64,000 bases of DNA, taken from NCBI RefSeq assembly GCF_964019385.1, contig NC_088643.1:81330699-81394698 (forward strand), given 5' to 3'. The number at the start of each line of letters is the position of its first letter. Positions within the stretch are counted from its first letter, which is position 1. This document shows, piece by piece, positions 1 to 64,000 of this stretch. The translations under genes and the position numbers were made by a program. The notes under the pieces were generated by a model that saw only the letters and a list, made by a program, of their open reading frames with translations, was not told the origin of the DNA and made no database searches. This DNA comes from Sycon ciliatum. Taxonomy: Eukaryota > Porifera > Calcarea > Leucosolenida > Sycettidae.

Positions 1-945
1 GGGTGAATGACTGGTGATAAGTTCACTGACTCATCTGCTATTATCATTTGCTATGTACTGATGTGGACATCGAAATCCGGTCGAATGACCGGGGCTCGCG
101 CCCTAAGTGCGCACAGAACGTTGCATGCAGTGCACATGTTGATCCGATGCGACCAGCGCTTCAGCGCATAAATGAATGTGTGTACTGTATGCGTACTCAC
201 GGCTCCATGGCCAGCGCCCTAAGGCCGCTTGACCGTCCGGATTTCCATGTCCACGACAGCATGTATGCTAATAATGCGTATGTTATGTAAGGCCCAATGT
301 TCTGTCGATGAAAACTAAAATGTACCGTGTCAAGTTGTGCGGAAAGGCAAGCAGTGGTATGCATACGCACTGCATGTGAGTCCTGCAGCCGGCTGCCTCA
401 GCAGATTGCTGTTCTCAGCTATGTCCTGGGGGAACGCGCTATAGCATTTTATTCTCTACTAGAGGGAGCGGGGGAAAGTGGGTGACAGAAGGATATGGTC
501 TGGGTTATAATTTATAAAGTCCAGGGGCATAAACTTACAAGAACTTTGAGTTTCCAGAGAGGCATCCTAAACCACATAAACAAAACAAAGACAGCCAGCA
601 GATACAGCAGAGAGCATGTACATTTGCATAGGGGAAATTCAGCAGAACACATTGGCTCAGCTTGTGGATATTCCACTTAGTTCGTCTCACATCTACCAGT
701 CACACAACACAAAGAAGTGTTGATGGATCAGCACGCAGCCACAGTAAGTGGCAACATAGCCAAGCCGAAGTTCTCTTTTAATAGTCGGATTGGCTGGGCC
801 GGGGACCATCAGGTTGACAAATTGCCACTTTGATTCATGATGTCCGTGAGCTTCACGACAATCAGTGAGATAGGACAATACAGGAAGTCGATGCACACAG
901 CATGCACTGAGATTAATCCTAGTATAATGTACACATGTGCCATTA
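1..945. other. Intergenic or intronic DNA, no gene recognised
   Basis: No exon of the neighbouring SMARCC gene and no other protein similarity was recognised. About 70-272 holds an imperfect inverted repeat: a GTGGACATCGAAATCCGG-like arm is mirrored near 255-270. It may be a decayed MITE. The stretch may be a SMARCC intron, because that gene continues in this direction. Confidence 0.3.
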
Positions 946-1377
946 GGGAGGTTTCGCTCTACGTAATTACGTATGAAAATCCGTATGTCGTATGCGCCGG
1001 GGATCGAGGGCAACTTTCATACGTAAATCTCTCTACGGATTTCCGTAGGAAAGCTCTTTCCTACGTTGGGTCCTCCGTAGGACTTTTTGAAATATTTTTC
1101 GCATTTTCCGCATTTGTCCATGGCAACGTTCAAGCCGCGCGAAACACAAGGTACACACACCGTACACCACGTGCAAAATAAGATGGAAACGCGGTTTCGG
1201 TTCATGGTGCATGCGGTGGGCGCATGCAGCCAACGCGTCTCCAAAGCAACAACGCATGTTTAGCAGTCGTGGAGAAATCACGTAGAGCGAAACCCAACAG
1301 CTCTGATTTTGAGGTATGAAAATTCCGTGCAGTTCCTACGTTATTTTCATACGTAATTCCGTAGAGCGAAACCTCCC
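946..1377. mobile_element. MITE, TA-flanked, GGGAGGTTTCGCTCTACG inverted ends
   Basis: The first 18 bases, GGGAGGTTTCGCTCTACG, are exactly mirrored at the right end, and both sides are flanked by TA. The inner arms also match (ACGTATGAAAAT type). No transposase is encoded. TA duplication points to the Tc1/mariner group, but that is inference. A looser relative (GAGAGGTTCCGC ends) lies at 57129-57470. Confidence 0.75.
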
Positions 1378-1811
1378 TAATGCCTAGTAATAGTAATCGT
1401 TCTGAGAGAGACAATAAGTGCTTATTTCAGCAGCCTGCCAATATTACCAGACTACTCCATACTGTAAAGCCGCCAAGCTTACCAAAGACTCTCCACGAGA
1501 ACTCTTGCGATTCTTGGCTGGATATAGCAAGAAAGACAAGCAGCAGGGCAATGGTTACAGAGAGCACAGGTTCACATACAATGAAGGAGAATACTTTTCT
1601 TTCTCTACATCTGCAAGTGCCAGCACAATGGCATAACATCTGACACTCCCTGCCTGTACTTGTAAGGCAACCAAAGCATGTATGCCCTAGACACAAGAGC
1701 ACTTTTGACTTGGAAGATGGCATCGGAAGTAAGGTACAGAGTACAGAGTCTTGTGCATACAGTACCAATTTGGAAGACCATCCCTGAAGTACTGAAGCAC
1801 AATATACATAC
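1378..1811. other. Presumed SMARCC intron sequence
   Basis: This lies downstream (minus sense) of the last SMARCC exon I can place. A 72-residue plus-strand open frame at 1418-1636 has no recognised similarity and is antisense to the gene. I see no convincing next SMARCC exon here or further left. Confidence 0.3.
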
Positions 1812-1955
1812 CAATGAGTGCAGATGAGGATGACTGGGTTGTCTTGCCAGAGCTGTCCACCGCGTAGTCCTCTTCATTCATCCACTCGTTGAACTGCTCC
1901 ATGTCTAGTAGCCAGTTGGATGTGACCTGTAAGGAAAGCACATATCGCATGCATA

Positions 1956-2038
<83 letters not shown>

Positions 2039-5000
2039 AATGACAGCATAGCAACCTATTAGTTGTGATCTGTCTTGACAGCAAGCAAGCACTGCACACA
2101 ACCAATCACTTACAACTTAGCAACCAATGGGCTGTGACCAGTCAAGACAGCACACTGTCTGCATAGCACAGTAGCTAGATTAGTAAGAATCTTATTTATC
2201 CCCAGCTAATAAAATCTAGTCTATCCGACTAAAAAGCCTGCACATGCATACTGTACTTTGCTGCCTGTACTAGGCTGTAGTGGGCCATGTATCGCACCTT
2301 AGCCTTAGGAAACATACATTCCAAATAAGCGCTCAAAATAGTTTCCAAACAAATATTCTTTAATGACATACATGCATGTATTCGTACACAGTACATTTCA
2401 TACAACATCAAGGACATCGCAACAGCACACTCAGCAATACCAGCGATAAATGTAGGCTACTCAAAAAGGATTAGCTGGTGAGGATCACTCACTTCCCTGG
2501 ATACTGTTACGTGTGTAAGCTGCCATGTACCAGTCCTATGCACTGCAACAATGATTGCATTGTAGATGATACATGGCAGTGCATGTAGTACGTGTAGAGG
2601 CACTGCTGCACTGCACACAGCCATGAGGTATAACTGTATACTATATGTGCAGCTACTTCAAGAAGTACCTACTAGTACATGTTTTCCACATTCTGCTCCA
2701 GGCACAAAATGTTGTCCTCAAGCACTGGGTCTTTTTTTGAGTGCTTGAAAGTCCTTGGAAACACAAGTAGGCTGAGGAAATTACCTGAGTTCCTGTCTCC
2801 GTGCCAGTAATCCTGTTCATGCACTTAGTTTTTAGTATGTGAACATTACTTTCAGCTATAGATCCTTTTCAGTAATTTGGTGATAAAATCGTCAGGACCG
2901 CACAGAGAATGTCAACTCGTTGAGCAGCGTTCAATTGGCAGATGCTAGAGGCAATCTCACTAGTGGATACCCGTATACAAATCGATGGCTGCCTGAGGCG
3001 GCAGTGGATACGTAATACTTGCAGTGCAATACTCGGCCATCTCTGGAGAACTACTACTTCGAAGTAACACACCTGCGCAACAGCACAATGTGTGGATATA
3101 GCAGATTGGAAGGCACGTCATTGTATTCCCCACGCCGGCATGCATAATGCCATCGCTCTCAACCGTCAACTGGTGCGGAAAATGCTCTGGTTGTAGATGT
3201 AAAAGCCTGTTATAGCTAAAACGAGTTACAAAGGCCGACAGAGCAAGCAAAACTGATCCTACCGTCCAAACTCCGGAATGCTTAGGCTGCCGATCTGGCA
3301 CTTCGTTACTTCCAGGCAACCAGGTGTTGTAGCTGCACACAAACAGAGGAGGATTCAGGAAATTAGACAGTCAGCTAGCCGCGACTCAGACAGCGTTCAC
3401 CATGAGTGGCAAGGCAGTTCGATAGCTGAATAAGTATTTACTTTATGTCAGCGTTCTGGTATGTAGAGTTTCCCCGTACACACATAAGGCCACACGTTTT
3501 TATTTCTATGTTTCTCGTCACCCGCGCGCATACGATTCAGGAGTCTGGAAGAAAAAAGTAAAAAAACTGTGCTGCACTGACTGTGCATGTGGGGACCAGC
3601 ACACGCATGCACATGTACATAATGTGGCCTGGCCTGCGCGACACATGATGCAAGGACGGCATTTTTTGTGAGCAATCTAGCTGCACATGCACAGATTGTG
3701 ACAGAAGCTCCTACCACATACTAGTTGCTAACTATGGATGCTATTTTTCATGGTGTATTGGTGGATTTTAGTGTGAACAAAGGTCTAATAAATTTTTCGG
3801 TCATTTTTTTTTTTTTTCCACCTCTCGCATACGTTTTTAGATTTTCAGGTGACGAGAAACATAGAAATAAAAACGTGCGGCCTAATACTACAAAGAAAAT
3901 TGCCAAAAAAAGCTGCCAAGCAGAGTTCAATGTAATGTTGACAGGGCCAGAGTTCTGGTGGTGGCAGTGATTTTTTTCAGACTTTTTCAAGTTTGCATTC
4001 CCTCAAACTGATGAACAAAAAAACAGGCTCAGATGCCTGGATTTCTTGCTTTGACCAAAGAAAGGACAGGAGGAAAACCTGAGAGATGAGCCCAGAATAG
4101 GCGAGAAAATAGGAAAGGCACATAAAAATTAAAATCAATGAAGGAAAGGAGAGTAAAACAAGGATGAAAGTCACACCAACCACGCAGCAGTAATGCAGAC
4201 GATAAATGACCAACTCAACGAGGCAGGACACACAAATACAAAAGATACGAGAATGGTGCAGCACTGCTACAAGTGCAGCCACTAGTACCTGTCAGGGTAG
4301 TACCACCAATGCACCAGCACCTCGGAGCCGCGCTTCTCTATCGGGCGATACCAGTCTGCACAGGAACAACCGAAATATGCGAATGTCAACAAAAGAATTC
4401 GCGACATCTAGTGTTCAGGTAGTAGTAGTAGTAGTATTCTTTTATTTTCCATCGGAAGCCTCAACAGTGATGAACACAACTCTTAAGAGGGCCGATCACA
4501 GAGTAGAGGGGTGTACACGTTATAGTGTGAGGTATCTTGCCATTAGCTCTGAAAAGGCTAATAACTATGCGCCAGGTGCGCAATATGAAACCCATATGTC
4601 CCTTCCCTTCTACAACTATGTTCCAGTTTAAACTATTTACGTCGGTATTATGCAATGCTGAAAAAACTCCATTTATTGCGTGCATTTAATTCTATGTTGT
4701 CACATCTGCAAATCAGTCAGCAGGCGCACCGCTAACAAGGTACATGTACGCAAGCACATGACATGTAACGCCTATCACAGAGATAAATAAGGTAAGCCAC
4801 TCGATGCCCACGCTTCCGAAAACAACAAGACAAACTCACCGCCAACAGTGTTGGGAACGTTAGCGGACACGATAACGTGCGACGCGTCCTCGCTGGCATC
4901 AACTTCAACACCCTGACAAGCAGCAAGAGTAAAGATCAACTTCAACACCCTGACAAGCAGCAAGAGTAAAGATCAACTTCAACACCCTGACAAGCAGCAA

Positions 5001-5583
5001 GAGTAAAGATGAAGCGTGAACAGGAAGTACATCAGTCCACTGAAAGGAAACTTGGCGCCATCACATGCAAGCTGCACCTACCACTGTAGTGAAGACAAAG
5101 TAAATAATAGGGGGGCAAAGACACGGAATGCAGAGGGAGAAGAAAGAAGCAAGTGTTGGCCCAGCACCGTTTTCAAAGTTCAGGCATTGACTACACCCAA
5201 GTTTGCACAAGATAAAGCACTGACCTCGCTACGTTCAAGGATTCCTCTCAGCGTAGCTAAGGTGTCCTTGTTGAAACCTTTCTCAAAGAACACCCTTGGT
5301 GGAGTCCAAAGTTGATTCTGGTCAAAGGAGACACACCAAACAGCAGACAAAGGAAGCTCAGGATTTCACTAACACATGTACTCACATATGCATGTACGTG
5401 CAAGCACACACTCATGCACACACACACACATGCACACATGAACGCAGGCACACACGCACACAAAAAATAATGCTTATTACCTGAGTGACATGCATATGCA
5501 TCTACATGTACGTGCAAGCACACACTCATGCACACACACATGCGCACACACATACATCCACACACACACACACACACGCACGC

Positions 5584-5622
<39 letters not shown>

Positions 5623-6432
5623 AACGCAGGCACACACTCAGGCAAACACACACACACACACGCACAAAAAATAATGCTTAGTACCTGAGTGAGACCACGT
5701 TGAATATTGAGCAGAAGCTCAAGATTGGCGTCACCACGGGACGGTGATTGAAAATCAAATCTTCTCCTTTGAACAGAAACAAAAAGAGAGAAGAAAACTG
5801 CTAATATTACTGCACGCCCCAAAATGAACCACTCAAATTCATGGGCGAACGCAAGTGAGCACATGCACATGCACACACACACACCTTTTTGACGCCCATC
5901 GCCGAACGCGATGATAGCAATGCTACAGCAGAAGCCATAGCAACTTGTGCTGGGATTGCACCGTTCAACAGCTTGCAGAGCTGAAGAATCGACCGCCACA
6001 CACACACACATAGGCTAATTTCCATAGAACACAGAGCAGTTTAGTGCAATCTGTGCTAATAAGCCCCAGGATCTGGTGATTTTAAATGGACTGAGTTGTC
6101 CTTTAGAGTTGGGGTGAGACTGCACAGCAATTCACATACATGTACCAATCTGACAGACGTACGCATGGAACACTTCTGCAGGTTCACACGTTCACATTTC
6201 GAAATGCATACTGGGTATCCATGGAGCGCTTATATCACTGTAACAACCTTGGTGCTTCCACTGCTTGCATGTTGCTGGCAATTGGGCAGACCACTTCACG
6301 TGTGACCATATCAACAATAAACCTCGACTGGTGTATACTTACCAGGACTGGCTGGCTTTAGTCTTGTACGCTGCAAGGAGGATATGGCACAGCGAGCCTC
6401 CTTCCGAGTAGTCCAAGAACAACTTCACCTGT

Positions 6433-6525
<93 letters not shown>

Positions 6526-7185
6526 ACAAAATGATACATCACTTCAATAAATAATCCCTGAGAACACGAGTTCAAAGTACATGTACAGTAATTCTGATTG
6601 AAAGAAGGCTAAAAAAGGTTTCCCATAAACCCCTCTGGAGCAAATTCAAACAAGCTTTAATGAACCCTGGCACAACGTGTGCAGCTCAGTGAAAAATGGC
6701 AGTGCTCATTATGTTTAATAGTACTTGTACCAAGAGTACATACCCCCCCCCCCAAGAGTGTGCAACGCCTGATCCAGCTCTACATAGGGTCTTGGTCGAG
6801 CATGATCGGATCTTTGCGTCATAATACCGTACACATCTGAGGGAAACCTGGGGAGTCGCGGGTACTCTCGGATCAAAAACAACGGTGCCCTGCCTCGAGA
6901 CCGGCCTTGCACTGGTGTGGAGTGTACGCATGACATCAGAAGATCCGATTACGCTCGACCAAGACCTGAGCAGAGTTGGATCAGGAGTTGCACACTCTGG
7001 GGGGTTATGTACTCTTGGTAGCACTGTAGAGTGTACCATATTCTAATCGATAAATCCAGAGCGATGGCATTGAAATCCAACCCCTGATTCACACTGCAGT
7101 GCGAGCACACGTTTGCCTGGATTAAGTGTGCTTTCCACCACGTGTATGCAACACATGTGCATTTATTTGGATGCAATGAAGTAAA

Positions 7186-7239
<54 letters not shown>

Positions 7240-9414
7240 GCGTGCGCGCACAAAACATACACTAAAATCCAGAGCGATGGCATTGAAATCCAACCCCTGA
7301 TTCACACTGCAGTGCGAGCACACGTTTGCCTGCTCCAAGTGTGCTTTCAACCACGTGTATGCAACACATGTGCATTTATTTGGATGCAATGAAGTAAACA
7401 CACCACACACACACACACACACTCGCGTGCGCGCACAAAAACATACACGCACGTTGAACCGCAGCAGGGTGTCCACGCTTTTGTGTAGTCGCAGTCTAAA
7501 CTTACCGGAATCTTGATAAGAGGTGTGTTGGAGGCAGCGCGACCCAAAGTTTCCTATTCGATAAACACACAATGCACATAAAGCAAAGCAAGAAGACAGC
7601 TATGAATGTTGTGACTGACTGTATCCTTTACTCCTAATAGGTTTTGTTCTGCTGATTGTTACCTTGAAGTTGAAGACTCCACTGCAGCTGTACTTATGGT
7701 TGATTCATATGCTGCAAAGCTTTGCACACCGCACACAACGTGGCTATCTACTGGTACTAGTAGATAACGCTTGGAGATTGAACAAGGGCTGACCCAGAAC
7801 AATTTACACATATCAAAACTATGATGACGTTAGCTCCCGCAGGCCTTACACGACAGTACAAAGTCATGTAGTCCTGAAATACTTCATTCCGTACTGACTT
7901 ATTTCATGGTGTTGGTTGATAGCATGTAACAGGGCGGAGACCACCGTGTTCGGAAACAGTGACCTTTCTACAACCATCCACGTTTGGATGTTTCAACAAA
8001 AACTAGGTTTATCTACAGTGCTGGAAACTGAAATCCGACCCCTGAGCAATGTGCTCACATTGCAAAGACCCAACACGGGATGGTAAAACTGCGAAACAGA
8101 GACCGCTAGAATGTGAATGCACCGCTAAGAGGTCAGATTTCAATTACCAGCACTGTACTACCTGGTTTATTTCATGTATCGAGACTCAACCAACCGTATT
8201 CGGGCATTCATATGCAATGCCAGCATAATTTTAAGGGTGCACAAACTCCACTGCAGCCACTTCGTTTCATTCACAAACCATCAAACATCCCCAGGCACCA
8301 TCTGTACTGCACTCTTGAAGAAATAAAAATCAATCCACATTTCAGTCTAAGGGCCGGGCCATGTTCAGGACTGACGAGAAACAATGAGGTGGACACTAAA
8401 TTAATATCGACACGATCTCAGGCGCGTAGCCATCATTGTTTCCAGGTTGCCCCCCCCCCCCCCCCTTCGGGGTGCAGTGCTGACACACCGTGCCTCACAG
8501 ACGCTTGAAATTTGAAGATACCATAGAGCCCTTGGCGGGGCTCTTCTCACCGACACCCCCTGACCCCCATCTGGAACCCCCCTCACAGACCCTTCCGGCA
8601 TACGCGTCTGGATCTACAATAAAATTGCGCAGACAAATATTAATTAGATGAAGGGTGGAGGCGCACTACCAGGATCACAGACAAAAAACGATAAAAACAA
8701 GTCACAAACATGTGTTATCCTTCCCCTGTGCAACAGCTATGAGAGAACTAAACTCGTGTTCAAATTACATGTACAACAACAATTCGGTACGACAAGGCCT
8801 CAACTTGCAATCCGGTCACAGCAAACACACAGAGCAAAGACACAGACAAGGACAATATGTGCCAATGTGTCTTTTCTCGTGAACCACTCAAATTGCAAAG
8901 TCAGGTAAACATTAGGATGTAATTCTGCTGAAGAAAAAAATCATGAGAAAAATTCAAATTCCTACAACACTCGAACGATGAGGCCATTCAAATTATTCAT
9001 TCAATTTTTATCCCGCTGGGCATCCCCTTACGATCAGAGATAGTACGAATACTAGCAGTATCTGGACTTACCTCTTGGAAAAGCAAAATGGAATATACCA
9101 ACGAGGCAAGTGTCTTCGAGTTGGGCGAGTCAGACTGAATATACTGAGACAAGAAATTTCGTCAAGCCGGTCGCAGATATCGATGATCAAGGGATGCATA
9201 AAAAATAAAGGAGAGAAACCGGGTTTTATTGCTCACCATCAAACAATAACATCGGACTGACTCCAGAAAACTAGAAAGCAAATGAAGAAAACAAAGTCTG
9301 TACCTTTTTCCAGTTTCTGCACAGCCATGTACTCACGACATCAAACTGGCTGATCGTCTCGACGCTTTCGTAGTATTTTTGATCAGGTGCGCCGTCTTTC
9401 TTTCTTGCCGCCAT
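1812..9414 (-). CDS. SMARCC: SMARCC (BAF155/BAF170, Moira) SWI/SNF core subunit, N-terminal half, 10 exons
   Basis: This is a scaffold subunit of the nuclear SWI/SNF (BAF) remodeller. Minus-strand exons: 9304-9414 (ATG at 9412-9414, N-terminus [10 protein letters not shown]), 9072-9143, 7506-7553, 6343-6428, 5685-5766, 5225-5317, 4840-4912, 4289-4355, 3263-3332, 1812-1926. All have GT donors and AG acceptors, and the phases join without a break to give about 272 residues. Family landmarks follow in order: [15 protein letters not shown] (residues 17-31), [33 protein letters not shown], and [10 protein letters not shown] near residue 250. These are the MarR-like/BRCT-like/chromo N-terminal module. 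SWIRM, SANT and the leucine zipper are missing and should lie beyond the left edge. The introns hold CA/AG microsatellites, a 37-bp triplication at the exon-7 acceptor and a CAAGAG mobile element. Vertebrate SMARCC1 and SMARCC2 cannot be told apart here. Confidence 0.93.
1963..2036. repeat. (CA)n microsatellite
   Basis: About 74 bp of CA dinucleotide in the intron just upstream (minus sense) of SMARCC exon 10. The long Cys-Val open frames seen on the minus strand here are artefacts of this repeat. Confidence 0.97.
3487..3893. mobile_element. Probable MITE in a SMARCC intron, 35-bp inverted ends
   Basis: An arm reading AGGCCACACGTTTTTATTTC at about 3487 is mirrored at 3846-3893 (GAAATAAAAACGTGCGGCCT), including a shared GTGACGAGAAACATAG segment. 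No coding sequence lies between. The target duplication is unclear. It lies in the intron between exons 8 and 9. Confidence 0.5.
4898..5008. repeat. 37-bp tandem triplication copying a splice acceptor
   Basis: Three 37-bp units in a row (4898-4934, 4935-4971, 4972-5008). In minus sense each unit contains TGCTTGTCAG followed by GGTGTTGAAGTTGA, which is the polypyrimidine/AG acceptor plus the first 14 bases of SMARCC exon 7. The gene therefore has three nearly identical competing acceptors 37 bp apart. Use of an upstream one adds 37 nt and shifts the frame. Confidence 0.9.
5373..5680. repeat. CA-rich repeat block with an internal duplication
   Basis: An array of ACAC microsatellite and a repeated ATGTACGTGCAAGCACACAC-type segment, followed by AAAAAATAATGCTTA at 5463 and 5667. 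It sits between SMARCC exons 5 and 6. The long open frames in it are repeat artefacts. Confidence 0.8.
5886..6005 (+). repeat. Dispersed repeat shared with 53.2 kb
   Basis: The sequence around GACGCCCATCGCC ... CAGCAGAAGCCATAG ... GGGATTGCACC ... CAGCTTGCA recurs in the same orientation at about 53190-53300 with few changes. It is non-coding, of unknown class, and lies in the intron between SMARCC exons 4 and 5. Confidence 0.75.
6433..6524. repeat. (AG)n microsatellite
   Basis: About 92 bp of GA dinucleotide. In minus sense it is a TC tract directly abutting the acceptor of SMARCC exon 4 (6343-6428), so it forms an unusually long polypyrimidine tract. Confidence 0.95.
6731..7017. mobile_element. 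CAAGAG-family element, 287 bp, no clear target duplication
   Basis: It starts CAAGAGTACATA and ends GGTTATGTACTCTTG, with inverted arms of about 75 bp (GAGTGTGCAACGCC..., GTCTTGGTCGAGC...). It is the inverted counterpart of 21488-21775, which has a perfect 7-bp duplication. The flanks here (CTTGTAC left, GTAGCAC right) do not match, so this copy may have been rearranged. It lies in the intron between SMARCC exons 3 and 4. Confidence 0.8.
7053..7440. repeat. Two-copy tandem duplication, about 200 bp unit
   Basis: The segment AATCCAGAGCGATGGCATTG... through the ACACAC tract to TCGCGTGCGCGCACAAAA occurs at 7053-7262 and again at 7265-7440, nearly identical apart from the CA-tract length. It is intronic in SMARCC. 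Confidence 0.9.
7560..9070. other. SMARCC intron between exons 2 and 3
   Basis: About 1.5 kb of intron. It holds a 140-bp MITE (8016-8155), a C homopolymer near 8451-8465 and otherwise no recognised feature. The CTGACGAGAAAC string at 8371 looks like a hammerhead core but has no stem II. Confidence 0.6.
8016..8155. mobile_element. MITE, TA-flanked, CAGTGCTGG ends
   Basis: The left end CAGTGCTGGAAACTGAAATC is mirrored by the right end GATTTCAATTACCAGCACTG, and both sides are flanked by TA. A 79-bp relative with the same ends sits at 50784-50862. No coding capacity. Tc1/mariner-type by target, inferred. Confidence 0.75.
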
Positions 9415-9625
9415 TTTGCCGTCGCGAGACCGACCACCACACTAGCGACTATCCCACACCGCTACCAGAGCTAGAGCTGCGATGACACAGTCAGTGAGAT
9501 CAGTCAAGTCTCAAGACAAGTCTAAAAAAATCTGGCGATCACTGGTTTTGGTGCGCTTCACTCTGCAGATCTGACTGGCATGTACTGAGTCTGTGTCGAC
9601 TGTACAGTCATGTACTCAGTCATAC

Positions 9626-9733
9626 CAAGAGTACATAACCCATAATTTTCTCTGTGCTGCGCTGATGAGTTCAAAAAGAACGAAACAGCATGCTGTCCGC
9701 AGATTGAGTAACCTATATGTAGATCTAATCTTG
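9626..9733 (+). mobile_element. 108-bp CAAGAG-family element carrying a hammerhead ribozyme
   Basis: The element begins CAAGAGTACATAACCC and ends ATCTAATCTTG. It is flanked by perfect 7-bp direct repeats GTCATAC at 9619-9625 and 9734-9740. The terminal inverted similarity is short (CAAGA/TCTTG plus scattered matches). Most of the interior is a type I hammerhead ribozyme (9650-9705). It encodes no protein. It lies about 210 bp upstream of the SMARCC start codon. The 7-bp duplication matches that of the other CAAGAG elements in this window. Confidence 0.7.
9650..9705 (+). ncRNA. Type I hammerhead ribozyme, complete core
   Basis: All core parts are present in order: stem I strand CTGCG (9657-9661), CTGATGA (9662-9668), stem II GTTC-AAAAA-GAAC (9669-9681), GAAA (9682-9685), stem III ACAG-CATG-CTGT (9685-9696), cleavage position C9697 after GU (a GUC triplet), and stem I return CGCAG (9698-9702). 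An extra CTC/GAG pairing outside stem I could enclose an internal loop of the kind that contacts loop II in natural hammerheads. Expected activity is self-cleavage of the RNA after position 9697. A decayed relative with a compensated stem II is at 63902-63945. Confidence 0.88.
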
Positions 9734-9763
9734 GTCATACTCATACAGTCATAGACATAGTAG

Positions 9764-9794
9764 CAAGAGTACATAAACCATTTATGTACTCTTG
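9764..9794. mobile_element. 31-bp palindromic CAAGAG mini-element
   Basis: Arms CAAGAGTACATAAA and TTTATGTACTCTTG (14 bp, perfect) with a 3-base centre, flanked by 7-bp direct repeats ATAGTAG at 9757-9763 and 9795-9801. It is essentially two element ends joined together, and lies 30 bp from the ribozyme element's right end. Confidence 0.7.
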
Positions 9795-9801
9795 ATAGTA
9801 G

Positions 9802-10601
9802 TAGTAGTACTTCATCATGGCTTCACATTATGCATGTCTTTGGCAAAATTAATAATAATTATTATTATGCATGATCGATGAATGTGCTGTACATGTACTG
9901 TATACAATCATGTACTGATGATCAGATCTGGGCCGGATCATGATGACTGTACATATTATAGTCTGTACTGACTGACTCTTGCCTTGGCCAATTGGTAAGA
10001 ACAAGATACATAATTATTATAATTATAAATGTACTCTGAGCTCATGAGTCTTGCCGTCTTGGTAGCCATTTCAAACTCCAAAAGGACCAACAGGTGCTCG
10101 CCCTTTTTTTGGCCCTTTTCCCAGTTTTTGGCCCTTTTCGAAAAGCCCGTTTTATTTCTTTCGCCCTTTATTGCGTTTTTTGGTGAATATCGCCCTTTTT
10201 GAGCTTTTTTAGCTGAAAAAGTGCTAAAATCCGAGAGTTCAGCTGTATTTCACTTCCGCAGTCCGTGTTTGATAGTATTATTTCTTTCATCACTCTGTAT
10301 TCCAGCAAATTTCATTTCCCTGATCAGTCGTCGTCATCCTCTCCATTCTACAATACTTTTGATTATCCGCTTTATGGGCACTGTACACTTGCAGCCGATC
10401 AGTCGGCAGCCAATTTATTTTTTTAACCACTGCAGTCCAGCAACTGTCATTTTGAAAAAGCACTTTTTGCCTGCTTTCACTGAAAAACGAGCACTTTTTC
10501 CGAGTATATTTTGAGGGACGCGAAAAGCACCTAAGTGCGAATTAAAAGAGCATCTTTGGGAAAGGGCTAACTCTTGGTAAGACCAAGTACATGTAGATCT
10601 A
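9802..10601. other. Non-coding region with repeated GCCCTTTT motif
   Basis: About 10100-10200 holds several copies of GCCCTTTT/GGCCCTTTT in a T-rich stretch, mirrored loosely by AAAAAGTGC and GCACTTTTT near 10210 and 10490. This suggests a decayed inverted-repeat element. A 97-residue open frame at 10221-10514 has no recognised similarity. No gene is supported. Confidence 0.35.
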
Positions 10602-10799
10602 CAGTGGAACCTGTCTAAGACGACCGCTCATGGGACGGCTTCACGTGCCGTGGTCTCTGTTACCAGGTGGTCTCTTTATCCAGGGTCATTTGACTGGGAT
10701 GGGGGGGGGGGGGGGATAGCATCCCTTGGTCTTGGTTTCAGTGGTCTTCTAGGACAGGTGGTCGCCTTATCCGAGTGGTCGCCTCGACAGGTCTTACTG
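10602..10799. mobile_element. MITE, TA-flanked, CAGTGGAACCTGTCTAAGACGACC end
   Basis: The left end CAGTGGAACCTGTCTAAGAC and the mirrored right end (CAGTAAGACCTGTCGAGGCG on the minus strand) are flanked by TA. This end type resembles the CAGTGRAACCTC ends of many Tc1/mariner/pogo MITEs in marine invertebrates (from memory). The interior has a G homopolymer (about 10699-10713). Related in type to 48393-48577. Confidence 0.7.
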
Positions 10800-10815
10800 T
10801 ACATGTACATGTAAT

Positions 10816-10853
10816 CAAGCAGTACATAACCCCATGGGGTTATGTACTGCTTG
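10816..10853. mobile_element. 38-bp perfect palindrome with 7-bp target duplication
   Basis: Two perfect 19-bp arms, starting CAAGCAGTACATAACCCCA, with no loop, flanked by 7-bp direct repeats ATGTAAT (10809-10815 and 10854-10860). The ends differ by an inserted GC from the CAAGAGTACATAACC type, but the body matches. Confidence 0.7.
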
Positions 10854-10860
10854 ATGTAAT

Positions 10861-11637
10861 CTATCAGGGTCCAGGGATAAGCATGCAGTGACTGACTTGT
10901 CAATTATTTAGTACTCCGTGGGCCCTGGCCTGGTACGAACTATGCATAATATGGACCATTAACATAGTTTTTCCACCACGTTGAATAAAATTTGCAGCGT
11001 CAACAACCTTTGGCTTTGTGTAGTGACTGATCACAATAATAATTATAATATGAATTGGCTGCAGTGGAGCCTCCGTGTTCTAAAAAACGTTAAAATGTTC
11101 TCGTGATAAAAAATACAGGTGGACTGTCATTAAAACAGAAACAGAACAAAAGTAAGGCACCCATTTTTGATAGTCCAGGGGATGGCCCGCGCCTGGTAAA
11201 GAGAATAAATAGAGAAAAGAAAAGACGAATATTTCACAGGAAGTACATGTACAATGGACCATAGTACCAGGCCAGGGCCCAGGGAGTACTAAATCAGTAA
11301 TTGAAAAGTAATTTAAAATGTATGGTAGATGTACATCAGGTACTGACGTGGGGTGGATTTGTTTGACCACTAGTGACTTGGCAAGAATCACTGTCTGTGC
11401 ACAATCATAATAATGGTGCATGTGACAATCATCACTGATGTCACATACTACAGTGGTATCTGTATACAGTAAACTAATAATATTATGAGCGTGTGTTCTA
11501 AGCCTAAGGTGAATGTAAACTTGACAGTGAAACAAAACCCGCCGCGTCTGCCGGGTGAATGAGCTTCAAGACTGGGGACAAGTCCAAACTTGCAAGTGAT
11601 AATGATTAACCTCGGAGTCCTTGCACAGCTTTCTCCC

Positions 11638-11640
<3 letters not shown>
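10861..11640. other. No gene recognised
   Basis: About 780 bp of AT-rich DNA. The repeated phrase GTACTCC.TGGGCCCTGGCCTGGTA at 10911-10935 and its mirror near 11262-11289 suggest another inverted-repeat remnant (about 10911-11289). The 151-residue minus frame at 11080-11535 has no recognised similarity. Confidence 0.35.

Positions 11641-11710
<70 letters not shown>
11641..11710. repeat. (TC)n microsatellite
   Basis: A 70-bp CT dinucleotide run. Confidence 0.97.
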
Positions 11711-11713
<3 letters not shown>

Positions 11714-12049
11714 GGTCCTTGCCGCGTGTGAGTTAAAGCGGGCCGCTGAGACTCACAACAAAAAAACGGGACAAAAGAATAGAAAGCAAAGAAAACTTAG
11801 TAGAAAGAAAAACAAACGTGCAGAAGATAAACGGCAACGGGAACCAAAACAGGAGATAGAAAACCCATACCATGCATTCATGCATGGACCAGAGGCCCCT
11901 CCCATTGACATCCAGTCTGGCCTGAGGGTCAGTGTTGGCGGCCCGCCATTAGAAGAGGCTTCACCAGCAAGGGGTCACGTTGAGGGACAGGCTCCTGTAT
12001 TGAACACACTCTCCCAAGAAGCCGGCATTGATGGAGCCTCCCGGGCATG
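11711..12049 (+). other. Open reading frame without ATG, possible exon or element tail
   Basis: The plus frame is open from the CT tract to a TGA at about 12047-12049, roughly 110 codons. It reads first a Lys/Arg-rich stretch (RKQRKLSRKKNKRAEDKRQR), then a Pro/Gly-rich end. The codon pattern and basic start look more like protein than noise. I recognise no family, and the region may equally be a retroelement tail. Confidence 0.25.
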
Positions 12050-12663
12050 ATGCCGGGTTGTGGCGGATGACGGGGAAGCCACATCACCGTGGCTGCAGAT
12101 CATGGCATGGCTGGTGGTAAAAGGCACACCTCACAAGCATGTGTCAGGGATACCAAGAACCGGCCATCCGTAGCAGGCAGCATGAACTACAAATACTATA
12201 TCTACAATATAATTACTCAAGTCTGTGGACAGCAACTGTTTCGCTCTGTTAGAGCTCCTCAGCACAGCTCAGAGGACCGAAGCGCAGCTCTTCGCAATGA
12301 AATACGTTTCCGTCACTGTGAAGCAAAGCATTTTTATAAAGAGCTGCAAACCCCGCCAAGAGTGCTACAATATAATTATATTATTGCCTTTGAGTAGTCT
12401 TCAAGTTTTCATCCTTCCCCGAGAAGGGAACGAACACGTTCGGCAACAACATTGTACTGGTCGGACCGGCCAGGGAGTGCTGTTTTCGGATCCTCCTGCT
12501 GCTTGGTTCTGCTGCCTCGGTGGATGTGTGAGTGTGACATTGACAAAAAAGACTTAGTGTACACTGACGCATGTAGAGTCAAACTCGTATATAAATACCT
12601 CAGCCCATGATAATAACAACTACTCCCGAATAACGACACAACCTTCAGACCTATAAATACCAT
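12050..12663. other. No gene recognised
   Basis: Open frames of 102 and 110 codons at 12089-12397 and 12225-12557 overlap in different frames and show no recognised similarity. Confidence 0.35.
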
Positions 12664-12964
12664 TTAATAATAATAATAACTTTATTAGGATGACCCAAAG
12701 GCTGACCGCCTATCGTGGGGTCCGTCGCATTTAAGGATGATGGTACAAGAGAGTACAGATTGGGAAAGGGGTGGGGATGGGGCTATGATGAACAGTGTAG
12801 CGGCATGCCAGCGAGTAGACCTGAATACCTACAGGAATGTTTGCGCAGCTCTTTCTTGAATACACGGACAGAAGATTCCGAAGTCAATGTGGGTGGGAGA
12901 GTGACAATTCCATAAAAGGGAGGTTTTGAATAAGAAAAGTGATTTGGATGTCACGTTGTCTGGG

Positions 12965-13449
12965 CTAGGCATTTCCCAAATTGGCCAGCCGAAAAATTTG
13001 CCGACGACAGTGGTTTTGAAGAAATCACCGTTCTTTTCACCGAATACGCAACTTTCGCATTGCATTCGCCGAAAATCGATGTGTTACACACAACAACATG
13101 CAAATACAATTTCTGTAGCCATAATCTGCGAAAGGTGACTGCGACTTTAGGCAATTCCGAAAACGGTCAGCAGGAAAAGATACCAAAATCAATGGCTGTC
13201 AAGAAATCGCCAATAATTGCGCCGAATTTACAAATTTCGTGCTGAATTCGCCGAAAATGGATGGTTTAGTGCCTCTACAGCGTGCATGTACTCAGTAAAT
13301 GTACATCTATACTGCGAGAGGTGACTTCATGATGTTCAAGTACCGCTTTGAGCCGAATTCTGACCGTTTGGGGCTAATAATATGGCCGAATTTGGACATT
13401 CTCTTAGCCGATTAGGCGAAAAAATCGGGCCGATTTGGGAAATGCCTAG
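12965..13449. mobile_element. MITE with CTAGGCATTTCCCAAATTGG ends, inserted in the LINE
   Basis: The left end CTAGGCATTTCCCAAATTGG and right end CCGATTTGGGAAATGCCTAG are mirrored. Flanking direct repeats TCTGGG are at 12959-12964 and 13450-13455. The interior repeats CGCCGAAAATSGATG-like phrases. No coding capacity; superfamily not assigned. Confidence 0.7.
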
Positions 13450-13622
13450 TCTGGGCTTTCATGGGGAGGATAATTTTATTGGGGCGTCTCTCACTACGGA
13501 AACTATTAAACCTGAACTGAGCCAAGGTGTTCCGATATTTGAAAATAAACTTGTGGCTGTGCAATGTAACCAGGCTAATTGTCTACGGTACTGCAGTGAT
13601 TCTAGCTTGGCGAATGCGTTAA

Positions 13623-14206
13623 ATGGTCTTGGTCCGAGAAAGCTGAGACGCTCCCTTCCTACCTGAATCCCAATCGAACTCGCGCACTTCCACCGAAACT
13701 GGGTGACTGCGCCCTACTAGATGGGGATTTGTATGCAAAATGTCACTAAAAGCGCCATTTCGTTCTTATAAAAGCACGGATGACTGCGATTGGCCCATAT
13801 TTTGTAGTCTTTTGGACGCTGAGTCGACTGGTTTTGGTCCGAAAAGGCTGCGATGCAGCGTTCCTCCTTTATTCCCAATCGAACATGGTTGAACAAGCGG
13901 TCACGTGCTCCTGGGTGCCCAAATCACCTGGTCACCACGCCAGCAGGCGACAACTTTCACACCAAGGTTCAACTCGAGTGACAGGACTGCACCCAAAAAA
14001 GGTCAAACAGGCTAGTAAGTTGTACCCTGCACTGGGCCTGCAGGCACGGTGACCAGGTGACTGGTGTACGCAGGAGCACGTGACCGCTTGTTCATCCATG
14101 TTCAAGTAGGAAGGGAGCGTCTCAGCTTTCTCGGACCAAGACCATTCGACTCAGCACCCCGAAGACTACAACTGGTGAAATTTTGATTTTTGCCTTAACT
14201 TCCCCT
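13623..14206. mobile_element. TTAA-flanked MITE, left end truncated
   Basis: Same family as 44095-44979 and 60419-61268. The right end CTTCCCCT is followed by TTAA (14207-14210). The left junction keeps TTAA (13619-13622) but about 66 bp of the left terminus are missing, and part of the right arm is also deleted. It interrupts the LINE: the two LINE halves join in frame across a single TTAA. Confidence 0.75.
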
Positions 14207-14555
14207 TTAAGATCTTGCTTTGGTGTGTCGAAGGCAAATCGAAACTTACGCCGTCGCAAGTATGACCTGATGAATCTTGCTTGGAGTTTGTCTAGCTCAC
14301 ACAAATCAGATGCAGGTAGCCGGTACACCCATACCACTACACCATTATTATTTTATTCCAAGCAATACATGGCTGGGGTAGCCAATGACCACTTTGCGTG
14401 GCGATTGCAGGGTTTTTATAGCCAACCATACTCTATGATGGGTCGAACATAGCTCTTGTAAAGGAGCATCATGGCTTTGGGAGTAAGGCGCTGGGCCATG
14501 GAACACAGCAACATGATTCTCTGTTTGAATTTTCCACTCATATCTAGGGGCATGT

Positions 14556-14885
14556 TCGATTGTACGAATCCATCAGCCCTGGACCCGGATTCGCCAAATT
14601 CGTACATGTTCGATTGTACGAATCCAGATCCCGAGAGCACGGATTCGGATCCAGTCAACCCACCTCCCAGAGACGGATTCGACGGATTCATTTCCATGGT
14701 ACGACTCGTATCTACTCAAAACTCCCAATATGCGTACACTAGGTCAAGGGTTCACCATATTGCGTACAGATACTACGGGATGAGCTGTAGCAACACGGTT
14801 GCTAAGGCCTTGAAACGGATTATCGGCTGTACACATTCGATTGTATCCGTCCGATCGAAGTGATCTGGTCGGCGGGGATCGGGAT
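14556..14885. mobile_element. Unclassified insertion with CGATTGTACGAATCC repeats
   Basis: This splits the LINE reverse-transcriptase sequence. It contains GTTCGATTGTACGAATCC twice (about 14562 and 14608) and a mirrored GATCGGGATCC/ACAATCGAATG end near 14877-14902. A similar GATCGGGATCCCGATCC phrase is at 29978. Boundaries are approximate; no protein. Confidence 0.4.
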
Positions 14886-15060
14886 CCAGTTTCTACAATC
14901 GAATGCAGCCAAGGTAATGCTGGTGGAAGTTCAGATTAGCGGTGAAGCGGATTCCCCGGTGTTTCAACACATCAGTACCGTTGAGAGGAGCCCCATCTAT
15001 TTTGTATGCTGCAGCTGTTATTTGACCGTTCAATCTCATGAATAAAGATCGAGCTCGCGA

Positions 15061-16039
15061 ATAGTGGAATACGCTCGTAGATCTGCCTTAGGCCTGTGGG
15101 GATTGCCCTATCAAAAATTTAATAATAATAATAATAGATCTACGGACACTTCTTTTCTCATGCACGATCGAGGATCTACTAATACAATGTACATGACTGT
15201 AGTACTATTTGTAGGGTCACTATTCGCAAGGTTGACTGTAGTGTAGTGTAGACCTCGCAGCTACACTATACCTGATAAGGTCGATCGAAGAAGGCTCTGG
15301 TCTAATGCTTGACTGGACAGCGAGTACTAGTACTGTAGTAGCCTTGCTTCAGCTTGTCGATCGAGTGCACCCAGTCAGCTGCTTTCACCATGCTGCCCAA
15401 GCGCACAGCATGCACGGCAATCCAGTTTTTCTCTGTACGTAGCTACGTAGACGTGTGGGAACATAGCCATTAAAAAATCATCTGGAGCTTGGGCTAGCCA
15501 GAGAACTGATCTATCTCCACTACAACGTAATGTCGTTACTTTGTTTGTAAGCACTAGGCAGTCGTTAGCATGTGACCAGACGACTCCCTGCTCTAACCTG
15601 CAGGCTGCACGATCACAATCTGGTTGAATCTGCTCAAACAAAAAGTAACCAACTTTTTACCGTTTATTGTATCATTGGACCGGTAGATGTACAAACCCCG
15701 GTCGACAGCCGGCCTGCAGGTTCGTTCAAAACGATGTGCATGATGACACCTGTCGACAGTCGTGCAGACGCGTCGACGGCATGGTCGACGGGCCGACGAC
15801 GGCCCGACGCGGGCCGACGGGCTATCCGCTACGTAGATCTACAGTAGTAGACGAGCACTTGGCGGTACTGCGCGCCTGCGATCTGCAGTCTAGTCTGTGC
15901 AGAGTGCATTCAGTCATGTACCATGTGTACTGTACTTCCTGCTTGAACCAAAGCCAGGCCAAGGGAGTCGTAGGAACCCGGGTTGATCACAAGTCGAGTC
16001 CCGGCCCTGGTCTGACTCTGATCTGCCCGTGATCGGGTG
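15061..16039. other. Non-coding; LINE/SINE 3'-end fragment and GC-rich stretch
   Basis: 15091-15135 (GGCCTGTGGGGATTGCCCTA then AATAATAATAATAA) is the mirrored form of pieces at 31055-31125 and 41625-41695, probably the 3' end of one retroposon family. 15700-15830 is GC-rich with repeated GTCGAC and GGCCGACG. No gene seen. Confidence 0.5.
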
Positions 16040-16261
16040 ATCGGCTTTTTCATGCAGACCAGCATAAATGGTGAGGTGTATCCTCGTGACACGAGTTTGA
16101 AAGTCAGTCTGGTTTGTGCATGTGCTCAGTACACACCCTATTTTCTTTCTCTGTGACCCACTTGCAAAATAGAGAGAGAATAGTTTTGTGCTTCCATGGT
16201 GGAACGTCGAATGATCTGTACTTTGGCAATACTACTACTAGTATAGGTGGACAGCAGAAAA

Positions 16262-18289
16262 ATGGAATCGTCAGTTAGTGCTGACGAGCTGGAAGCAGTG
16301 GAGTCCAAAAAATCTCAGTCACCATCTAGGGATTCTGGAGTGGATGATGAGGCCAGTGGCAGTAGCTGTAACGATGGAGATAACACGGGTGGAATATTCT
16401 TCAACTTTCTTCTGGGTGGTGCTCTGGGATACAAGCAGATGAACAGGGGTGACAAATTAGCCCTATTCAAAAATGAATTGATCCTTGGATTCATTATTGC
16501 GTTCGCCCAGATCCCAGAGTCGGTTGCTTTCGCATTTCTAGCAGGGCTAGAACCGTCTATTGCCATTCATTCAGCTTGGATAATGGGATTGATCTGTGCA
16601 ATATTTGGTGGACGGCCTGCAATGATTAACGGTGCAACTGGAGCGTTTGCTTCGATCATTGGAACGTTTATTACGCAGCCAGCCGTGTCGGGGCGCTCTG
16701 GTGAGGGAGTTGAGACACTCTTTATTTCTGTGGTACTGGCGGGAGTCCTGATGCTCGTTGCGTTTGCTCTTGACTTGGGCAGATTTGTAAGCGTCATTTC
16801 GTTCCCAATCATGCTGGGTTTCGCCAACGGCTTGGCTATTGTCATTGCTAGAGCTCAGCTGCATCCTTTCTCCTATGACTGCCCTGGAAACTACCGCTGC
16901 CCATTTGTGAATGAATCAGTGGACAACTTTACCATGCCGGATAAATCTCATCACTATGTGGGTGGTGCTGAGCTGGGCTGGATGATTGGAATTGTCCTTG
17001 TCTCAATGATCGTCATGGAATTTGTGCCCAAAATTCCACACAAGGCAGCCAAGTTCGTGCCATCTTCACTGCTGGCAATTCTGGCCGCTATCTTCCTTGA
17101 GTTTGTCGTTGTTCGCAATGCTGGAAGTAAGACCGACACCATTGGTGATGTTGCACCGTTCTCAAAAGACACGGCCTTCCCGATTCCGTTTTTCATCGAC
17201 AAGTCTCGCTACCCGTCTAATGGCACGTTGAATGCTGACAACAGTACAGTGCTTGGCCCGCTCAAGTATGACTTTGACAACCTAGAGGGAAAGGCCGGGC
17301 AAATTGTTTTGCAGGCGTTCTTCCTCGCCATAGTTGGTCTGATTGAGTCCCTGCTGACCCAGGAGATTGTCGATAAGTTCACCAAGACCAAAGGCAACCG
17401 ATCGAGGACCATCGCGGCCATGGGTGCTGGTAACATCATCTCTGGTCTCTTAGGAGGCATGGGTGGAAACGCTATGATCGGTCTGTCGACTATCAACTGC
17501 TTGAACGGTGGCCGTGGGCGCTTAGCACCAATCATTACTGCTTTAGTTGTGATGGTGATGGTCATGGGTGCCTATCCAGTCCTCAACTTTGTTCCAGTTG
17601 CAGCTCTAGTTGGTATCATGCTGGTTGTTGTCGGACATACATTCAAGTGGCAGTCACTGCCGGCAATCTTTGTTGCCTTCTTGCCGGAAAGGTGGCGGCT
17701 GGCGGGAAAACTACAATTCAAGATTGAGCGCACCGACGTGGTCATCGTAGTGCTGGTGACCGCTCTGACCAACGTACCAGGTCTCAACTTGTTCTACTCC
17801 ATTGCTGCTGGCGTTGCCCTGTCAGCCGTGATATATACGTGGAGAAGTGCCCAAGAAATTTCTGTGAAATCTGACCACGTGTCTTCGGAACTCAAAGTTT
17901 ACTTTGTTTCTGGACCATTGTTCTTTGGGAATGCATCCTCCTTCCCTGACCACTTTGATCCTGAGGGAGACCCAGCCACTGTGGAAGCCCATTTTTCAGA
18001 CACAACTCTTTTTGATTCTGCAGCACTGAAAACCCTCAACACAATCACCAAGCAGTACAGCAAGGCGGAGAAGTCCTTCATTATACGACACCTAGACCCT
18101 GTGAGTGTACGCAGTGTGTCCAAAGCATCACGTCTTCTCCACTACATTGAACTGGCTGCCGGGGAGGACATACCGATGGGTGTCAGCGGCGAGGAAGATC
18201 CATCGCCACAGCCGCTTGTTACCAACGACGACGATCCTGTGGTGCGCAAGCGTTCAAAGGACGTTGTTAATAATGAATCATGTGTGTAG
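16262..18289 (+). CDS. SulP/SLC26-type anion transporter, paralogue A (intronless)
   Basis: A predicted plasma-membrane anion transporter (sulfate, bicarbonate or chloride class; substrate unknown) of 675 residues. The start is the ATG at 16262 in a good context (AAAAATGG); an in-frame GTG 15 bp upstream is not a likely animal start. An acidic Ser-rich tail (about 1-45) is followed by the TM1 motif IPESVAFAFLAG (84-95), GGRPAMINGATGA (116-128), further hydrophobic helices, a lumenal/extracellular loop with N-glycosylation sequons, and a C-terminal STAS domain (about 541-631: YFVSGPLFFGNASSF, then FDSAALKTL). The sequence style is that of bacterial SulP proteins rather than vertebrate SLC26, and there are no introns. 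That could mean old transfer or retroposition. Paralogue B lies 10.5 kb downstream; E86 here is L there. Confidence 0.92.
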   Translation: MESSVSADELEAVESKKSQSPSRDSGVDDEASGSSCNDGDNTGGIFFNFLLGGALGYKQMNRGDKLALFKNELILGFIIAFAQIPESVAFAFLAGLEPSIAIHSAWIMGLICAIFGGRPAMINGATGAFASIIGTFITQPAVSGRSGEGVETLFISVVLAGVLMLVAFALDLGRFVSVISFPIMLGFANGLAIVIARAQLHPFSYDCPGNYRCPFVNESVDNFTMPDKSHHYVGGAELGWMIGIVLVSMIVMEFVPKIPHKAAKFVPSSLLAILAAIFLEFVVVRNAGSKTDTIGDVAPFSKDTAFPIPFFIDKSRYPSNGTLNADNSTVLGPLKYDFDNLEGKAGQIVLQAFFLAIVGLIESLLTQEIVDKFTKTKGNRSRTIAAMGAGNIISGLLGGMGGNAMIGLSTINCLNGGRGRLAPIITALVVMVMVMGAYPVLNFVPVAALVGIMLVVVGHTFKWQSLPAIFVAFLPERWRLAGKLQFKIERTDVVIVVLVTALTNVPGLNLFYSIAAGVALSAVIYTWRSAQEISVKSDHVSSELKVYFVSGPLFFGNASSFPDHFDPEGDPATVEAHFSDTTLFDSAALKTLNTITKQYSKAEKSFIIRHLDPVSVRSVSKASRLLHYIELAAGEDIPMGVSGEEDPSPQPLVTNDDDPVVRKRSKDVVNNESCV

Positions 18290-18305
18290 TTCTCACCTGC
18301 CCTAC

Positions 18306-18310
18306 TCCCC

Positions 18311-18345
<35 letters not shown>

Positions 18346-18352
18346 GGTCTCT
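18306..18352. repeat. C-tract and (CT)n in the 3' UTR
   Basis: Poly-C followed by CTCTCT immediately after the stop codon of paralogue A. The matching site of paralogue B has a longer CT tract. Confidence 0.9.
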
Positions 18353-18915
18353 CTTCTTTAGTGTTTTATCTGCAATCAACTCTGGCTGGGCCAGGTAGCA
18401 CAATGTTCTTGAAACTTCCACAGTCTTCCATATTTGGGTGTGGATCAGTTGAACTCTGATAATTGTTTATTTTTTACGTTCAAGCATATTCTAGGTATTG
18501 ACTTATTTTTCTACAGTTTGTACAATTTCCTTGAGCTGATAATTGCCATTTCATGATACAGCACCAGTTACTTCAACTAGGACTTTGCGGAATAGATCTT
18601 GTAACAAGTTAGAAAACATTTTTAACCCTATATACTTCTACAACCCTAGGAATTATATGGGCTTTTGGGGGTGTGTCAGTGTCCAATTTTTTCAACTATA
18701 ATTATATTAATATATTCATTCAATGTTCATAAAACCTATTCATGATAATTCTGGCGTATTATGCATGTATTTTCCTTTCAGCATGAAACTCGACAATGTG
18801 GAATTATTATTTGCACAATTTGTGTGAAGATTTTTATTTCTATAACCTTGTTCTATCCCCAGAATCTAATGCCTCTATCTCTCTTTCTTCCTTTTTCTTT
18901 CCCACTCCATCTTCC

Positions 18916-18918
<3 letters not shown>

Positions 18919-18992
<74 letters not shown>

Positions 18993-19018
18993 TACACACA
19001 CACTCTCTCTCTCTCTCA
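18919..19018. repeat. (CA)n(CT)n microsatellite
   Basis: About 70 bp of CA then CT dinucleotides in the 3' flank of paralogue A. The duplicated unit B has only the CT part at 29401-29440. Confidence 0.95.
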
Positions 19019-19359
19019 TTCCTGTCTTCAGGTGTGCTCTCTTGCTTACTAGCACGCACGCTTTCTCTGCCTCCCACTGTCTGAAGAGGAAATCCCGTAA
19101 TGACCAATATTCTGTTCTTGAGTTGCGATGTGAAATGAGTGAGTTGCTTGATTGGGGCGGGGAACAACGAGCCTGTGTTTGCCTGTATTTTATTTCTGCT
19201 CGGCTCCCTTTCAATGACATGCTTTGAATCTCCGTGCGAGCCTGCAAAGTGCAAACAAACGGTCGCAGTGTGTTAGAGCTGCCCAGGCATTAGCTTTGGT
19301 ATTGGCAGCGCCATGCGGTGAAGCTATAGTCTATACGAATGATTTCATGGTGGATTTTC

Positions 19360-19945
19360 TAGGGCTGAAACAATTACACCGATAACTCGCATATCGATCG
19401 TTTTAAAAGAGTGCAATCGATAATCGTTAGTGTTCAACTTCAAAACGAGTGCTAACGATTTTTTATGCATGCATATCAGCAAGAGTACATGTACTCTTGA
19501 TATCAGTGACAGTATTCTAGCCCTTGCACTCCATCCGATAGTGGATACGAGTACAATCATGTACCGTAGTTTCAAGTGCAGTCAAATTGATTTGTGTCTT
19601 TGAAAGAGATCGGGAGAGAAGACTTTGCCTTTTCGGTTCATTCGTGGGAGAAGTCGGAGATGAGAACAGTTGCCAGAGGGTGATGACAAGATTCTTCGCT
19701 CTAATTGTAGAAACAACATGAAGCTCTCTACTTGAATACTAGTAGCTCATGTTGATAAAACCAGCCAGATATCTACTGATGTCAACAGTGCGGTGCCACA
19801 AATTTCTAACGTAGCAAAGGCATCATGGAATTTCTTCATAAACTGGTGTTCGATAGAGCTGACAAGAAAAGATAAATCCAATAATATCGATCATTAATGA
19901 TATTGGTTGATCATTAGGAGTTATTGAATGATCGTTTCAGCCCTA
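19360..19945. mobile_element. hAT-type MITE, 586 bp, 8-bp target duplication
   Basis: Ends TAGGGCTGAAACAATTACAC and ...ATCGTTTCAGCCCTA, with perfect 8-bp direct repeats GGATTTTC at 19352-19359 and 19946-19953. The undisrupted site is present once in copy 2 of the duplication (about 29774-29781), so it inserted after the duplication. The ends resemble those of the BED-containing hAT element at 51935-53029 (TAGGGCCGAAACGATT). No coding capacity. Confidence 0.88.
19480..19499. mobile_element. 20-bp palindromic CAAGAG mini-element
   Basis: The whole element is the palindrome CAAGAGTACATGTACTCTTG, flanked by 7-bp direct repeats ATATCAG (19473-19479, 19500-19506). It is nested inside the hAT MITE 19360-19945. 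This is the smallest member of the family here. Confidence 0.65.
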
Positions 19946-20062
19946 GGATTTTCCAATGCCATGGGCGCTAAGACTTACTTCGAGTAGTATACCGTAACCG
20001 TGAGTCAGCGGATTTTCTAATGGGCATTTAAAGTACAGTATGCAGCGTGAGTCGCTAGTGCA

Positions 20063-20491
20063 AATGCACTGTTTTTTTAATTTTTTTTGCTTCTAAATAA
20101 TTATATGTTGGAGTGATCAGCGCAACTACAATGTCCTGTAGTGTAGTTGTACATGTAGGTCTACTATACATGATTGTACAGCAATCATCATACATGTCAT
20201 GTACATGTCCCTGTAGATGGCTCCAAAACTTGCAAAAGACTAGTTTTTTCATTTCCCTTCCAGTTCCATATCGACTGTATAGTTCCTTTCAATTGTAATA
20301 TGAAAATGGGGTACACGTTGGCATAGAGCATGAAAAAAGCTTCAGTTTGATATGCGTGTCATACTATACAAAAATATGGGTTCACATACATTCAAATGGG
20401 ACTTCGGGTATAAGGACACTTCGCGAATAAGGACATTTTTCCGATGCCCCGCCGAATGTTATATTAAAGCGAAGTTGACTGTAATCGCATA
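20063..20491. other. No gene recognised
   Basis: Holds a 20395-20480 stretch with CGGGTATAAGGACACTTCGC and GTATATTAAAGCGAAGTTGACTG-type ends, probably a decayed TA-flanked MITE. Nothing else supported. Confidence 0.35.
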
Positions 20492-20800
20492 ACCTCTATA
20501 GGATAGTAAAGGGACCGTTGTCCCTCCTCCTCACCAGGGACCTGAGGGGTCGTAGCCAGAGTTAACCAGGGCGATTGCGGTGTGCCTTGACCGGCTATCT
20601 GACCGAAACGCAACCGTCCAGACTAGCAATGCCATAATAATTATGCGAGCGTGCGAAAAATCAACTGTTACTTGAAAGCCCTGCACGAAGCCAAGGGCAA
20701 CTGGAACGAACAGGCCAGGAACGAAAGTTGAAAACCCAATCTGAAGATACCAGCCTACTCCACTAGTGCCACACCATTGTAATGTGGAAGGCACTCATGG
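20492..20800 (+). repeat. Dispersed repeat R1, uninterrupted copy
   Basis: It starts GCATAACCTCTATAGGATAG and runs through CCAGGGCGATTGCGGTGTGC to ACTCCACTAGTGCCACACCA. The copy at 44010-45360 is the same sequence, interrupted by a TTAA MITE. A short inverted piece occurs at 60380-60414. Class unknown. The single TTAA in this copy (in GAGTTAACCAGG) is the empty site for that MITE. Confidence 0.85.
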
Positions 20801-21480
20801 TGCTGTGGGCCCATCAGGCTTAGACGCGGACACATGGAGATGGATGGCAACCAGCTTTGCAGAGGCATCGGACTCTCTTTGTGATGCACTTTTTTTAAAC
20901 TAGTCCTACTACAGTATGTGCTCGTCGTTTGGCTACCAAGGATGTGGATCCGATGGCCTTGGAGGCCTATCTTGCCTCCCGTTTGGTCCCTATGCCTATG
21001 GACAAAACACAGCGGTGAGACCATTAATTTTGGGATCGGTTAGGTAGTGTGCTGCATCATCGGTAGGAGCATCCTGTTCATCATCGCGAGGACATCCAGA
21101 TAAGATTAGTAAGAAAGCAGCGGGAAGTTTGCAGTTCTGCGGTGGCCAAGACTTCGGCATAGAGCCAGTTAGTTATGCCATCCAGCAAGTCTATGGACGA
21201 GAGGAAACCGATGGTGGTCACTGTAAATGCATTCAAGCGCAATGCGGCAATCGGAAACATTCACCACCAGTGCTCTTCTCCTGCAGCAGTTGTCATCGTA
21301 CCGGCACCCCATGCAGCAACTATTACTTGTATGTGGCAGGCGCGTGTATTCTCTCCCAGTCCCAGGAAGGCACCGCCCAGGGGATCCACTGACTAGTGAC
21401 TGGTAATGCCGTGACGCCATCGGAGTTCTCCCGCTAGTGAGAGCAGTGGTAACTGGTAACCCCAGACACCTGCCAGTACT
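20801..21480. other. No gene recognised
   Basis: Short open frames only. Because LINE C-terminal sequence follows at 21800 on the same strand, part of this stretch may be decayed upstream LINE sequence, but I see no diagnostic motif. Confidence 0.3.
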
Positions 21481-21487
21481 GCAGTAG

Positions 21488-21775
21488 CAAGAGTACATAA
21501 CCCCCCAGAGTGTGCAACGCCGATCCAGCTCTGTGTAGGGTCTTGGTCGAGCGGAATCGGATCTTCTGATGTCATGCGTACACTTCACACCAGCGCAAGG
21601 CCGGTCTCGAGGCAGGGCACCATTGTTTTTGATCCAAGAGTACTCGTACCCGCGACTCCCCGGGTTCCCCTCAGATGTGTACGGTATTATGACGCAAAGA
21701 TCCGATTCCGCTCGACCAAGACCCTATGCAGAGCTGGATCAGGCGTTGCACACTCTGGGGGGTTATGTACTCTTG
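21488..21775. mobile_element. CAAGAG-family element, 288 bp, 7-bp target duplication
   Basis: Starts CAAGAGTACATAACCCCCCA and ends GGGGGGTTATGTACTCTTG, with arms of about 75 bp. Perfect 7-bp direct repeats GCAGTAG lie at 21481-21487 and 21776-21782. It is the longest family member with a clean duplication, and an inverted homologue is at 6731-7017. No protein. Confidence 0.85.
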
Positions 21776-21799
21776 GCAGTAGGCATCAGCGAGCACATG

Positions 21800-22795
21800 T
21801 GTGTGTGGAGCAGTACTGTCTTTGGATCACGCAGCGACGTGTCCTACACTGGCTACAGGGGGCTATCCCACCCTGAGGCACAACGCGCTGCGTGATCCTC
21901 TGGCTGATGCCATGGGCGCTGCTCTACCGGATGTCCGGATTGAGCCTCCTCTTCTGCCGCTGGAGGGTGAGTCGCTCTCTGGAGCCTCGGCCAATAGAAG
22001 AGGCGAAGCCAGGTTGGACATCTGTGCAAGAGGTTTCTGGTCTCGACAGCAGGATGCATTTTTTGATGTTAGGCCTACTTAGGGTGACTCACCCATCAGC
22101 ATCCGTGTTGTCGAGGGGGCAACTTCTTGCACAGATCTCTAGGAATGAAAGCCAGAAGAAAAGAGCATATCTGCAGCGTGTAGTGAATGTTGAGAGAGGT
22201 GCATTCACACTTTTGGTCTTCAGTACCAATGGCCTGTGTGGACGCGAATGTCTGCGATTTGGTCGGCTTGATTGTTATCCATCATTCTGGCTTGCAATAT
22301 TCTTTGGTCATGAATCACTTAAGATGCAAGATCTCTTTCGTTTTGGTCAGGTGGTTCGTCACCTGTTTCCGCGGTTGCCGGGCCTCATATTTGCGTAGGC
22401 GATCCGGGGCTTTGTCATTCCTGGATGAGTGCCGTCTACGGTCTTTGTAGACGCACCTTCCGGTTAATATCGACCTCCTTTACAAGTAGGGATGGTCTGT
22501 AATTTTGGCCGGCTTTCCTCTCCCCTTTTCACTGCGTACTCTGCGTGGCTGGCACTTCCCCAAGAAGCTAAGGACCTTTCTTCCCTCCGCCTTTTTAAGC
22601 CTTGTCGCACCTTGACTTTGATTTTGTGTTTCTCATTTTGTTGCAATCACTGCTTATCCATGCCGGTTCTTTTTTTCTTCTCCTCCCCTTCTCCCTTCCT
22701 TGCCGTGGTTGGCTAACACCCTCTCTCCTTGTATTGGCCGGTGTTCTCACTGTGCTATTAGCTGCTGTAATAAATAAATAAATAAATAAATATGA
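21800..22795 (+). pseudogene. Retroelement ORF C-terminal domain with AATAAAT tail
   Basis: The plus frame reads LSLDHAATCPTLATGGYPTL, then RHNALRDPLADAM, VRIEPPLLPLEGE, ARLDICARGFW and DAFFDVR. After a frameshift near 22080 come RKKRAYLQRVVNVERGAFT-type residues. This zinc-knuckle plus HNxxRD domain is the C-terminus of a retroelement protein family I recall from sponge and cnidarian genomes; the clade is uncertain. A T/C-rich 3' region ends in (AATA)n at 22769-22792, as in non-LTR elements. It is 5'-truncated and broken. A second decayed copy is at 46250-46990. Confidence 0.6.
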
Positions 22796-22930
22796 AGTTG
22801 ATTGTTCCAACTAGGAACACACGCTTCTTGCCGAACTTGACACTTGACTGACTCAGGACTGCCATCCGGAGCACACGAGGAGCACGCCGCACCTTCCACT
22901 CGGCAAACCTGCAAGAAAGCACCACTCCCT

Positions 22931-22976
22931 GCTCAATACACAGTGTTTCGGGGAATTCACCCCTCATCAGTTGAGC
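22931..22976 (-). ncRNA. Type I hammerhead ribozyme, left arm
   Basis: Minus-strand mirror of the ribozyme at 23546-23591 with the same bases: stem I GCTCAA, CTGATGA, stem II GGGG/CCCC, GAAA, short stem III, and return TTGAGC. Confidence 0.88.
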
Positions 22977-23545
22977 TTGAGTAGGCTGAGGAAGATTGTG
23001 CCTGAAAAGCACCACTTATATACTGCTCTCCAGGCCAAACCATCACCAGGGATACAAACTTACAGAAGCTTACAGAAACTTACAGAAACACTGTGTATTG
23101 AGCAGGGAGGGGTGCTTTCTTGCAGGTTTGCCGAGTGGAAGGTGCGGCGTGGTCCTCGTGTGCTCCGGATGGCAGTCGTGAGTCAGTCAAGTGTCAAGTT
23201 CGGCAAGAAGCGTGTGTTCCTAGTTGGAACAATCAACTTCATGACTATTACCGCCGAAGTCGCAACTAACTTTACTTCTAAGTTCGTATTGTTGTCCCTC
23301 ACGCGGACGTGCGACTAGTTGTTGGAGGTGACAGCGTTGCGAATAGCTATACTGGCTCTCAACGTCTGTTTAGCACAACTCCATGAGCGACTCTGACTCA
23401 CGCTGCTACCTGGAGCTTCACGAGGTGTTTGTCGCGCTGGAAACAAAGCGTCTCTGTAATTAGTTTGTATCCCTGGTGATGGTTTGGCCTGGAGAGCAGT
23501 ATATAAGTGGTGCTTTTCAGGCACAATCTTCCTCAGCCTACTCAA

Positions 23546-23591
23546 GCTCAACTGATGAGGGGTGAATTCCCCGAAACACTGTGTATTGAGC
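23546..23591 (+). ncRNA. Type I hammerhead ribozyme, right arm
   Basis: Stem I GCTCAA (23546-23551), CTGATGA (23552-23558), stem II GGGG-TGAATT-CCCC (23559-23572), GAAA (23573-23576), stem III ACA-CTG-TGT (23576-23584), cleavage position A23585 (a GUA triplet), and stem I return TTGAGC (23586-23591), fully complementary to the first strand. The 3-bp stem III is typical of Penelope/retrozyme hammerheads, which are thought to act as dimers. Confidence 0.9.
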
Positions 23592-23789
23592 AGGGAGTGG
23601 TGCTTTCTTGCAGGTTTGCCGAGTGGAAGGTGCGGCGTGCTCCTCGTGTGCTCCGGATGGCAGTCGTGAGTCAGTCAAGTGTCAAGTTCGGCAAGAAGCG
23701 TGTGTTCCTAGTTGGAACAATCAACTTCATGATATTACCGCCGAAGTCGCAACTTCTAAGTTAATAAATAAATAAATAAGTTGCGCTAT

Positions 23790-24349
23790 TGCAAATAATG
23801 ATCTGCTTTGATAGCAGTGACTGCTAATAATTGCCTGTGTTTGACTTTGGATTTTTCTTCAATCATCTTTCCGATCACATTATCATGGATTTTCAATAAA
23901 GTTCTTTGAGTAGCGGGTACGACTCTGCCATGAGATGCTGAAAATCGCGAATTATGCCCCCCTCCCCAAAAAAATGCCTCATTATGCCGGGACAATGCCC
24001 CCCTCTGCGAACACCCCCAATATGCTAGTTTTTTTTGTACTTGAAGTAGTACTCCCTGATCAACCTGATCAACCGCCATTGCGTACAACGATGTTGCCTT
24101 TGTTCGAGTAGAAGTAGTCTACCACCGATCAATCAATTTTGCGCGCATATCTTTATACCTACTTTGGAAACAGACTTTTTCGCGTACTCTTCTGCGATTT
24201 GTTTGCTGTATTTGGTCATAATTATATTGCTACAAGTAGCATAAAACGCCCTAAACTAGCATAAAAAGCATTAAAACGAGCATAATATCCTGTTTTTGCT
24301 GGCATTCTGAAAAGCATAATCGGCTGAGTTTACTAGCATTACCCGCTGA
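23790..24349. other. No gene recognised
   Basis: Contains loosely repeated TATGCC/CATAATGCC and AGCATAAAA phrases (23940-24330). No coding sequence supported. Confidence 0.35.
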
Positions 24350-25130
24350 TGCCTACCTGCCAGCTCTGGGACCCGGACGATTCATCTGCCGGAGGTCGCC
24401 TTGCAACATACCATGGATCTTAGCGAATTGTCTCAATTTCCCATTGCGTGTGTCATTGTCCCTGATGAAGGGAAACTAAAGTTGTGGTCCGAACAGTATA
24501 CGATTGTGGTGGGACAAGCTGCAGGCTGGCTGAAAGTCCGTCCTACGGCTACGGGTATCACATGATTGAACGCCCCCCCCCCCCCCCCCCCCCCCGAGTC
24601 TGTACTTGTCGTCAAGCCACATGCCTATGACGATGCTGTGCGCGTCTTTGCTGATACTGGCGTCCAGGTAACGCATCTGAAGATTGAGGCACTCTCATTT
24701 TCGCTCCAGGCAGTGTACACTGATTTCGTTCGTGCTACGGGCATCACATCTCATGCCGCTGGAAACTTCTGTGTCATGTTCTGCACTGCAGGATACATCC
24801 AGTGGTCTTGATGTGTTGGAATACGCCATTGTTGCCAAGCAGCTGCCAGCCCTGACTCCAGAGGACGTCAGTCTGGAGCTGCAGCGACTGTTTGCCTTCC
24901 CTGGTCTGGGCATCGTCAATCCAACATCTCTGACAAGTGAGTGACAACCCAACACACCTCATCCCGAGTGATCACAGTGGCGCTCACCAGGAACATCCTC
25001 AATCAAGGCTTCAGTGTGCCTGAAGACCTTCCCAGCGTCGCTTCAGCCAAAGCATGTGACACAGCGTGTAGATCACCGCCAGAAAGCCAAGGCCGACATC
25101 CGGGCCGTGGTCGGCCTTGCAGTCTTTTTT
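24350..25130 (+). pseudogene. Decayed retroelement reverse-transcriptase region
   Basis: Plus-strand pieces in shifting frames: MDLSELSQFPIACVIVP (from 24412), a poly-C tract at 24572-24595, ALTPEDVSLELQRLFAFPGL then GIVNPTSL (24850-24935), and SSRVITVALTRNIL (about 24955-25000). The GLG-NPTS-S+-T phrase is typical of the region after the RT domain of the same retroelement type as 21800-22795. Stops and frameshifts are present. Confidence 0.4.
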
Positions 25131-25149
25131 TTGTAGTTGCAGTCTTCGC

Positions 25150-25256
25150 CGGCGGGGTGCTGAGTCTGGTCTTGGTCCGAGGAAGCGGAGGCGCTCCTTT
25201 CCATCGTTGTTCCCAATCAAACTCGCGCACTTCCACCGAAACTGGGTGACTGTGCC
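25150..25256. mobile_element. Fragment of the TTAA-flanked MITE
   Basis: GGGGTGCTGAGTC...TCTTGGTCCGAGGAAGC...GCACTTCCACCGAAACTGGG matches the left arm of 60419-61268. Ends are missing. Confidence 0.7.
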
Positions 25257-25390
25257 CTACTTCTCCTTACGTCAGTCGTGTAGTCTTTGATCGCTCCTGG
25301 AGGTCGTCCTGATAGTCATGTAGCTACTTTAACCTGAATTGTTTTTCTTAATCTTTTTTTCTTCCAACTTCTGCCCATGGCGTCCCTCTC

Positions 25391-25596
25391 TCAGCTCGTC
25401 AGCTGACAACAGTCACTGTCACCACCATGACACTGTCGCGAGAAGGTGCTCTCTGTAGACGAGGTTGGTGATGTCCCGACGTGGCGACGTGGTGATCCAT
25501 GACCACGTCGGGACATCACCAACCCCGTCTACAGAGAGCACCTTCTCGCGACAGTGTCATGGTGGTGACAGTGACTGTTGACAGCTGACGAGCTGA
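25391..25596. repeat. 206-bp foldback, arms about 94 bp
   Basis: The left arm begins TCAGCTCGTCAGCTGACAAC and the right arm ends with its mirror (GACAGCTGACGAGCTGA). The arms match almost base for base, with an 18-base centre around GATCCATGA. Sharp boundaries suggest a foldback transposon or a replication-generated palindrome. The bases outside show no obvious duplication. Confidence 0.85.
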
Positions 25597-25599
25597 GGT

Positions 25600-26585
25600 G
25601 CTCAATAACAAGGAAGCCAATGAAGGTGCCAAGACGCACGAGGGGACTTAAAAGCAGAAAATATTAGATAATGGGGATTCGAAGGGGTAGGTGGAATCTG
25701 GTCCGAGATGGACAATGAGAGCTCTGATGCCGAGGGGCAAACATTTAGGAGAGAAATATTTCAGACACCGGGGGATCATCGAGTGCCATGGATGGAAAGC
25801 AGCTGCCACCAGTAAGAAAGCTCAGAGTCTTTTATAAAATAATGCTCACATGAGAGGCTGGCTTTCAGGTATGGGAGCAGAAGGCAGAGAGACAGACAGC
25901 CCAGCTAACAGACTGAGAGTAACGGGCAGACCAGTGAAAATACAGATACATGCATGAGAGGGAGGGCTTCAAGGCTAGAACACAAGCCAGGGGAAGGAGA
26001 CAAACAGTACGATGCCGCGGAGAGACAGTCCGACAAGGAACAAGAGAGTTGGGTCAAGTCACTCAAGTGTCAACATTTTTACAACGTGTCGACAAAGTGT
26101 CAACAACGTGTCGACAAAGTGTCAACAACTTGTCGACCAAGTGTCTCTAGCAGTACACTACTGTAATTTTGGTGTCACAAAACCGAAACAGAAACTTCAA
26201 AGCCTTTCGGAAAATTATTATGTACTCTTGTGTACAGTAGACAGTGATCGCAGTTGCCTGGAAGTTGGAACCGTTTTCGCGGGTGGTCGACCGATCCTAC
26301 ACCTAATACCTTCCTTATCAAAATAATAAATTCTTCTACTACACTACTCGTAGACTACTACCAGAAATATTCCCTGATTATGCATAGTGGGCTGTGGATT
26401 CCAGGGGGTTACCGGTGTATGCCTGAAACCGTGTTCGCGGAGGAACCGTTTTCGGTTTTCGCGGTTACCATGCCGGCCACCACCTTGTACCTACCTGTTA
26501 TCAAAGGTTTTGTCAGTGCAGTGGTCACCACCTGGTCTGATCAGCTGAGCTCATCCGCACGCACGTAGATTCTACGCAGTACGTG
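25600..26585. other. Non-coding with LTR-like scrap and tandem repeat
   Basis: 25613-25650 (GCCAATGAAGGTGCCAAGACGCACGAGG) resembles part of the 183-bp gypsy LTR and may be an old solo-LTR scrap. 26262-26480 carries three copies of the GGAACCGTTTTCGCGG-type motif. No gene seen. Confidence 0.4.
26067..26145. repeat. 22-bp tandem repeat, about 3.5 copies
   Basis: The unit GTGTCAACAACGTGTCGACAAA repeats with small changes. Each half-unit is a near mirror around GTCGAC. Confidence 0.85.
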
Positions 26586-26817
26586 GTTGGCTTTTTCATC
26601 CAAACTACATGTAGCATGACACGCGTTTGAAAGTCAGTCTGGTTTGTGCTCAGCACACACCCTATTTTCTTTTTCTGTGACCCAATCCTCAGCCAATACA
26701 AGGGTAAACCAGCACTTGTAAAATAGAGTTTTAGTTTTGTGCTTCCATAGTCGAACGTCGAATGATCTGTACTGACTACTGTGGCAATACTAATACTGGT
26801 AGGTGGACAGCAGAAAA

Positions 26818-28845
26818 ATGGAATCGTCAGTTAGTGCTGACGAGCTGGAAGCAGTGGAGTCCAAAAAGTCTCAGTCATCATCTAGGGATTCTGGAGTGGA
26901 TGATGAGGCCAGTGGCAGTAGCTGCAACGATGGAGATAACACGGGTGGAATATTCTTCAACTTTCTTCTGGGTGATGCTCTGGGATACAAGCAGATGAAC
27001 AGGGGTGACAAATTAGCCCTATTCAAAAATGAATTGATCCTTGGATTCATTATTGCGTTCGCCCAGATCCCACTGTCGGTTGCTTACGCATTTCTAGCAG
27101 GGCTAGAACCATCCATTGCCATTCATACGGCTTGGATAATAGGATTGATCTGTGCAATATTTGGTGGACGGCCTGCAATGATTAACGGTGCGACTGGAGG
27201 GTTTTCTTCAATCATTGGAACATTTATTACGCAGCCAACCGTGTCAGGGCGCTCTGGTGAGGGAGTTGAGACACTCTTTATTTCTGTGGTACTGGCGGGA
27301 GTCCTGATGCTCGTTGCATTTGCTCTTGACTTGGGAAGATTTCTAAGCATCATTTCGTTCCCAATCATGCTGGGTTTCGCCAACGGCTTGGCTATTGTCA
27401 TTGCTAGAGCTCAGCTGCATCCTTTCTCCTATGACTGCCCTGGAAACTACCGCTGCCCATTTGTGAATGAATCAGTGGACAACTTTACCATGCCGGATAA
27501 ATCCATTCACTATGTGGCTGGTGCCGAGCTGGGCTGGATGATTGGAATTGTCCTTGTCTCAATGATCGTCATGGAGTTTGTACCGAAAATTCCGCATAAG
27601 GCAGCCAAGATAGTGCCATCTTCACTGCTGGCGATTCTGGCCGCTGTCTTCCTTGAGTTTGTCGTTGTTCGCAATGCTGGAAGTAAGACCGACACCATTG
27701 GTGATGTTGCACCGTTCTCAAAGGACACCGCCTTCCCTATTCCGTTTTTCATCGACAAGTCTCGCTACCCGTCTAATGGCACGCTGAATGCTGACAACAG
27801 TACTGTGCTTGGCCCACTCAAATATGACTTGGACAAGCTGCAGGGAAAGGCCGGGCGAATTATTTTGCAGGCATTCTTCCTCGCCGTAGTTGGTCTGATT
27901 GAGTCCTTGCTGACCCAGGAGATTGTCGACAAGCTCACCAAGACCAAAGGCAACCGATCGAGGACCATCGCGGCCATGGGTGCTGGTAACATCGTCTCTG
28001 GTCTCTTAGGAGGCATGGGTGGAAACGCTGTGATCGGTCTGTCGACTATCAACTCCTTGAACGGGGGTCGTGGGCGCCTAGCACCGATCATTACTGCTTT
28101 AGTTGTGATGGTGATGGTCATGGGTGGCTATCCAGTCCTCAACTTTGTTCCAGTTTCAGCTCTAGTCGGTATCATGCTGGTTGTTGCCGCACATACATTC
28201 AAGTGGCAGTCACTGCCGGCGATCTTTGTTGCCTTCTTGCCGGAAAGGTGGCGACTGGCGGGTAAACTACAATTCAAGATTGAGCGCACCGACGTGGTCA
28301 TCGTAGTGCTGGTGACCGCTCTGACCAACGTACCAGGTTTCAACTTGTTCTACTCCATTGCTGCTGGCGTTGCCCTGTCAGCCGTGATATATACGTGGAG
28401 AAGTGCCCAAGAAATTTCTGTGAAATCTGACCACGTGTCTTCGGAACTCAAAGTTTACTTTGTTTCTGGACCATTGTTCTTTGGGAATGCATCCTCCTTC
28501 CCTGACCACTTTGATCCTGAGGGAGACCCAGCCACTGTGGAAGCCCATTTTTCAGACACAACTCTTTTCGATTCTGCAGCACTTAAAACCCTCAACACAA
28601 TCACCAAGCAGTACAGCAAGGCGGAGAAGTCCTTCATTATACGACACCTAGACCCTGTGAGTGTCCGCAGTGTGTCCAAAGCATCACGTCTTCTCCACTA
28701 CATTGAACTGGCTGCCGGGGAGGACATACCGATGGGTGTCAGCGGCGAAGAAGATCCATCGCCGCAGCCGCTTGTTACCAACGACGACGATCCTGTGGTG
28801 CGCAAGCGTTCAAATGATGTTGTTAATAATGAATCAGGTGTGTAG
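26818..28845 (+). CDS. SulP/SLC26-type anion transporter, paralogue B (intronless)
   Basis: 675 residues, start ATG at 26818, same architecture as paralogue A: acidic tail, TM1 motif IPLSVAYAFLAG (84-95), GGRPAMINGATGG (116-128) and a STAS domain (541-631). About 95% identical to A. Nearly all differences lie in the membrane domain, and I count none from about residue 509 to 665, which covers the STAS domain. Notable swaps: E86 to L and F89 to Y in the TM1 motif that lines the substrate site in this fold, and charge changes in one loop (DFDNLEGKAGQ to DLDKLQGKAGR). Both paralogues look intact, so both may be expressed, perhaps with different transport properties. No introns. Confidence 0.92.
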   Translation: MESSVSADELEAVESKKSQSSSRDSGVDDEASGSSCNDGDNTGGIFFNFLLGDALGYKQMNRGDKLALFKNELILGFIIAFAQIPLSVAYAFLAGLEPSIAIHTAWIIGLICAIFGGRPAMINGATGGFSSIIGTFITQPTVSGRSGEGVETLFISVVLAGVLMLVAFALDLGRFLSIISFPIMLGFANGLAIVIARAQLHPFSYDCPGNYRCPFVNESVDNFTMPDKSIHYVAGAELGWMIGIVLVSMIVMEFVPKIPHKAAKIVPSSLLAILAAVFLEFVVVRNAGSKTDTIGDVAPFSKDTAFPIPFFIDKSRYPSNGTLNADNSTVLGPLKYDLDKLQGKAGRIILQAFFLAVVGLIESLLTQEIVDKLTKTKGNRSRTIAAMGAGNIVSGLLGGMGGNAVIGLSTINSLNGGRGRLAPIITALVVMVMVMGGYPVLNFVPVSALVGIMLVVAAHTFKWQSLPAIFVAFLPERWRLAGKLQFKIERTDVVIVVLVTALTNVPGFNLFYSIAAGVALSAVIYTWRSAQEISVKSDHVSSELKVYFVSGPLFFGNASSFPDHFDPEGDPATVEAHFSDTTLFDSAALKTLNTITKQYSKAEKSFIIRHLDPVSVRSVSKASRLLHYIELAAGEDIPMGVSGEEDPSPQPLVTNDDDPVVRKRSNDVVNNESGV

Positions 28846-28857
28846 TTCTCACCAGTT

Positions 28858-28859
28858 CT

Positions 28860-28927
<68 letters not shown>
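28858..28927. repeat. (CT)n microsatellite in the 3' UTR
   Basis: A 70-bp CT run just after the stop codon of paralogue B. Confidence 0.97.
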
Positions 28928-28931
<4 letters not shown>

Positions 28932-29266
28932 TTAGTGTTTTATCTGTAATCTACTCTGGCTGGGCCAAGTAGCAAAATGTTCTTGAAACTTCCACAGTCT
29001 TCCATATTTGGGTGTGGATCTGTTGAACTCTGATAATTGTTTATTTTTACCTTCGTGCTATTCTAGATATTAACTTATTTTTTTCTACATTTTGTACAAT
29101 TTCCCTGAGCTGATAATTACCATGTCATGATACAGCACCAGTTGCTTTCATCGAGGACTTTGCGGAATAGATCTTGTAACAAGTTACAAAACATGTTTAA
29201 CCCTAGGAATTCTATGGGCTTTTGGTGGTGTGTCAGTGTCCAATTTTTTCAACAATATAATATATC

Positions 29267-29319
29267 AATAAACTGTTAGTTAGTTTCTTGTAATACTTAT
29301 AATATATCCATCCAATAAA
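29267..29319 (+). terminator. Candidate poly(A) signals of paralogue B
   Basis: AATAAA occurs at 29267-29272 and 29314-29319, about 420-470 bp after the stop. At the equivalent place in copy 1 the second has become CATAAA (about 18729). Confidence 0.45.
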
Positions 29320-30078
29320 ACCTATTGATAACTCTGGCGTATTATATTTTCCTTTCAGCATGAAACTCCACAATGTGGAATTATTCGCGCAATTTGTCTA
29401 TCTCTCTCTCTCTCTCTCTCTCTCTCCCTCTCTCTCGCTCGCTCCGGTCTTCAGGTGTGCTCCCTTGCTTACTAGCACACACGCTTTCTCTGCCTTCCAC
29501 TGTCTGAAAAGAAACTCCGTAATGACCAATGTCCTGTTCTTCAGTGCAGTTACGATATGAAATGACAAATGAGTGAGTTGCTTGATTGGGGAACAACGGG
29601 CCTGTATTTTCTTTCTGCTCATCTCTCTTTCAATGCCATGCTTTGAATCTCCGTGTGAGCCTGCAAAGTGCAAACAAATGGCCGCAGAGTGTTAGAGTTA
29701 CCCAGGCATTAGCTTTGGTACTGGTGGCGGTATGTAGTCAAGTTATAGAGATCATGCGAATGATTTCATGGTGGATTTTCTAATGGGCGCTAAGTACAGT
29801 ATACCGTGAGCGTGAGTCAGCGGATTTCTAATGGGCGTTTGGTACAGTATGCAGCGTGAGTCGCTAGTAAGACACATCAAACATGATTATGGAATATGAC
29901 ATTCAAAAGATACGCAGAATCGTAATAAAAATTCTAAATCACCGATTTCCGTTACGTACATCTTAGGGCATGTTCGTTTGGTAGGATCGGGATCCCGATC
30001 CACCAGATCCACTGGATTCGCACCCTTTCGATTGGTCGAATCCGGATCCGGATCCTTCGGATTTGGATCCGGTGTAAA

Positions 30079-30360
30079 CGCGAAAACGGTTCCTCCGCGA
30101 AAATGGTTCCAGGCATACACCGGTTACCCCCTGGAACCGTTTTCGCTAGCGAAAACGGTTCCACCCTAGCCGCGAAAACAGTTCCTCCGCGAAAACGGTT
30201 CTTCCACACATTTCCTGCATCTATGGCCCTCTTGGAACCGTTTTCGCGGATGGGGTCTCACCGCGAAAACGGTTCCTCCGCGAAAGCGGTTCCACACATT
30301 TCCTGCATCTATGGACCGTTTTCGCGGATCGATATGCATCCGCGAAATCAGTTCCCAATC
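30079..30360. repeat. Cluster of GGAACCGTTTTCGCGG motif, both orientations
   Basis: About eleven copies of GGAACCGTTTTCGCGG or its mirror CCGCGAAAACGGTTCC in 280 bp, with one- or two-base variants, separated by 1-40 bp. CACACATTTCCTGCATCTATG is repeated between them. Further copies lie at 26268-26460 and 35163-35380. The block 30066-30140 is the inverted homologue of 35305-35390. Confidence 0.9.
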
Positions 30361-30431
30361 ATGAGTTGTGCTTTCGGGTTTTTTTCTTCAAAACGTCCTG
30401 AAGATGTCTTCTCTTGGTGGTAATCGGGCGT

Positions 30432-30690
30432 GTTACGACGAAGTCTTGCAAGCGTTGCTTGCAAACGCCTGCCTCGTTTCCTGCGGACGCGAAGAGGCGT
30501 AGAGCAATAAAACACTTTGCAGTCAACTTCGTCTTGGATCGTGGGGTCCTTTTTCGCCAAACAGATGAAGGCCTACCACAATGGATCACAGACGACGGCC
30601 AACAAAAGGAGATCTTGCATCCATGCCACTCGCATGATATGTCTGGCCACCTTGGCCGTGATAAGAGAGGAGGAAGGTCTGTGAGAGGTG
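30432..30690 (+). pseudogene. Retroelement integrase N-terminal (HHCC) fragment
   Basis: The frame gives FPADAKRRRAIKHFAVNFVL, DRGVLFRQTDEGLPQWI, then EILHPCHSHDMSGHLGRDK. This is the linker and start of the H-H-C-C zinc domain of gypsy/Ginger-type integrases. A frameshift precedes it (YDEVLQALL in another frame, 30432-30460). A good splice-donor-like GTGAGT follows at about 30688. The catalytic core is absent. Probably a decayed insertion rather than a host gene. Confidence 0.55.
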
Positions 30691-31288
30691 AGTAAATATT
30701 ACTTGGATTTATTTATTTTCAGTCTCAAATCAGTGAAAGTCGAGAGGATGGTAGTGTGTGGTGTAAGTAAGGGAGTTAGTGCACCGCATTTAATTATTAT
30801 TACTTTCAACCGTCTTCATGAAGGCCCACACACAAAACTGACCACAACTGACAAGGCTTCTGTTGGCATATCAGTACAGTAATTGACCCGGATTAACTCA
30901 CTTCATATACATGTACATGTAAGCACGCACCTAATTTTCCACCATACATGACTGTACAGACTTTCAACCCGGGTTGAAAATTCTCATGTTAACACACCCT
31001 AAGGCCCGGGTTCCACTGCGGCTCCGCTGCTCCGCGGTACATTATTATTATTATTATTTATTCATATTTTGATAGGGCAATCCCCACAGACTCAAGGTCT
31101 TCTTACGGGGTACCCTAAGAATGAAAGTAATGCATGGCGAAATAGGGATGGCGATGCAGCAGTGCGGTACATGCAGCGGAGCAGCGCGGTTCCACTGACA
31201 CTCGCCATTCGCGGTACCGCGGTCGTGCTCCACACTTTTTGATGACGTTTCATTTGCCTGCAAGTGCAGTGCTTGAACAAAGGAAAAT
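30691..31288. other. Non-coding with CCCGGGTTGAAA and retroposon-end repeats
   Basis: 30955-31010 has ACTTTCAACCCGGGTTGAAA, shared with 40960-41275. 31041-31130 (ATT repeats then ATAGGGCAATCCCCACAG) is a retroposon 3'-end fragment also at 41625-41695 and mirrored at 15091. It is inserted into a palindromic TGCTCCGCGGTAC/GTACATGCAGCGGAGCAG region. Confidence 0.5.
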
Positions 31289-31489
31289 TCAAAATTTAAC
31301 ATTTCCTGGCATTTTCAGGAGGTCACTATGGATACATTGACGGTAGCAAAGCTTGTCCAGCGCTGTGTGAACTGGATCACGGTTTGCCAGTGTTATCTTG
31401 CTGCAGAGTGTTGGAGTGTTTTGAGTCTGTCTTGTTCGTTCTGCCGTTATGTCACGCAAGTACTGTTCTCTATCTGACCTTTTTTTTTG

Positions 31490-31684
31490 CAAATTATCTG
31501 TATGTGCCCAATTAGGCTTATACAGACGCTGATAGATAGCTTCCAACACTTTTAACTGTAGTCCATAACCATGACGACCACGGCACAATACAGTGAACGA
31601 AGAGTCGGAATACGAATTGCAACAATCAGGACTAGCTAGCAGATGATTGTACACTGAAGACTTGCTACCACGAAACCTACGCAC
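31490..31684 (-). pseudogene. Possible GIY-YIG endonuclease tail of a retroelement
   Basis: The minus frame reads SSVYNHLLAS, FTVLCRGRHGYGLQLKVLEA and IYQRLYKPNW, a pattern like the C-terminal part of GIY-YIG domains attached to Penelope-type RTs (His, then E in a K-E-A-I helix, then KP-N). Short and without an RT; assignment is tentative. Confidence 0.35.
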
Positions 31685-31699
31685 AACACTAACACTCTC

Positions 31700-32170
31700 A
31701 CCGGCACTCTCACCATCACTTCCATCACTGCTCTCCGACTCACTGACTCCGACTCACTGACAGACTCAGCGTCTGTATAAGCCTAATTTGTGTGTACAGA
31801 AAGATAGTATAATTGGGTTGAAATTGTTCAAGTAACGTGTCGTGTTTAGTGCGGCCAAGCTTGGCCGTTAATGTTCTAGGTGTAATGTACTGCTGTTATG
31901 TGTTATCACGTTGTCTTTCCTTCCTTTCTCCTTTGTTCATTTCTCGCTTTGATTGTTAAAATTCACACTTGTAAATTTCACTGCTGTTGCTCTTAATAAT
32001 AATAATATTAATAATAACTCTAATGAGTTAACGAGGAGAAATCTGTCGTTAAAATAGAAATCGTTATACAGAAATCGATACATAATATACTGTCCTATTG
32101 AGCGTTGAGAATAAGTGAGAATCGTTACCTTTGGTACACGTAAACCAGTAATTTTTTGGGAAATCGTTAT
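31700..32170. other. Non-coding, decayed CTCGTTA-type MITE
   Basis: TAACGAGGAGAAATCTGTCG at about 32028 and GCCTCGTTAGAATAATGG at 32176 are mirrored ends resembling those of 54971-55185. No gene. Confidence 0.35.
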
Positions 32171-32204
32171 ATATGCGCCTCGTTAGAATAATGGCTTTTA
32201 CAGT

Positions 32205-32495
32205 AGTCTTTGTAGCAAGCCCAAAAGTAGTTTGTTGTTTGTGTTTCCATTTAGCCGACTTGTCCTTCCTCCGATGTGGATGGTGTGGTAGTTTCGGCAG
32301 ACTCCGTTCAGCAAGGAGCGGAAAAAAGCTGATGTTAGTTGACCTTGCCCAGTGCGTATTTTATGCACTTTTCATGAGTGCGTCGTGAGCTTTCAACCGA
32401 ATCTTTGTAGCATGCCCAAAAAGTAGTTTGTTTGTTTGTGTTTTCCTTTAGCCTACTTGTCCTTCCTCCGATGTGGATTGCATGGTAACTGGCGC
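32205..32495 (+). repeat. Two direct copies of an about 85-bp segment
   Basis: TCTTTGTAGCAAGCCCAAAA...CTTGTCCTTCCTCCGATGTGG at 32205-32282 recurs at about 32402-32478 with indels. The intervening DNA shows nothing recognisable. Confidence 0.75.
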
Positions 32496-33040
32496 CAAAA
32501 AAATGGGTACAATTGGTGGGTACCTCCTCGTGGTTGTACCTGGTAACCATTGTAGCACGCCATAGAAGTCTTGAATGCATCTATCGTGTGTTACATTGGG
32601 CTAAATCCCACCACTTTCTTAGGCTTTCACTTTCAGACAGTGATGTGTATTTAGGACCTAGCATTTGCTTTGTTCATATTGTAGTTATATGATTCTTAGG
32701 TATGTGTATGGGATTGAGACCTTTGGCCTCTGGTTGGTGGATCTAATCTATCCTCCCCACCGTTTAGGAGCCGCATCTGACGCCTGATCATGGAGTGGTG
32801 GCGTCCCACGGAAGCGGAAAGGTGGTTCTTGACCAGGGAGTTAAACGACTCCTTGTTCTTGACCTGCCCGGTACGCGAACCCGTCGAATTTTTTATTTTT
32901 TTTATTTAAGGTATGTGTATGATGTGCTTCTGTGTCTTCTGACTGTAACTTTATTTTAACTCTGAAAGAGCAGATTTGATCCTTTATGACTCCTTCATTT
33001 TCGACACATTCTCTGTACTGGACACATTGTTGCAATTATT

Positions 33041-33265
33041 CTATGTAAAATAGAAGAAAACCACTAGGGAGCGAGTTATGAAGCAATTATCCACGACTGT
33101 AACAAGATATTAAATAGGCAGAAAGTGCGATAACAGGGCACACAACTGACAGGCTACTGAGACATTCAGTTTTGTGCCCTGTTAGCGCACTTTCTGACTG
33201 CTTATTATCTTGTTACAGCCATGGATAGTTGCTTCATCACTCGTTCCGTAGTGTTTTCTTCTATT
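33041..33265. mobile_element. MITE-like inverted repeat, about 105-bp arms
   Basis: Left arm TGTAAAATAGAAGAAAACCA...CTGTAACAAGATA...AAGTGCG.TAACAGGGCAC is mirrored to TTTTCTTCTATTTTACA at the right. A third partial arm follows at about 33335-33400 and another at 41510-41620 (GCACTTTCTGACTGTATAAA). No protein. Confidence 0.75.
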
Positions 33266-33599
33266 TTACATTTGTATCCGAGTAATTATTGTACACTTCC
33301 TTTATATTTAAACTCGGATACTGAGCCAGTTATAAATGTAAAAAAGAGAAGAAATACATGAGAACGAGTTATGCAGCAACTATCCACGACTATAATATTC
33401 TTATTCTTTGTAATAAAATGGTGTCTTTCTTTATTGTCAAAGTACGGTTTTCTACTTCTATACGTTTGAATGTCGTTGTGACATGCATAGTCATGTATAT
33501 CTGGTGTGGATGCATGTACATTTTACAGAAGGGTGTATGCATGTACCATAATGTCGTGTATTGTGTATCAGGCTTATAATGGCCAGGAGCCATCATCAG

Positions 33600-34040
33600 G
33601 ATTGAGGAGAAAAAACAAGTGAGGTGGACCTATAACAGGCAACCCAAAGTGGAACGAAACTACAGCATACGTGATAACATTGCACCATCCTTTCGGCACA
33701 GGCACACACACATACCCATGCACATGCCAAAACACTGAGACGCCCACTCATACTCACACTCGCAGCAACACTCACTCACACAAGCTCACACTCCAAATCA
33801 CACCCAAACACGTGTAACTAAAGACACACACAAAAAATACCAATGTGCCTGAAAACAAGGTGTGAATAGTGGTGGGACTATGACAAAAGAAAAGAAAAGG
33901 AGATGAGATTCCGTCGCCAAACTGCACTTACACTACAACATTGTGCTGAACTACCGGTACAATGGCGTGAACAAGCACACATGACAACAGGACAGGATAG
34001 TGGCAACAGAAACAATGATCATCATCCAATTTTTCACATT
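33600..34040. other. No gene recognised
   Basis: CA-rich with CACACTCAC-type low complexity at 33695-33830. A segment at 33590-33640 resembles 8345-8395. Confidence 0.3.
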
Positions 34041-34041
34041 G

Positions 34042-34332
34042 TCAATTGTCAAGCAACACCCAGCCACGATCACGGTTCACCTTAGGATGGTGTCTGGAGA
34101 TGTGGATTGCCTCCCTTATCCGGCGGTTCACGTATGACACTTCCGTTGCGAGTATGGATGGTGATGTGGGCGCTGTGGATGGATGTTGTAGTGGTTGGTG
34201 CAATGCGCAGTGCTCTCCCCAGGGCTTCTGCGGTGCACAGGCTCTCGCTTCTCGGTAATGTTCCTGGACTCGCTCCCTGACACACTCGTGTCGGGATGTC
34301 ATTCGGACAGCGAAAGTCACAGCCGCAGACAC
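34042..34332 (-). pseudogene. GIY-YIG C-terminal fragment of a Penelope-like element
   Basis: The minus frame contains KPWGEHCALHQ, then SILATEVSYVNRRIREAIHI and RHHPKVNRDRGWVLL. The combination G-EH, a basic R+I+EAI-I helix and LNRDxGW matches the end of GIY-YIG domains that follow the RT of Penelope-like elements. No RT is seen nearby. It may belong to the same element class as the hammerhead repeat at 22796-23733. Confidence 0.5.
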
Positions 34333-34559
34333 ACACCCTCACACACACACAAAGCAGGTAGCGTGATTACAAAGCTATGCATGTGTTGCCGACAAAGTTA
34401 CGAAGGTAGAACTTGTTCTCATGACGACACTTGGACACCAGCTCTGACCTCTTGTAGAGGGAGCGGGTCCCAGGCAATCTCTAGCTTTCTGGCCAGACAC
34501 AGACACAGCCAAGATGTTAGAGTATGGTGCAGCTCCACTAAGTTCTTCACGTAGGCGTA

Positions 34560-35160
34560 CAACATACATGACTTGAGGAGTTCTTCACGTAGGTGTACTG
34601 CATGGATGGCTTGATAAGTGCTGACGGTGATTCACATCGAGAAATCAAATCCAGATCTCCATAATCTCCATACTTCAGCTAGCCATGTACTGAAGTACTA
34701 GCTGTACAGGTTAATATCTCACAAATTATGCTAAATGTCTTGGCCATCTGTATTGACTCTCTATTGTATAAGCGATACGAACGCTGTCGATGATTTGCAT
34801 CTACAAACCAAATCGAGATGTCCATCAATGTTCAGGTAGCCATGTACTGAAGTACCAGCTGTATAGGTTCTCACAAATCCTGCTAAATGTCTCCAAGCCA
34901 AGTGCCAGCAGTACAGCTACTGAAAAATTGTAAGGTCTGAGAGGAAAGCCATAAAATAAGAATTCTCACAAACTCTCATTTATTATCTCGGCCATCGCGA
35001 GTGATTCTCTACAAAGGCAATGGAAAGCAACAGTCACAAACTCTCATAAATACCTCGGCCATCGCGAGTGATTCTCTACATAGGCAATGGAAAGCAACAG
35101 TCACAAAAGTCTTCGAATAGTTTCTAAGTACTGGAGCAGTCAAGGATGTACAGACTGGAG
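34560..35160. repeat. Several short direct duplications
   Basis: AGTTCTTCACGTAGGYGTAC occurs twice (34540, 34580). AGCCATGTACTGAAGTACYAGCTGTA occurs at 34681 and 34843. CTCGGCCATCGCGAGTGATTCTCTACA with flanks (about 65 bp) is tandem at 34972-35036 and 35037-35106. Confidence 0.8.
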
Positions 35161-35162
35161 CC

Positions 35163-35400
35163 TGGAACTGTTTTCGCGGATGATCCCAGTTGCTGCAGTC
35201 CGCGAAAGCGGTTCCACAGAGTCAGTAGACCAGGTAGACGTACTCAGTAATCCCTGAAACCGTTTTCGCGGCTAGCCCGGCTAGTCATACATCAGAAATT
35301 AGTGGGCTGTGGATTCCAGGGGGAAACCGGTGTATGCCTGGAACCATTTTCGCGGAGGAACCGTTTTCGCGTTTACACCGGTCAACCCACCTCGGGGAGC
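35163..35400. repeat. Second cluster of the GGAACCGTTTTCGCGG motif
   Basis: Copies or close variants at about 35166, 35201 (mirror), 35250, 35338 and 35361. 35305-35390 (GGGCTGTGGATTCCAGGGGG...ACCGGTGTATGCCTG...) is also present at 26385-26470 and inverted at 30062-30140. This suggests an element with these motifs as ends. Confidence 0.8.
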
Positions 35401-35426
35401 GCTCGAGCAGGGTTGACCGGATCCAA

Positions 35427-35609
35427 TGTAACAGGTTTAATCAAACTTGAAAAGTAAGAGGCCTGGTTGAGCGCGCCTCGACCAGTTATATGCAAAATGT
35501 GATAGTATACATGTGGCAATGGCGCCAATGAAGGTGCTAATAGACAGGCGTAAGACGCATGAGGTGCGAGGGAGTGTAAAGTTATAGAGAACAGGGGAAA
35601 ACTGTTACA
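35427..35609 (-). repeat. 3' LTR (183 bp)
   Basis: The left copy on this map is the 3' LTR of the minus-strand element. It is identical to 40329-40511 on base-by-base reading. Confidence 0.96.
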
Positions 35610-35610
35610 T

Positions 35611-35622
35611 CATCCCCCTCCT
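35611..35622 (-). promoter_or_regulatory. Polypurine tract
   Basis: In minus sense AGGAGGGGGATG lies one base from the 3' LTR. It is the expected plus-strand DNA primer of the element. Confidence 0.85.
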
Positions 35623-35807
35623 ATGGAGAGGAAGGAGCTTATAACCCAAATGCTCAAGTGGAATAGAGTACAATAAGCGCAAACACGTGCGAGACGAAAA
35701 AGGCTTCGCACTGAAGTAACACAATAAGACGACTGAAACTCCATGCAAATAAAGTGTAATAAGCTCAACAAATGTGTAAGGTGAAACTAGAAGTTCAACT
35801 GCAAAAC

Positions 35808-38800
35808 TCAGCGGGCAGAAGCCAAGGTTTTGTACTTCTGAAGTGGAACAATGTCATTACCAGATTCATCCAACAAATAATGTTCAGGCTCCCAAGTGGC
35901 ATCAGAGTAGCCTTGCCACTTGACTAGGTACTGAAGCTGATTCTGCCGGCGGCGGTGACTGAGAATGTTCTCCACCACATAGCGGGCATGACCATCAAGG
36001 TCCGTGATAGGCGGAGGCGTAGGCTGTCTCCTATTAGGAATAGCGTTCTTCTCGTAGGCACGGAGTGCCGACACATTAAATACCGGGTGACAGCGGCTGG
36101 TATGAGGCAACTTGAGCTTGTAGGCATTCGGGCCGACCACATGGGTTATAGGAAAGGGGCCAAACCACTTGGGGCGTAATTTATGGGATGGTCGGTCCCG
36201 AGCTTCAGGAGTCAGGAGGAAATCCCGGTAGACCATTACCAAATCTCCCACCTTCAGCTTTCCCTCGACCCTTGTCCGATCTGCATAGAAGGCCTGACGA
36301 GCTTGAGCTGCCACTAGCGCATCTTGTGAGATCTTGACCGCGTCTTGTCTTGCTTGCAACCAATCAGCTGAATCTCTGCCTCCCTGAATAGGGTTGAGGA
36401 AGTCGGGTGGTGCTCTGGGATTTAGACCGTAATTTAAGAAGAACGGTGTGTTTCCTGTAGATGATTGAGTAGCGCTGTTGATAGAAAACTCACAGAGAGG
36501 TAGGAGCATATCCCAGTTATCTTGTTTATGATTTACAAAAGCCCTCAGCACATCCTCTACTATTCTGTTTACTCGTTCAGTTAGGCCATCTGTCTGAGGG
36601 TGATTGGCAGTACTAAATGCTAGTTTCGTTCCTAAGCGATCAAACAATTCCTGAAAAAATGCTGCCGTAAATCTTGGATCACGATCACATACAATACTAG
36701 AACTCAAACCATGAAGTCGAAATACATGTTGAATATACAGATCAGCACTTCCTTTAGCGTCAATAGTAGAGGAAGTAGGTGCTAAATGTACACACTTTGT
36801 CAAGCGGTCTACAAATACATATATAGCATCATGACCTGTGTCGGTCCTAGGCAAACCCATGATAAAATCCATCGAGATATCCGCCCACGGCTGACTGGGC
36901 ACTGGTAAATTCTGCAAGAGACCAGTTTTTAGCTGGCCACCTTTAACTCGTTGGCAGACGTCACATGACTTGACAAACGCCTTTACATCCAGTCCCATTC
37001 TGGGCCAATAGAAATATCTAGCGAGCCTGAAGTAGGTGCGATCTCGACCGGGATGCCCCGCAGTCACACAGTCATGGTATTCTTGAAGCAGGGCGAGTCG
37101 GAGTTTGCTACTCTTTGGAATGCATAACCTGTTCTGTGGTGAAGATCTGAGATAAAGATAACCGGGTGTTTCATTTAGAAGGTAACGGTCGTGCAGATTG
37201 TCATGGCTTGAATTTTTCAGTCTCCTGATAATGGGAGCAAGATCCTTGTCGCACTTGTAACCGCTGACAATTAACTGCGCTAAGTCTGGATTAATCTCTA
37301 GGGTATGCTCTATGGCATTCAACTGAATGTTAGGAGGATAGGATGACCCGCCTATTTCAGAATCACTGAACAGATCTGGACGGCGTGAAAGCGGGTCGGC
37401 AATGTTTTTCTTTCCTGGTTTGTGAAAGACCGTAAAGTCATAGTCAGCTAAAAACTCTACCCATCTTGCCTCACGCTTGGTGAGAGTCGGTTTGGTTCGT
37501 AAATAGACAACACCCATATTATCAGTCATCAGGTCAAAGTGGCGGAATAGATAGATTCTCCAGCACTTTAATGCAAATACCACAGCCAACGTTTCCCTCT
37601 CGGCCGCAGTATAGTTGCGTTCTGCAGCTGACAGTTTCCGACTGCAATAGGCTACGGGATGCAAATCCATATCTTCTCCCTGCTGCAGGAGCACACCCGC
37701 CACGGCAAAGTCACTTGCGTCAGTTTCTACCGTGAAGCTTTTCTCAACATCGGCCAGTTGCAACACTGGCGCCTCGAGTAATGCTGATTTTAGAGACTCG
37801 AATGCCTTCTGTCTAGCAGCGCTCCATTCAAAGCGTGAATTTTTTCCGGTGATTTCTTCTAATGGACGAGAGATGGTCGAGTGTCGATCTATGAACCTTC
37901 GGAAATAGTTTGCAAAGCCAAGAAACTTCCTCACATCAGTTACTGACGACGGAGTTGGCCATGTTTCCACAGCACTTATCTTCTTGGGATCAGGGGAAAT
38001 TGATGTGCCGTTGATTTTATGCCCCAAGAAGAGAACTTCTCTCACGCCGAATTCGCATTTAGACTGTTTGCAATACAGCTCACTATTTCTAAGTGTTTCT
38101 AGAACTGTTTGAAGATGATGCTGATGATCTTCCCAGGTCTTGCTGAAAACTAGAATGTCATCCAAGAATACTACAACGAATTTTCGGAGATGCGGTTGCA
38201 GAATAGAGTTCATGAGTGACTGAAAAGTGGCCGGGGCATTAGTCAGCCCGAATCCCATGACTCTAAATTGGAAGTGGCCGAACGGCGTATTAATGGCCGT
38301 CTTAGAAACATCCGAGTCTTGAATTCTGATTTGATTGTACCCCGACCGCAAGTCCAACTTGGAGAAATATGCACTGCCCTGGATCGTGTCGAATAAGTCA
38401 TCAATATTAGGAAGACAAGCTTTGTTTTTGATCGTAATTCTATTCAATTCTCGCCAATCGCACACCATTCTCAGAGTACCATCCGACTTTTTCACAAAAA
38501 ACACAGGTGCACCGTATGGCGACTTACTTGGCTCAATGAATCCCTTCTCAAGTAATTCTGACAGCTGTGACTGGAGCTCGTCCATCTCTGGTTTCGGCAG
38601 GCGGTAGGCGGGTCGAGACGGTGGTCTGGCTCCATCTTCTATCTGGATTTCATGGTCGACTGGTCTCTTCGGTGGAAGCTCATTCGGCAGCTCGTCTGGA
38701 AATAAATCCTGGTACCTCTTGAGCAGGTTCTGGATGTCTTGTTGCTCTGATTCCTGGAGTTGTGGCCCGGAACGATTCTCCTCGTTTGCAGCAGTGACCC

Positions 38801-39485
38801 ATGCAAGAAACCCCTCAGCTCCACTCCTCAGGGCATGACGAGCTTGTCGGCCACTGATAAACATGCTTTCCACAGATGGCCGGTCGGCTGTCGGCGGGTT
38901 AGCTGAAGGCAATTTGGCAACAAAGGGCTCACCGTCCAACTGAACTTCGTTCGTACGGAAGTTGATGCTGGGGTTGTTCCTTGTAAGCCACGGCTTGCCA
39001 AGAATAGCGTCGTAGCGAGTCAGGGGGTACACAGTAAAGTGCTGTTCCTCACTGAAGCCCCCGACTGTCACCCTTAGCGTGCGTGTGGAAATCTGCGGGA
39101 CCTCGCTGGTCGAGCCGTCCGCCAATGTTACGCTCAGCACTGCTGAGCTTGCATCCGTGTCAAGATGATGCTTTCGAACAAAACTGTCTGCAATGAAGTC
39201 ATGCGTCGAACCGGAATCTATCAGCATCACTGCACGGCGACCGCCGATCTTTCCCTGTATGCGCAGTAGGTCGTGTTCAGGTTCATTGCCGACGCTGACG
39301 TTGCTGACATGACACCTTTCTGCAACGGGACAATTTCCTACAGCTATGGGTGTCTCCGGCTCCGTAGGTTCCTGGAGAGCAACGTCTTCAACCTCCAGAG
39401 CTCCGAACCGGTTAGCGACTGGTACCGGCGTGGGTGCTTGGGTCGTCGCCAGTAAGCGCACCCCCTTTCTTACTGGCGACCAGCG
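35808..39485 (-). CDS. pol: Pol: protease, RT, RNase H, integrase, chromodomain
   Basis: Polyprotein expressed by -1 frameshift from gag; there is no ATG at its start. Residues are counted from 39461. Aspartic protease with DSGS (82-85). RT with LDLRSGYNQI (369-378) and the catalytic FLDD (432-435). RNase H D581, E623, D647. Integrase zinc site H796, H803, C833, C836, and catalytic D865, D926, E962 with DD(35)E spacing. The C-terminal chromodomain (about 1159-1210) has YLVKWQGYSDATWEP. The frame is open for about 1,225 codons and all catalytic residues are present. The chromodomain is expected to direct integration to particular chromatin. The stop lies about 200 bp before the 3' LTR; no env. 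Confidence 0.96.
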   Translation of the reverse strand, partial: RWSPVRKGVRLLATTQAPTPVPVANRFGALEVEDVALQEPTEPETPIAVGNCPVAERCHVSNVSVGNEPEHDLLRIQGKIGGRRAVMLIDSGSTHDFIADSFVRKHHLDTDASSAVLSVTLADGSTSEVPQISTRTLRVTVGGFSEEQHFTVYPLTRYDAILGKPWLTRNNPSINFRTNEVQLDGEPFVAKLPSANPPTADRPSVESMFISGRQARHALRSGAEGFLAWVTAANEENRSGPQLQESEQQDIQNLLKRYQDLFPDELPNELPPKRPVDHEIQIEDGARPPSRPAYRLPKPEMDELQSQLSELLEKGFIEPSKSPYGAPVFFVKKSDGTLRMVCDWRELNRITIKNKACLPNIDDLFDTIQGSAYFSKLDLRSGYNQIRIQDSDVSKTAINTPFGHFQFRVMGFGLTNAPATFQSLMNSILQPHLRKFVVVFLDDILVFSKTWEDHQHHLQTVLETLRNSELYCKQSKCEFGVREVLFLGHKINGTSISPDPKKISAVETWPTPSSVTDVRKFLGFANYFRRFIDRHSTISRPLEEITGKNSRFEWSAARQKAFESLKSALLEAPVLQLADVEKSFTVETDASDFAVAGVLLQQGEDMDLHPVAYCSRKLSAAERNYTAAERETLAVVFALKCWRIYLFRHFDLMTDNMGVVYLRTKPTLTKREARWVEFLADYDFTVFHKPGKKNIADPLSRRPDLFSDSEIGGSSYPPNIQLNAIEHTLEINPDLAQLIVSGYKCDKDLAPIIRRLKNSSHDNLHDRYLLNETPGYLYLRSSPQNRLCIPKSSKLRLALLQEYHDCVTAGHPGRDRTYFRLARYFYWPRMGLDVKAFVKSCDVCQRVKGGQLKTGLLQNLPVPSQPWADISMDFIMGLPRTDTGHDAIYVFVDRLTKCVHLAPTSSTIDAKGSADLYIQHVFRLHGLSSSIVCDRDPRFTAAFFQELFDRLGTKLAFSTANHPQTDGLTERVNRIVEDVLRAFVNHKQDNWDMLLPLCEFSINSATQSSTGNTPFFLNYGLNPRAPPDFLNPIQGGRDSADWLQARQDAVKISQDALVAAQARQAFYADRTRVEGKLKVGDLVMVYRDFLLTPEARDRPSHKLRPKWFGPFPITHVVGPNAYKLKLPHTSRCHPVFNVSALRAYEKNAIPNRRQPTPPPITDLDGHARYVVENILSHRRRQNQLQYLVKWQGYSDATWEPEHYLLDESGNDIVPLQKYKTLASAR

Positions 39486-39491
39486 TTTGGG
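39445..39491 (-). promoter_or_regulatory. -1 ribosomal frameshift signal at the gag-pol junction
   Basis: Minus sense: the slippery heptamer CCCAAAC (39491-39485), in the correct phase C-CCA-AAC of gag. Then a 4-nt spacer, then a perfect 12-bp hairpin: GTCGCCAGTAAG (39480-39469), 12-nt loop, CTTACTGGCGAC (39456-39445). The gag stop TAA (39472-39470) lies inside the first stem strand. The pol frame is -1 to gag and opens just upstream, so a slip here makes Gag-Pol. The form is canonical X-XXY-YYZ plus stem. Confidence 0.88.
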
Positions 39492-40315
39492 TAGCGCTGT
39501 CCACCCTCAGTACAGTCTTTAGCGAGGTGGCCTGGCTTCCTGCAAGCAAAGCAGTGTCCCATTGCTCGCAGTTGGACACGCTCTTGGTCCGTCAGCTTGC
39601 GGAGGCCCTGAGTCTGACCACGGAAGCTGGGCACGGAACGCGACTCTCTACTGGCTGGTGGCCCCGACGCCGGTGGCCCTGATGACTGCTCCACGGTGTT
39701 TGCTGCCATGACAGCTTGCTCCAGGGTACGTGGATGCTCACGCATGACCTGTCGCTGGATGTGCGGCACTAGACCCCTGACGAACAGCAGCGCTCTGGTG
39801 TGGTGGTCGATTTCCGGCACTTGCAGGCTGAGGCGAGTGAAAGCAGCAATGTATGCGTCCAGCGACCCGCGCTGCGCTGCGGAAATTAGTCCCATACGCG
39901 ATGTTTCCTCGTTGTGCCGTGGTCCGTACACATCGCCAAGTGTCGCTTTCAGAGCAGGCCAGTCGGAAAACACTTGGTTAGCTTCCAATGCCGCTATCAA
40001 CCAAAGACGAGCGTTTCCAGTCAAAAATCCTGCCGCGTAGTCGACCCTCTGTGCCGCATTTGGGAGCGCCAACGACCGTAGGGCCATGTCCATTGCAAAC
40101 GTCCATTCTTTGAATGTAGCGGAATCTCCTCCAAACACAGGCGGCTCTTTCGTAAGGCGGGGTGTTGGCTCCCACGGTTCCGAGTTCGGATGTATCGTTC
40201 GGTTTCCTTGGCTAACGCGCTGAGCGGTCTTGATATCGTTTATCAGCCGAACGACGAGTACGAGGAGCGTAAGCAGAGCGACCAGAACACCTGCCAAAAG
40301 CAGAGTAGGAACCAT
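39470..40315 (-). CDS. gag: Gag with N-terminal hydrophobic segment and CCHC knuckle
   Basis: 281 residues. Its ATG (40313-40315) lies inside the tRNA primer-binding site. Residues 4-23 are almost purely hydrophobic (LLLAGVLVALLTLLVLVV), like a membrane anchor, which is unusual for gypsy Gag. A retrotransposon-gag (capsid-like) region spans about 55-215. The nucleocapsid knuckle C255-x2-C258-x4-H263-x4-C268 (CFACRKPGHLAKDC) is near the end. The stop is embedded in the frameshift hairpin. Role: particle assembly and RNA packaging. Confidence 0.92.
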   Translation of the reverse strand: MVPTLLLAGVLVALLTLLVLVVRLINDIKTAQRVSQGNRTIHPNSEPWEPTPRLTKEPPVFGGDSATFKEWTFAMDMALRSLALPNAAQRVDYAAGFLTGNARLWLIAALEANQVFSDWPALKATLGDVYGPRHNEETSRMGLISAAQRGSLDAYIAAFTRLSLQVPEIDHHTRALLFVRGLVPHIQRQVMREHPRTLEQAVMAANTVEQSSGPPASGPPASRESRSVPSFRGQTQGLRKLTDQERVQLRAMGHCFACRKPGHLAKDCTEGGQRYPNAGRQ

Positions 40316-40327
40316 CCTCTGCTACCA
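40310..40327 (-). promoter_or_regulatory. Primer-binding site, initiator tRNA-Met
   Basis: In minus sense TGGTAGCAGAGGATGGTT, one base after the 5' LTR, is complementary to the 18 nt at the 3' end of animal initiator tRNA-Met (AACCATCCTCTGCTACCA, from memory). Confidence 0.9.
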
Positions 40328-40328
40328 G

Positions 40329-40511
40329 TGTAACAGGTTTAATCAAACTTGAAAAGTAAGAGGCCTGGTTGAGCGCGCCTCGACCAGTTATATGCAAAAT
40401 GTGATAGTATACATGTGGCAATGGCGCCAATGAAGGTGCTAATAGACAGGCGTAAGACGCATGAGGTGCGAGGGAGTGTAAAGTTATAGAGAACAGGGGA
40501 AAACTGTTACA
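40329..40511 (-). repeat. 5' LTR (183 bp)
   Basis: The right copy on this map is the upstream LTR of the minus-strand element and should hold its promoter. No obvious TATA box was singled out. Confidence 0.96.
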
Positions 40512-40516
40512 TCCAA

Positions 40517-40959
40517 CGGATCCAAATGTGACCTTTGTGCGTATATGGCGGGTAAAACTCGTTTTTGTTTTTTTGTTGTTTTTTTTGCTTTGACGCACTC
40601 CTAGATCCTTTTGTCAGTTTTGACCTAGCTTATTAGTGAGGAAAATGTTATCAACTCCAAAGCACGAAAAAGGCCAAAAACTAAACCAAGAACATATGCA
40701 ATAACATGTTATTTATAAAGACAGGACAAGTGAATAATTAGTCAGTCCATTGTTCATGATGATCTCCGACGGTTACGTCGGCAAGCGAGCCTCCGCCACT
40801 GCCAAAGCAGCGTGGGCTCCGCAGGAGGGTGCAAATTTCAAACCAAAATTTAAACGCCTACAACCGCGAATGCACATGATATTGATACAGGATTTCAGAA
40901 GGCTGAAGGAACTCGTTTTTGTACACATTGTGGTACGCACACGTGGATCGAGATAGGCT
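40517..40959. other. No gene recognised
   Basis: The 5' part (CGGATCCAAATGTG) is the continuation of the gypsy target site. T- and A-rich, with no supported coding frame. Confidence 0.35.
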
Positions 40960-41275
40960 GTGTTTACATGAGAAATTTCAACCCGGGTCGAGTTCAGCCC
41001 GGGTTGAAAGTCTGTACGATAGACAAAAGAGGTGAGCGTTTACATAAAGACAGTTGACCCGGGTCAAATACTGATATGCCGCCAAAAGTCCACTTCTACA
41101 GTCCTGCATGGTCACGTGAATCCGCGAAATTTGCATCTGCAGTGCTGTTCAAACCTGGCGCGAGATACGCACAGAAGTACGTTTGTACGATTTTCTTGAC
41201 CCGGGTTGGTTTCAACCCTCCCCTTGGGGGGAGGGTTGAAATCAACCCGGGGCGAAATTCGACGTCCTGACACCT
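40960..41275. mobile_element. Element with multiple CCCGGGTTGAAA motifs
   Basis: TGTTTACAT...ATTTCAACCCGGG near 40968, AGCCCGGGTTGAAAGTCTGTAC near 41000, GACCCGGGTCAAATACTGATATG near 41050, then GACCCGGGTTGGTTTCAACC and the palindrome TCAACCCTCCCC/GGGGAGGGTTGA (about 41213-41240), and ATCAACCCGGGGCG. The ends seem to be mirrored GTTTACAT/AACCCGGG units; a related piece is at 30885-31005. Class unknown. Confidence 0.5.
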
Positions 41276-41854
41276 AGCTTCAACACCTAGCTTCAACACA
41301 TCTCCGTAGCGCTAACCGACAGCCTTCCAACTTGGAAGGTTCAAGGTTATGGAAAAGACCAAAGAGGGGAAGGCAAGCGCAACGAAAACGAGCAAAAGCT
41401 ACAGTCCCAACGGAACAAAGAATGTCGATTGTTACTGTACCGGATGACGAGACCAGTACGATATCTGACAAAGCGGTCTAACTACAATTCGAAGCAGCAC
41501 TCAGTACTCTGTCAGTTTTGTGACTAGTTATTGCACTTTCTGACTGTATAAAGTATCATGTTACAGTGATGGAGAGTTACTCTTAACTCGTATCCATAAT
41601 GTCTTTTTCCTTTCTACAATTATTATTATTATTATTTAAATTTTGAATAGGGCAATCCCCACAGGCCTAAGGCCTTTTTACAGGGTACCCTATGTGATCA
41701 CGTACAGATCACATAGGGATAGTTAGTAAGACACATCAAACATGATTATGGAACATGACATTCAAAAGATACCCGAAATCGAAATAAAAATAATAATTGT
41801 AAACGTATTCTGGTGCAGTTACGTAGGAGCATTACAGTCACGCAGGGATAATGC
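41276..41854. other. Non-coding, retroposon ends
   Basis: CACCTAGCTTCAA is repeated at 41271 and 41284. 41510-41620 is a partial arm of the MITE at 33041. 41622-41695 is the ATT/GGGCAATCCCCACAGGCC retroposon end, followed at 41725 by the dispersed AGTAAGACACATCAAACATG repeat also at 29867. AGTTACGTAGGAGCATTACAG precedes the mini-element. Confidence 0.5.
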
Positions 41855-41886
41855 CAGGGAGTCGTCAAATATTTGTCGACTCCCTG
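41855..41886. mobile_element. 32-bp CAGGGAG mini-element with 8-bp duplication
   Basis: Arms CAGGGAGTCG and CGACTCCCTG with a 12-base centre, flanked by perfect 8-bp direct repeats GATAATGC (41847-41854, 41887-41894). The 8-bp duplication and CAG ends suggest the hAT superfamily. At 32 bp it is little more than two joined ends. Confidence 0.75.
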
Positions 41887-41899
41887 GATAATGCCCTGT

Positions 41900-43854
41900 T
41901 GTAGTATCTGCCAACCTGTTCGTGTCTGAAGCACTTTGGACTTATACCAGAAAGTGTAACAGGCTGACAGCACTAGCCGGAGGAACTTGCAAGCTCTGAG
42001 GCTTCAGAACTCTTTACTCTCGAAATCAATTCCACACAGCAATGAGAAAGAATGATGGGTTTATATAGGCCAGAGGGAGAGAGCAGCTGGGAGCGAGGGC
42101 AAAAGATTACTAGGAAGACAACTGTTGAAAGATCTAAGGAAAAGCCATTTGAATGTGTGTGAGCTAGGGCTGAACAATAACATGGATTCGGGGAAGAAAG
42201 CTGTTGGATGCCTAGAATCTCGCAAGGGATCAAGAGGGTCAGTGATGGGGAACAGACTATACAGGAATCAATGAAATGTATTAGTACAGCATGAGCGCAA
42301 TAGGTCATGCGGCCGTACCGGTCTTGCAAGCAGGGCTATCTAGTCCTAAGTGGTTGCGCGTGAGAAGCACTTAGCTAGAATGTTCCTGTAACTACTGGTA
42401 GAGACTTGGCTGTGTGATCACTGACAGTCAGGGATACTACATCCGCCCCTCCTCCGTTGAGACACGTCCTCGTGTCTACGGGACGGGTGTTCGTGAAAAG
42501 ACAGACACATGCATTTAAAATGTGTGAAGAATTTGTCTCTCTGTGGAGCGGGAAAATGTACATGTATGTGTTCGCGTCTCAATACATGTATTGGACGGTA
42601 AAAGGGATGTGGGCCATCGCGTCACTCATTGTGGACGGTAATAATTCTTGACTCTCGTCTCTCTGGGACGGGACAACTGGAAAGGACTCGCTCACCATGT
42701 GGCGGTGTAATCATTGTTACTTGTACACGTACATGGACTGGTTAGTTGAGTGCGTGCTTGCAGGGTATACAGTATTTTGGGTCTGAAACGGATTGCGTGG
42801 TCGGAACGGGGTGGACATGATCGGGATGGGTAACGAAAAGGCTAGGAAACTTTGTGGTCAGACCTGGGAGAAAGCGGTTGTAGGGGAGTGTCAGTGGGAC
42901 GGAATGGTGGGCGATCTAGAACTGTGTACTGCATGGATCTGGACGGACATGAAGGTATATGGAGGGTTGTGAGTCCTAGGCTGTTGATCGAATGGTGGGA
43001 CGGGGACTGGGAGTGGGATTGTCTGTGGGATGGAGTGGCTGAAGGAACGTGGAGGGCCTTGTGTATCGCGTGTAGTGTAGCAAACACACTAAATGTGAGA
43101 GATGTTAGCAGGGGAACAACTTTGGCAGCAGAACGAGTTAGTGATAGGGATATGGCAGCAAGGAGCATAAGAACAGAATGGAAACTACTGCTGGATGGGG
43201 GAGCTTGCATAATACGCGGCGTAGCTTGCACGATAGGGGTGGCATGTGTACTAGCAACAGTTGCATTTGAGCGGGTTGATGATTGAGTAGGGATACAGCA
43301 GGAATGGTGACATACCTGGGTTGAAGGGAAGATGTGCCGTGTATCGCGACGACGATAGCAATACGCTATGGCATGGCCAATCTGCTTGCAAAATCGGCAA
43401 TATGGGCGAAGACGAAAGGGCCGACGTCGCTTGGGTCGTACATATATCGGTGGCTGTAGTCCAGGGACATACCGGAGGGCATGGGAACTCGCTGAAGAAT
43501 GATGGTGATCCATTTTGCCGAAATGCGTACGTGACAGCATCGATCTGCTGTATGGATGGACTGACAAACCGGGATTCTGCATCGTTCTCAGGTCGTCATG
43601 GGTTCAGAAACGAGGAGCAGCCGGGGCAGGAGCAGCCGGGGCAGCCTGAGCGGGTTGTTGTTGTTGCTGAGCCATACTAATGATACTCGAGAACTACGTA
43701 ACGGATGAGAGGTCAGGAAACAAAGGAAAGGACGGGGACTACGAAATACAGAGAATATAACAAAGCACGTAAGGTACGAATCACTTCTGACACCAATGTA
43801 GTGTCTACTGGTAGAGACTTGGCTGTGTGATCACTGACAGTCAGGGATACTACA
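41900..43854 (-). mobile_element. Non-autonomous LTR retroelement with tRNA-Leu primer site
   Basis: Minus strand. The 3' LTR is 41900-42441 (542 bp, TGTAGTAT...GATACTACA). The 5' LTR 43797-43854 is only 58 bp: the first 50 and last 8 bases, so it is internally deleted. Flanks share the 4-bp repeat CTGT (41896-41899, 43855-43858). Next to the 5' LTR, minus-sense TGGTGTCAGAAGTG (43795-43782) matches the 3' end of tRNA-Leu (from memory). A polypurine tract GGAGGAGGGGCGGA (42455-42442) abuts the 3' LTR. Only a short gag-like frame lies inside; no pol. Confidence 0.82.
42842..43675 (-). pseudogene. Gag-like frame with CCHC zinc knuckle
   Basis: From the ATG at 43675 a Gln/Pro/Ala-rich start (MAQQQQQPAQAAPAAP) runs to an in-frame TGA at about 43604-43606. 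The same frame is then open from an ATG at 43582 for 246 codons. It contains CRFCKQIGHAIAYC (C-x2-C-x4-H-x4-C) after a basic region, then Ser/His-rich low complexity. A capsid domain is not recognisable. Read as the nucleocapsid remnant of the element at 41900-43854. Confidence 0.6.
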
Positions 43855-44009
43855 CTGTAATGCCTCGAAATTAATTTTAATTAATTTCGATAAAAAAATC
43901 CCATAGAATGCTCAATATAATGCCAGCATTACCCGCTGACCCCTATTCGCTGGTGCAAGTGCAACGCTGCGACGTGACTTCGTTGAGGCATCTCAACAAA
44001 AATTTATGA

Positions 44010-45480
44010 TGTGATCGTATAACCTCTATAGGATAGTAAAGGGACCGTTGTCCCTCCTCCTCACCAGGGACCTGAGGGTTGTAGCCAGAGTTAAAGGGGA
44101 AGTTAAGGCAAAAATTAAAATTTCACCAGTTGTAGTCTTCGGGATGCTGAGTCGAATGGTCTTGGTCCGAGAAAGCTGAGACGCTCCCTTCCTACTTGAA
44201 TCCCAATCGAACTCGCGCACTTCCACCGAAACTGGGTGACTGTGCCCTACTATAATAATATAATTATTATTATTGTAGATGGGGATTTGTATGCAAAATG
44301 TCACTAAAAGCGCCATTTCGTTCTTATAAAAGCACGGATGACCGCGATTGGCCCATAAAAAATAAGAGCCATATGTTGTAGTCTTTTGGACGCTGAGTCG
44401 ACTGGTTTTGGTCCGAAAAGGCTGCGATGCAGCGTTCCTCCTATATTCTCAATCGAACATGGTTGAACAAGTGGTCACGTGCTCCTGGGTGCCCAAAATC
44501 CCCCAATCACCTGGTCACCACGCCAGCATGCAGGCGACAACTTTCACACCAAGGTTCAATTCGAGTGACAGGACTGCACCCAAAAAAGGTCAAACAGGCT
44601 AGTAAGTTGTACCCTGCAGGCACGGTGACCAGGTGACTGGCGTACGCAGGAGCACGTGACCACTTGTTCAACCGTGTTCGATTGGGAATAAAGGAGGAAC
44701 GCTGCATCACCAGTCGACTCAGCGTCCAAAAGACTACAACATATGGGCCAATCGCGGTCATCCGTGCTTTTATAAGAACGAAATGGCGCTTTTAGTGACA
44801 TTTTGCATACACATCCCCATCTAGTAGGGCGCAGTCACCTAGTTTCGGTGGAAGTGCGCGAGTTCGATTGGGATTCAAGTAGGAAGGGAGCGTCTCAGCT
44901 TCCTCGGACCACGACCATTCGACTCAGCACCCCGAAGACTACAACTGGTGAAATTTTAATTTTTGCCTTAACTTCCCCTTTAACCAGGGCGATTGCGGTG
45001 TGCCTTGACCAGCTAGCTGGCCCAAACGCAGCCGCCCAGACTAGCAATGCCATGATATGCGAGCATGCACAAATCAAAATGGTCCTGCCGCTGATCCCTA
45101 GACCCATGGCCATGGTCGGGGGAGGTAGGCCCAATTCACCAGCACGCTGCTCCGGCTTCCCGCTGTATTGTCATGTCTCCTCTTTGGTTCTGTCTTCCCA
45201 TTCCGTTCTCTGCTGGACTGTATTTCAGAATTAAAAAAATAAAAAGCCCTGCCCCAAGGGCGACTGGAACGAACAGGCCGCGAACAAAAGTTGAAAACCC
45301 AATCTGTAGATCTCCCAATCCGTAGATACCGTACCAGCCTACTCCACTAGTGCCACACCATCCAGCAACAGTTGGAAGACTTTCGCACCCGACCACATCC
45401 GGGCAGCCAGAATGAGAGGCAGGCCAAGGAATTTGATGGTTTGGCATTGTGCTATGGCTGCCAGCTCCTACTCGTCTACC
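44010..45480 (+). repeat. Dispersed repeat R1, copy interrupted by a TTAA MITE
   Basis: 44010-44094 and 44980-45055 are continuous in the uninterrupted copy at 20492. A further insertion of about 150 bp (about 45080-45245), ending in an A-rich tail AATTAAAAAAATAAAAA, separates off 45246-45360. That part may be a short retroposon. Confidence 0.8.
44095..44979. mobile_element. TTAA-flanked MITE, 885 bp, about 375-bp inverted arms
   Basis: Ends AGGGGAAGTTAAGGCAAAAA and its mirror, flanked by TTAA (44091-44094, 44980-44983). The empty site is seen in R1 at 20492. Nearly the whole element is a giant hairpin around a centre of about 90 bp with CACCCAAAAAAGGTCAAAC. TTAA targets are typical of piggyBac, but the ends do not begin CCC, so superfamily is unassigned. 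A 44229-44281 stretch has an extra AT-rich insert. Confidence 0.88.
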
Positions 45481-45527
45481 CTCAACCTGTGTCTGCCAAC
45501 GGTGGAGCCCGGCAGCCTCACAATACA

Positions 45528-46237
45528 TGAAGAGCTTGAGAACAAAACGCTGTATGCGCCAAATCTTCAAAATCGAGATTTTTGACCCAACTGAAAGATG
45601 ACATCGAGCTGAATTTGATGGCGAGGTCATTTTTGGCGAAAACGCAGTACATCCTACAGAAAACCCCATTCAAACAGTTGCTTTCAGAGCAAAACGCTGT
45701 ATATCCGGCTAGGATTTTTTTTCAAAACGCAGTATACGCCAGTTGTCATAGTTATACAGTCGTGGGCAGCGCGCGTGGTGTTCAGAACGCGCAGAACACT
45801 GCTTTTTGTCATTTTTTCAAACTAGTTCAAATTATTTTTTTGAACGAGCGCTTGACTCGACTTATGGCTGTCAAATTAGCTTTCTCTTCTTCCTGACGCT
45901 GTCAAAGCTCTTGTCTTAGACATCAGCGTGGCGGAGGTGACATTAGATGGTATGAGTGAGCCAGTTGTTTTGTCTCCTGCTGGGAGAGGGCGTCTTGTGC
46001 CTATATTCTCACCCGGATATACTGCGTTTTGCCAAAAAGAAGGTGAAAAATTCAAAAAATATCAAAATCTGAGAGGTGTGGATTTTTGATGACATGGTGT
46101 TTGGGGTCCAGTATTCCTTCTGGTACTAAATCCAAATTTCCATTGGGATGGGATGTAAGACAATGTCAGAACAGAATTTTGACTTTACCCGAAAAGTGCC
46201 AAAATGGATATACCGTGTTTTGTTCTCAAGCTCTTCA
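45528..46237. mobile_element. MITE with TGAAGAGCTTGAGAACAAAACGC ends
   Basis: Left end TGAAGAGCTTGAGAACAAAA is mirrored at 46218-46237. Inside, AAAACGCAGTATATCC-like phrases recur at 45639, 45691, 45723 and (mirrored) 46018. No coding frame. Target duplication not clear. Confidence 0.65.
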
Positions 46238-46249
46238 CATGTTCTAGCT

Positions 46250-46990
46250 CAAGGCTGACGTGCAGCACCAGAGGCTTCCCGTCATTTCGCCACAACGAGG
46301 TGCGGGACATCACTACTGCCTCCCTATTGAAACGTGTCGCGATTAGTGTCGCCATCGAGCCACACTGTCTTTCAACCGCTATCTGGTGAACAGCTCCACT
46401 ACCTGTACAAGACTGCCTACACAGAGGGCCATGCTCGACTCCATGTTGCAGCAAGTGGTGTTTGGGGGGGGGGGGGGGTCGATCGATTTGAGAGAGTCCT
46501 TCTCGGTACTCGGGTTTTCTCTTTGCTCCCTCAAATCGATCCTCTTCCATCACCTCACCCCAGTGTCTGGGGATATGTAGATTTTGTGGAAAAAAGAAAA
46601 CAACCTCGTATTACTTACCAGCGTCACGAACGGGATAAGCGAAGGCGGTATTCGGGTTTTCAACCCCTTTGCTCCCTCAAATCGATTCTCTTCCATCACC
46701 TCTTGTTAGCACCATGAACGGGAAAAGCGAAGGCGGTATGAACAGCGCGTCAAGGAGGTCTACAATGTAGCGCGAACCTTTGTCTCTGTGGTTTTCGCAG
46801 CAACCTGTGGTACTGGTCGAGCTGCCTCCGCCCTCCTCAGGAGAATAGCGTCAATAGTGCCCGACAAGTCTGGCGGGCCATACTCTGCCGTGATGATGGC
46901 GTGGATTCGCTAGACCTCGATTCGCTGCAGGTTCAGCCTTCAGCTCCTTCGTGCCTGGGTGGTGCACGACGGCTGCATTCTCACCCAGGC
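46250..46990 (+). pseudogene. Retroelement ORF C-terminal domain, decayed
   Basis: Same family as 21800-22795: GFPSFRHNEVRDITTASLL, then (other frame) QPLSGEQLHYL, ARLHVAASGVWGG, and near 46715 REKRRRYEQRVKEVYNVA and TFVSVVFAATCGTG. A G homopolymer at 46468-46479 and a duplicated 60-bp segment (GGGTTTTC...CTCCCTCAAATCGAT, at 46510 and 46655) break the frame. Confidence 0.6.
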
Positions 46991-48392
46991 CAGAGCTAGT
47001 TAGAGCCGTAGTATAGAGGTGGCTGAGTCAGAAAGTGAAAACTGCCATGCATGTTGTTGTTGATGTTTCCCTCACCATCCAGTCACCATCCAGCCTCGAC
47101 AAGTGCTCGGAAATGGTGTCCAAGTGCCTACAGGAGAACAAGTATCTCCTCAAATACCACGGTGTCGCCTAAATATGTCTCCACAGCCGCCTGCCTACAC
47201 CATCCACTCACCTTGCTCATAACACCCTGCCGACACCAGCCATATACATGTACACTGCGCTAACATCACACTGCTACTAGTACTAGTGCTAGCTCTGTCC
47301 TACATCCTGTCCACACCAGCCACACATTCTGCACCAGGGAGTCGTGGAACGCGATAGGAGCGGCATAGCAACTTTAGACCCCATAGTAATTATTATTATA
47401 ATGAGAGTGGCACGTGACGAGTTGCAGATGTCTAACTCCAAGCCGGGCAGTACAGTGTGAACGCGCAATGACCATCACAAGATTACTGCTCTGCTTTCAG
47501 GGTGGCATGTGAGGGCTAGATCCCCTAGTGCCCTCCTAAGTACAAGACCACGATACGCGATGGGAGGAGAGTAAACCAATACTAGCAGCAGCGGGTATGC
47601 ACTGCACTGCTTTCAAAAGTGCTAGAATGTAGTGTTGTCAGGACTTGTGGTGTCAAAGTGCTGCAGGTTGTCAGGACTAGACAACCACGCAGTAGATATC
47701 AGATGCAGAGTGCACGTTTGTATAGACATATCCATCATGTTGGTCGAGTTGAAAATGTGAAGAAAGATAATTGCTTAGGAGGCCCCGCCCCGAGAATGTT
47801 GCAGCCCACTGGTGCATGTTCCAAGCCAGTCTAGTCTCTGCCCAGTACATATGGGCCAGTGAGAGGAGCAGTGGTAGCACTGCGGCAGAGAACTGCTGGA
47901 GCTACGTGTACTAGGTAGCGATGTACAGTATGCTCCTCGCAGAACACGTAGGGCTAGGCCCGGCGCCGCAGATAGGCCCAGTGACGGTTGTGAGTGAGGT
48001 GACTTGGCTCATGAAACCGATAATCGTACTGTCATATTGATTCCACAGTAATCAGTAGTAGTAGCAAGTCATGACGGGTGCTGTCGGCGAAGGACTGCCT
48101 GAGACGCAGGTAGCGCATCCAAAGATCAGTCTTCTTCAGCGCACCTCACCTGGATCCAGAGCGACTCCCCGTTCTGCACTAACATAGCACTGCATGCAGC
48201 CCAGTCCTCTCCACCATAAACTCTTGGTACCGGTACCATCCCGGTGATCTACTGTCCAGCTCTACTGTCCAGCTCCCTTCTATATTTTATACAGCCGATC
48301 TCCTACGGGGAAACATTATTTTTAATATTTATTTTACAGAACAACAAGGACAATAATCAAGGCTTGTTTGCTGCTACTTCATTATTCAAGTA
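46991..48392. other. No gene recognised
   Basis: About 1.4 kb without a supported feature. Short open frames in all directions, with frequent CTAGTA and CCAGTCACC-like simple phrases. Confidence 0.4.
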
Positions 48393-48577
48393 CAGTGAAA
48401 CCTCGTTAAGAAGAACACCGATAAGACAAACTTTCGCTTTAGAAGAACTAGCATTCATAACTTTATTGGATAAAACACTGTGTATTCACTGGGTATAAAA
48501 TATGGATAAGAAGAACTCCCGTTATTGCAAACAAATACCACAGGTCCCTTAGTGTTCGTCCTAAAGAGGTTTGACTG
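48393..48577. mobile_element. MITE, TA-flanked, CAGTGAAACCTCGTTAAGAA end
   Basis: Left CAGTGAAACCTCGTTAAGAA, right mirrored (CAGTCAAACCTCTTTAGGAC in minus sense), TA on both sides (48391-48392, 48578-48579). Tc1/mariner/pogo-type ends. No coding frame. Confidence 0.8.
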
Positions 48578-48579
48578 TA

Positions 48580-49069
48580 GTTTCATGCTCTAGCTCTCGC
48601 AATCATCAGGCAATACAACATGAGGATGGGGTGCCGACCATGTCGGTATATGCCAGGAGAGGGTGGGTCTTGTAGCGCTGTATGAAAAGCTGTGTGAGAG
48701 TGTCTACATCATGTACATACAGCCCCCACGGTGGGGGCTGTATGTTTCAGGGCTAGCGGTGTGCAGGAGGCTGTGTGCAGAGTGCGTGGTTGTTGAAGGC
48801 AGGGCCAGGGGGCTGAAGTGTAGAGGCCGGCTATGCTATAGTGACAGGGCTAGCAGTTTTTTTTTTGCAAAATGGTGGAGAGGACTGGGCTGCATGCAGT
48901 GCTATGTTAGTGCAGAACATAAACTCTTGATGGTACGAAAGGCCTCATCAGTTTCACCAAGAGTCTATGCTCTCCATCCACAGGCTTTGGCTTCACTTGA
49001 TGATATGTTTCCCTCCGACGCGACCTAGTGTATATTAGTACCTCGGCGTCGACGATGAGTTCAATAAAT
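48580..49069. other. No gene recognised
   Basis: Contains the short palindrome CAGCCCCCACGGTGGGGGCTG (48721-48741). The 121-residue frame at 48663-49028 has no recognised similarity. Confidence 0.35.
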
Positions 49070-49178
49070 CACCTGGGTTTTGCTACAAATGATGATATCA
49101 TTTGTAGCAAAACCCAGGTGGTATATAGGGCAACAAAACGCCCAAATATTATTTGGACGTTTTGTTGCCCTATATACC
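49070..49178. repeat. Two perfect palindromes back to back
   Basis: 49070-49120 (CACCTGGGTTTTGCTACAAA ... mirrored to CCCAGGTG, 51 bp) is directly followed by 49120-49178 (GGTATATAGGGCAACAAAAC ... mirrored to CCCTATATACC, 59 bp). Arms are perfect or nearly so. The pair could form two adjacent cruciforms. Confidence 0.9.
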
Positions 49179-49499
49179 AGTCCGTGCGCCAGTTAAGAAA
49201 AAGTCGTTTAAAAGTTGCACTTTTATTTTCCAGATTTTCCAGATTTCGCAGTTTTCTCAAGATATCGCGAGACGAATACTCAATGGCGTCACCTTCGTCG
49301 TCCTTTGGTTTTCGTCTCCCGTGAGTTCTTCGTCTCAGATCGTTGTCGAAATCCAAACCAATAGTTGTTCTCTGCCCTAAGTTTTGTCCGTGGCGATAAC
49401 AAATAACGAGAAGTTGAGTTCTCGCTCGTCGCTTGCGTTTTCGTTATGTCGCCGATATTTTGGTTGAACATGCTATAATTTCGTGCCGTTGGTTTGTAC

Positions 49500-49557
49500 C
49501 AGGGAGTAGTACAATACCATACAGACCCAATCGTCACCGTCACTGTACTACTCCCTG
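49500..49557. mobile_element. 58-bp CAGGGAG mini-element with 8-bp duplication
   Basis: Arms CAGGGAGTAGTAC and GTACTACTCCCTG, flanked by perfect 8-bp repeats GTTTGTAC (49492-49499, 49558-49565). A related sequence at 54066-54090 (TAATTTCGTGCCGTTGGTTTGTAC) shows the site without the insert. Confidence 0.82.
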
Positions 49558-49636
49558 GTTTGTACAAGGCCTTAAGGCTTTCGCTATTTCCTGCTTGAAA
49601 GTGCTACGTCACAGCATAGCAACAATTTCAAAAATT

Positions 49637-49668
49637 CAAAAACTGGATCCACTTGGATCCAGTTTTTG
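49637..49668. repeat. 32-bp palindrome
   Basis: Arms CAAAAACTGGATCCA and TGGATCCAGTTTTTG with a 2-base centre. No target duplication found. Confidence 0.85.
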
Positions 49669-50783
49669 TATGGATCCAAGCACATTTCAAGCGGTCTTAC
49701 CCACAGCATGGTGATGTAGCCAGTGAAACTGACTGATTTGGCTAGTACTGGGGGCGGGGTTACAACTGGTGGCGAAATAAAAGTCACACCTGCATGCGAC
49801 ATGAGTGGGTTGCTATGCTATGTCCATTCATAAAAAGATGGGTCCTGGCTCTGGCGAGCTCCCGTATTTGGAGATTTTTCGTGATTTCATCGTACACAGT
49901 GCAGTGCTGCGAACTTTGAAATTTGAAAAAGGGTCCAAAAAGGGTGCCTGAACTGGGGTTCGAACCGCAGAATGCACTGTTGCAGGCGGGGTCAAACGGC
50001 CTGGATTTTGATGGTTTTTCCCAATTCAGTGCTTTTGGGGCAAAACCTGGCCGAAATCCTATTCTTGCTATGGCTTGCTTTTTGGACAAAAAAACTTCAG
50101 AAACATAATTGGAAGAGGATTCCATATGGGATTGCAGAAAAAATTCTAAAAAAACTCAACGTTTGACCCATTTATGGCCAAAAGCTAGAAGTTCATTTTT
50201 TCTGAATGGACTAGGCAAAGCCACACCTTAGTGGATCCAAAAATAGAAATCTGATGTCAACTTACTACTCCCTGGCCGTTTTGACGTCATCACTTTCAAG
50301 CCCTATTAGAAAGAGATATTAGCCACCAGTTCATCCTCCAATTTTGGCTTGTGCAAAATATCTGACAGCGGTGCACCGGTGATACCAACCGTTTTGTCAA
50401 CACAGTATTTTTGACACATTTTGACACACACATGTCTTCAATTGGTGGACTTAGGAACGACCGACAGAATCGTTCAAGGGGTCCTGGTATTCTGCGATGT
50501 ACCAGGCAGACCATTGTATCCGTAGACCACGAATTTATAAACAACACGTACCCCAACAGGTTGCTGGAGTTCCAAACACAAACCCTCGCAGATCAATGCA
50601 TGTACCTATACTTGTAAGTTGTATGTAGAACAGCAACAATATCATGCCAAATACAGTACATGTACTGAGGTGGGAAAGAAATATAAATAATTCATGCAGA
50701 GAGGATGACACTACAAACACAGCACCTGAGCCAATGCAGAATTGAAGTGAAAAAATGGCATCTGCGAATGGCCAAATAAGGCA
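49669..50783. other. No gene recognised
   Basis: Non-coding. ACTGGGGTTCGAACCGCAG at 49952-49970 resembles a tRNA T-arm/box B, possibly a SINE scrap. TTACTACTCCCTGG at 50264-50277 is a lone CAGGGAGTAGTA-type end. Confidence 0.35.
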
Positions 50784-50862
50784 CAGTGCTGGCAACTGAA
50801 ATCCGACCCCCTTGCCGGGGCGGCGCGCCGGCCAGGGGGTAGGATTTCAGTTGCCAGCACTG
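50784..50862. mobile_element. 79-bp CAGTGCTGG palindromic MITE
   Basis: Ends CAGTGCTGGCAACTGAAATC and its mirror, with a GC-rich palindromic centre (CGGGGCGGCGCGCCGGCC). Same ends as 8016-8155. Flanks CA/TA. Confidence 0.75.
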
Positions 50863-50899
50863 TATTACTGTTTACAGCACAACCGCCATGCCACAAGCT

Positions 50900-51934
50900 A
50901 CAACACATAAAGGACACATGCCCGTACCTTAATGCACGGTGGACGCATAGAGCAAAGAATATGCTTACCCACACACCCGTACATACATGCACACGGGAAT
51001 TGACATGTGTTCATGCGGTTTTAAACAGACCCACACACGTCTGCATGACCGATCGTACATGTAAACGCACACATACATGTACATGTAGGTGCACGAACAT
51101 ACACACCCATACCTGACCACACGCACGCACATGCACTAAAGTATGGGAGCATATGTACACAAAGCGTCACATGATTGCATTCATATGTTTACACAAGCCA
51201 GCCAGGAAATGAATGCATACTTGTAGTGGGGTGGTAGCTGCTACAACAACTGGAGTATTGGCTAAATATTGCAATAAGGAGAGTGTTATGACAGTCATGC
51301 AAAGGTTCTGCTGTTATCAACGACGTGGATGCCTCTCATGCTAAGTCCAAGATACATGTACATGATTGTACTCTTATTTGAAACATACTTGGAGCAGCTT
51401 GTATCCAATCGTAGGTATCACGAGTCAAGGGCCAAGGCAGCAGCCATCAATCTGTAAGGTTCACTGATATTGAGGATTCGGACCAGGGCGGTGTACTGAT
51501 CAAACTTGCAAGAACACCTTGTTGAGCTGGATCTTCCCCAAGGCACAGCCACCTCATGACTCCACCATTCGTTGTCTCTGCTCTCCTGCCTCGTTGTCTT
51601 CATTTCATTGGTAGGGTTGTGTTTGACGAAAAACCCATTTGACTGCCTTCCAGCAGATGGCTTTCAAATGTAAGCAAATATTTTTTGTTTGTTTGTTTGT
51701 TTATTTAGAGTCGAAGAACAAACAGGCAAATTTGCCTAATTACATGATATCGACTAAAAAGGAGAATAAATTATAAAAGGCCAATGAAGGTAATGACACT
51801 GAGTAGAGTGGGTAGTAAAGTATTACTTTGTTAAAGCCAGTTAGGCCAGTAAAGGAAATAATAGTACAGCGGGCAGTGGCATTACTGAAAAGCAGCATGT
51901 GCTGGGAGGGATCGCATGAATCGGTGGTAAATAT
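50900..51934. other. Non-coding; retroposon-like end
   Basis: 51690-51705 is a TTTG repeat followed by TTTATTTAGAGTCG and GGCAAATTTGCC, probably the mirrored 3' end of a LINE. CA-rich low complexity at 51010-51130. No gene supported. Confidence 0.4.
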
Positions 51935-53029
51935 TAGGGCCGAAACGATTATACCGATTACTCGTATATCACTCGTTATGGATGAAATCGATAATCGTTA
52001 TGATCGATAACGATTATGACTGTACAGTGCGAGAGCGGTCATGACGTCAGTACATGCAGACGATGCATGACATCATGCACGCGCCATGCGCACAAGTACA
52101 TGGACGTCGAAGTACACGTGCATGAAGCCGTAGGTCCGTACAATCAATGCGCGCTAGCGCTTGATCCTTTTGGGTACTGTACTCGTAGTCGTACATTCCG
52201 CGCATTCACTGCACTAGTCAGCGTAGCCGGAAAGTGTAACAACCGGAAAGCTTCACAATTTTAGGTCATAGCGAAACTGTGAGTGTGGCTGCCGGCCTTC
52301 TAATTTGTTCAGTTCTTGTCAAAAACTTCGTTAGTTTTGGTTTTTTGGCGAGGAGAGCAGTGACAATGCTGCCGCCTGTAAAAGCGAAAGTTAGTTGGAC
52401 CAAGAGATCGCCAGCTTGGGCATATTTCGAGGAAGCTGATAGCGTAGTGAGATGCAATTTGTGCAGCCGCAAGTTCGTCCGCCAAAGCGGAACAACCAAC
52501 TTGTTCTAGCGCTTGATTTCTGCTCATAAAGACCTGTACGCCGCTGCGGTAGGGAAAGGACCAGCAACCCAGTCGACAGCAACGACGACTACCAGCAATG
52601 TTGAGTGCAGTGACAATGCGACGACCAGTGCTGGAACGAAGCCTGTCATGTCGTTCTTCAGCACAGGTAACTTGCGAACGTGCGACAGCAGGCGCTCAGG
52701 CATGTTGACGGAGTCGATCATCGACTGGACTGTCGATTCCAGTCGACCCTTCTCCATTGTAGAAGACAGAGGACTGATCGTTGATGCCTAATGGCAGAGG
52801 AACACTGCTATACTGTCACGTTGCAAATTTCATTTTGGTCTTTTTGGGCCTGTGTGGATCTTTCACCCGTACGTACCTGTACATAGTTGAACAAATTTTG
52901 TTTTTGCCGTATACAGATGTCCAATATGACATGTATAAAACTTGTTCGGAAAATCTGTAAAACCAATAAATCGATCGTTAGTGTTATTGGTTAATCGTTA
53001 AGGCAAAATGGGCAATCGTTTCGGCCCTA
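51935..53029 (+). mobile_element. hAT element, internally deleted, 8-bp duplication
   Basis: 1,095 bp. Ends TAGGGCCGAAACGATT and its exact 16-bp mirror, flanked by perfect 8-bp repeats GTAAATAT (51927-51934, 53030-53037). It encodes only the BED-finger end of the transposase. The ends are close to those of the 586-bp MITE at 19360-19945, so a related autonomous element probably mobilised both. Confidence 0.92.
52279..52791 (+). pseudogene. hAT transposase N-terminus (BED zinc finger), nonsense-mutated
   Basis: Reads KAKVSWTKRSPAWAYFEEAD, then CNLCSRKFVRQSGTTNL, then an in-frame TAG (52507-52509), then RLISAHKDLY: a C-x2-C...H BED finger broken by one stop. The same frame continues to RPFSIVEDRGLIVDA, the start of the hAT transposase core, and stops. 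The catalytic D-D-E and dimerisation regions are deleted, so no active enzyme can be made. Confidence 0.8.
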
Positions 53030-53189
53030 GTAAATATCATACATCACTTCAAGCTAGGACCACCCCAGTGGGAGAAATGAGGTAATCCACTGTTGGCAGC
53101 TGGAAGCGTTTGACCTTGTTGACCATGGTGATATCTACATAGGCATCAATACACAGAGAGTGCAGTGTACACACACACCATTGGACCAT

Positions 53190-53300
53190 TGGACGCCCAT
53201 CGCCAGAGGCGATGATAGCGATGCTACAGCAGAAGCCATAGGAGCTTGTGCTGGGATTGCACCATTCAACAGCTTGCAAGGCTGAAGAATAGACCGCCAC
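53190..53300 (+). repeat. Dispersed repeat shared with the SMARCC intron
   Basis: Same as 5886-6005 with a few substitutions. Confidence 0.75.
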
Positions 53301-53504
53301 TATTCAGCCTGGTCTACACCACACAGCTATGAAGTGGCTTTTTCTGGCCTGTGAATCCCTACTTTTAGGTCTTTTTCATTTTTTCCCCCCACACACACAT
53401 CACACCACATACTCCGGCATGCACTGGCTGTTGGTAGCCACCCAGGAGTATGAAAGAAAAGTCAGCAGGAGTCTGAGAAAGAGAAGAAAGACGTGTGTGA
53501 CCAT

Positions 53505-53560
53505 AATCGTCGGGAATCGAACCCGCAACCTCTCGATTGGAAATCGCTGCACACACACAC
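53505..53560 (-). repeat. tRNA-derived fragment (T-arm/box B) beside CA repeat
   Basis: Minus sense GAGGTTGCGGGTTCGATTCC is a clean RNA polymerase III box B in a T-arm, after a CGATTTCCAATCG anticodon-like hairpin. The 5' half of a tRNA is replaced by a CA/GT tract. Probably a SINE head remnant. Confidence 0.45.
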
Positions 53561-53599
53561 ACGCGCACACACACACATACCAAGGAGCATGGCGCCACT

Positions 53600-54970
53600 A
53601 GATTTTTACCATGTACAGTAGCAAATATCACCGCTCAAGCATGTGAATGCATGGAGTGCATGATTATGCCACAGGGAATTTTTGTATACAATGTCACACA
53701 CAATGTAATTGCACAGACCCTTCAGCATTGCGCAGACCCTTCATCATTGGGCTATTGGCATTGGTCATGGGTTTCATATTCACGTCTTAACTTTAAATTG
53801 ACAAGTCAACATTATTATGCTCTTCTGCTTCATGCATTGTGTTCAAATACCAATATACAGGCAAATTGTACCAAAGTACCATACAGCTCTGCATTATTTT
53901 TGCCAATGCTGTTGATTGTACATTGTTCACAATCACTGCAATCGCTGCCATTTCTCATAAATAATATTGTCATGCAGTATAGTTACGAAATACACCGCCA
54001 GGATGCCACAATACAAAGATGGCTACATTTTTTCAACAAACATGCAATTATTGCGAAAAAATAAATATTTCCATAATTTCGTGCCGTTGGTTTGTACACA
54101 ATTTCAGGGCTAAAACAACCTTACCCTGTCATGGCGATATCTCTGAGGAGTTGAATTCACCTAGTCTCCCTTGTGCAAAAATTCCGTCGTGGTGCTGCCA
54201 GCTGCAATGTAATGGCAACCAAGAATAGGGTGAAAATCGAAAACGATAAATTCCTCGCCTCCCGTCCATCCAACTGCGCTGGTTGCATCAAGTACGATGT
54301 TTAGAAGACGAGTGGCATCCGACTAACGACTGGCAACATATTTCTTGAAGAAGGAAGCCCTCATTTCACCGACTGGCCTCGAGGTAGGCAACAAATCGGC
54401 CAACAATTAACCGGCGTCGTCATCTTTCCCTGCATAACGTCTGCACGTATGGTTCCCGCGCAGAAAATAAAAATCGGGCCAAAACAGGGTCTGGCGCACG
54501 GACTGACGTCATGACACGGCCTTGCGCATAGCTAGCTAGCTAGTATAGTAGCTAGCGCGGCCTTGTTATATAGGAAGTATCACGGTAATTTTAGTTAGGC
54601 GTACACATTAATTTTTTGAAATGCGTAGCGCTAGCGCGAGCGTTTAGTCGTACACCGGCTGCACCGTTTTTAATTTTCTGCAGATCTCGTGATCTGTGCG
54701 CGTTCATGCTGTGCATGTGGCGCCGTGCTGCGTACATACAGTTGTACGCACGTACACGGTGTACGCGTATACGCACGATGCCTTTCTGGGGAACGTGACT
54801 GATTGGTCGTTTCCTAGACTACGAGACTGACCTCATTATTAATTTTTTTCTTCACGTTGCTGCTCGGGTACCATGGGTACGGGTCATACAAACTTTACTC
54901 CTTTTTCGAAATTTCTTGCAAGCTTGGTTCACACAAAAATAACAATATTTTTATACTAGTACTACTACTA
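53600..54970. other. No gene recognised
   Basis: Includes the ATAATTTCGTGCCGTTGGTTTGTAC repeat (54066-54090) also at 49475. Frame 53537-54064 is without similarity. 54529-54560 has GCTAGCTAGCTAGTA simple sequence. Confidence 0.35.
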
Positions 54971-55185
54971 CTGTAAGACATGTATATATAACGAGGAAGC
55001 AAATCTAACGTTTTAACGGATGACATTTCTTCGTTATAATAAGATCCGTTGAGGCCGTACTGCTTCATGTATGCTGTGTGTGGATATGGCAGAATAGTGC
55101 AAGATCGTTAACATATTTTCTCGTTAACCTATGAATTTTGGACAATCGTTAAATTTGCGACTCGTTATAATAACATGTCTTACAG
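54971..55185. mobile_element. MITE, TA-flanked, CTGTAAGACATG ends
   Basis: Left CTGTAAGACATGTATATATA and mirrored right (CTGTAAGACATGTTATTATA in minus sense) with TA on both sides. About 25-bp ends. No protein. It lies about 380 bp upstream of the sphingomyelinase start. Confidence 0.8.
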
Positions 55186-55566
55186 TACTTACTAGTATTC
55201 AAACTGCGCAGCTAGCTGTCCCGTGAAACCTCAGTAGACAGATCAATCTTGAGGCTGGATCGGAAGGAAGACAGCTAGCTCTGACCGTAGAGTGTTGTGT
55301 ACATGGTGTAGGGCCAGCGACAGGTTTGCCTCCAGCCAGTCCAGGGCCACGGAACTAATACAGTGTACCCACACTCGCTCGATTTACGGCTGGCTTCTCT
55401 CTCCTTCTCAGTACAGTATTCTGTGTGCCCTTCTGCATTCGCTTTGTTGTGAGAAGTTTGGAGCAGGAGCGAGACCAAGTAGCCGCGGAGCGCATCTCTT
55501 AGGTACTGAGAGTGGGAACCGCCAAAATCGGGAGTGGAGCATCATCACCTCAGACAGTGCATCACA

Positions 55567-58500
55567 ATGCCAGGTGAATATATAATACTCAGTCTGCTAG
55601 TCGCTGTTTGTCTCCTTTCCGGACTCCACTGCGGCACCGAGGCATATCCCACGGGGGACTTGCAAGCTCGCTACGAGGCAACGAACAGCCGCTCGGCTGC
55701 AGCCCACTACATGAAAGAAGGTCAGAGCAAGACTGCATACAGTCAGGAGCGAACCAATCAGCTCATCAAGCGCATAGAAAAGGCCAATGCATCAGGAGCC
55801 AAGGTGTTGGGTGGACTCACCTGTGTGGCATGCGAGGTGGCTGCCACAACCCTGCAGGGTCTCATCCAAACAAATGCTTCTGAGGAGTTGATTGTGAAGG
55901 TAGCCCTTGACATCTGTATTGGCCTGGACGAAGCCGACAGCAGAGTGTGCCATGGCATCATTCCCGAGTTCAAGGACGAGTTTATTGGCGTCGTTGCTGA
56001 AGTGGGCCTTGGTCCCAAAGAACTGTGCGGTGCTTTGCTGGGCAATAGCTGCGCACAGTTCCATAACCCGTGGAACGAGAACTGGACCATACCGCTTCTC
56101 AGTACGCCAAAACCAAAGTATGTGCCACCCCAGCCGCCAAAGAGCGGCTCGCCGGAAACGGTAATCTTGCACCTGTCGGACATTCACACGGACAGCAAGT
56201 ACGCGCCCGGCTCTCTGAACACGTGCAATGAGCCGCTGTGCTGCCGTGCTTGGTTTGGGCCCGGCACTGCCGGAGACTACGGGGCGTTTAACTGCGACAG
56301 CCCGCGCCTGCTCGTCGAGAATCTGATGGAGCACGTCAGCAAGACACACACTGATATCAAGTACATTATCTTCACGGGCGACGTACCCGCTCACAACGTC
56401 TGGAACCAGAGCCGCAGCGACATTGTGGCAGCAATCGACTTGCTGAGCAGCCTCTTCACGAAGTACTTTCCGAACGTCAAAGTCTACCCAGCCGTCGGAA
56501 ATCACGAAAGCGCTCCGGTCAATAGTTTTCCACCGCCGTACGTCACTGGACATAACAATCACAAGTGGCTCCTGGATACGCTGGCAAAGGACTGGGCAAG
56601 ATGGCTTCCAGAGTCAACTCAGGAAACTATCCGGCTAGGTAAGCACCTTCCTCCTTGGCTTAGTATCCACGCTCGTCCAAAAAGAGGATACTAGTACAGT
56701 AGTATGCTGAGCTAGCTGGCATGGCCGGGTGCTTAATTTGTCTGGGTACCAGCAGCCTGAACAATCAGGCGCGTAGCACCGGGATTTCAGGTAGTCCGGC
56801 GAGAACGCCTACTCGACCATAGATGAATATTATAGCAGTGCCTGGTTTTCAATGTCCGGACCTGCTAGTGCGTGTGCCAACAGTTTCAAAAGAATTTGCC
56901 AAGCCTCCCAGTAAGACCGATTTGGTCCTCCCACTGAGCGACCGTCTGGATAGCGGAACACCCGCAAATGCTGAAGAGAACTGATGTGGGGAGGGCCGCA
57001 TGTAAACGAATTGCACTCATACTGTCATGGGCCACATGCAAGTCATAATGTGTTGCTTGTATTTTGTGACTGCATTTCTGTTGTGAAGAACGTCGTCTAT
57101 GAGGAACTCCTGCACAATGGCGTTATTAGAGAGGTTCCGCATAACGTAATTACGTTAGTAAAAAACGTAGTCGATCTACGGAAAGTCTTACGTTAACTGC
57201 ATGCGCATCTGGGTTCCGCCATACGGAGTTTTCAAATCACGTAGCTGCCCTTGGCAACTCCGAATGCGGCAGTGTACGACCAGATCGACATGGGGAGAGA
57301 GTCATAAATTTGTACCCCAATCCACTTACGGACCAGCTACGTTATCAGAGCCCTATCTACGTACTCTCCGTAGACAACTTTCCGTAAGTGGAGTGTAAAC
57401 TCGCGAATTCATGGGTTTTTCCCGCCCACTAACGTAAAGTTGTTCAACTTTACGTAGTGCAGAACCTCTCTATTTTACTTCGAAGTAATTTTACTTTGAA
57501 GTAATAATTATAGTATCCGCAGTCAACTGTATGTGTAGTTGATTCATTTGTGTTGCTGTGTACTGTCGCATACAGGTGGTTTCTACTCGGTGGAACTAGA
57601 GACGGGCCTTCGCTTGTTGTCACTGAATGTGAACTACTGCAATCCGCTGAATTGGTGGCTTCTCATAAATAACACAGACCCTGTGGGCCAGTTGGCATGG
57701 ATGAGAGATCAGCTACAAGATGCCGAGGACAAGAATGAGAAGGTACAGCATGCACTTTGGTCGTGTAGGATGAAAACTAAGAACGAATTTGGCAGGTATT
57801 GAGAGACATGTACAGTCCAGGTCCAGCATGGATGCCAAGGAATGCCGGGTATCGCTAGTGTATGCCTGCTCTTCTATTGAACTGATAGGTTGCTTTTGTC
57901 ACACCACTTCGATGCACATGCACCCAATTTAACACCGGTTGCAATTCTAACAGATGTGTGTGCTCATATTGTGCTCAGGTTTATATCATCGGACACATCC
58001 CACCACGAGGTGGCTGCCTTCATGCATGGAGTTGGACGTATCATAAAATCGTGAACAGGTACTCCAACACAATCCGCAGCCACTTTTTTGGCCACACCCA
58101 TACTGATGAGGTGAGAAAATTAGAGAATGAGAGCTCTAGCACTCTTGTGAGCCCACTGAAGCGTCTTGTTGAACAAAACCTTGTCGGAACAAGTACACAC
58201 CCGATTGGGAAGACCTAAGTCCTGCCCGGTTCTCCTGAAACTGCACTGTGGATCACAGTCATTCGCTTTGTTTCCCTGCCTCTTGTCAAATTGTAACTGG
58301 TATGTGGTGAAAACTACGTCACGGAGCTTTTCGAAAACGGTAACATTTTTTAGCCACATCTCTATGTAGGTGTGGCTTCAACCTCGATACGGAAGCTAAG
58401 ACACACGCAACAACCCACAGCACTGCAAATGCTAGATAGCAGCTAGGCAGCTTGGAATAGAAGAACCTTATGAGTAATGAATTGAAGCCAGCATTCGGAT

Positions 58501-59442
58501 GACTTGACTCAGCTCCAACACTGGAGCAAAATTTTAGAAGTGCAAAGTCAGGGCTCAGGAGGTAGTGGAGTGCATGCTCCACCATAGGATTGGAGTCAAG
58601 TCACGTGAATGCTAGATGACTATTTTATTCTAAACAACCTAGCTATCTGGCATTTGCAATGTTGTGAGTTGTCGTGCCTTGGTTTCCGAATCGGCGAGGT
58701 TGCACACAGCGTGATGATCGCCTCCATACTATGGTAAGACACACGCTTCCTAAACCCCAAACTTGAAAATTAATAACATTGAAATTTGCAAGCATGACAG
58801 CCCACTGGTGTGCATACGATGGGTGATGGCAGCTCGTGGAGTTTTATTCCAGAGGTGTTCGAACAAATGTGGCAACGGAGTGTGCACTGTTTGTTACTGC
58901 TTTACTCTTTGCACACATAATAGGTGGCGGTTCTGTACGATGATGAGAACAATAACCCCACGGAGGCAATCGGCACATGGTATATTGGACCAAGCGTGAC
59001 ACCGTACCTGGGCAGCGGTACGTATCCGTCATACAGGATCTACCAGAAGGATGGAGAGTACACGGGGAGCAGCCATGCTGTCTTGGACCATGCCACGTAC
59101 ATCCTCAACCTGACCGAAGTCGACATCACCAAACAGCCCGTTTGGAAGCTCGAGTACACGGCCAAGGAGGCATACGGCATGAGCGCGCTGAACCCAGCGG
59201 ACTGGGATGCACTCGCCGAGCGCGTGTTGAAGAACGCATCCGTCGCTCAGCAGTACAACACGTACAGCGTGCACTCGACGCGTAGTGAGCCGTGCGATGC
59301 CGGCTGCCAGAGAGCCACGGCGTGCAGGATGCGGTCAACGCGGGATGGCAGCCCGCACTGCGCCGCCGCTGGCATGCTTCTCACAGACGAGGAGCAAAGA
59401 CGTTACAAGGAACACGAGGAGGCCACCTTGCGTAATTGCTGA
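55567..59442 (+). CDS. SMPD1: Acid sphingomyelinase (sphingomyelin phosphodiesterase 1-like), 4 exons
   Basis: It hydrolyses sphingomyelin to ceramide and phosphocholine in lysosomes or after secretion. Exons 55567-56638, 57576-57742, 57979-58110, 58924-59442; all GT-AG, phases consistent, total 629 residues, the usual family length. Signal peptide YIILSLLVAVCLLSGLHCG. Saposin B domain with six cysteines (about 86, 89, 117, 128, 154, 162). Metallophosphatase with D205-x-H207 (LSDIHTDSKY), GDVPAHN (271-277), GNHES (311-315), GHIPP (H419) and FFGHTHTDE (H452, H454), which bind two zinc ions. A Cys-rich C-terminal lid follows (SEPCDAGCQRATAC). The ATG at 55567 follows an in-frame GTG that is not a likely start. 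Intron 1 contains a MITE. Other family members (SMPDL3) lack the saposin domain. Confidence 0.94.
57129..57470. mobile_element. MITE in sphingomyelinase intron 1
   Basis: GAGAGGTTCCGCATAACGTA at the left, mirrored GTAGTGCAGAACCTCTC at the right, TA on both sides. ACGTA-rich arms. Its right half (from CGGACCAGCTACG, about 57326) recurs at 61273-61425. Confidence 0.75.
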
Positions 59443-60296
59443 CCTCCAAACAACGTCTGCCCATCTATACAATGATGAATCTGTCATGATAGTACTATTA
59501 TAACAGAGATTATAATTATTTCATGGATAGTAACCATGGTAACTAAGTAAGTGTTCCAGTCAAATATTCAATGGTAATGGGTTAACAATATTAAAATACA
59601 TGTAGAACTACATTTCTTTTGAGACTTTCCTCATACCTTTTCATTTGCGACTTTGCGCGTTTTGCATCTTTTGTATTTCCCGCGGCGATGAAGAAAAACC
59701 AGAAAACACTCATGCAAAACTCACGGCTGTCGTGCGCTACAGTACGTATGGCTCGTACGTATGAGTTCACGCGTCTATAGTTTTGAAATGGACTGTAGAA
59801 GGGATGGACAGGTACTAACACGGAACACCTTGTATTGTCTAGACGTAGGGTGCATCCCGGATCTAATTTTTCAGTTGAATACTGTAAAACATGTAATTTT
59901 ACAAGTAGGTGCATTGAAATTTCGGTGGCAGGGACCTGCCAGGTTTCAGGTGTAATTTAGAATAGACCCTTTGCACAATAAGCGAGAGGGGTCGAGACGG
60001 GGCATGCTGTGCACGCGCTGCACACTTGGCATGCATGGTTTGCTGCAGGACGTGATCAAGTTTCCTGTGACAGGCTGTGTTTTCACGGTCCTGACGCGAT
60101 GTTCATGTATGTACTTACCAGCCTTTTTCATTTGAAGTTTTTTTTAGTTCTGAAGGAAGAAGTTCCGAAACCAGTGCTTTCCAAGGACCACTGTTGGGTT
60201 CTTGTTTGCAGCAACCGTCATCCCTAGTGGCTAGTCTAAGAAACCCACTTGTCTTTCCATGCATTCCCTGGCTATGCTGGCATTCCACACTCTTGA
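59443..60296. other. No gene recognised; sphingomyelinase 3' flank
   Basis: No clear AATAAA follows the stop within 150 bp. No other feature supported. Confidence 0.35.
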
Positions 60297-60353
60297 ATCA
60301 GCACCCCGAAGACTACAACTGGTGAAATTTTAATTTTTGCCTTAACTTCCCCT
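60297..60353. mobile_element. Right-end fragment of the TTAA MITE
   Basis: CAGCACCCCGAAGACTACAA...CTTCCCCT, followed by TTAA. It lies 65 bp before a full copy. Confidence 0.8.
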
Positions 60354-60418
60354 TTAACCCTTTATGGACCAATTAAATTAGCTAGCTGGTCAAGGCACAC
60401 CGCAATCGCCCTGGTTAA

Positions 60419-61268
60419 AGGGGAAGTTAAGGCAAAAATTAAAATTTCACCAGTTGTAGTCTTCGGGGTGCTGAGTCGAATGGTCGTGGTCCGAGGAAGC
60501 TGAGACGCTCCCTTCCTACTTGAATCCCAATCGAACTCGCGCACTTCCACCGAAACTGGGTGACTGCGCCCTACTAGATGGGGATTTGTATGCAAAATGT
60601 CACTAAAAGCGCCATTTCGTTCTTATAAAAGCACGGATGACCGCGATTGGCCCATATGTTGTAGTCTTTTGGACGCTGAGTCGACTGGTTTTGGTCCGAA
60701 AAGGCTGCGATGCAGCGTTCCTCCTTTATTCCCAATCGAACATGGTTGAACAAGTGGTCACGTGCTCCTGGGTGCCCAAATCACCTGGTCACCACGCCAG
60801 CAGGCGACAACTTTCACACCAAGGTTCAACTCGAGTGACAGGACTGCACCCAAAAAAGGTCAAACAGGCTAGTAAGTTGTACCCTGCAGGCACGGTGACC
60901 AGGTGACTGGTGTACGCAGGAGCACGTGACCGCATGTTCAACCATGTTCGATTGGGAATAAAGGAGGAACGCTGCATCGCAGCCTTTTCGGACCAAAACT
61001 AATCGACTCAGCGTCCAAAAGACTACAACATATGGGCCAATCGCGGTCATCCGTGCTTTTATAAGAACGAAATGGCGCTTTTAGTGACATTTTGCATGCA
61101 CATCCCCATCTAGTAGGGCGCAGTCACCTAGTTTCGGTGGAAGTGCGCGAGTTCGATTGGGATTCAAGTAGGAAGGGAGCGTCTCAGCTTCCTCGGACCA
61201 CGACCATTCGACTCAGCACCCCGAAGACTACAACTGGTGAAATTTTAATTTTTGCCTTAACTTCCCCT
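60419..61268. mobile_element. TTAA-flanked MITE, 850 bp
   Basis: Full-length copy, same ends as 44095-44979, TTAA at 60415-60418 and 61269-61272. The left flank is an inverted scrap of repeat R1 (CACCGCAATCGCCCTGG) and the right flank is the half-MITE also seen at 57326, so the flanks come from two different repeats. Confidence 0.88.
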
Positions 61269-61272
61269 TTAA

Positions 61273-61427
61273 CGGACCAGCTACGTTATCAGAGCCCTAT
61301 CTACGTACTCTCCGTAGACAACTTTCCGTAAGTGGAGTGCAAACTCGCGAATTCACGGGTTTTTCCCGCCCACTAACGTAAAGTTGCTCAACTATTACTT
61401 TACGTAGTGCGGAACCTCTCTATTACT
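61273..61427. mobile_element. Right half of the GAGAGGTTCCGC MITE
   Basis: CGGACCAGCTACGTTATCAG to GTGCGGAACCTCTC matches 57326-57470 closely (one extra TTAC). The left half is replaced by the TTAA MITE. Confidence 0.8.
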
Positions 61428-61555
61428 ACTCGTTTGTTACGTTCAGGGGCGTTTGTTTTCATCTACAGGTTTGGGTAGAAACTACTTCATTCGGTACATG
61501 TTCACTGGTTTGAGGGAAAGACGCAAAAGGGAAACGTCTGAAGAAAAAATTGACT

Positions 61556-61629
61556 GTCACCACCAGGACTCTAACCAGGGACTCTCGCTTGTAGCCAGCG
61601 GTGCTCTAACCACTGTGCTATGGTGTCAT
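61556..61629 (-). repeat. tRNA-like SINE head or tRNA pseudogene
   Basis: In minus sense: box A TAGCACAGTGGTTAGAGC, an imperfect anticodon arm (CGCTGGCTACAAGCG), and box B GGTTAGAGTCC (one change from GGTTCGAGTCC). A partial acceptor stem, CACCA/TGGTG. Mismatches and the anticodon loop argue against a working tRNA. Confidence 0.5.
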
Positions 61630-61720
61630 CATACCAGCAGAGACCGGTCGACCGTTCAACATTTTGTTCAGACTTTTTTGTAACTCACACATCCCGTGAA
61701 TCCACACAGGCGGGTGGGAC

Positions 61721-61793
61721 CAGGGAGCCCTACACATGGTATCAAGAGTATAACTTACTTATATATTCTTGATGGTATGCGTAGAGCTCCCTG
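61721..61793. mobile_element. 73-bp CAGGGAG mini-element, nearly perfect 8-bp duplication
   Basis: Ends CAGGGAGCCCTAC and GTAGAGCTCCCTG; flanks GGTGGGAC and GGTGGGCC (7 of 8). It has itself been entered by the 29-bp CAAGAG element. Confidence 0.65.
61743..61771. mobile_element. 29-bp CAAGAG mini-element nested in a CAGGGAG element
   Basis: Starts CAAGAGTATAA and ends TATATTCTTG, with perfect 7-bp repeats ATGGTAT at 61736-61742 and 61772-61778. Confidence 0.6.
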
Positions 61794-63300
61794 GGTGGGC
61801 CGCAGCCCTCACTGCATAACCAACACACTTCACGTACAAACTAGCACGAGGTAGATGTGTTCGTTTTTTTCCCCTACCCCAAACAGTAGGTTCTACTTTC
61901 CGCTACCGGCTCTATCAGGTGCGAGGCTGGTAGAAGTCTGTAGAAGTTGGTAGAGGCACGGCATTTCTGTACTTGTGTGATCATGAAAGCTGGTTTCCAA
62001 AGAAATTATCATACATCGTGCGGTAAAATCGAAGTTCTACCAAAACGAGCAGATGTGCATTCGTAAACTACCATCTACCGGCTCAACATCCGCTCACTCT
62101 ACTCTAAGTAGACATAGCGACATCACATGCCATATCTCTGGCTTTTCACCATCAAAACGTGTGCGATTCAGAGTTCTGGACAATTCAAAGTTTAATACGG
62201 ACATTTCAAATAGTCATGGGCAGTGCCCAGTTCCGGACTGCCCGGATAATAGGTACGAGTACGAGTGTAGTACATTTTCCACCATCATCTACATTCTCTT
62301 GTACATTCCCCTGGATTATGTATGCGGGTTCAGGCAAATTTTCCTGAAAACACGGGTGCAAGCCAAGAACGCGGAATTTTGCGGGTCCGCGGGAGTTGGG
62401 TTGTCCTGTGGGGACAGCACAATGCGAATAACAGTTACTAGTATTAACCAACGCGAAATCAAACGTCAACAGTGGGTATGTGCGTGGCCACCGTGCTCTG
62501 CGAACATTTGCCATCGTGAACTGTAGAGCAAGCCGTGGGAAATAGTGTTGAGGCCGCCTTTGGTCACAATCATAGCATGGTGAAGCTGCATGCATGATAC
62601 AGGAGTACTAGTACATGACTGTACACAATACCATGCAACTACAGACACACAGCTATCACAGCTATCACAGCTATACGAAACCCAAGAACAAAACAGCTTC
62701 ATAGCCCGAGCTTCGAATCATAACCTCTTTGTCCAGAGGCTCCTACCAACGAAATAAGTTATAGATAAGCTTGCATCATGAAGAAGAAATGCCATGAATG
62801 GGTTATTGTTCTGATCCTATGGGCAATGACCAGCGGCTAAGTAGAGTGAAAAGCCTGATTACAGTCAGCCTTGTTTGAGCAATATTGTAGACATTTTCCG
62901 AAACAATCTCCGCCTAAAAAAAGCAAGATTAGAAGTGAACTCTGCAACATTCCATGGCTAAATGCCTGGAGGTATACAGCAGGACAACTAGGGGCAGCAG
63001 GCACCAGCTGCCTACACAGAGCTCAACTTTCCCACTAGACATGGAGGTCAGTTTCTAGCAGGTCGAGGAGAGCCTGGATTCAATTAAATAAATTGTCAAC
63101 TGGCAAGCAGCCAGATACCGCCATAGACAGATCCGTTTAACTGTCAAAAATTTGTAGCCATAGAATCTGGCCGGTCTCGGACCTGTCTCCTCATTATCTA
63201 GCATCAACAGCATATGCTTGATGCACTTCATCCGCCTCGAGTTGAGAAATTGGAAGACTCAAAAAAGCAAGTGGCCATTGAAGGAGCCACGATCTCATAT
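61794..63300. other. No gene recognised
   Basis: About 1.5 kb. The 157-residue plus frame at 62053-62526 and overlapping minus frames have no recognised similarity. ACAGCTATC is repeated three times at 62650-62675. Confidence 0.35.
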
Positions 63301-63301
63301 C

Positions 63302-63409
63302 TCATTCTTCATTAGTTTTCGGCGGAAGTTTGATCCCCAGAAGTTTGTCAGATTGCCGTTTCTTCTTTGCCGCCGCTTCATCAGTAAGCTGCTTCACGTT
63401 ATGTAGGCG
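63302..63409 (-). CDS. Possible terminal exon of an unidentified gene
   Basis: After a good acceptor (TATTCTTTTCTGCAG in minus sense) 35 codons read RLHNVKQLTDEAAAKKKRQS, then DKLLGIKLPPKTNEE and TGA. The lysine-rich, charged tail and clean polypyrimidine acceptor look like a real last exon. The upstream exons would lie at higher coordinates, largely beyond the window. Not recognised. Confidence 0.35.
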   Translation of the reverse strand, partial: RLHNVKQLTDEAAAKKKRQSDKLLGIKLPPKTNEE

Positions 63410-63901
63410 CTGCAGAAAAGAATATGAGAAAAGATTTGTTTAGAGAAATGACCGCTTCTCACAGCATTCATCACAGCTGTGATGAGCGCACCTGGGCTGC
63501 AAGACCACCATTCTTTGGTGCTACTTTTTTGGTACATGTATTGGATGTGCAAAGTGCAGCCTGGTTTCAGAGACTACCTGTGATCAGAGACTGTGATATT
63601 CTTTTTCTCACGTCCTGAGAAGTACTCAGCGAAAAAAACAAAACAATTCACGGGTGGCTTGAGCATGGGGCGAGGCACACGCTGCCCACGGAAATCAGTG
63701 CCGTGTCCTCTCCTAGGTCTATACAACTCCCTGCTCGGCACCAATTCTCACCAGCATTCATACTTGTACTCGTACACGGAACCACTCAGCAGCGGGTCTT
63801 TTTCATGAACATGCCGGTGTTCCAAAGCATTCTAAGTATAACCAAAAGATAAGCATAAAACCAGTACTAGAAAACCCATGTTCGGACTCATTTTCTCTGT
63901 G

Positions 63902-63945
63902 CTGCGCTGACAAGTCCACAAAGGACGAAACAGTTCTGTTCGCAG
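63902..63945 (+). ncRNA. Decayed type I hammerhead ribozyme
   Basis: Homologue of 9650-9705: stem I CTGCG/CGCAG, stem II GTCC-ACAAA-GGAC, GAAA, stem III ACAG-TT-CTGT. The core reads CTGACAA instead of CTGANGA, so the catalytic G8 is A, which should abolish or strongly reduce cleavage. Stem II differs from the other copy at paired positions while pairing is kept. Confidence 0.7.
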
Positions 63946-64000
63946 ATTGAGTACTACTTGAGTAGAAACCCCGTATGTGCTTTAATTAAATCAGGTTTCG

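Follow-up and report, generated by a model that had tools for sequence, protein, structure and literature searches.

We found that the 108-bp segment at positions 9626 to 9733 of the analyzed DNA, a 64,000-nucleotide stretch of the Sycon ciliatum genome that we call the window, is very probably made of two nested insertions, with a piece of a retrozyme lodged inside an ultra-short DNA transposon. This nested pair is one known kind of element within another known kind. It is not a ribozyme-bodied DNA transposon of a new type, as the first-pass annotation had proposed, and the claimed new class is thereby removed. What is added is a retrozyme family that is abundant in this calcareous sponge. 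The 16-base end of its hammerhead is matched exactly at 4,422 places in the genome, compared with 0 for the reversed control.

The segment begins with CAAGAGTACATAACCC and finishes with TCTTG, and it lies between perfect 7-bp GTCATAC repeats at positions 9619 to 9625 and 9734 to 9740. The CAAGAG/TCTTG ends and the flanking repeats are exact, and the ends proved to be those of a real, non-retro element with a target duplication of fixed length. Among the 53 CAAGA...TCTTG pairs found 18 to 400 bp apart in the window, exact 7-bp flanks were present at 5 (elements of 20, 29, 31, 108, and 288 bp), while approximately 400 random 5-mer termini used as a control gave such flanks in 2 of 11,756 pairs. 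Exact flanks of 5, 6, 8, 9, 10, or 11 bp were found at none of the same 53 pairs, and flanks of 4 bp at one. In 20 other 10-kb stretches of the same genome, taken at round coordinates, the 7-bp signature was present again in 4 of 124 pairs (elements of 21, 282, 282, and 320 bp), and the count of exact 5-, 6-, 8-, or 9-bp flanks was 0 of 124. When up to two mismatches are allowed, the window contains the sequence CAAGAGTACATAA itself at 11 places, where 1.8 would be expected. The ten 7-bp duplications compared by eye, six from the window and four from elsewhere, have T at position 2 in nine cases and A at position 6 in nine cases, and GTCATAC has both. The CAAGAGTACATAA inverted-repeat family therefore consists of DNA transposons that insert with a 7-bp stagger.

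The other members of this family in the window vary widely in length. They include a 31-bp CAAGAGTACATAA copy at 9764 to 9794 (duplication ATAGTAG), a 20-bp perfect palindrome, CAAGAGTACATGTACTCTTG, at 19480 to 19499 (ATATCAG), a 29-bp copy at 61743 to 61771 (ATGGTAT), a 38-bp perfect palindrome with the variant ends CAAGCAGTACATAACCCC at 10816 to 10853 (ATGTAAT), and a 288-bp member with long inverted repeats at 21488 to 21775 (GCAGTAG). A 287-bp relative that starts at 6731 has no exact duplication. The copies of 20 to 38 bp, to which one at L067:1775-1795 can be added, consist of hardly anything besides their two ends, but the 7-bp duplications around them are perfect. Such short forms may themselves be mobile, or they may have arisen by deletion within longer copies. 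A second ultra-short family, with CAGGGAGT ends and exact 8-bp duplications, is present at 41855 to 41886, 49500 to 49557, and L066:1826-1863 (32, 58, and 38 bp, respectively), and we presume it to be hAT-like from its end and duplication length. Also in the window are long inverted-repeat elements at 60414 to 61273, 44090 to 45018, and 13557 to 14210, which are related to one another and have arms of up to 400 nt with 96% complementarity. The 28 prokaryotic loci that share a 16-mer of the transposon end were taken as chance matches and were not used.

In the 108-bp segment, what remains of the outer transposon lies on either side of the hammerhead. The left arm with the loop (CAAGAGTACATAACCCATA, 9626 to 9644, plus strand) has first 16 bases identical to the ends of the 6731-7017 and 21488-21775 members and matches the 31-bp neighbor at 9764 by BLAST. 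The right arm (TAACCTATATGTAGATCTAATCTTG, 9709 to 9733, plus strand) pairs with the left one only as CAAGA and TACATA, through its own TCTTG and TATGTA, and the stretch between these motifs is diverged, with GATCTAA where the 31-bp neighbor has C.

Between the arms, on the plus strand, is a type I hammerhead that we call HHR1. With its outer stem I (CTC at 9650 to 9652 and GAG at 9706 to 9708), it spans positions 9650 to 9708, and cleavage is predicted after position 9697. The first-pass annotation had placed a complete type I hammerhead with a GTC triplet at 9650 to 9705, and the core, the stems, an Rfam match, and shuffled controls all bear this out. The core consists of CTGATGA (9662 to 9668), GAA, and the GTC ending at 9697. 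Stems I (9657 to 9661 with 9698 to 9702), II (9669 to 9681), and III (9685 to 9696) have 5, 4, and 5 pairs, respectively, by the descriptor. The hammerhead pattern had one match, against 0.03 expected, and stems as long as those of HHR1 were found in 0 of 4156 dinucleotide shuffles searched on both strands, although looser matches were found on 17 shuffled strands; a chance hammerhead was ruled out on the former count. The covariance model RF02275 (Hammerhead_HH9) of Rfam matched HHR1 with 29.7 bits (E value of 2.1e-5 in 601 bp). This is below the gathering score of 52 for that model, which is why a scan of the whole window at gathering thresholds listed no hammerhead. Comparison of the three hammerheads found in the window showed compensatory changes at three pairs, with 48 of 48 cells paired, a result as high in 19 of 500 shuffles. 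Scans of viral contigs for the ribozyme found none.

The hammerhead was found not to be the body of the element but a separate insertion. The 64 bases at 9645 to 9708 (plus strand) are identical at all 64 positions to positions 165 to 228 of a 228-bp retrozyme unit from another locus, L053, and thus represent a 5′-truncated copy. They are flanked by TAACCCATA at 9636 to 9644 and TAACCTATA at 9709 to 9717, the inner target duplication, with one mismatch in nine. No other internal direct repeat was found in the 108-bp segment with thresholds of at least 6 exact bases, or at least 8 with one mismatch, at least 20 apart. This 9-bp repeat adjoins both ends of the part that is common to other hammerheads, and it was equaled by 47 of 200,000 flank shuffles (57 of 50,000 with slop allowed). 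When the insert was taken out by script together with one copy of the repeat, 35 bp remained, within the 20- to 38-bp size range of the elements in the window, and the point of insertion is the loop of the outer near-palindrome. Inverted-repeat arms at the three insertion sites in the window are 6, 7, and 5, the first site being palindromic anyway, and inverted repeats equal to them occur at approximately 8, 5, and 19%, respectively, of 2000 random positions each. A preference of the retrozyme for hairpins was dropped as too weak.

A search of the genome with the whole element gave 42 matches, with 40 of 491 candidates scored. The transposon end (query positions 1 to 24) was present in none of the 41 matches other than the window itself, and 37 of the 41 begin where the insert does, at query position 27. 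The left transposon end together with the ribozyme within 30 bases was found once in the genome (538 Mb in 313 contigs), by an exact pattern that misses diverged ends. A multicopy composite was rejected on these two results. The first-pass annotation had suggested a search for further copies with the same ends and had named, as the observation that would count against its proposal, genomic copies that extend past those ends without duplications; the other examined ribozyme copies do run into different sequence, without the CAAGAG and CTTG ends. No site without the element was seen, and the joined flanks matched only this locus, as expected for a single insertion, which confirms nothing.

From this anatomy, a DNA transposon of about 35 bp with CAAGAG ends would have entered at GTCATAC, duplicating 7 bp. 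As the other genomic copies also suggest, a reverse-transcribed piece of a non-LTR retrozyme would then have inserted into the near-palindrome at its loop, with duplication of TAACCYATA. This piece would comprise only the last 64 bases of the unit, which amount to one whole hammerhead.

Other accounts of the segment have to be weighed against this order of events. If the hammerhead were the proper body of a DNA transposon family that carried it between sites, the real inverted ends, the perfect 7-bp duplication, and the complete hammerhead between them would all be explained. However, the combination has a single genomic copy by the exact pattern, its ends are absent from all 41 other scored matches, an inner duplication is present, and no hammerhead is present in the remaining outer-family members of the window, as judged with a model built from the three window copies (one weak match, at 55584 to 55644). 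We regard this account as extremely improbable. The fallback in the first-pass annotation, in which 7-bp flanks lie by accident around a retrozyme relic and the outer transposon does not exist, was correct as to the retrozyme piece but not as to the flanks. Accidental flanks are rejected by the 7-bp signature, at 5 of 53 pairs compared with 2 of 11,756 in the control and again at 4 of 124 elsewhere, and by the agreement of the left flank with the family ends over its first 16 bases, which leaves this account with next to no likelihood.

It could also be that the retrozyme piece entered the transposon elsewhere and that a transposase then moved the pair here, the ribozyme having hitchhiked at least once. 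A perfect outer 7-bp duplication around a mismatched inner 9-bp one would fit an outer insertion more recent than the inner one, but one mismatch in nine is a weak indication and a single copy gives no sign of a move; we consider this history very unlikely. The same mismatch stands somewhat against the nested insertions that we favor, given that the insert does not differ from a unit at another locus, as does the divergence of the right arm of the outer transposon.

The retrozyme family was characterized at 30 fetched loci, where it consists of 228-bp units that contain one type I hammerhead each and are often in tandem; the copy in the window amounts to 0.28 of a unit. These loci were picked by similarity to the window element, which favors arrays that end in TTGAGTAA, that is, with both TTGAG and TAA, and they include the window itself and near-duplicate loci. 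Target duplications of 5 to 17 bp were found in 26 of 29 testable arrays and none in the remaining 3, with 6 arrays that reach the edge of their locus left out of the count. Of these 26 duplications, 22 were equaled in no more than 2 of 300 shuffles, and 4 were weak (23 to 75 of 300). The 5′ ends of the 26 arrays are scattered over unit positions 3 to 223, giving lengths of 64 to 966 bp, and two further arrays fill the whole of their 3,068-bp locus with more than 13 units. In 4 of the 26 arrays, with L044 and L045 probably one duplicated locus, the 5′ end falls at the cleavage site (positions 217 to 223), an excess too small to claim. When folded as a circle, the unit reached -74.0, compared with -62.3 (standard deviation of 4.7) for shuffled sequences, 4 of 200 of which were as stable.

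The 3′ ends of the arrays are far less scattered. At the 30 selected loci, 33 of 35 arrays finish at TTGAG, 11 nt beyond the GUC cleavage site (13 nt if the TA that also follows TTGAG within arrays is counted), and the remaining 2 extend beyond the DNA that was fetched. Five of the arrays at these loci are not the search hit (two of them being one near-duplicate pair), and all five finish at TTGAG. A less selected list was drawn from the hammerheads that are exact up to the cleavage site, of which there are 1,939 in the genome: 36 of the 43 that lie in the stretch spanned by the listed matches to the hammerhead end continue exactly to TTGAG and 7 do not, and among the 28 that are the last hammerhead of their array, 21 reach TTGAG exactly and 7 do not. 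Mutation within the 11 bases may explain the latter 7, as may an end at another place. Taken together, the counts show a strong preference for this 3′ end, short of proof that it is invariant.

The bases that follow this end also show a preference. TA is found after the hammerhead end in 3,867 of the 4,422 exact matches, a count that includes internal junctions. When the first 100 listed exact matches were split by eye, TA was present at 58 of 71 array ends and absent at 13, and it was present at all 29 internal junctions, although the split would go wrong for an array end that adjoins an inexact unit. In 25 of the 26 duplications TAA follows TTGAG, but the query also reads TTGAGTAA, and selection accounts for part of this figure. 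As UA follows TTGAG in the tandem RNA, just as TA does in most of the target DNA, priming by a two-base match is suggested.

A 3′ end that lies past the cleavage site implies that the copied RNA was continuous there, as a circle or an uncut multimer would be and a cut linear monomer would not. The junctions thus suggest templates that were uncut, either circular or multimeric. They bear on an open question, that of the template, with ends that a cleaved linear monomer does not give in the 33 selected arrays and in at least 21 of 28 less selected ones. Target-primed reverse transcription, as in non-LTR elements, is marked by duplications of variable length, a 3′ end that is preferred, and 5′ ends that are scattered; all three, along with the tandem units, are read directly from the DNA here. 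In the process that we envisage, tandem transcripts would cut themselves at GUC and the monomers would be circularized. Machinery of the LINE or Penelope type would then reverse-transcribe the RNA from a nicked target, starting at the preferred position, 11 nt downstream of the cut, where TA in the target could pair with the UA after TTGAG. Copying would halt at scattered points, leaving pieces from 0.28 of a unit upward.

A more specific version is that the junctions record a circular RNA template, with a TA-primed start, a run around the circle, and an arbitrary stop, so that the arrays would be frozen rolling-circle products. We hold this version as possible but a little short of probable, having lowered our estimate because 7 of the 28 less selected array ends may lie elsewhere. 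If it is true, the HHR1 copy would be a product stopped after 64 nt. For metazoan retrozymes, PMC7229834 proposes that circular RNAs serve as templates and that the enzymes are those of LINE or Penelope elements.

Two diverged retrozyme copies are found elsewhere in the window, each with its own flanking repeats. The first-pass annotation had noted neither their hammerheads nor the inner repeat around HHR1. The second copy, at 12202 to 12378 on the minus strand, has a 149-bp insert (12216 to 12364) between exact 14-bp repeats, TAATTATATTGTAG, and its hammerhead, at about 12212 to 12277, is 80% identical to HHR1 over 88 nt. Compared with the 228-bp unit, this copy matches in the hammerhead part and weakly in the first 15 bases, and the rest does not match. 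The third copy, at 63863 to 63956 on the plus strand, is flanked by AGTACTA (or TACTA) and contains a hammerhead at 63892 to 63955 that is 86% identical to HHR1 over 66 nt. The conserved G8 of its core is changed (CTGACAA), and judging from this change the third hammerhead is probably inactive. Both hammerheads also scored below the Rfam gathering thresholds. Three related hammerheads with separate flanking repeats pointed to a family that moves independently. A model built from the three recovered all of them plus the weak match at 55584 to 55644 (15.8 bits, E value of 0.077). With an E value cutoff of 0.01, the same model found no further family member in 200 kb of other stretches, where one other hammerhead was the only one seen, so that three copies in one window are above the average. 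That other hammerhead, at L068:8940-8983 on the minus strand, resembles the minimal type found in Penelope elements, its stem III being a palindrome with no loop, ACAGCTGT.

The window contains other large features. In an LTR element at 35423 to 40513, which we take to be Ty3/gypsy-like, gag- and pol-like frames lie between 189-bp repeats that share 99% identity. Two very similar frames of 680 amino acids, at 16247 to 18289 and 26803 to 28845, lie approximately 10.5 kb apart and presumably resemble SLC26 sulfate transporters.

In the literature, of which a small share of the relevant papers was covered, we recognized no ribozyme within a DNA transposon and no retrozyme or hammerhead ribozyme from a sponge, which does not show that they are absent from print. 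The outer element has the terminal inverted repeats and, in several copies, the fixed duplication length of MITEs. The family is also like MITEs in having several copies and no room for a gene, and it differs in that its 20- to 38-bp members hardly exceed two ends.

The inner element has the properties of a retrozyme, namely, a type I hammerhead (with an Rfam score below gathering), 228-bp tandem units, and duplications of 5 to 17 bp (9 bp with one mismatch for the copy in the window). Metazoan non-LTR retrozymes, as described in the available parts of PMC7229834 and PMC7761336, consist of tandem units of about 150 to 450 bp, with target duplications of more than 4 bp when present. Such retrozymes are further characterized by the lack of an LTR, a primer-binding site, and a polypurine tract, and by self-cleavage and circular RNA. 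The sponge family is like them in its type I hammerhead, its tandem units of a few hundred base pairs, its many copies, and its duplications of more than 4 bp. The copy in the window, in contrast, is a single 64-bp piece, the hammerhead alone, and sits within a different transposon. A calcareous sponge is the host here, and the words sponge and Porifera are absent from the main text of PMC7229834. In the available parts of the same two papers, we met no counterpart to a preferred 3′ end lying 11 nt downstream of the cut or to the preference for TA. The minimal hammerheads of Penelope-like elements and Terminons, as far as the available part of PMC7761336 describes them, share the type I topology and occur in animal genomes as well. 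However, HHR1 has a 5-bp stem III (9685 to 9696) and an outer stem I with an internal loop, which set it apart from that minimal type, where stem III is absent or minimal.
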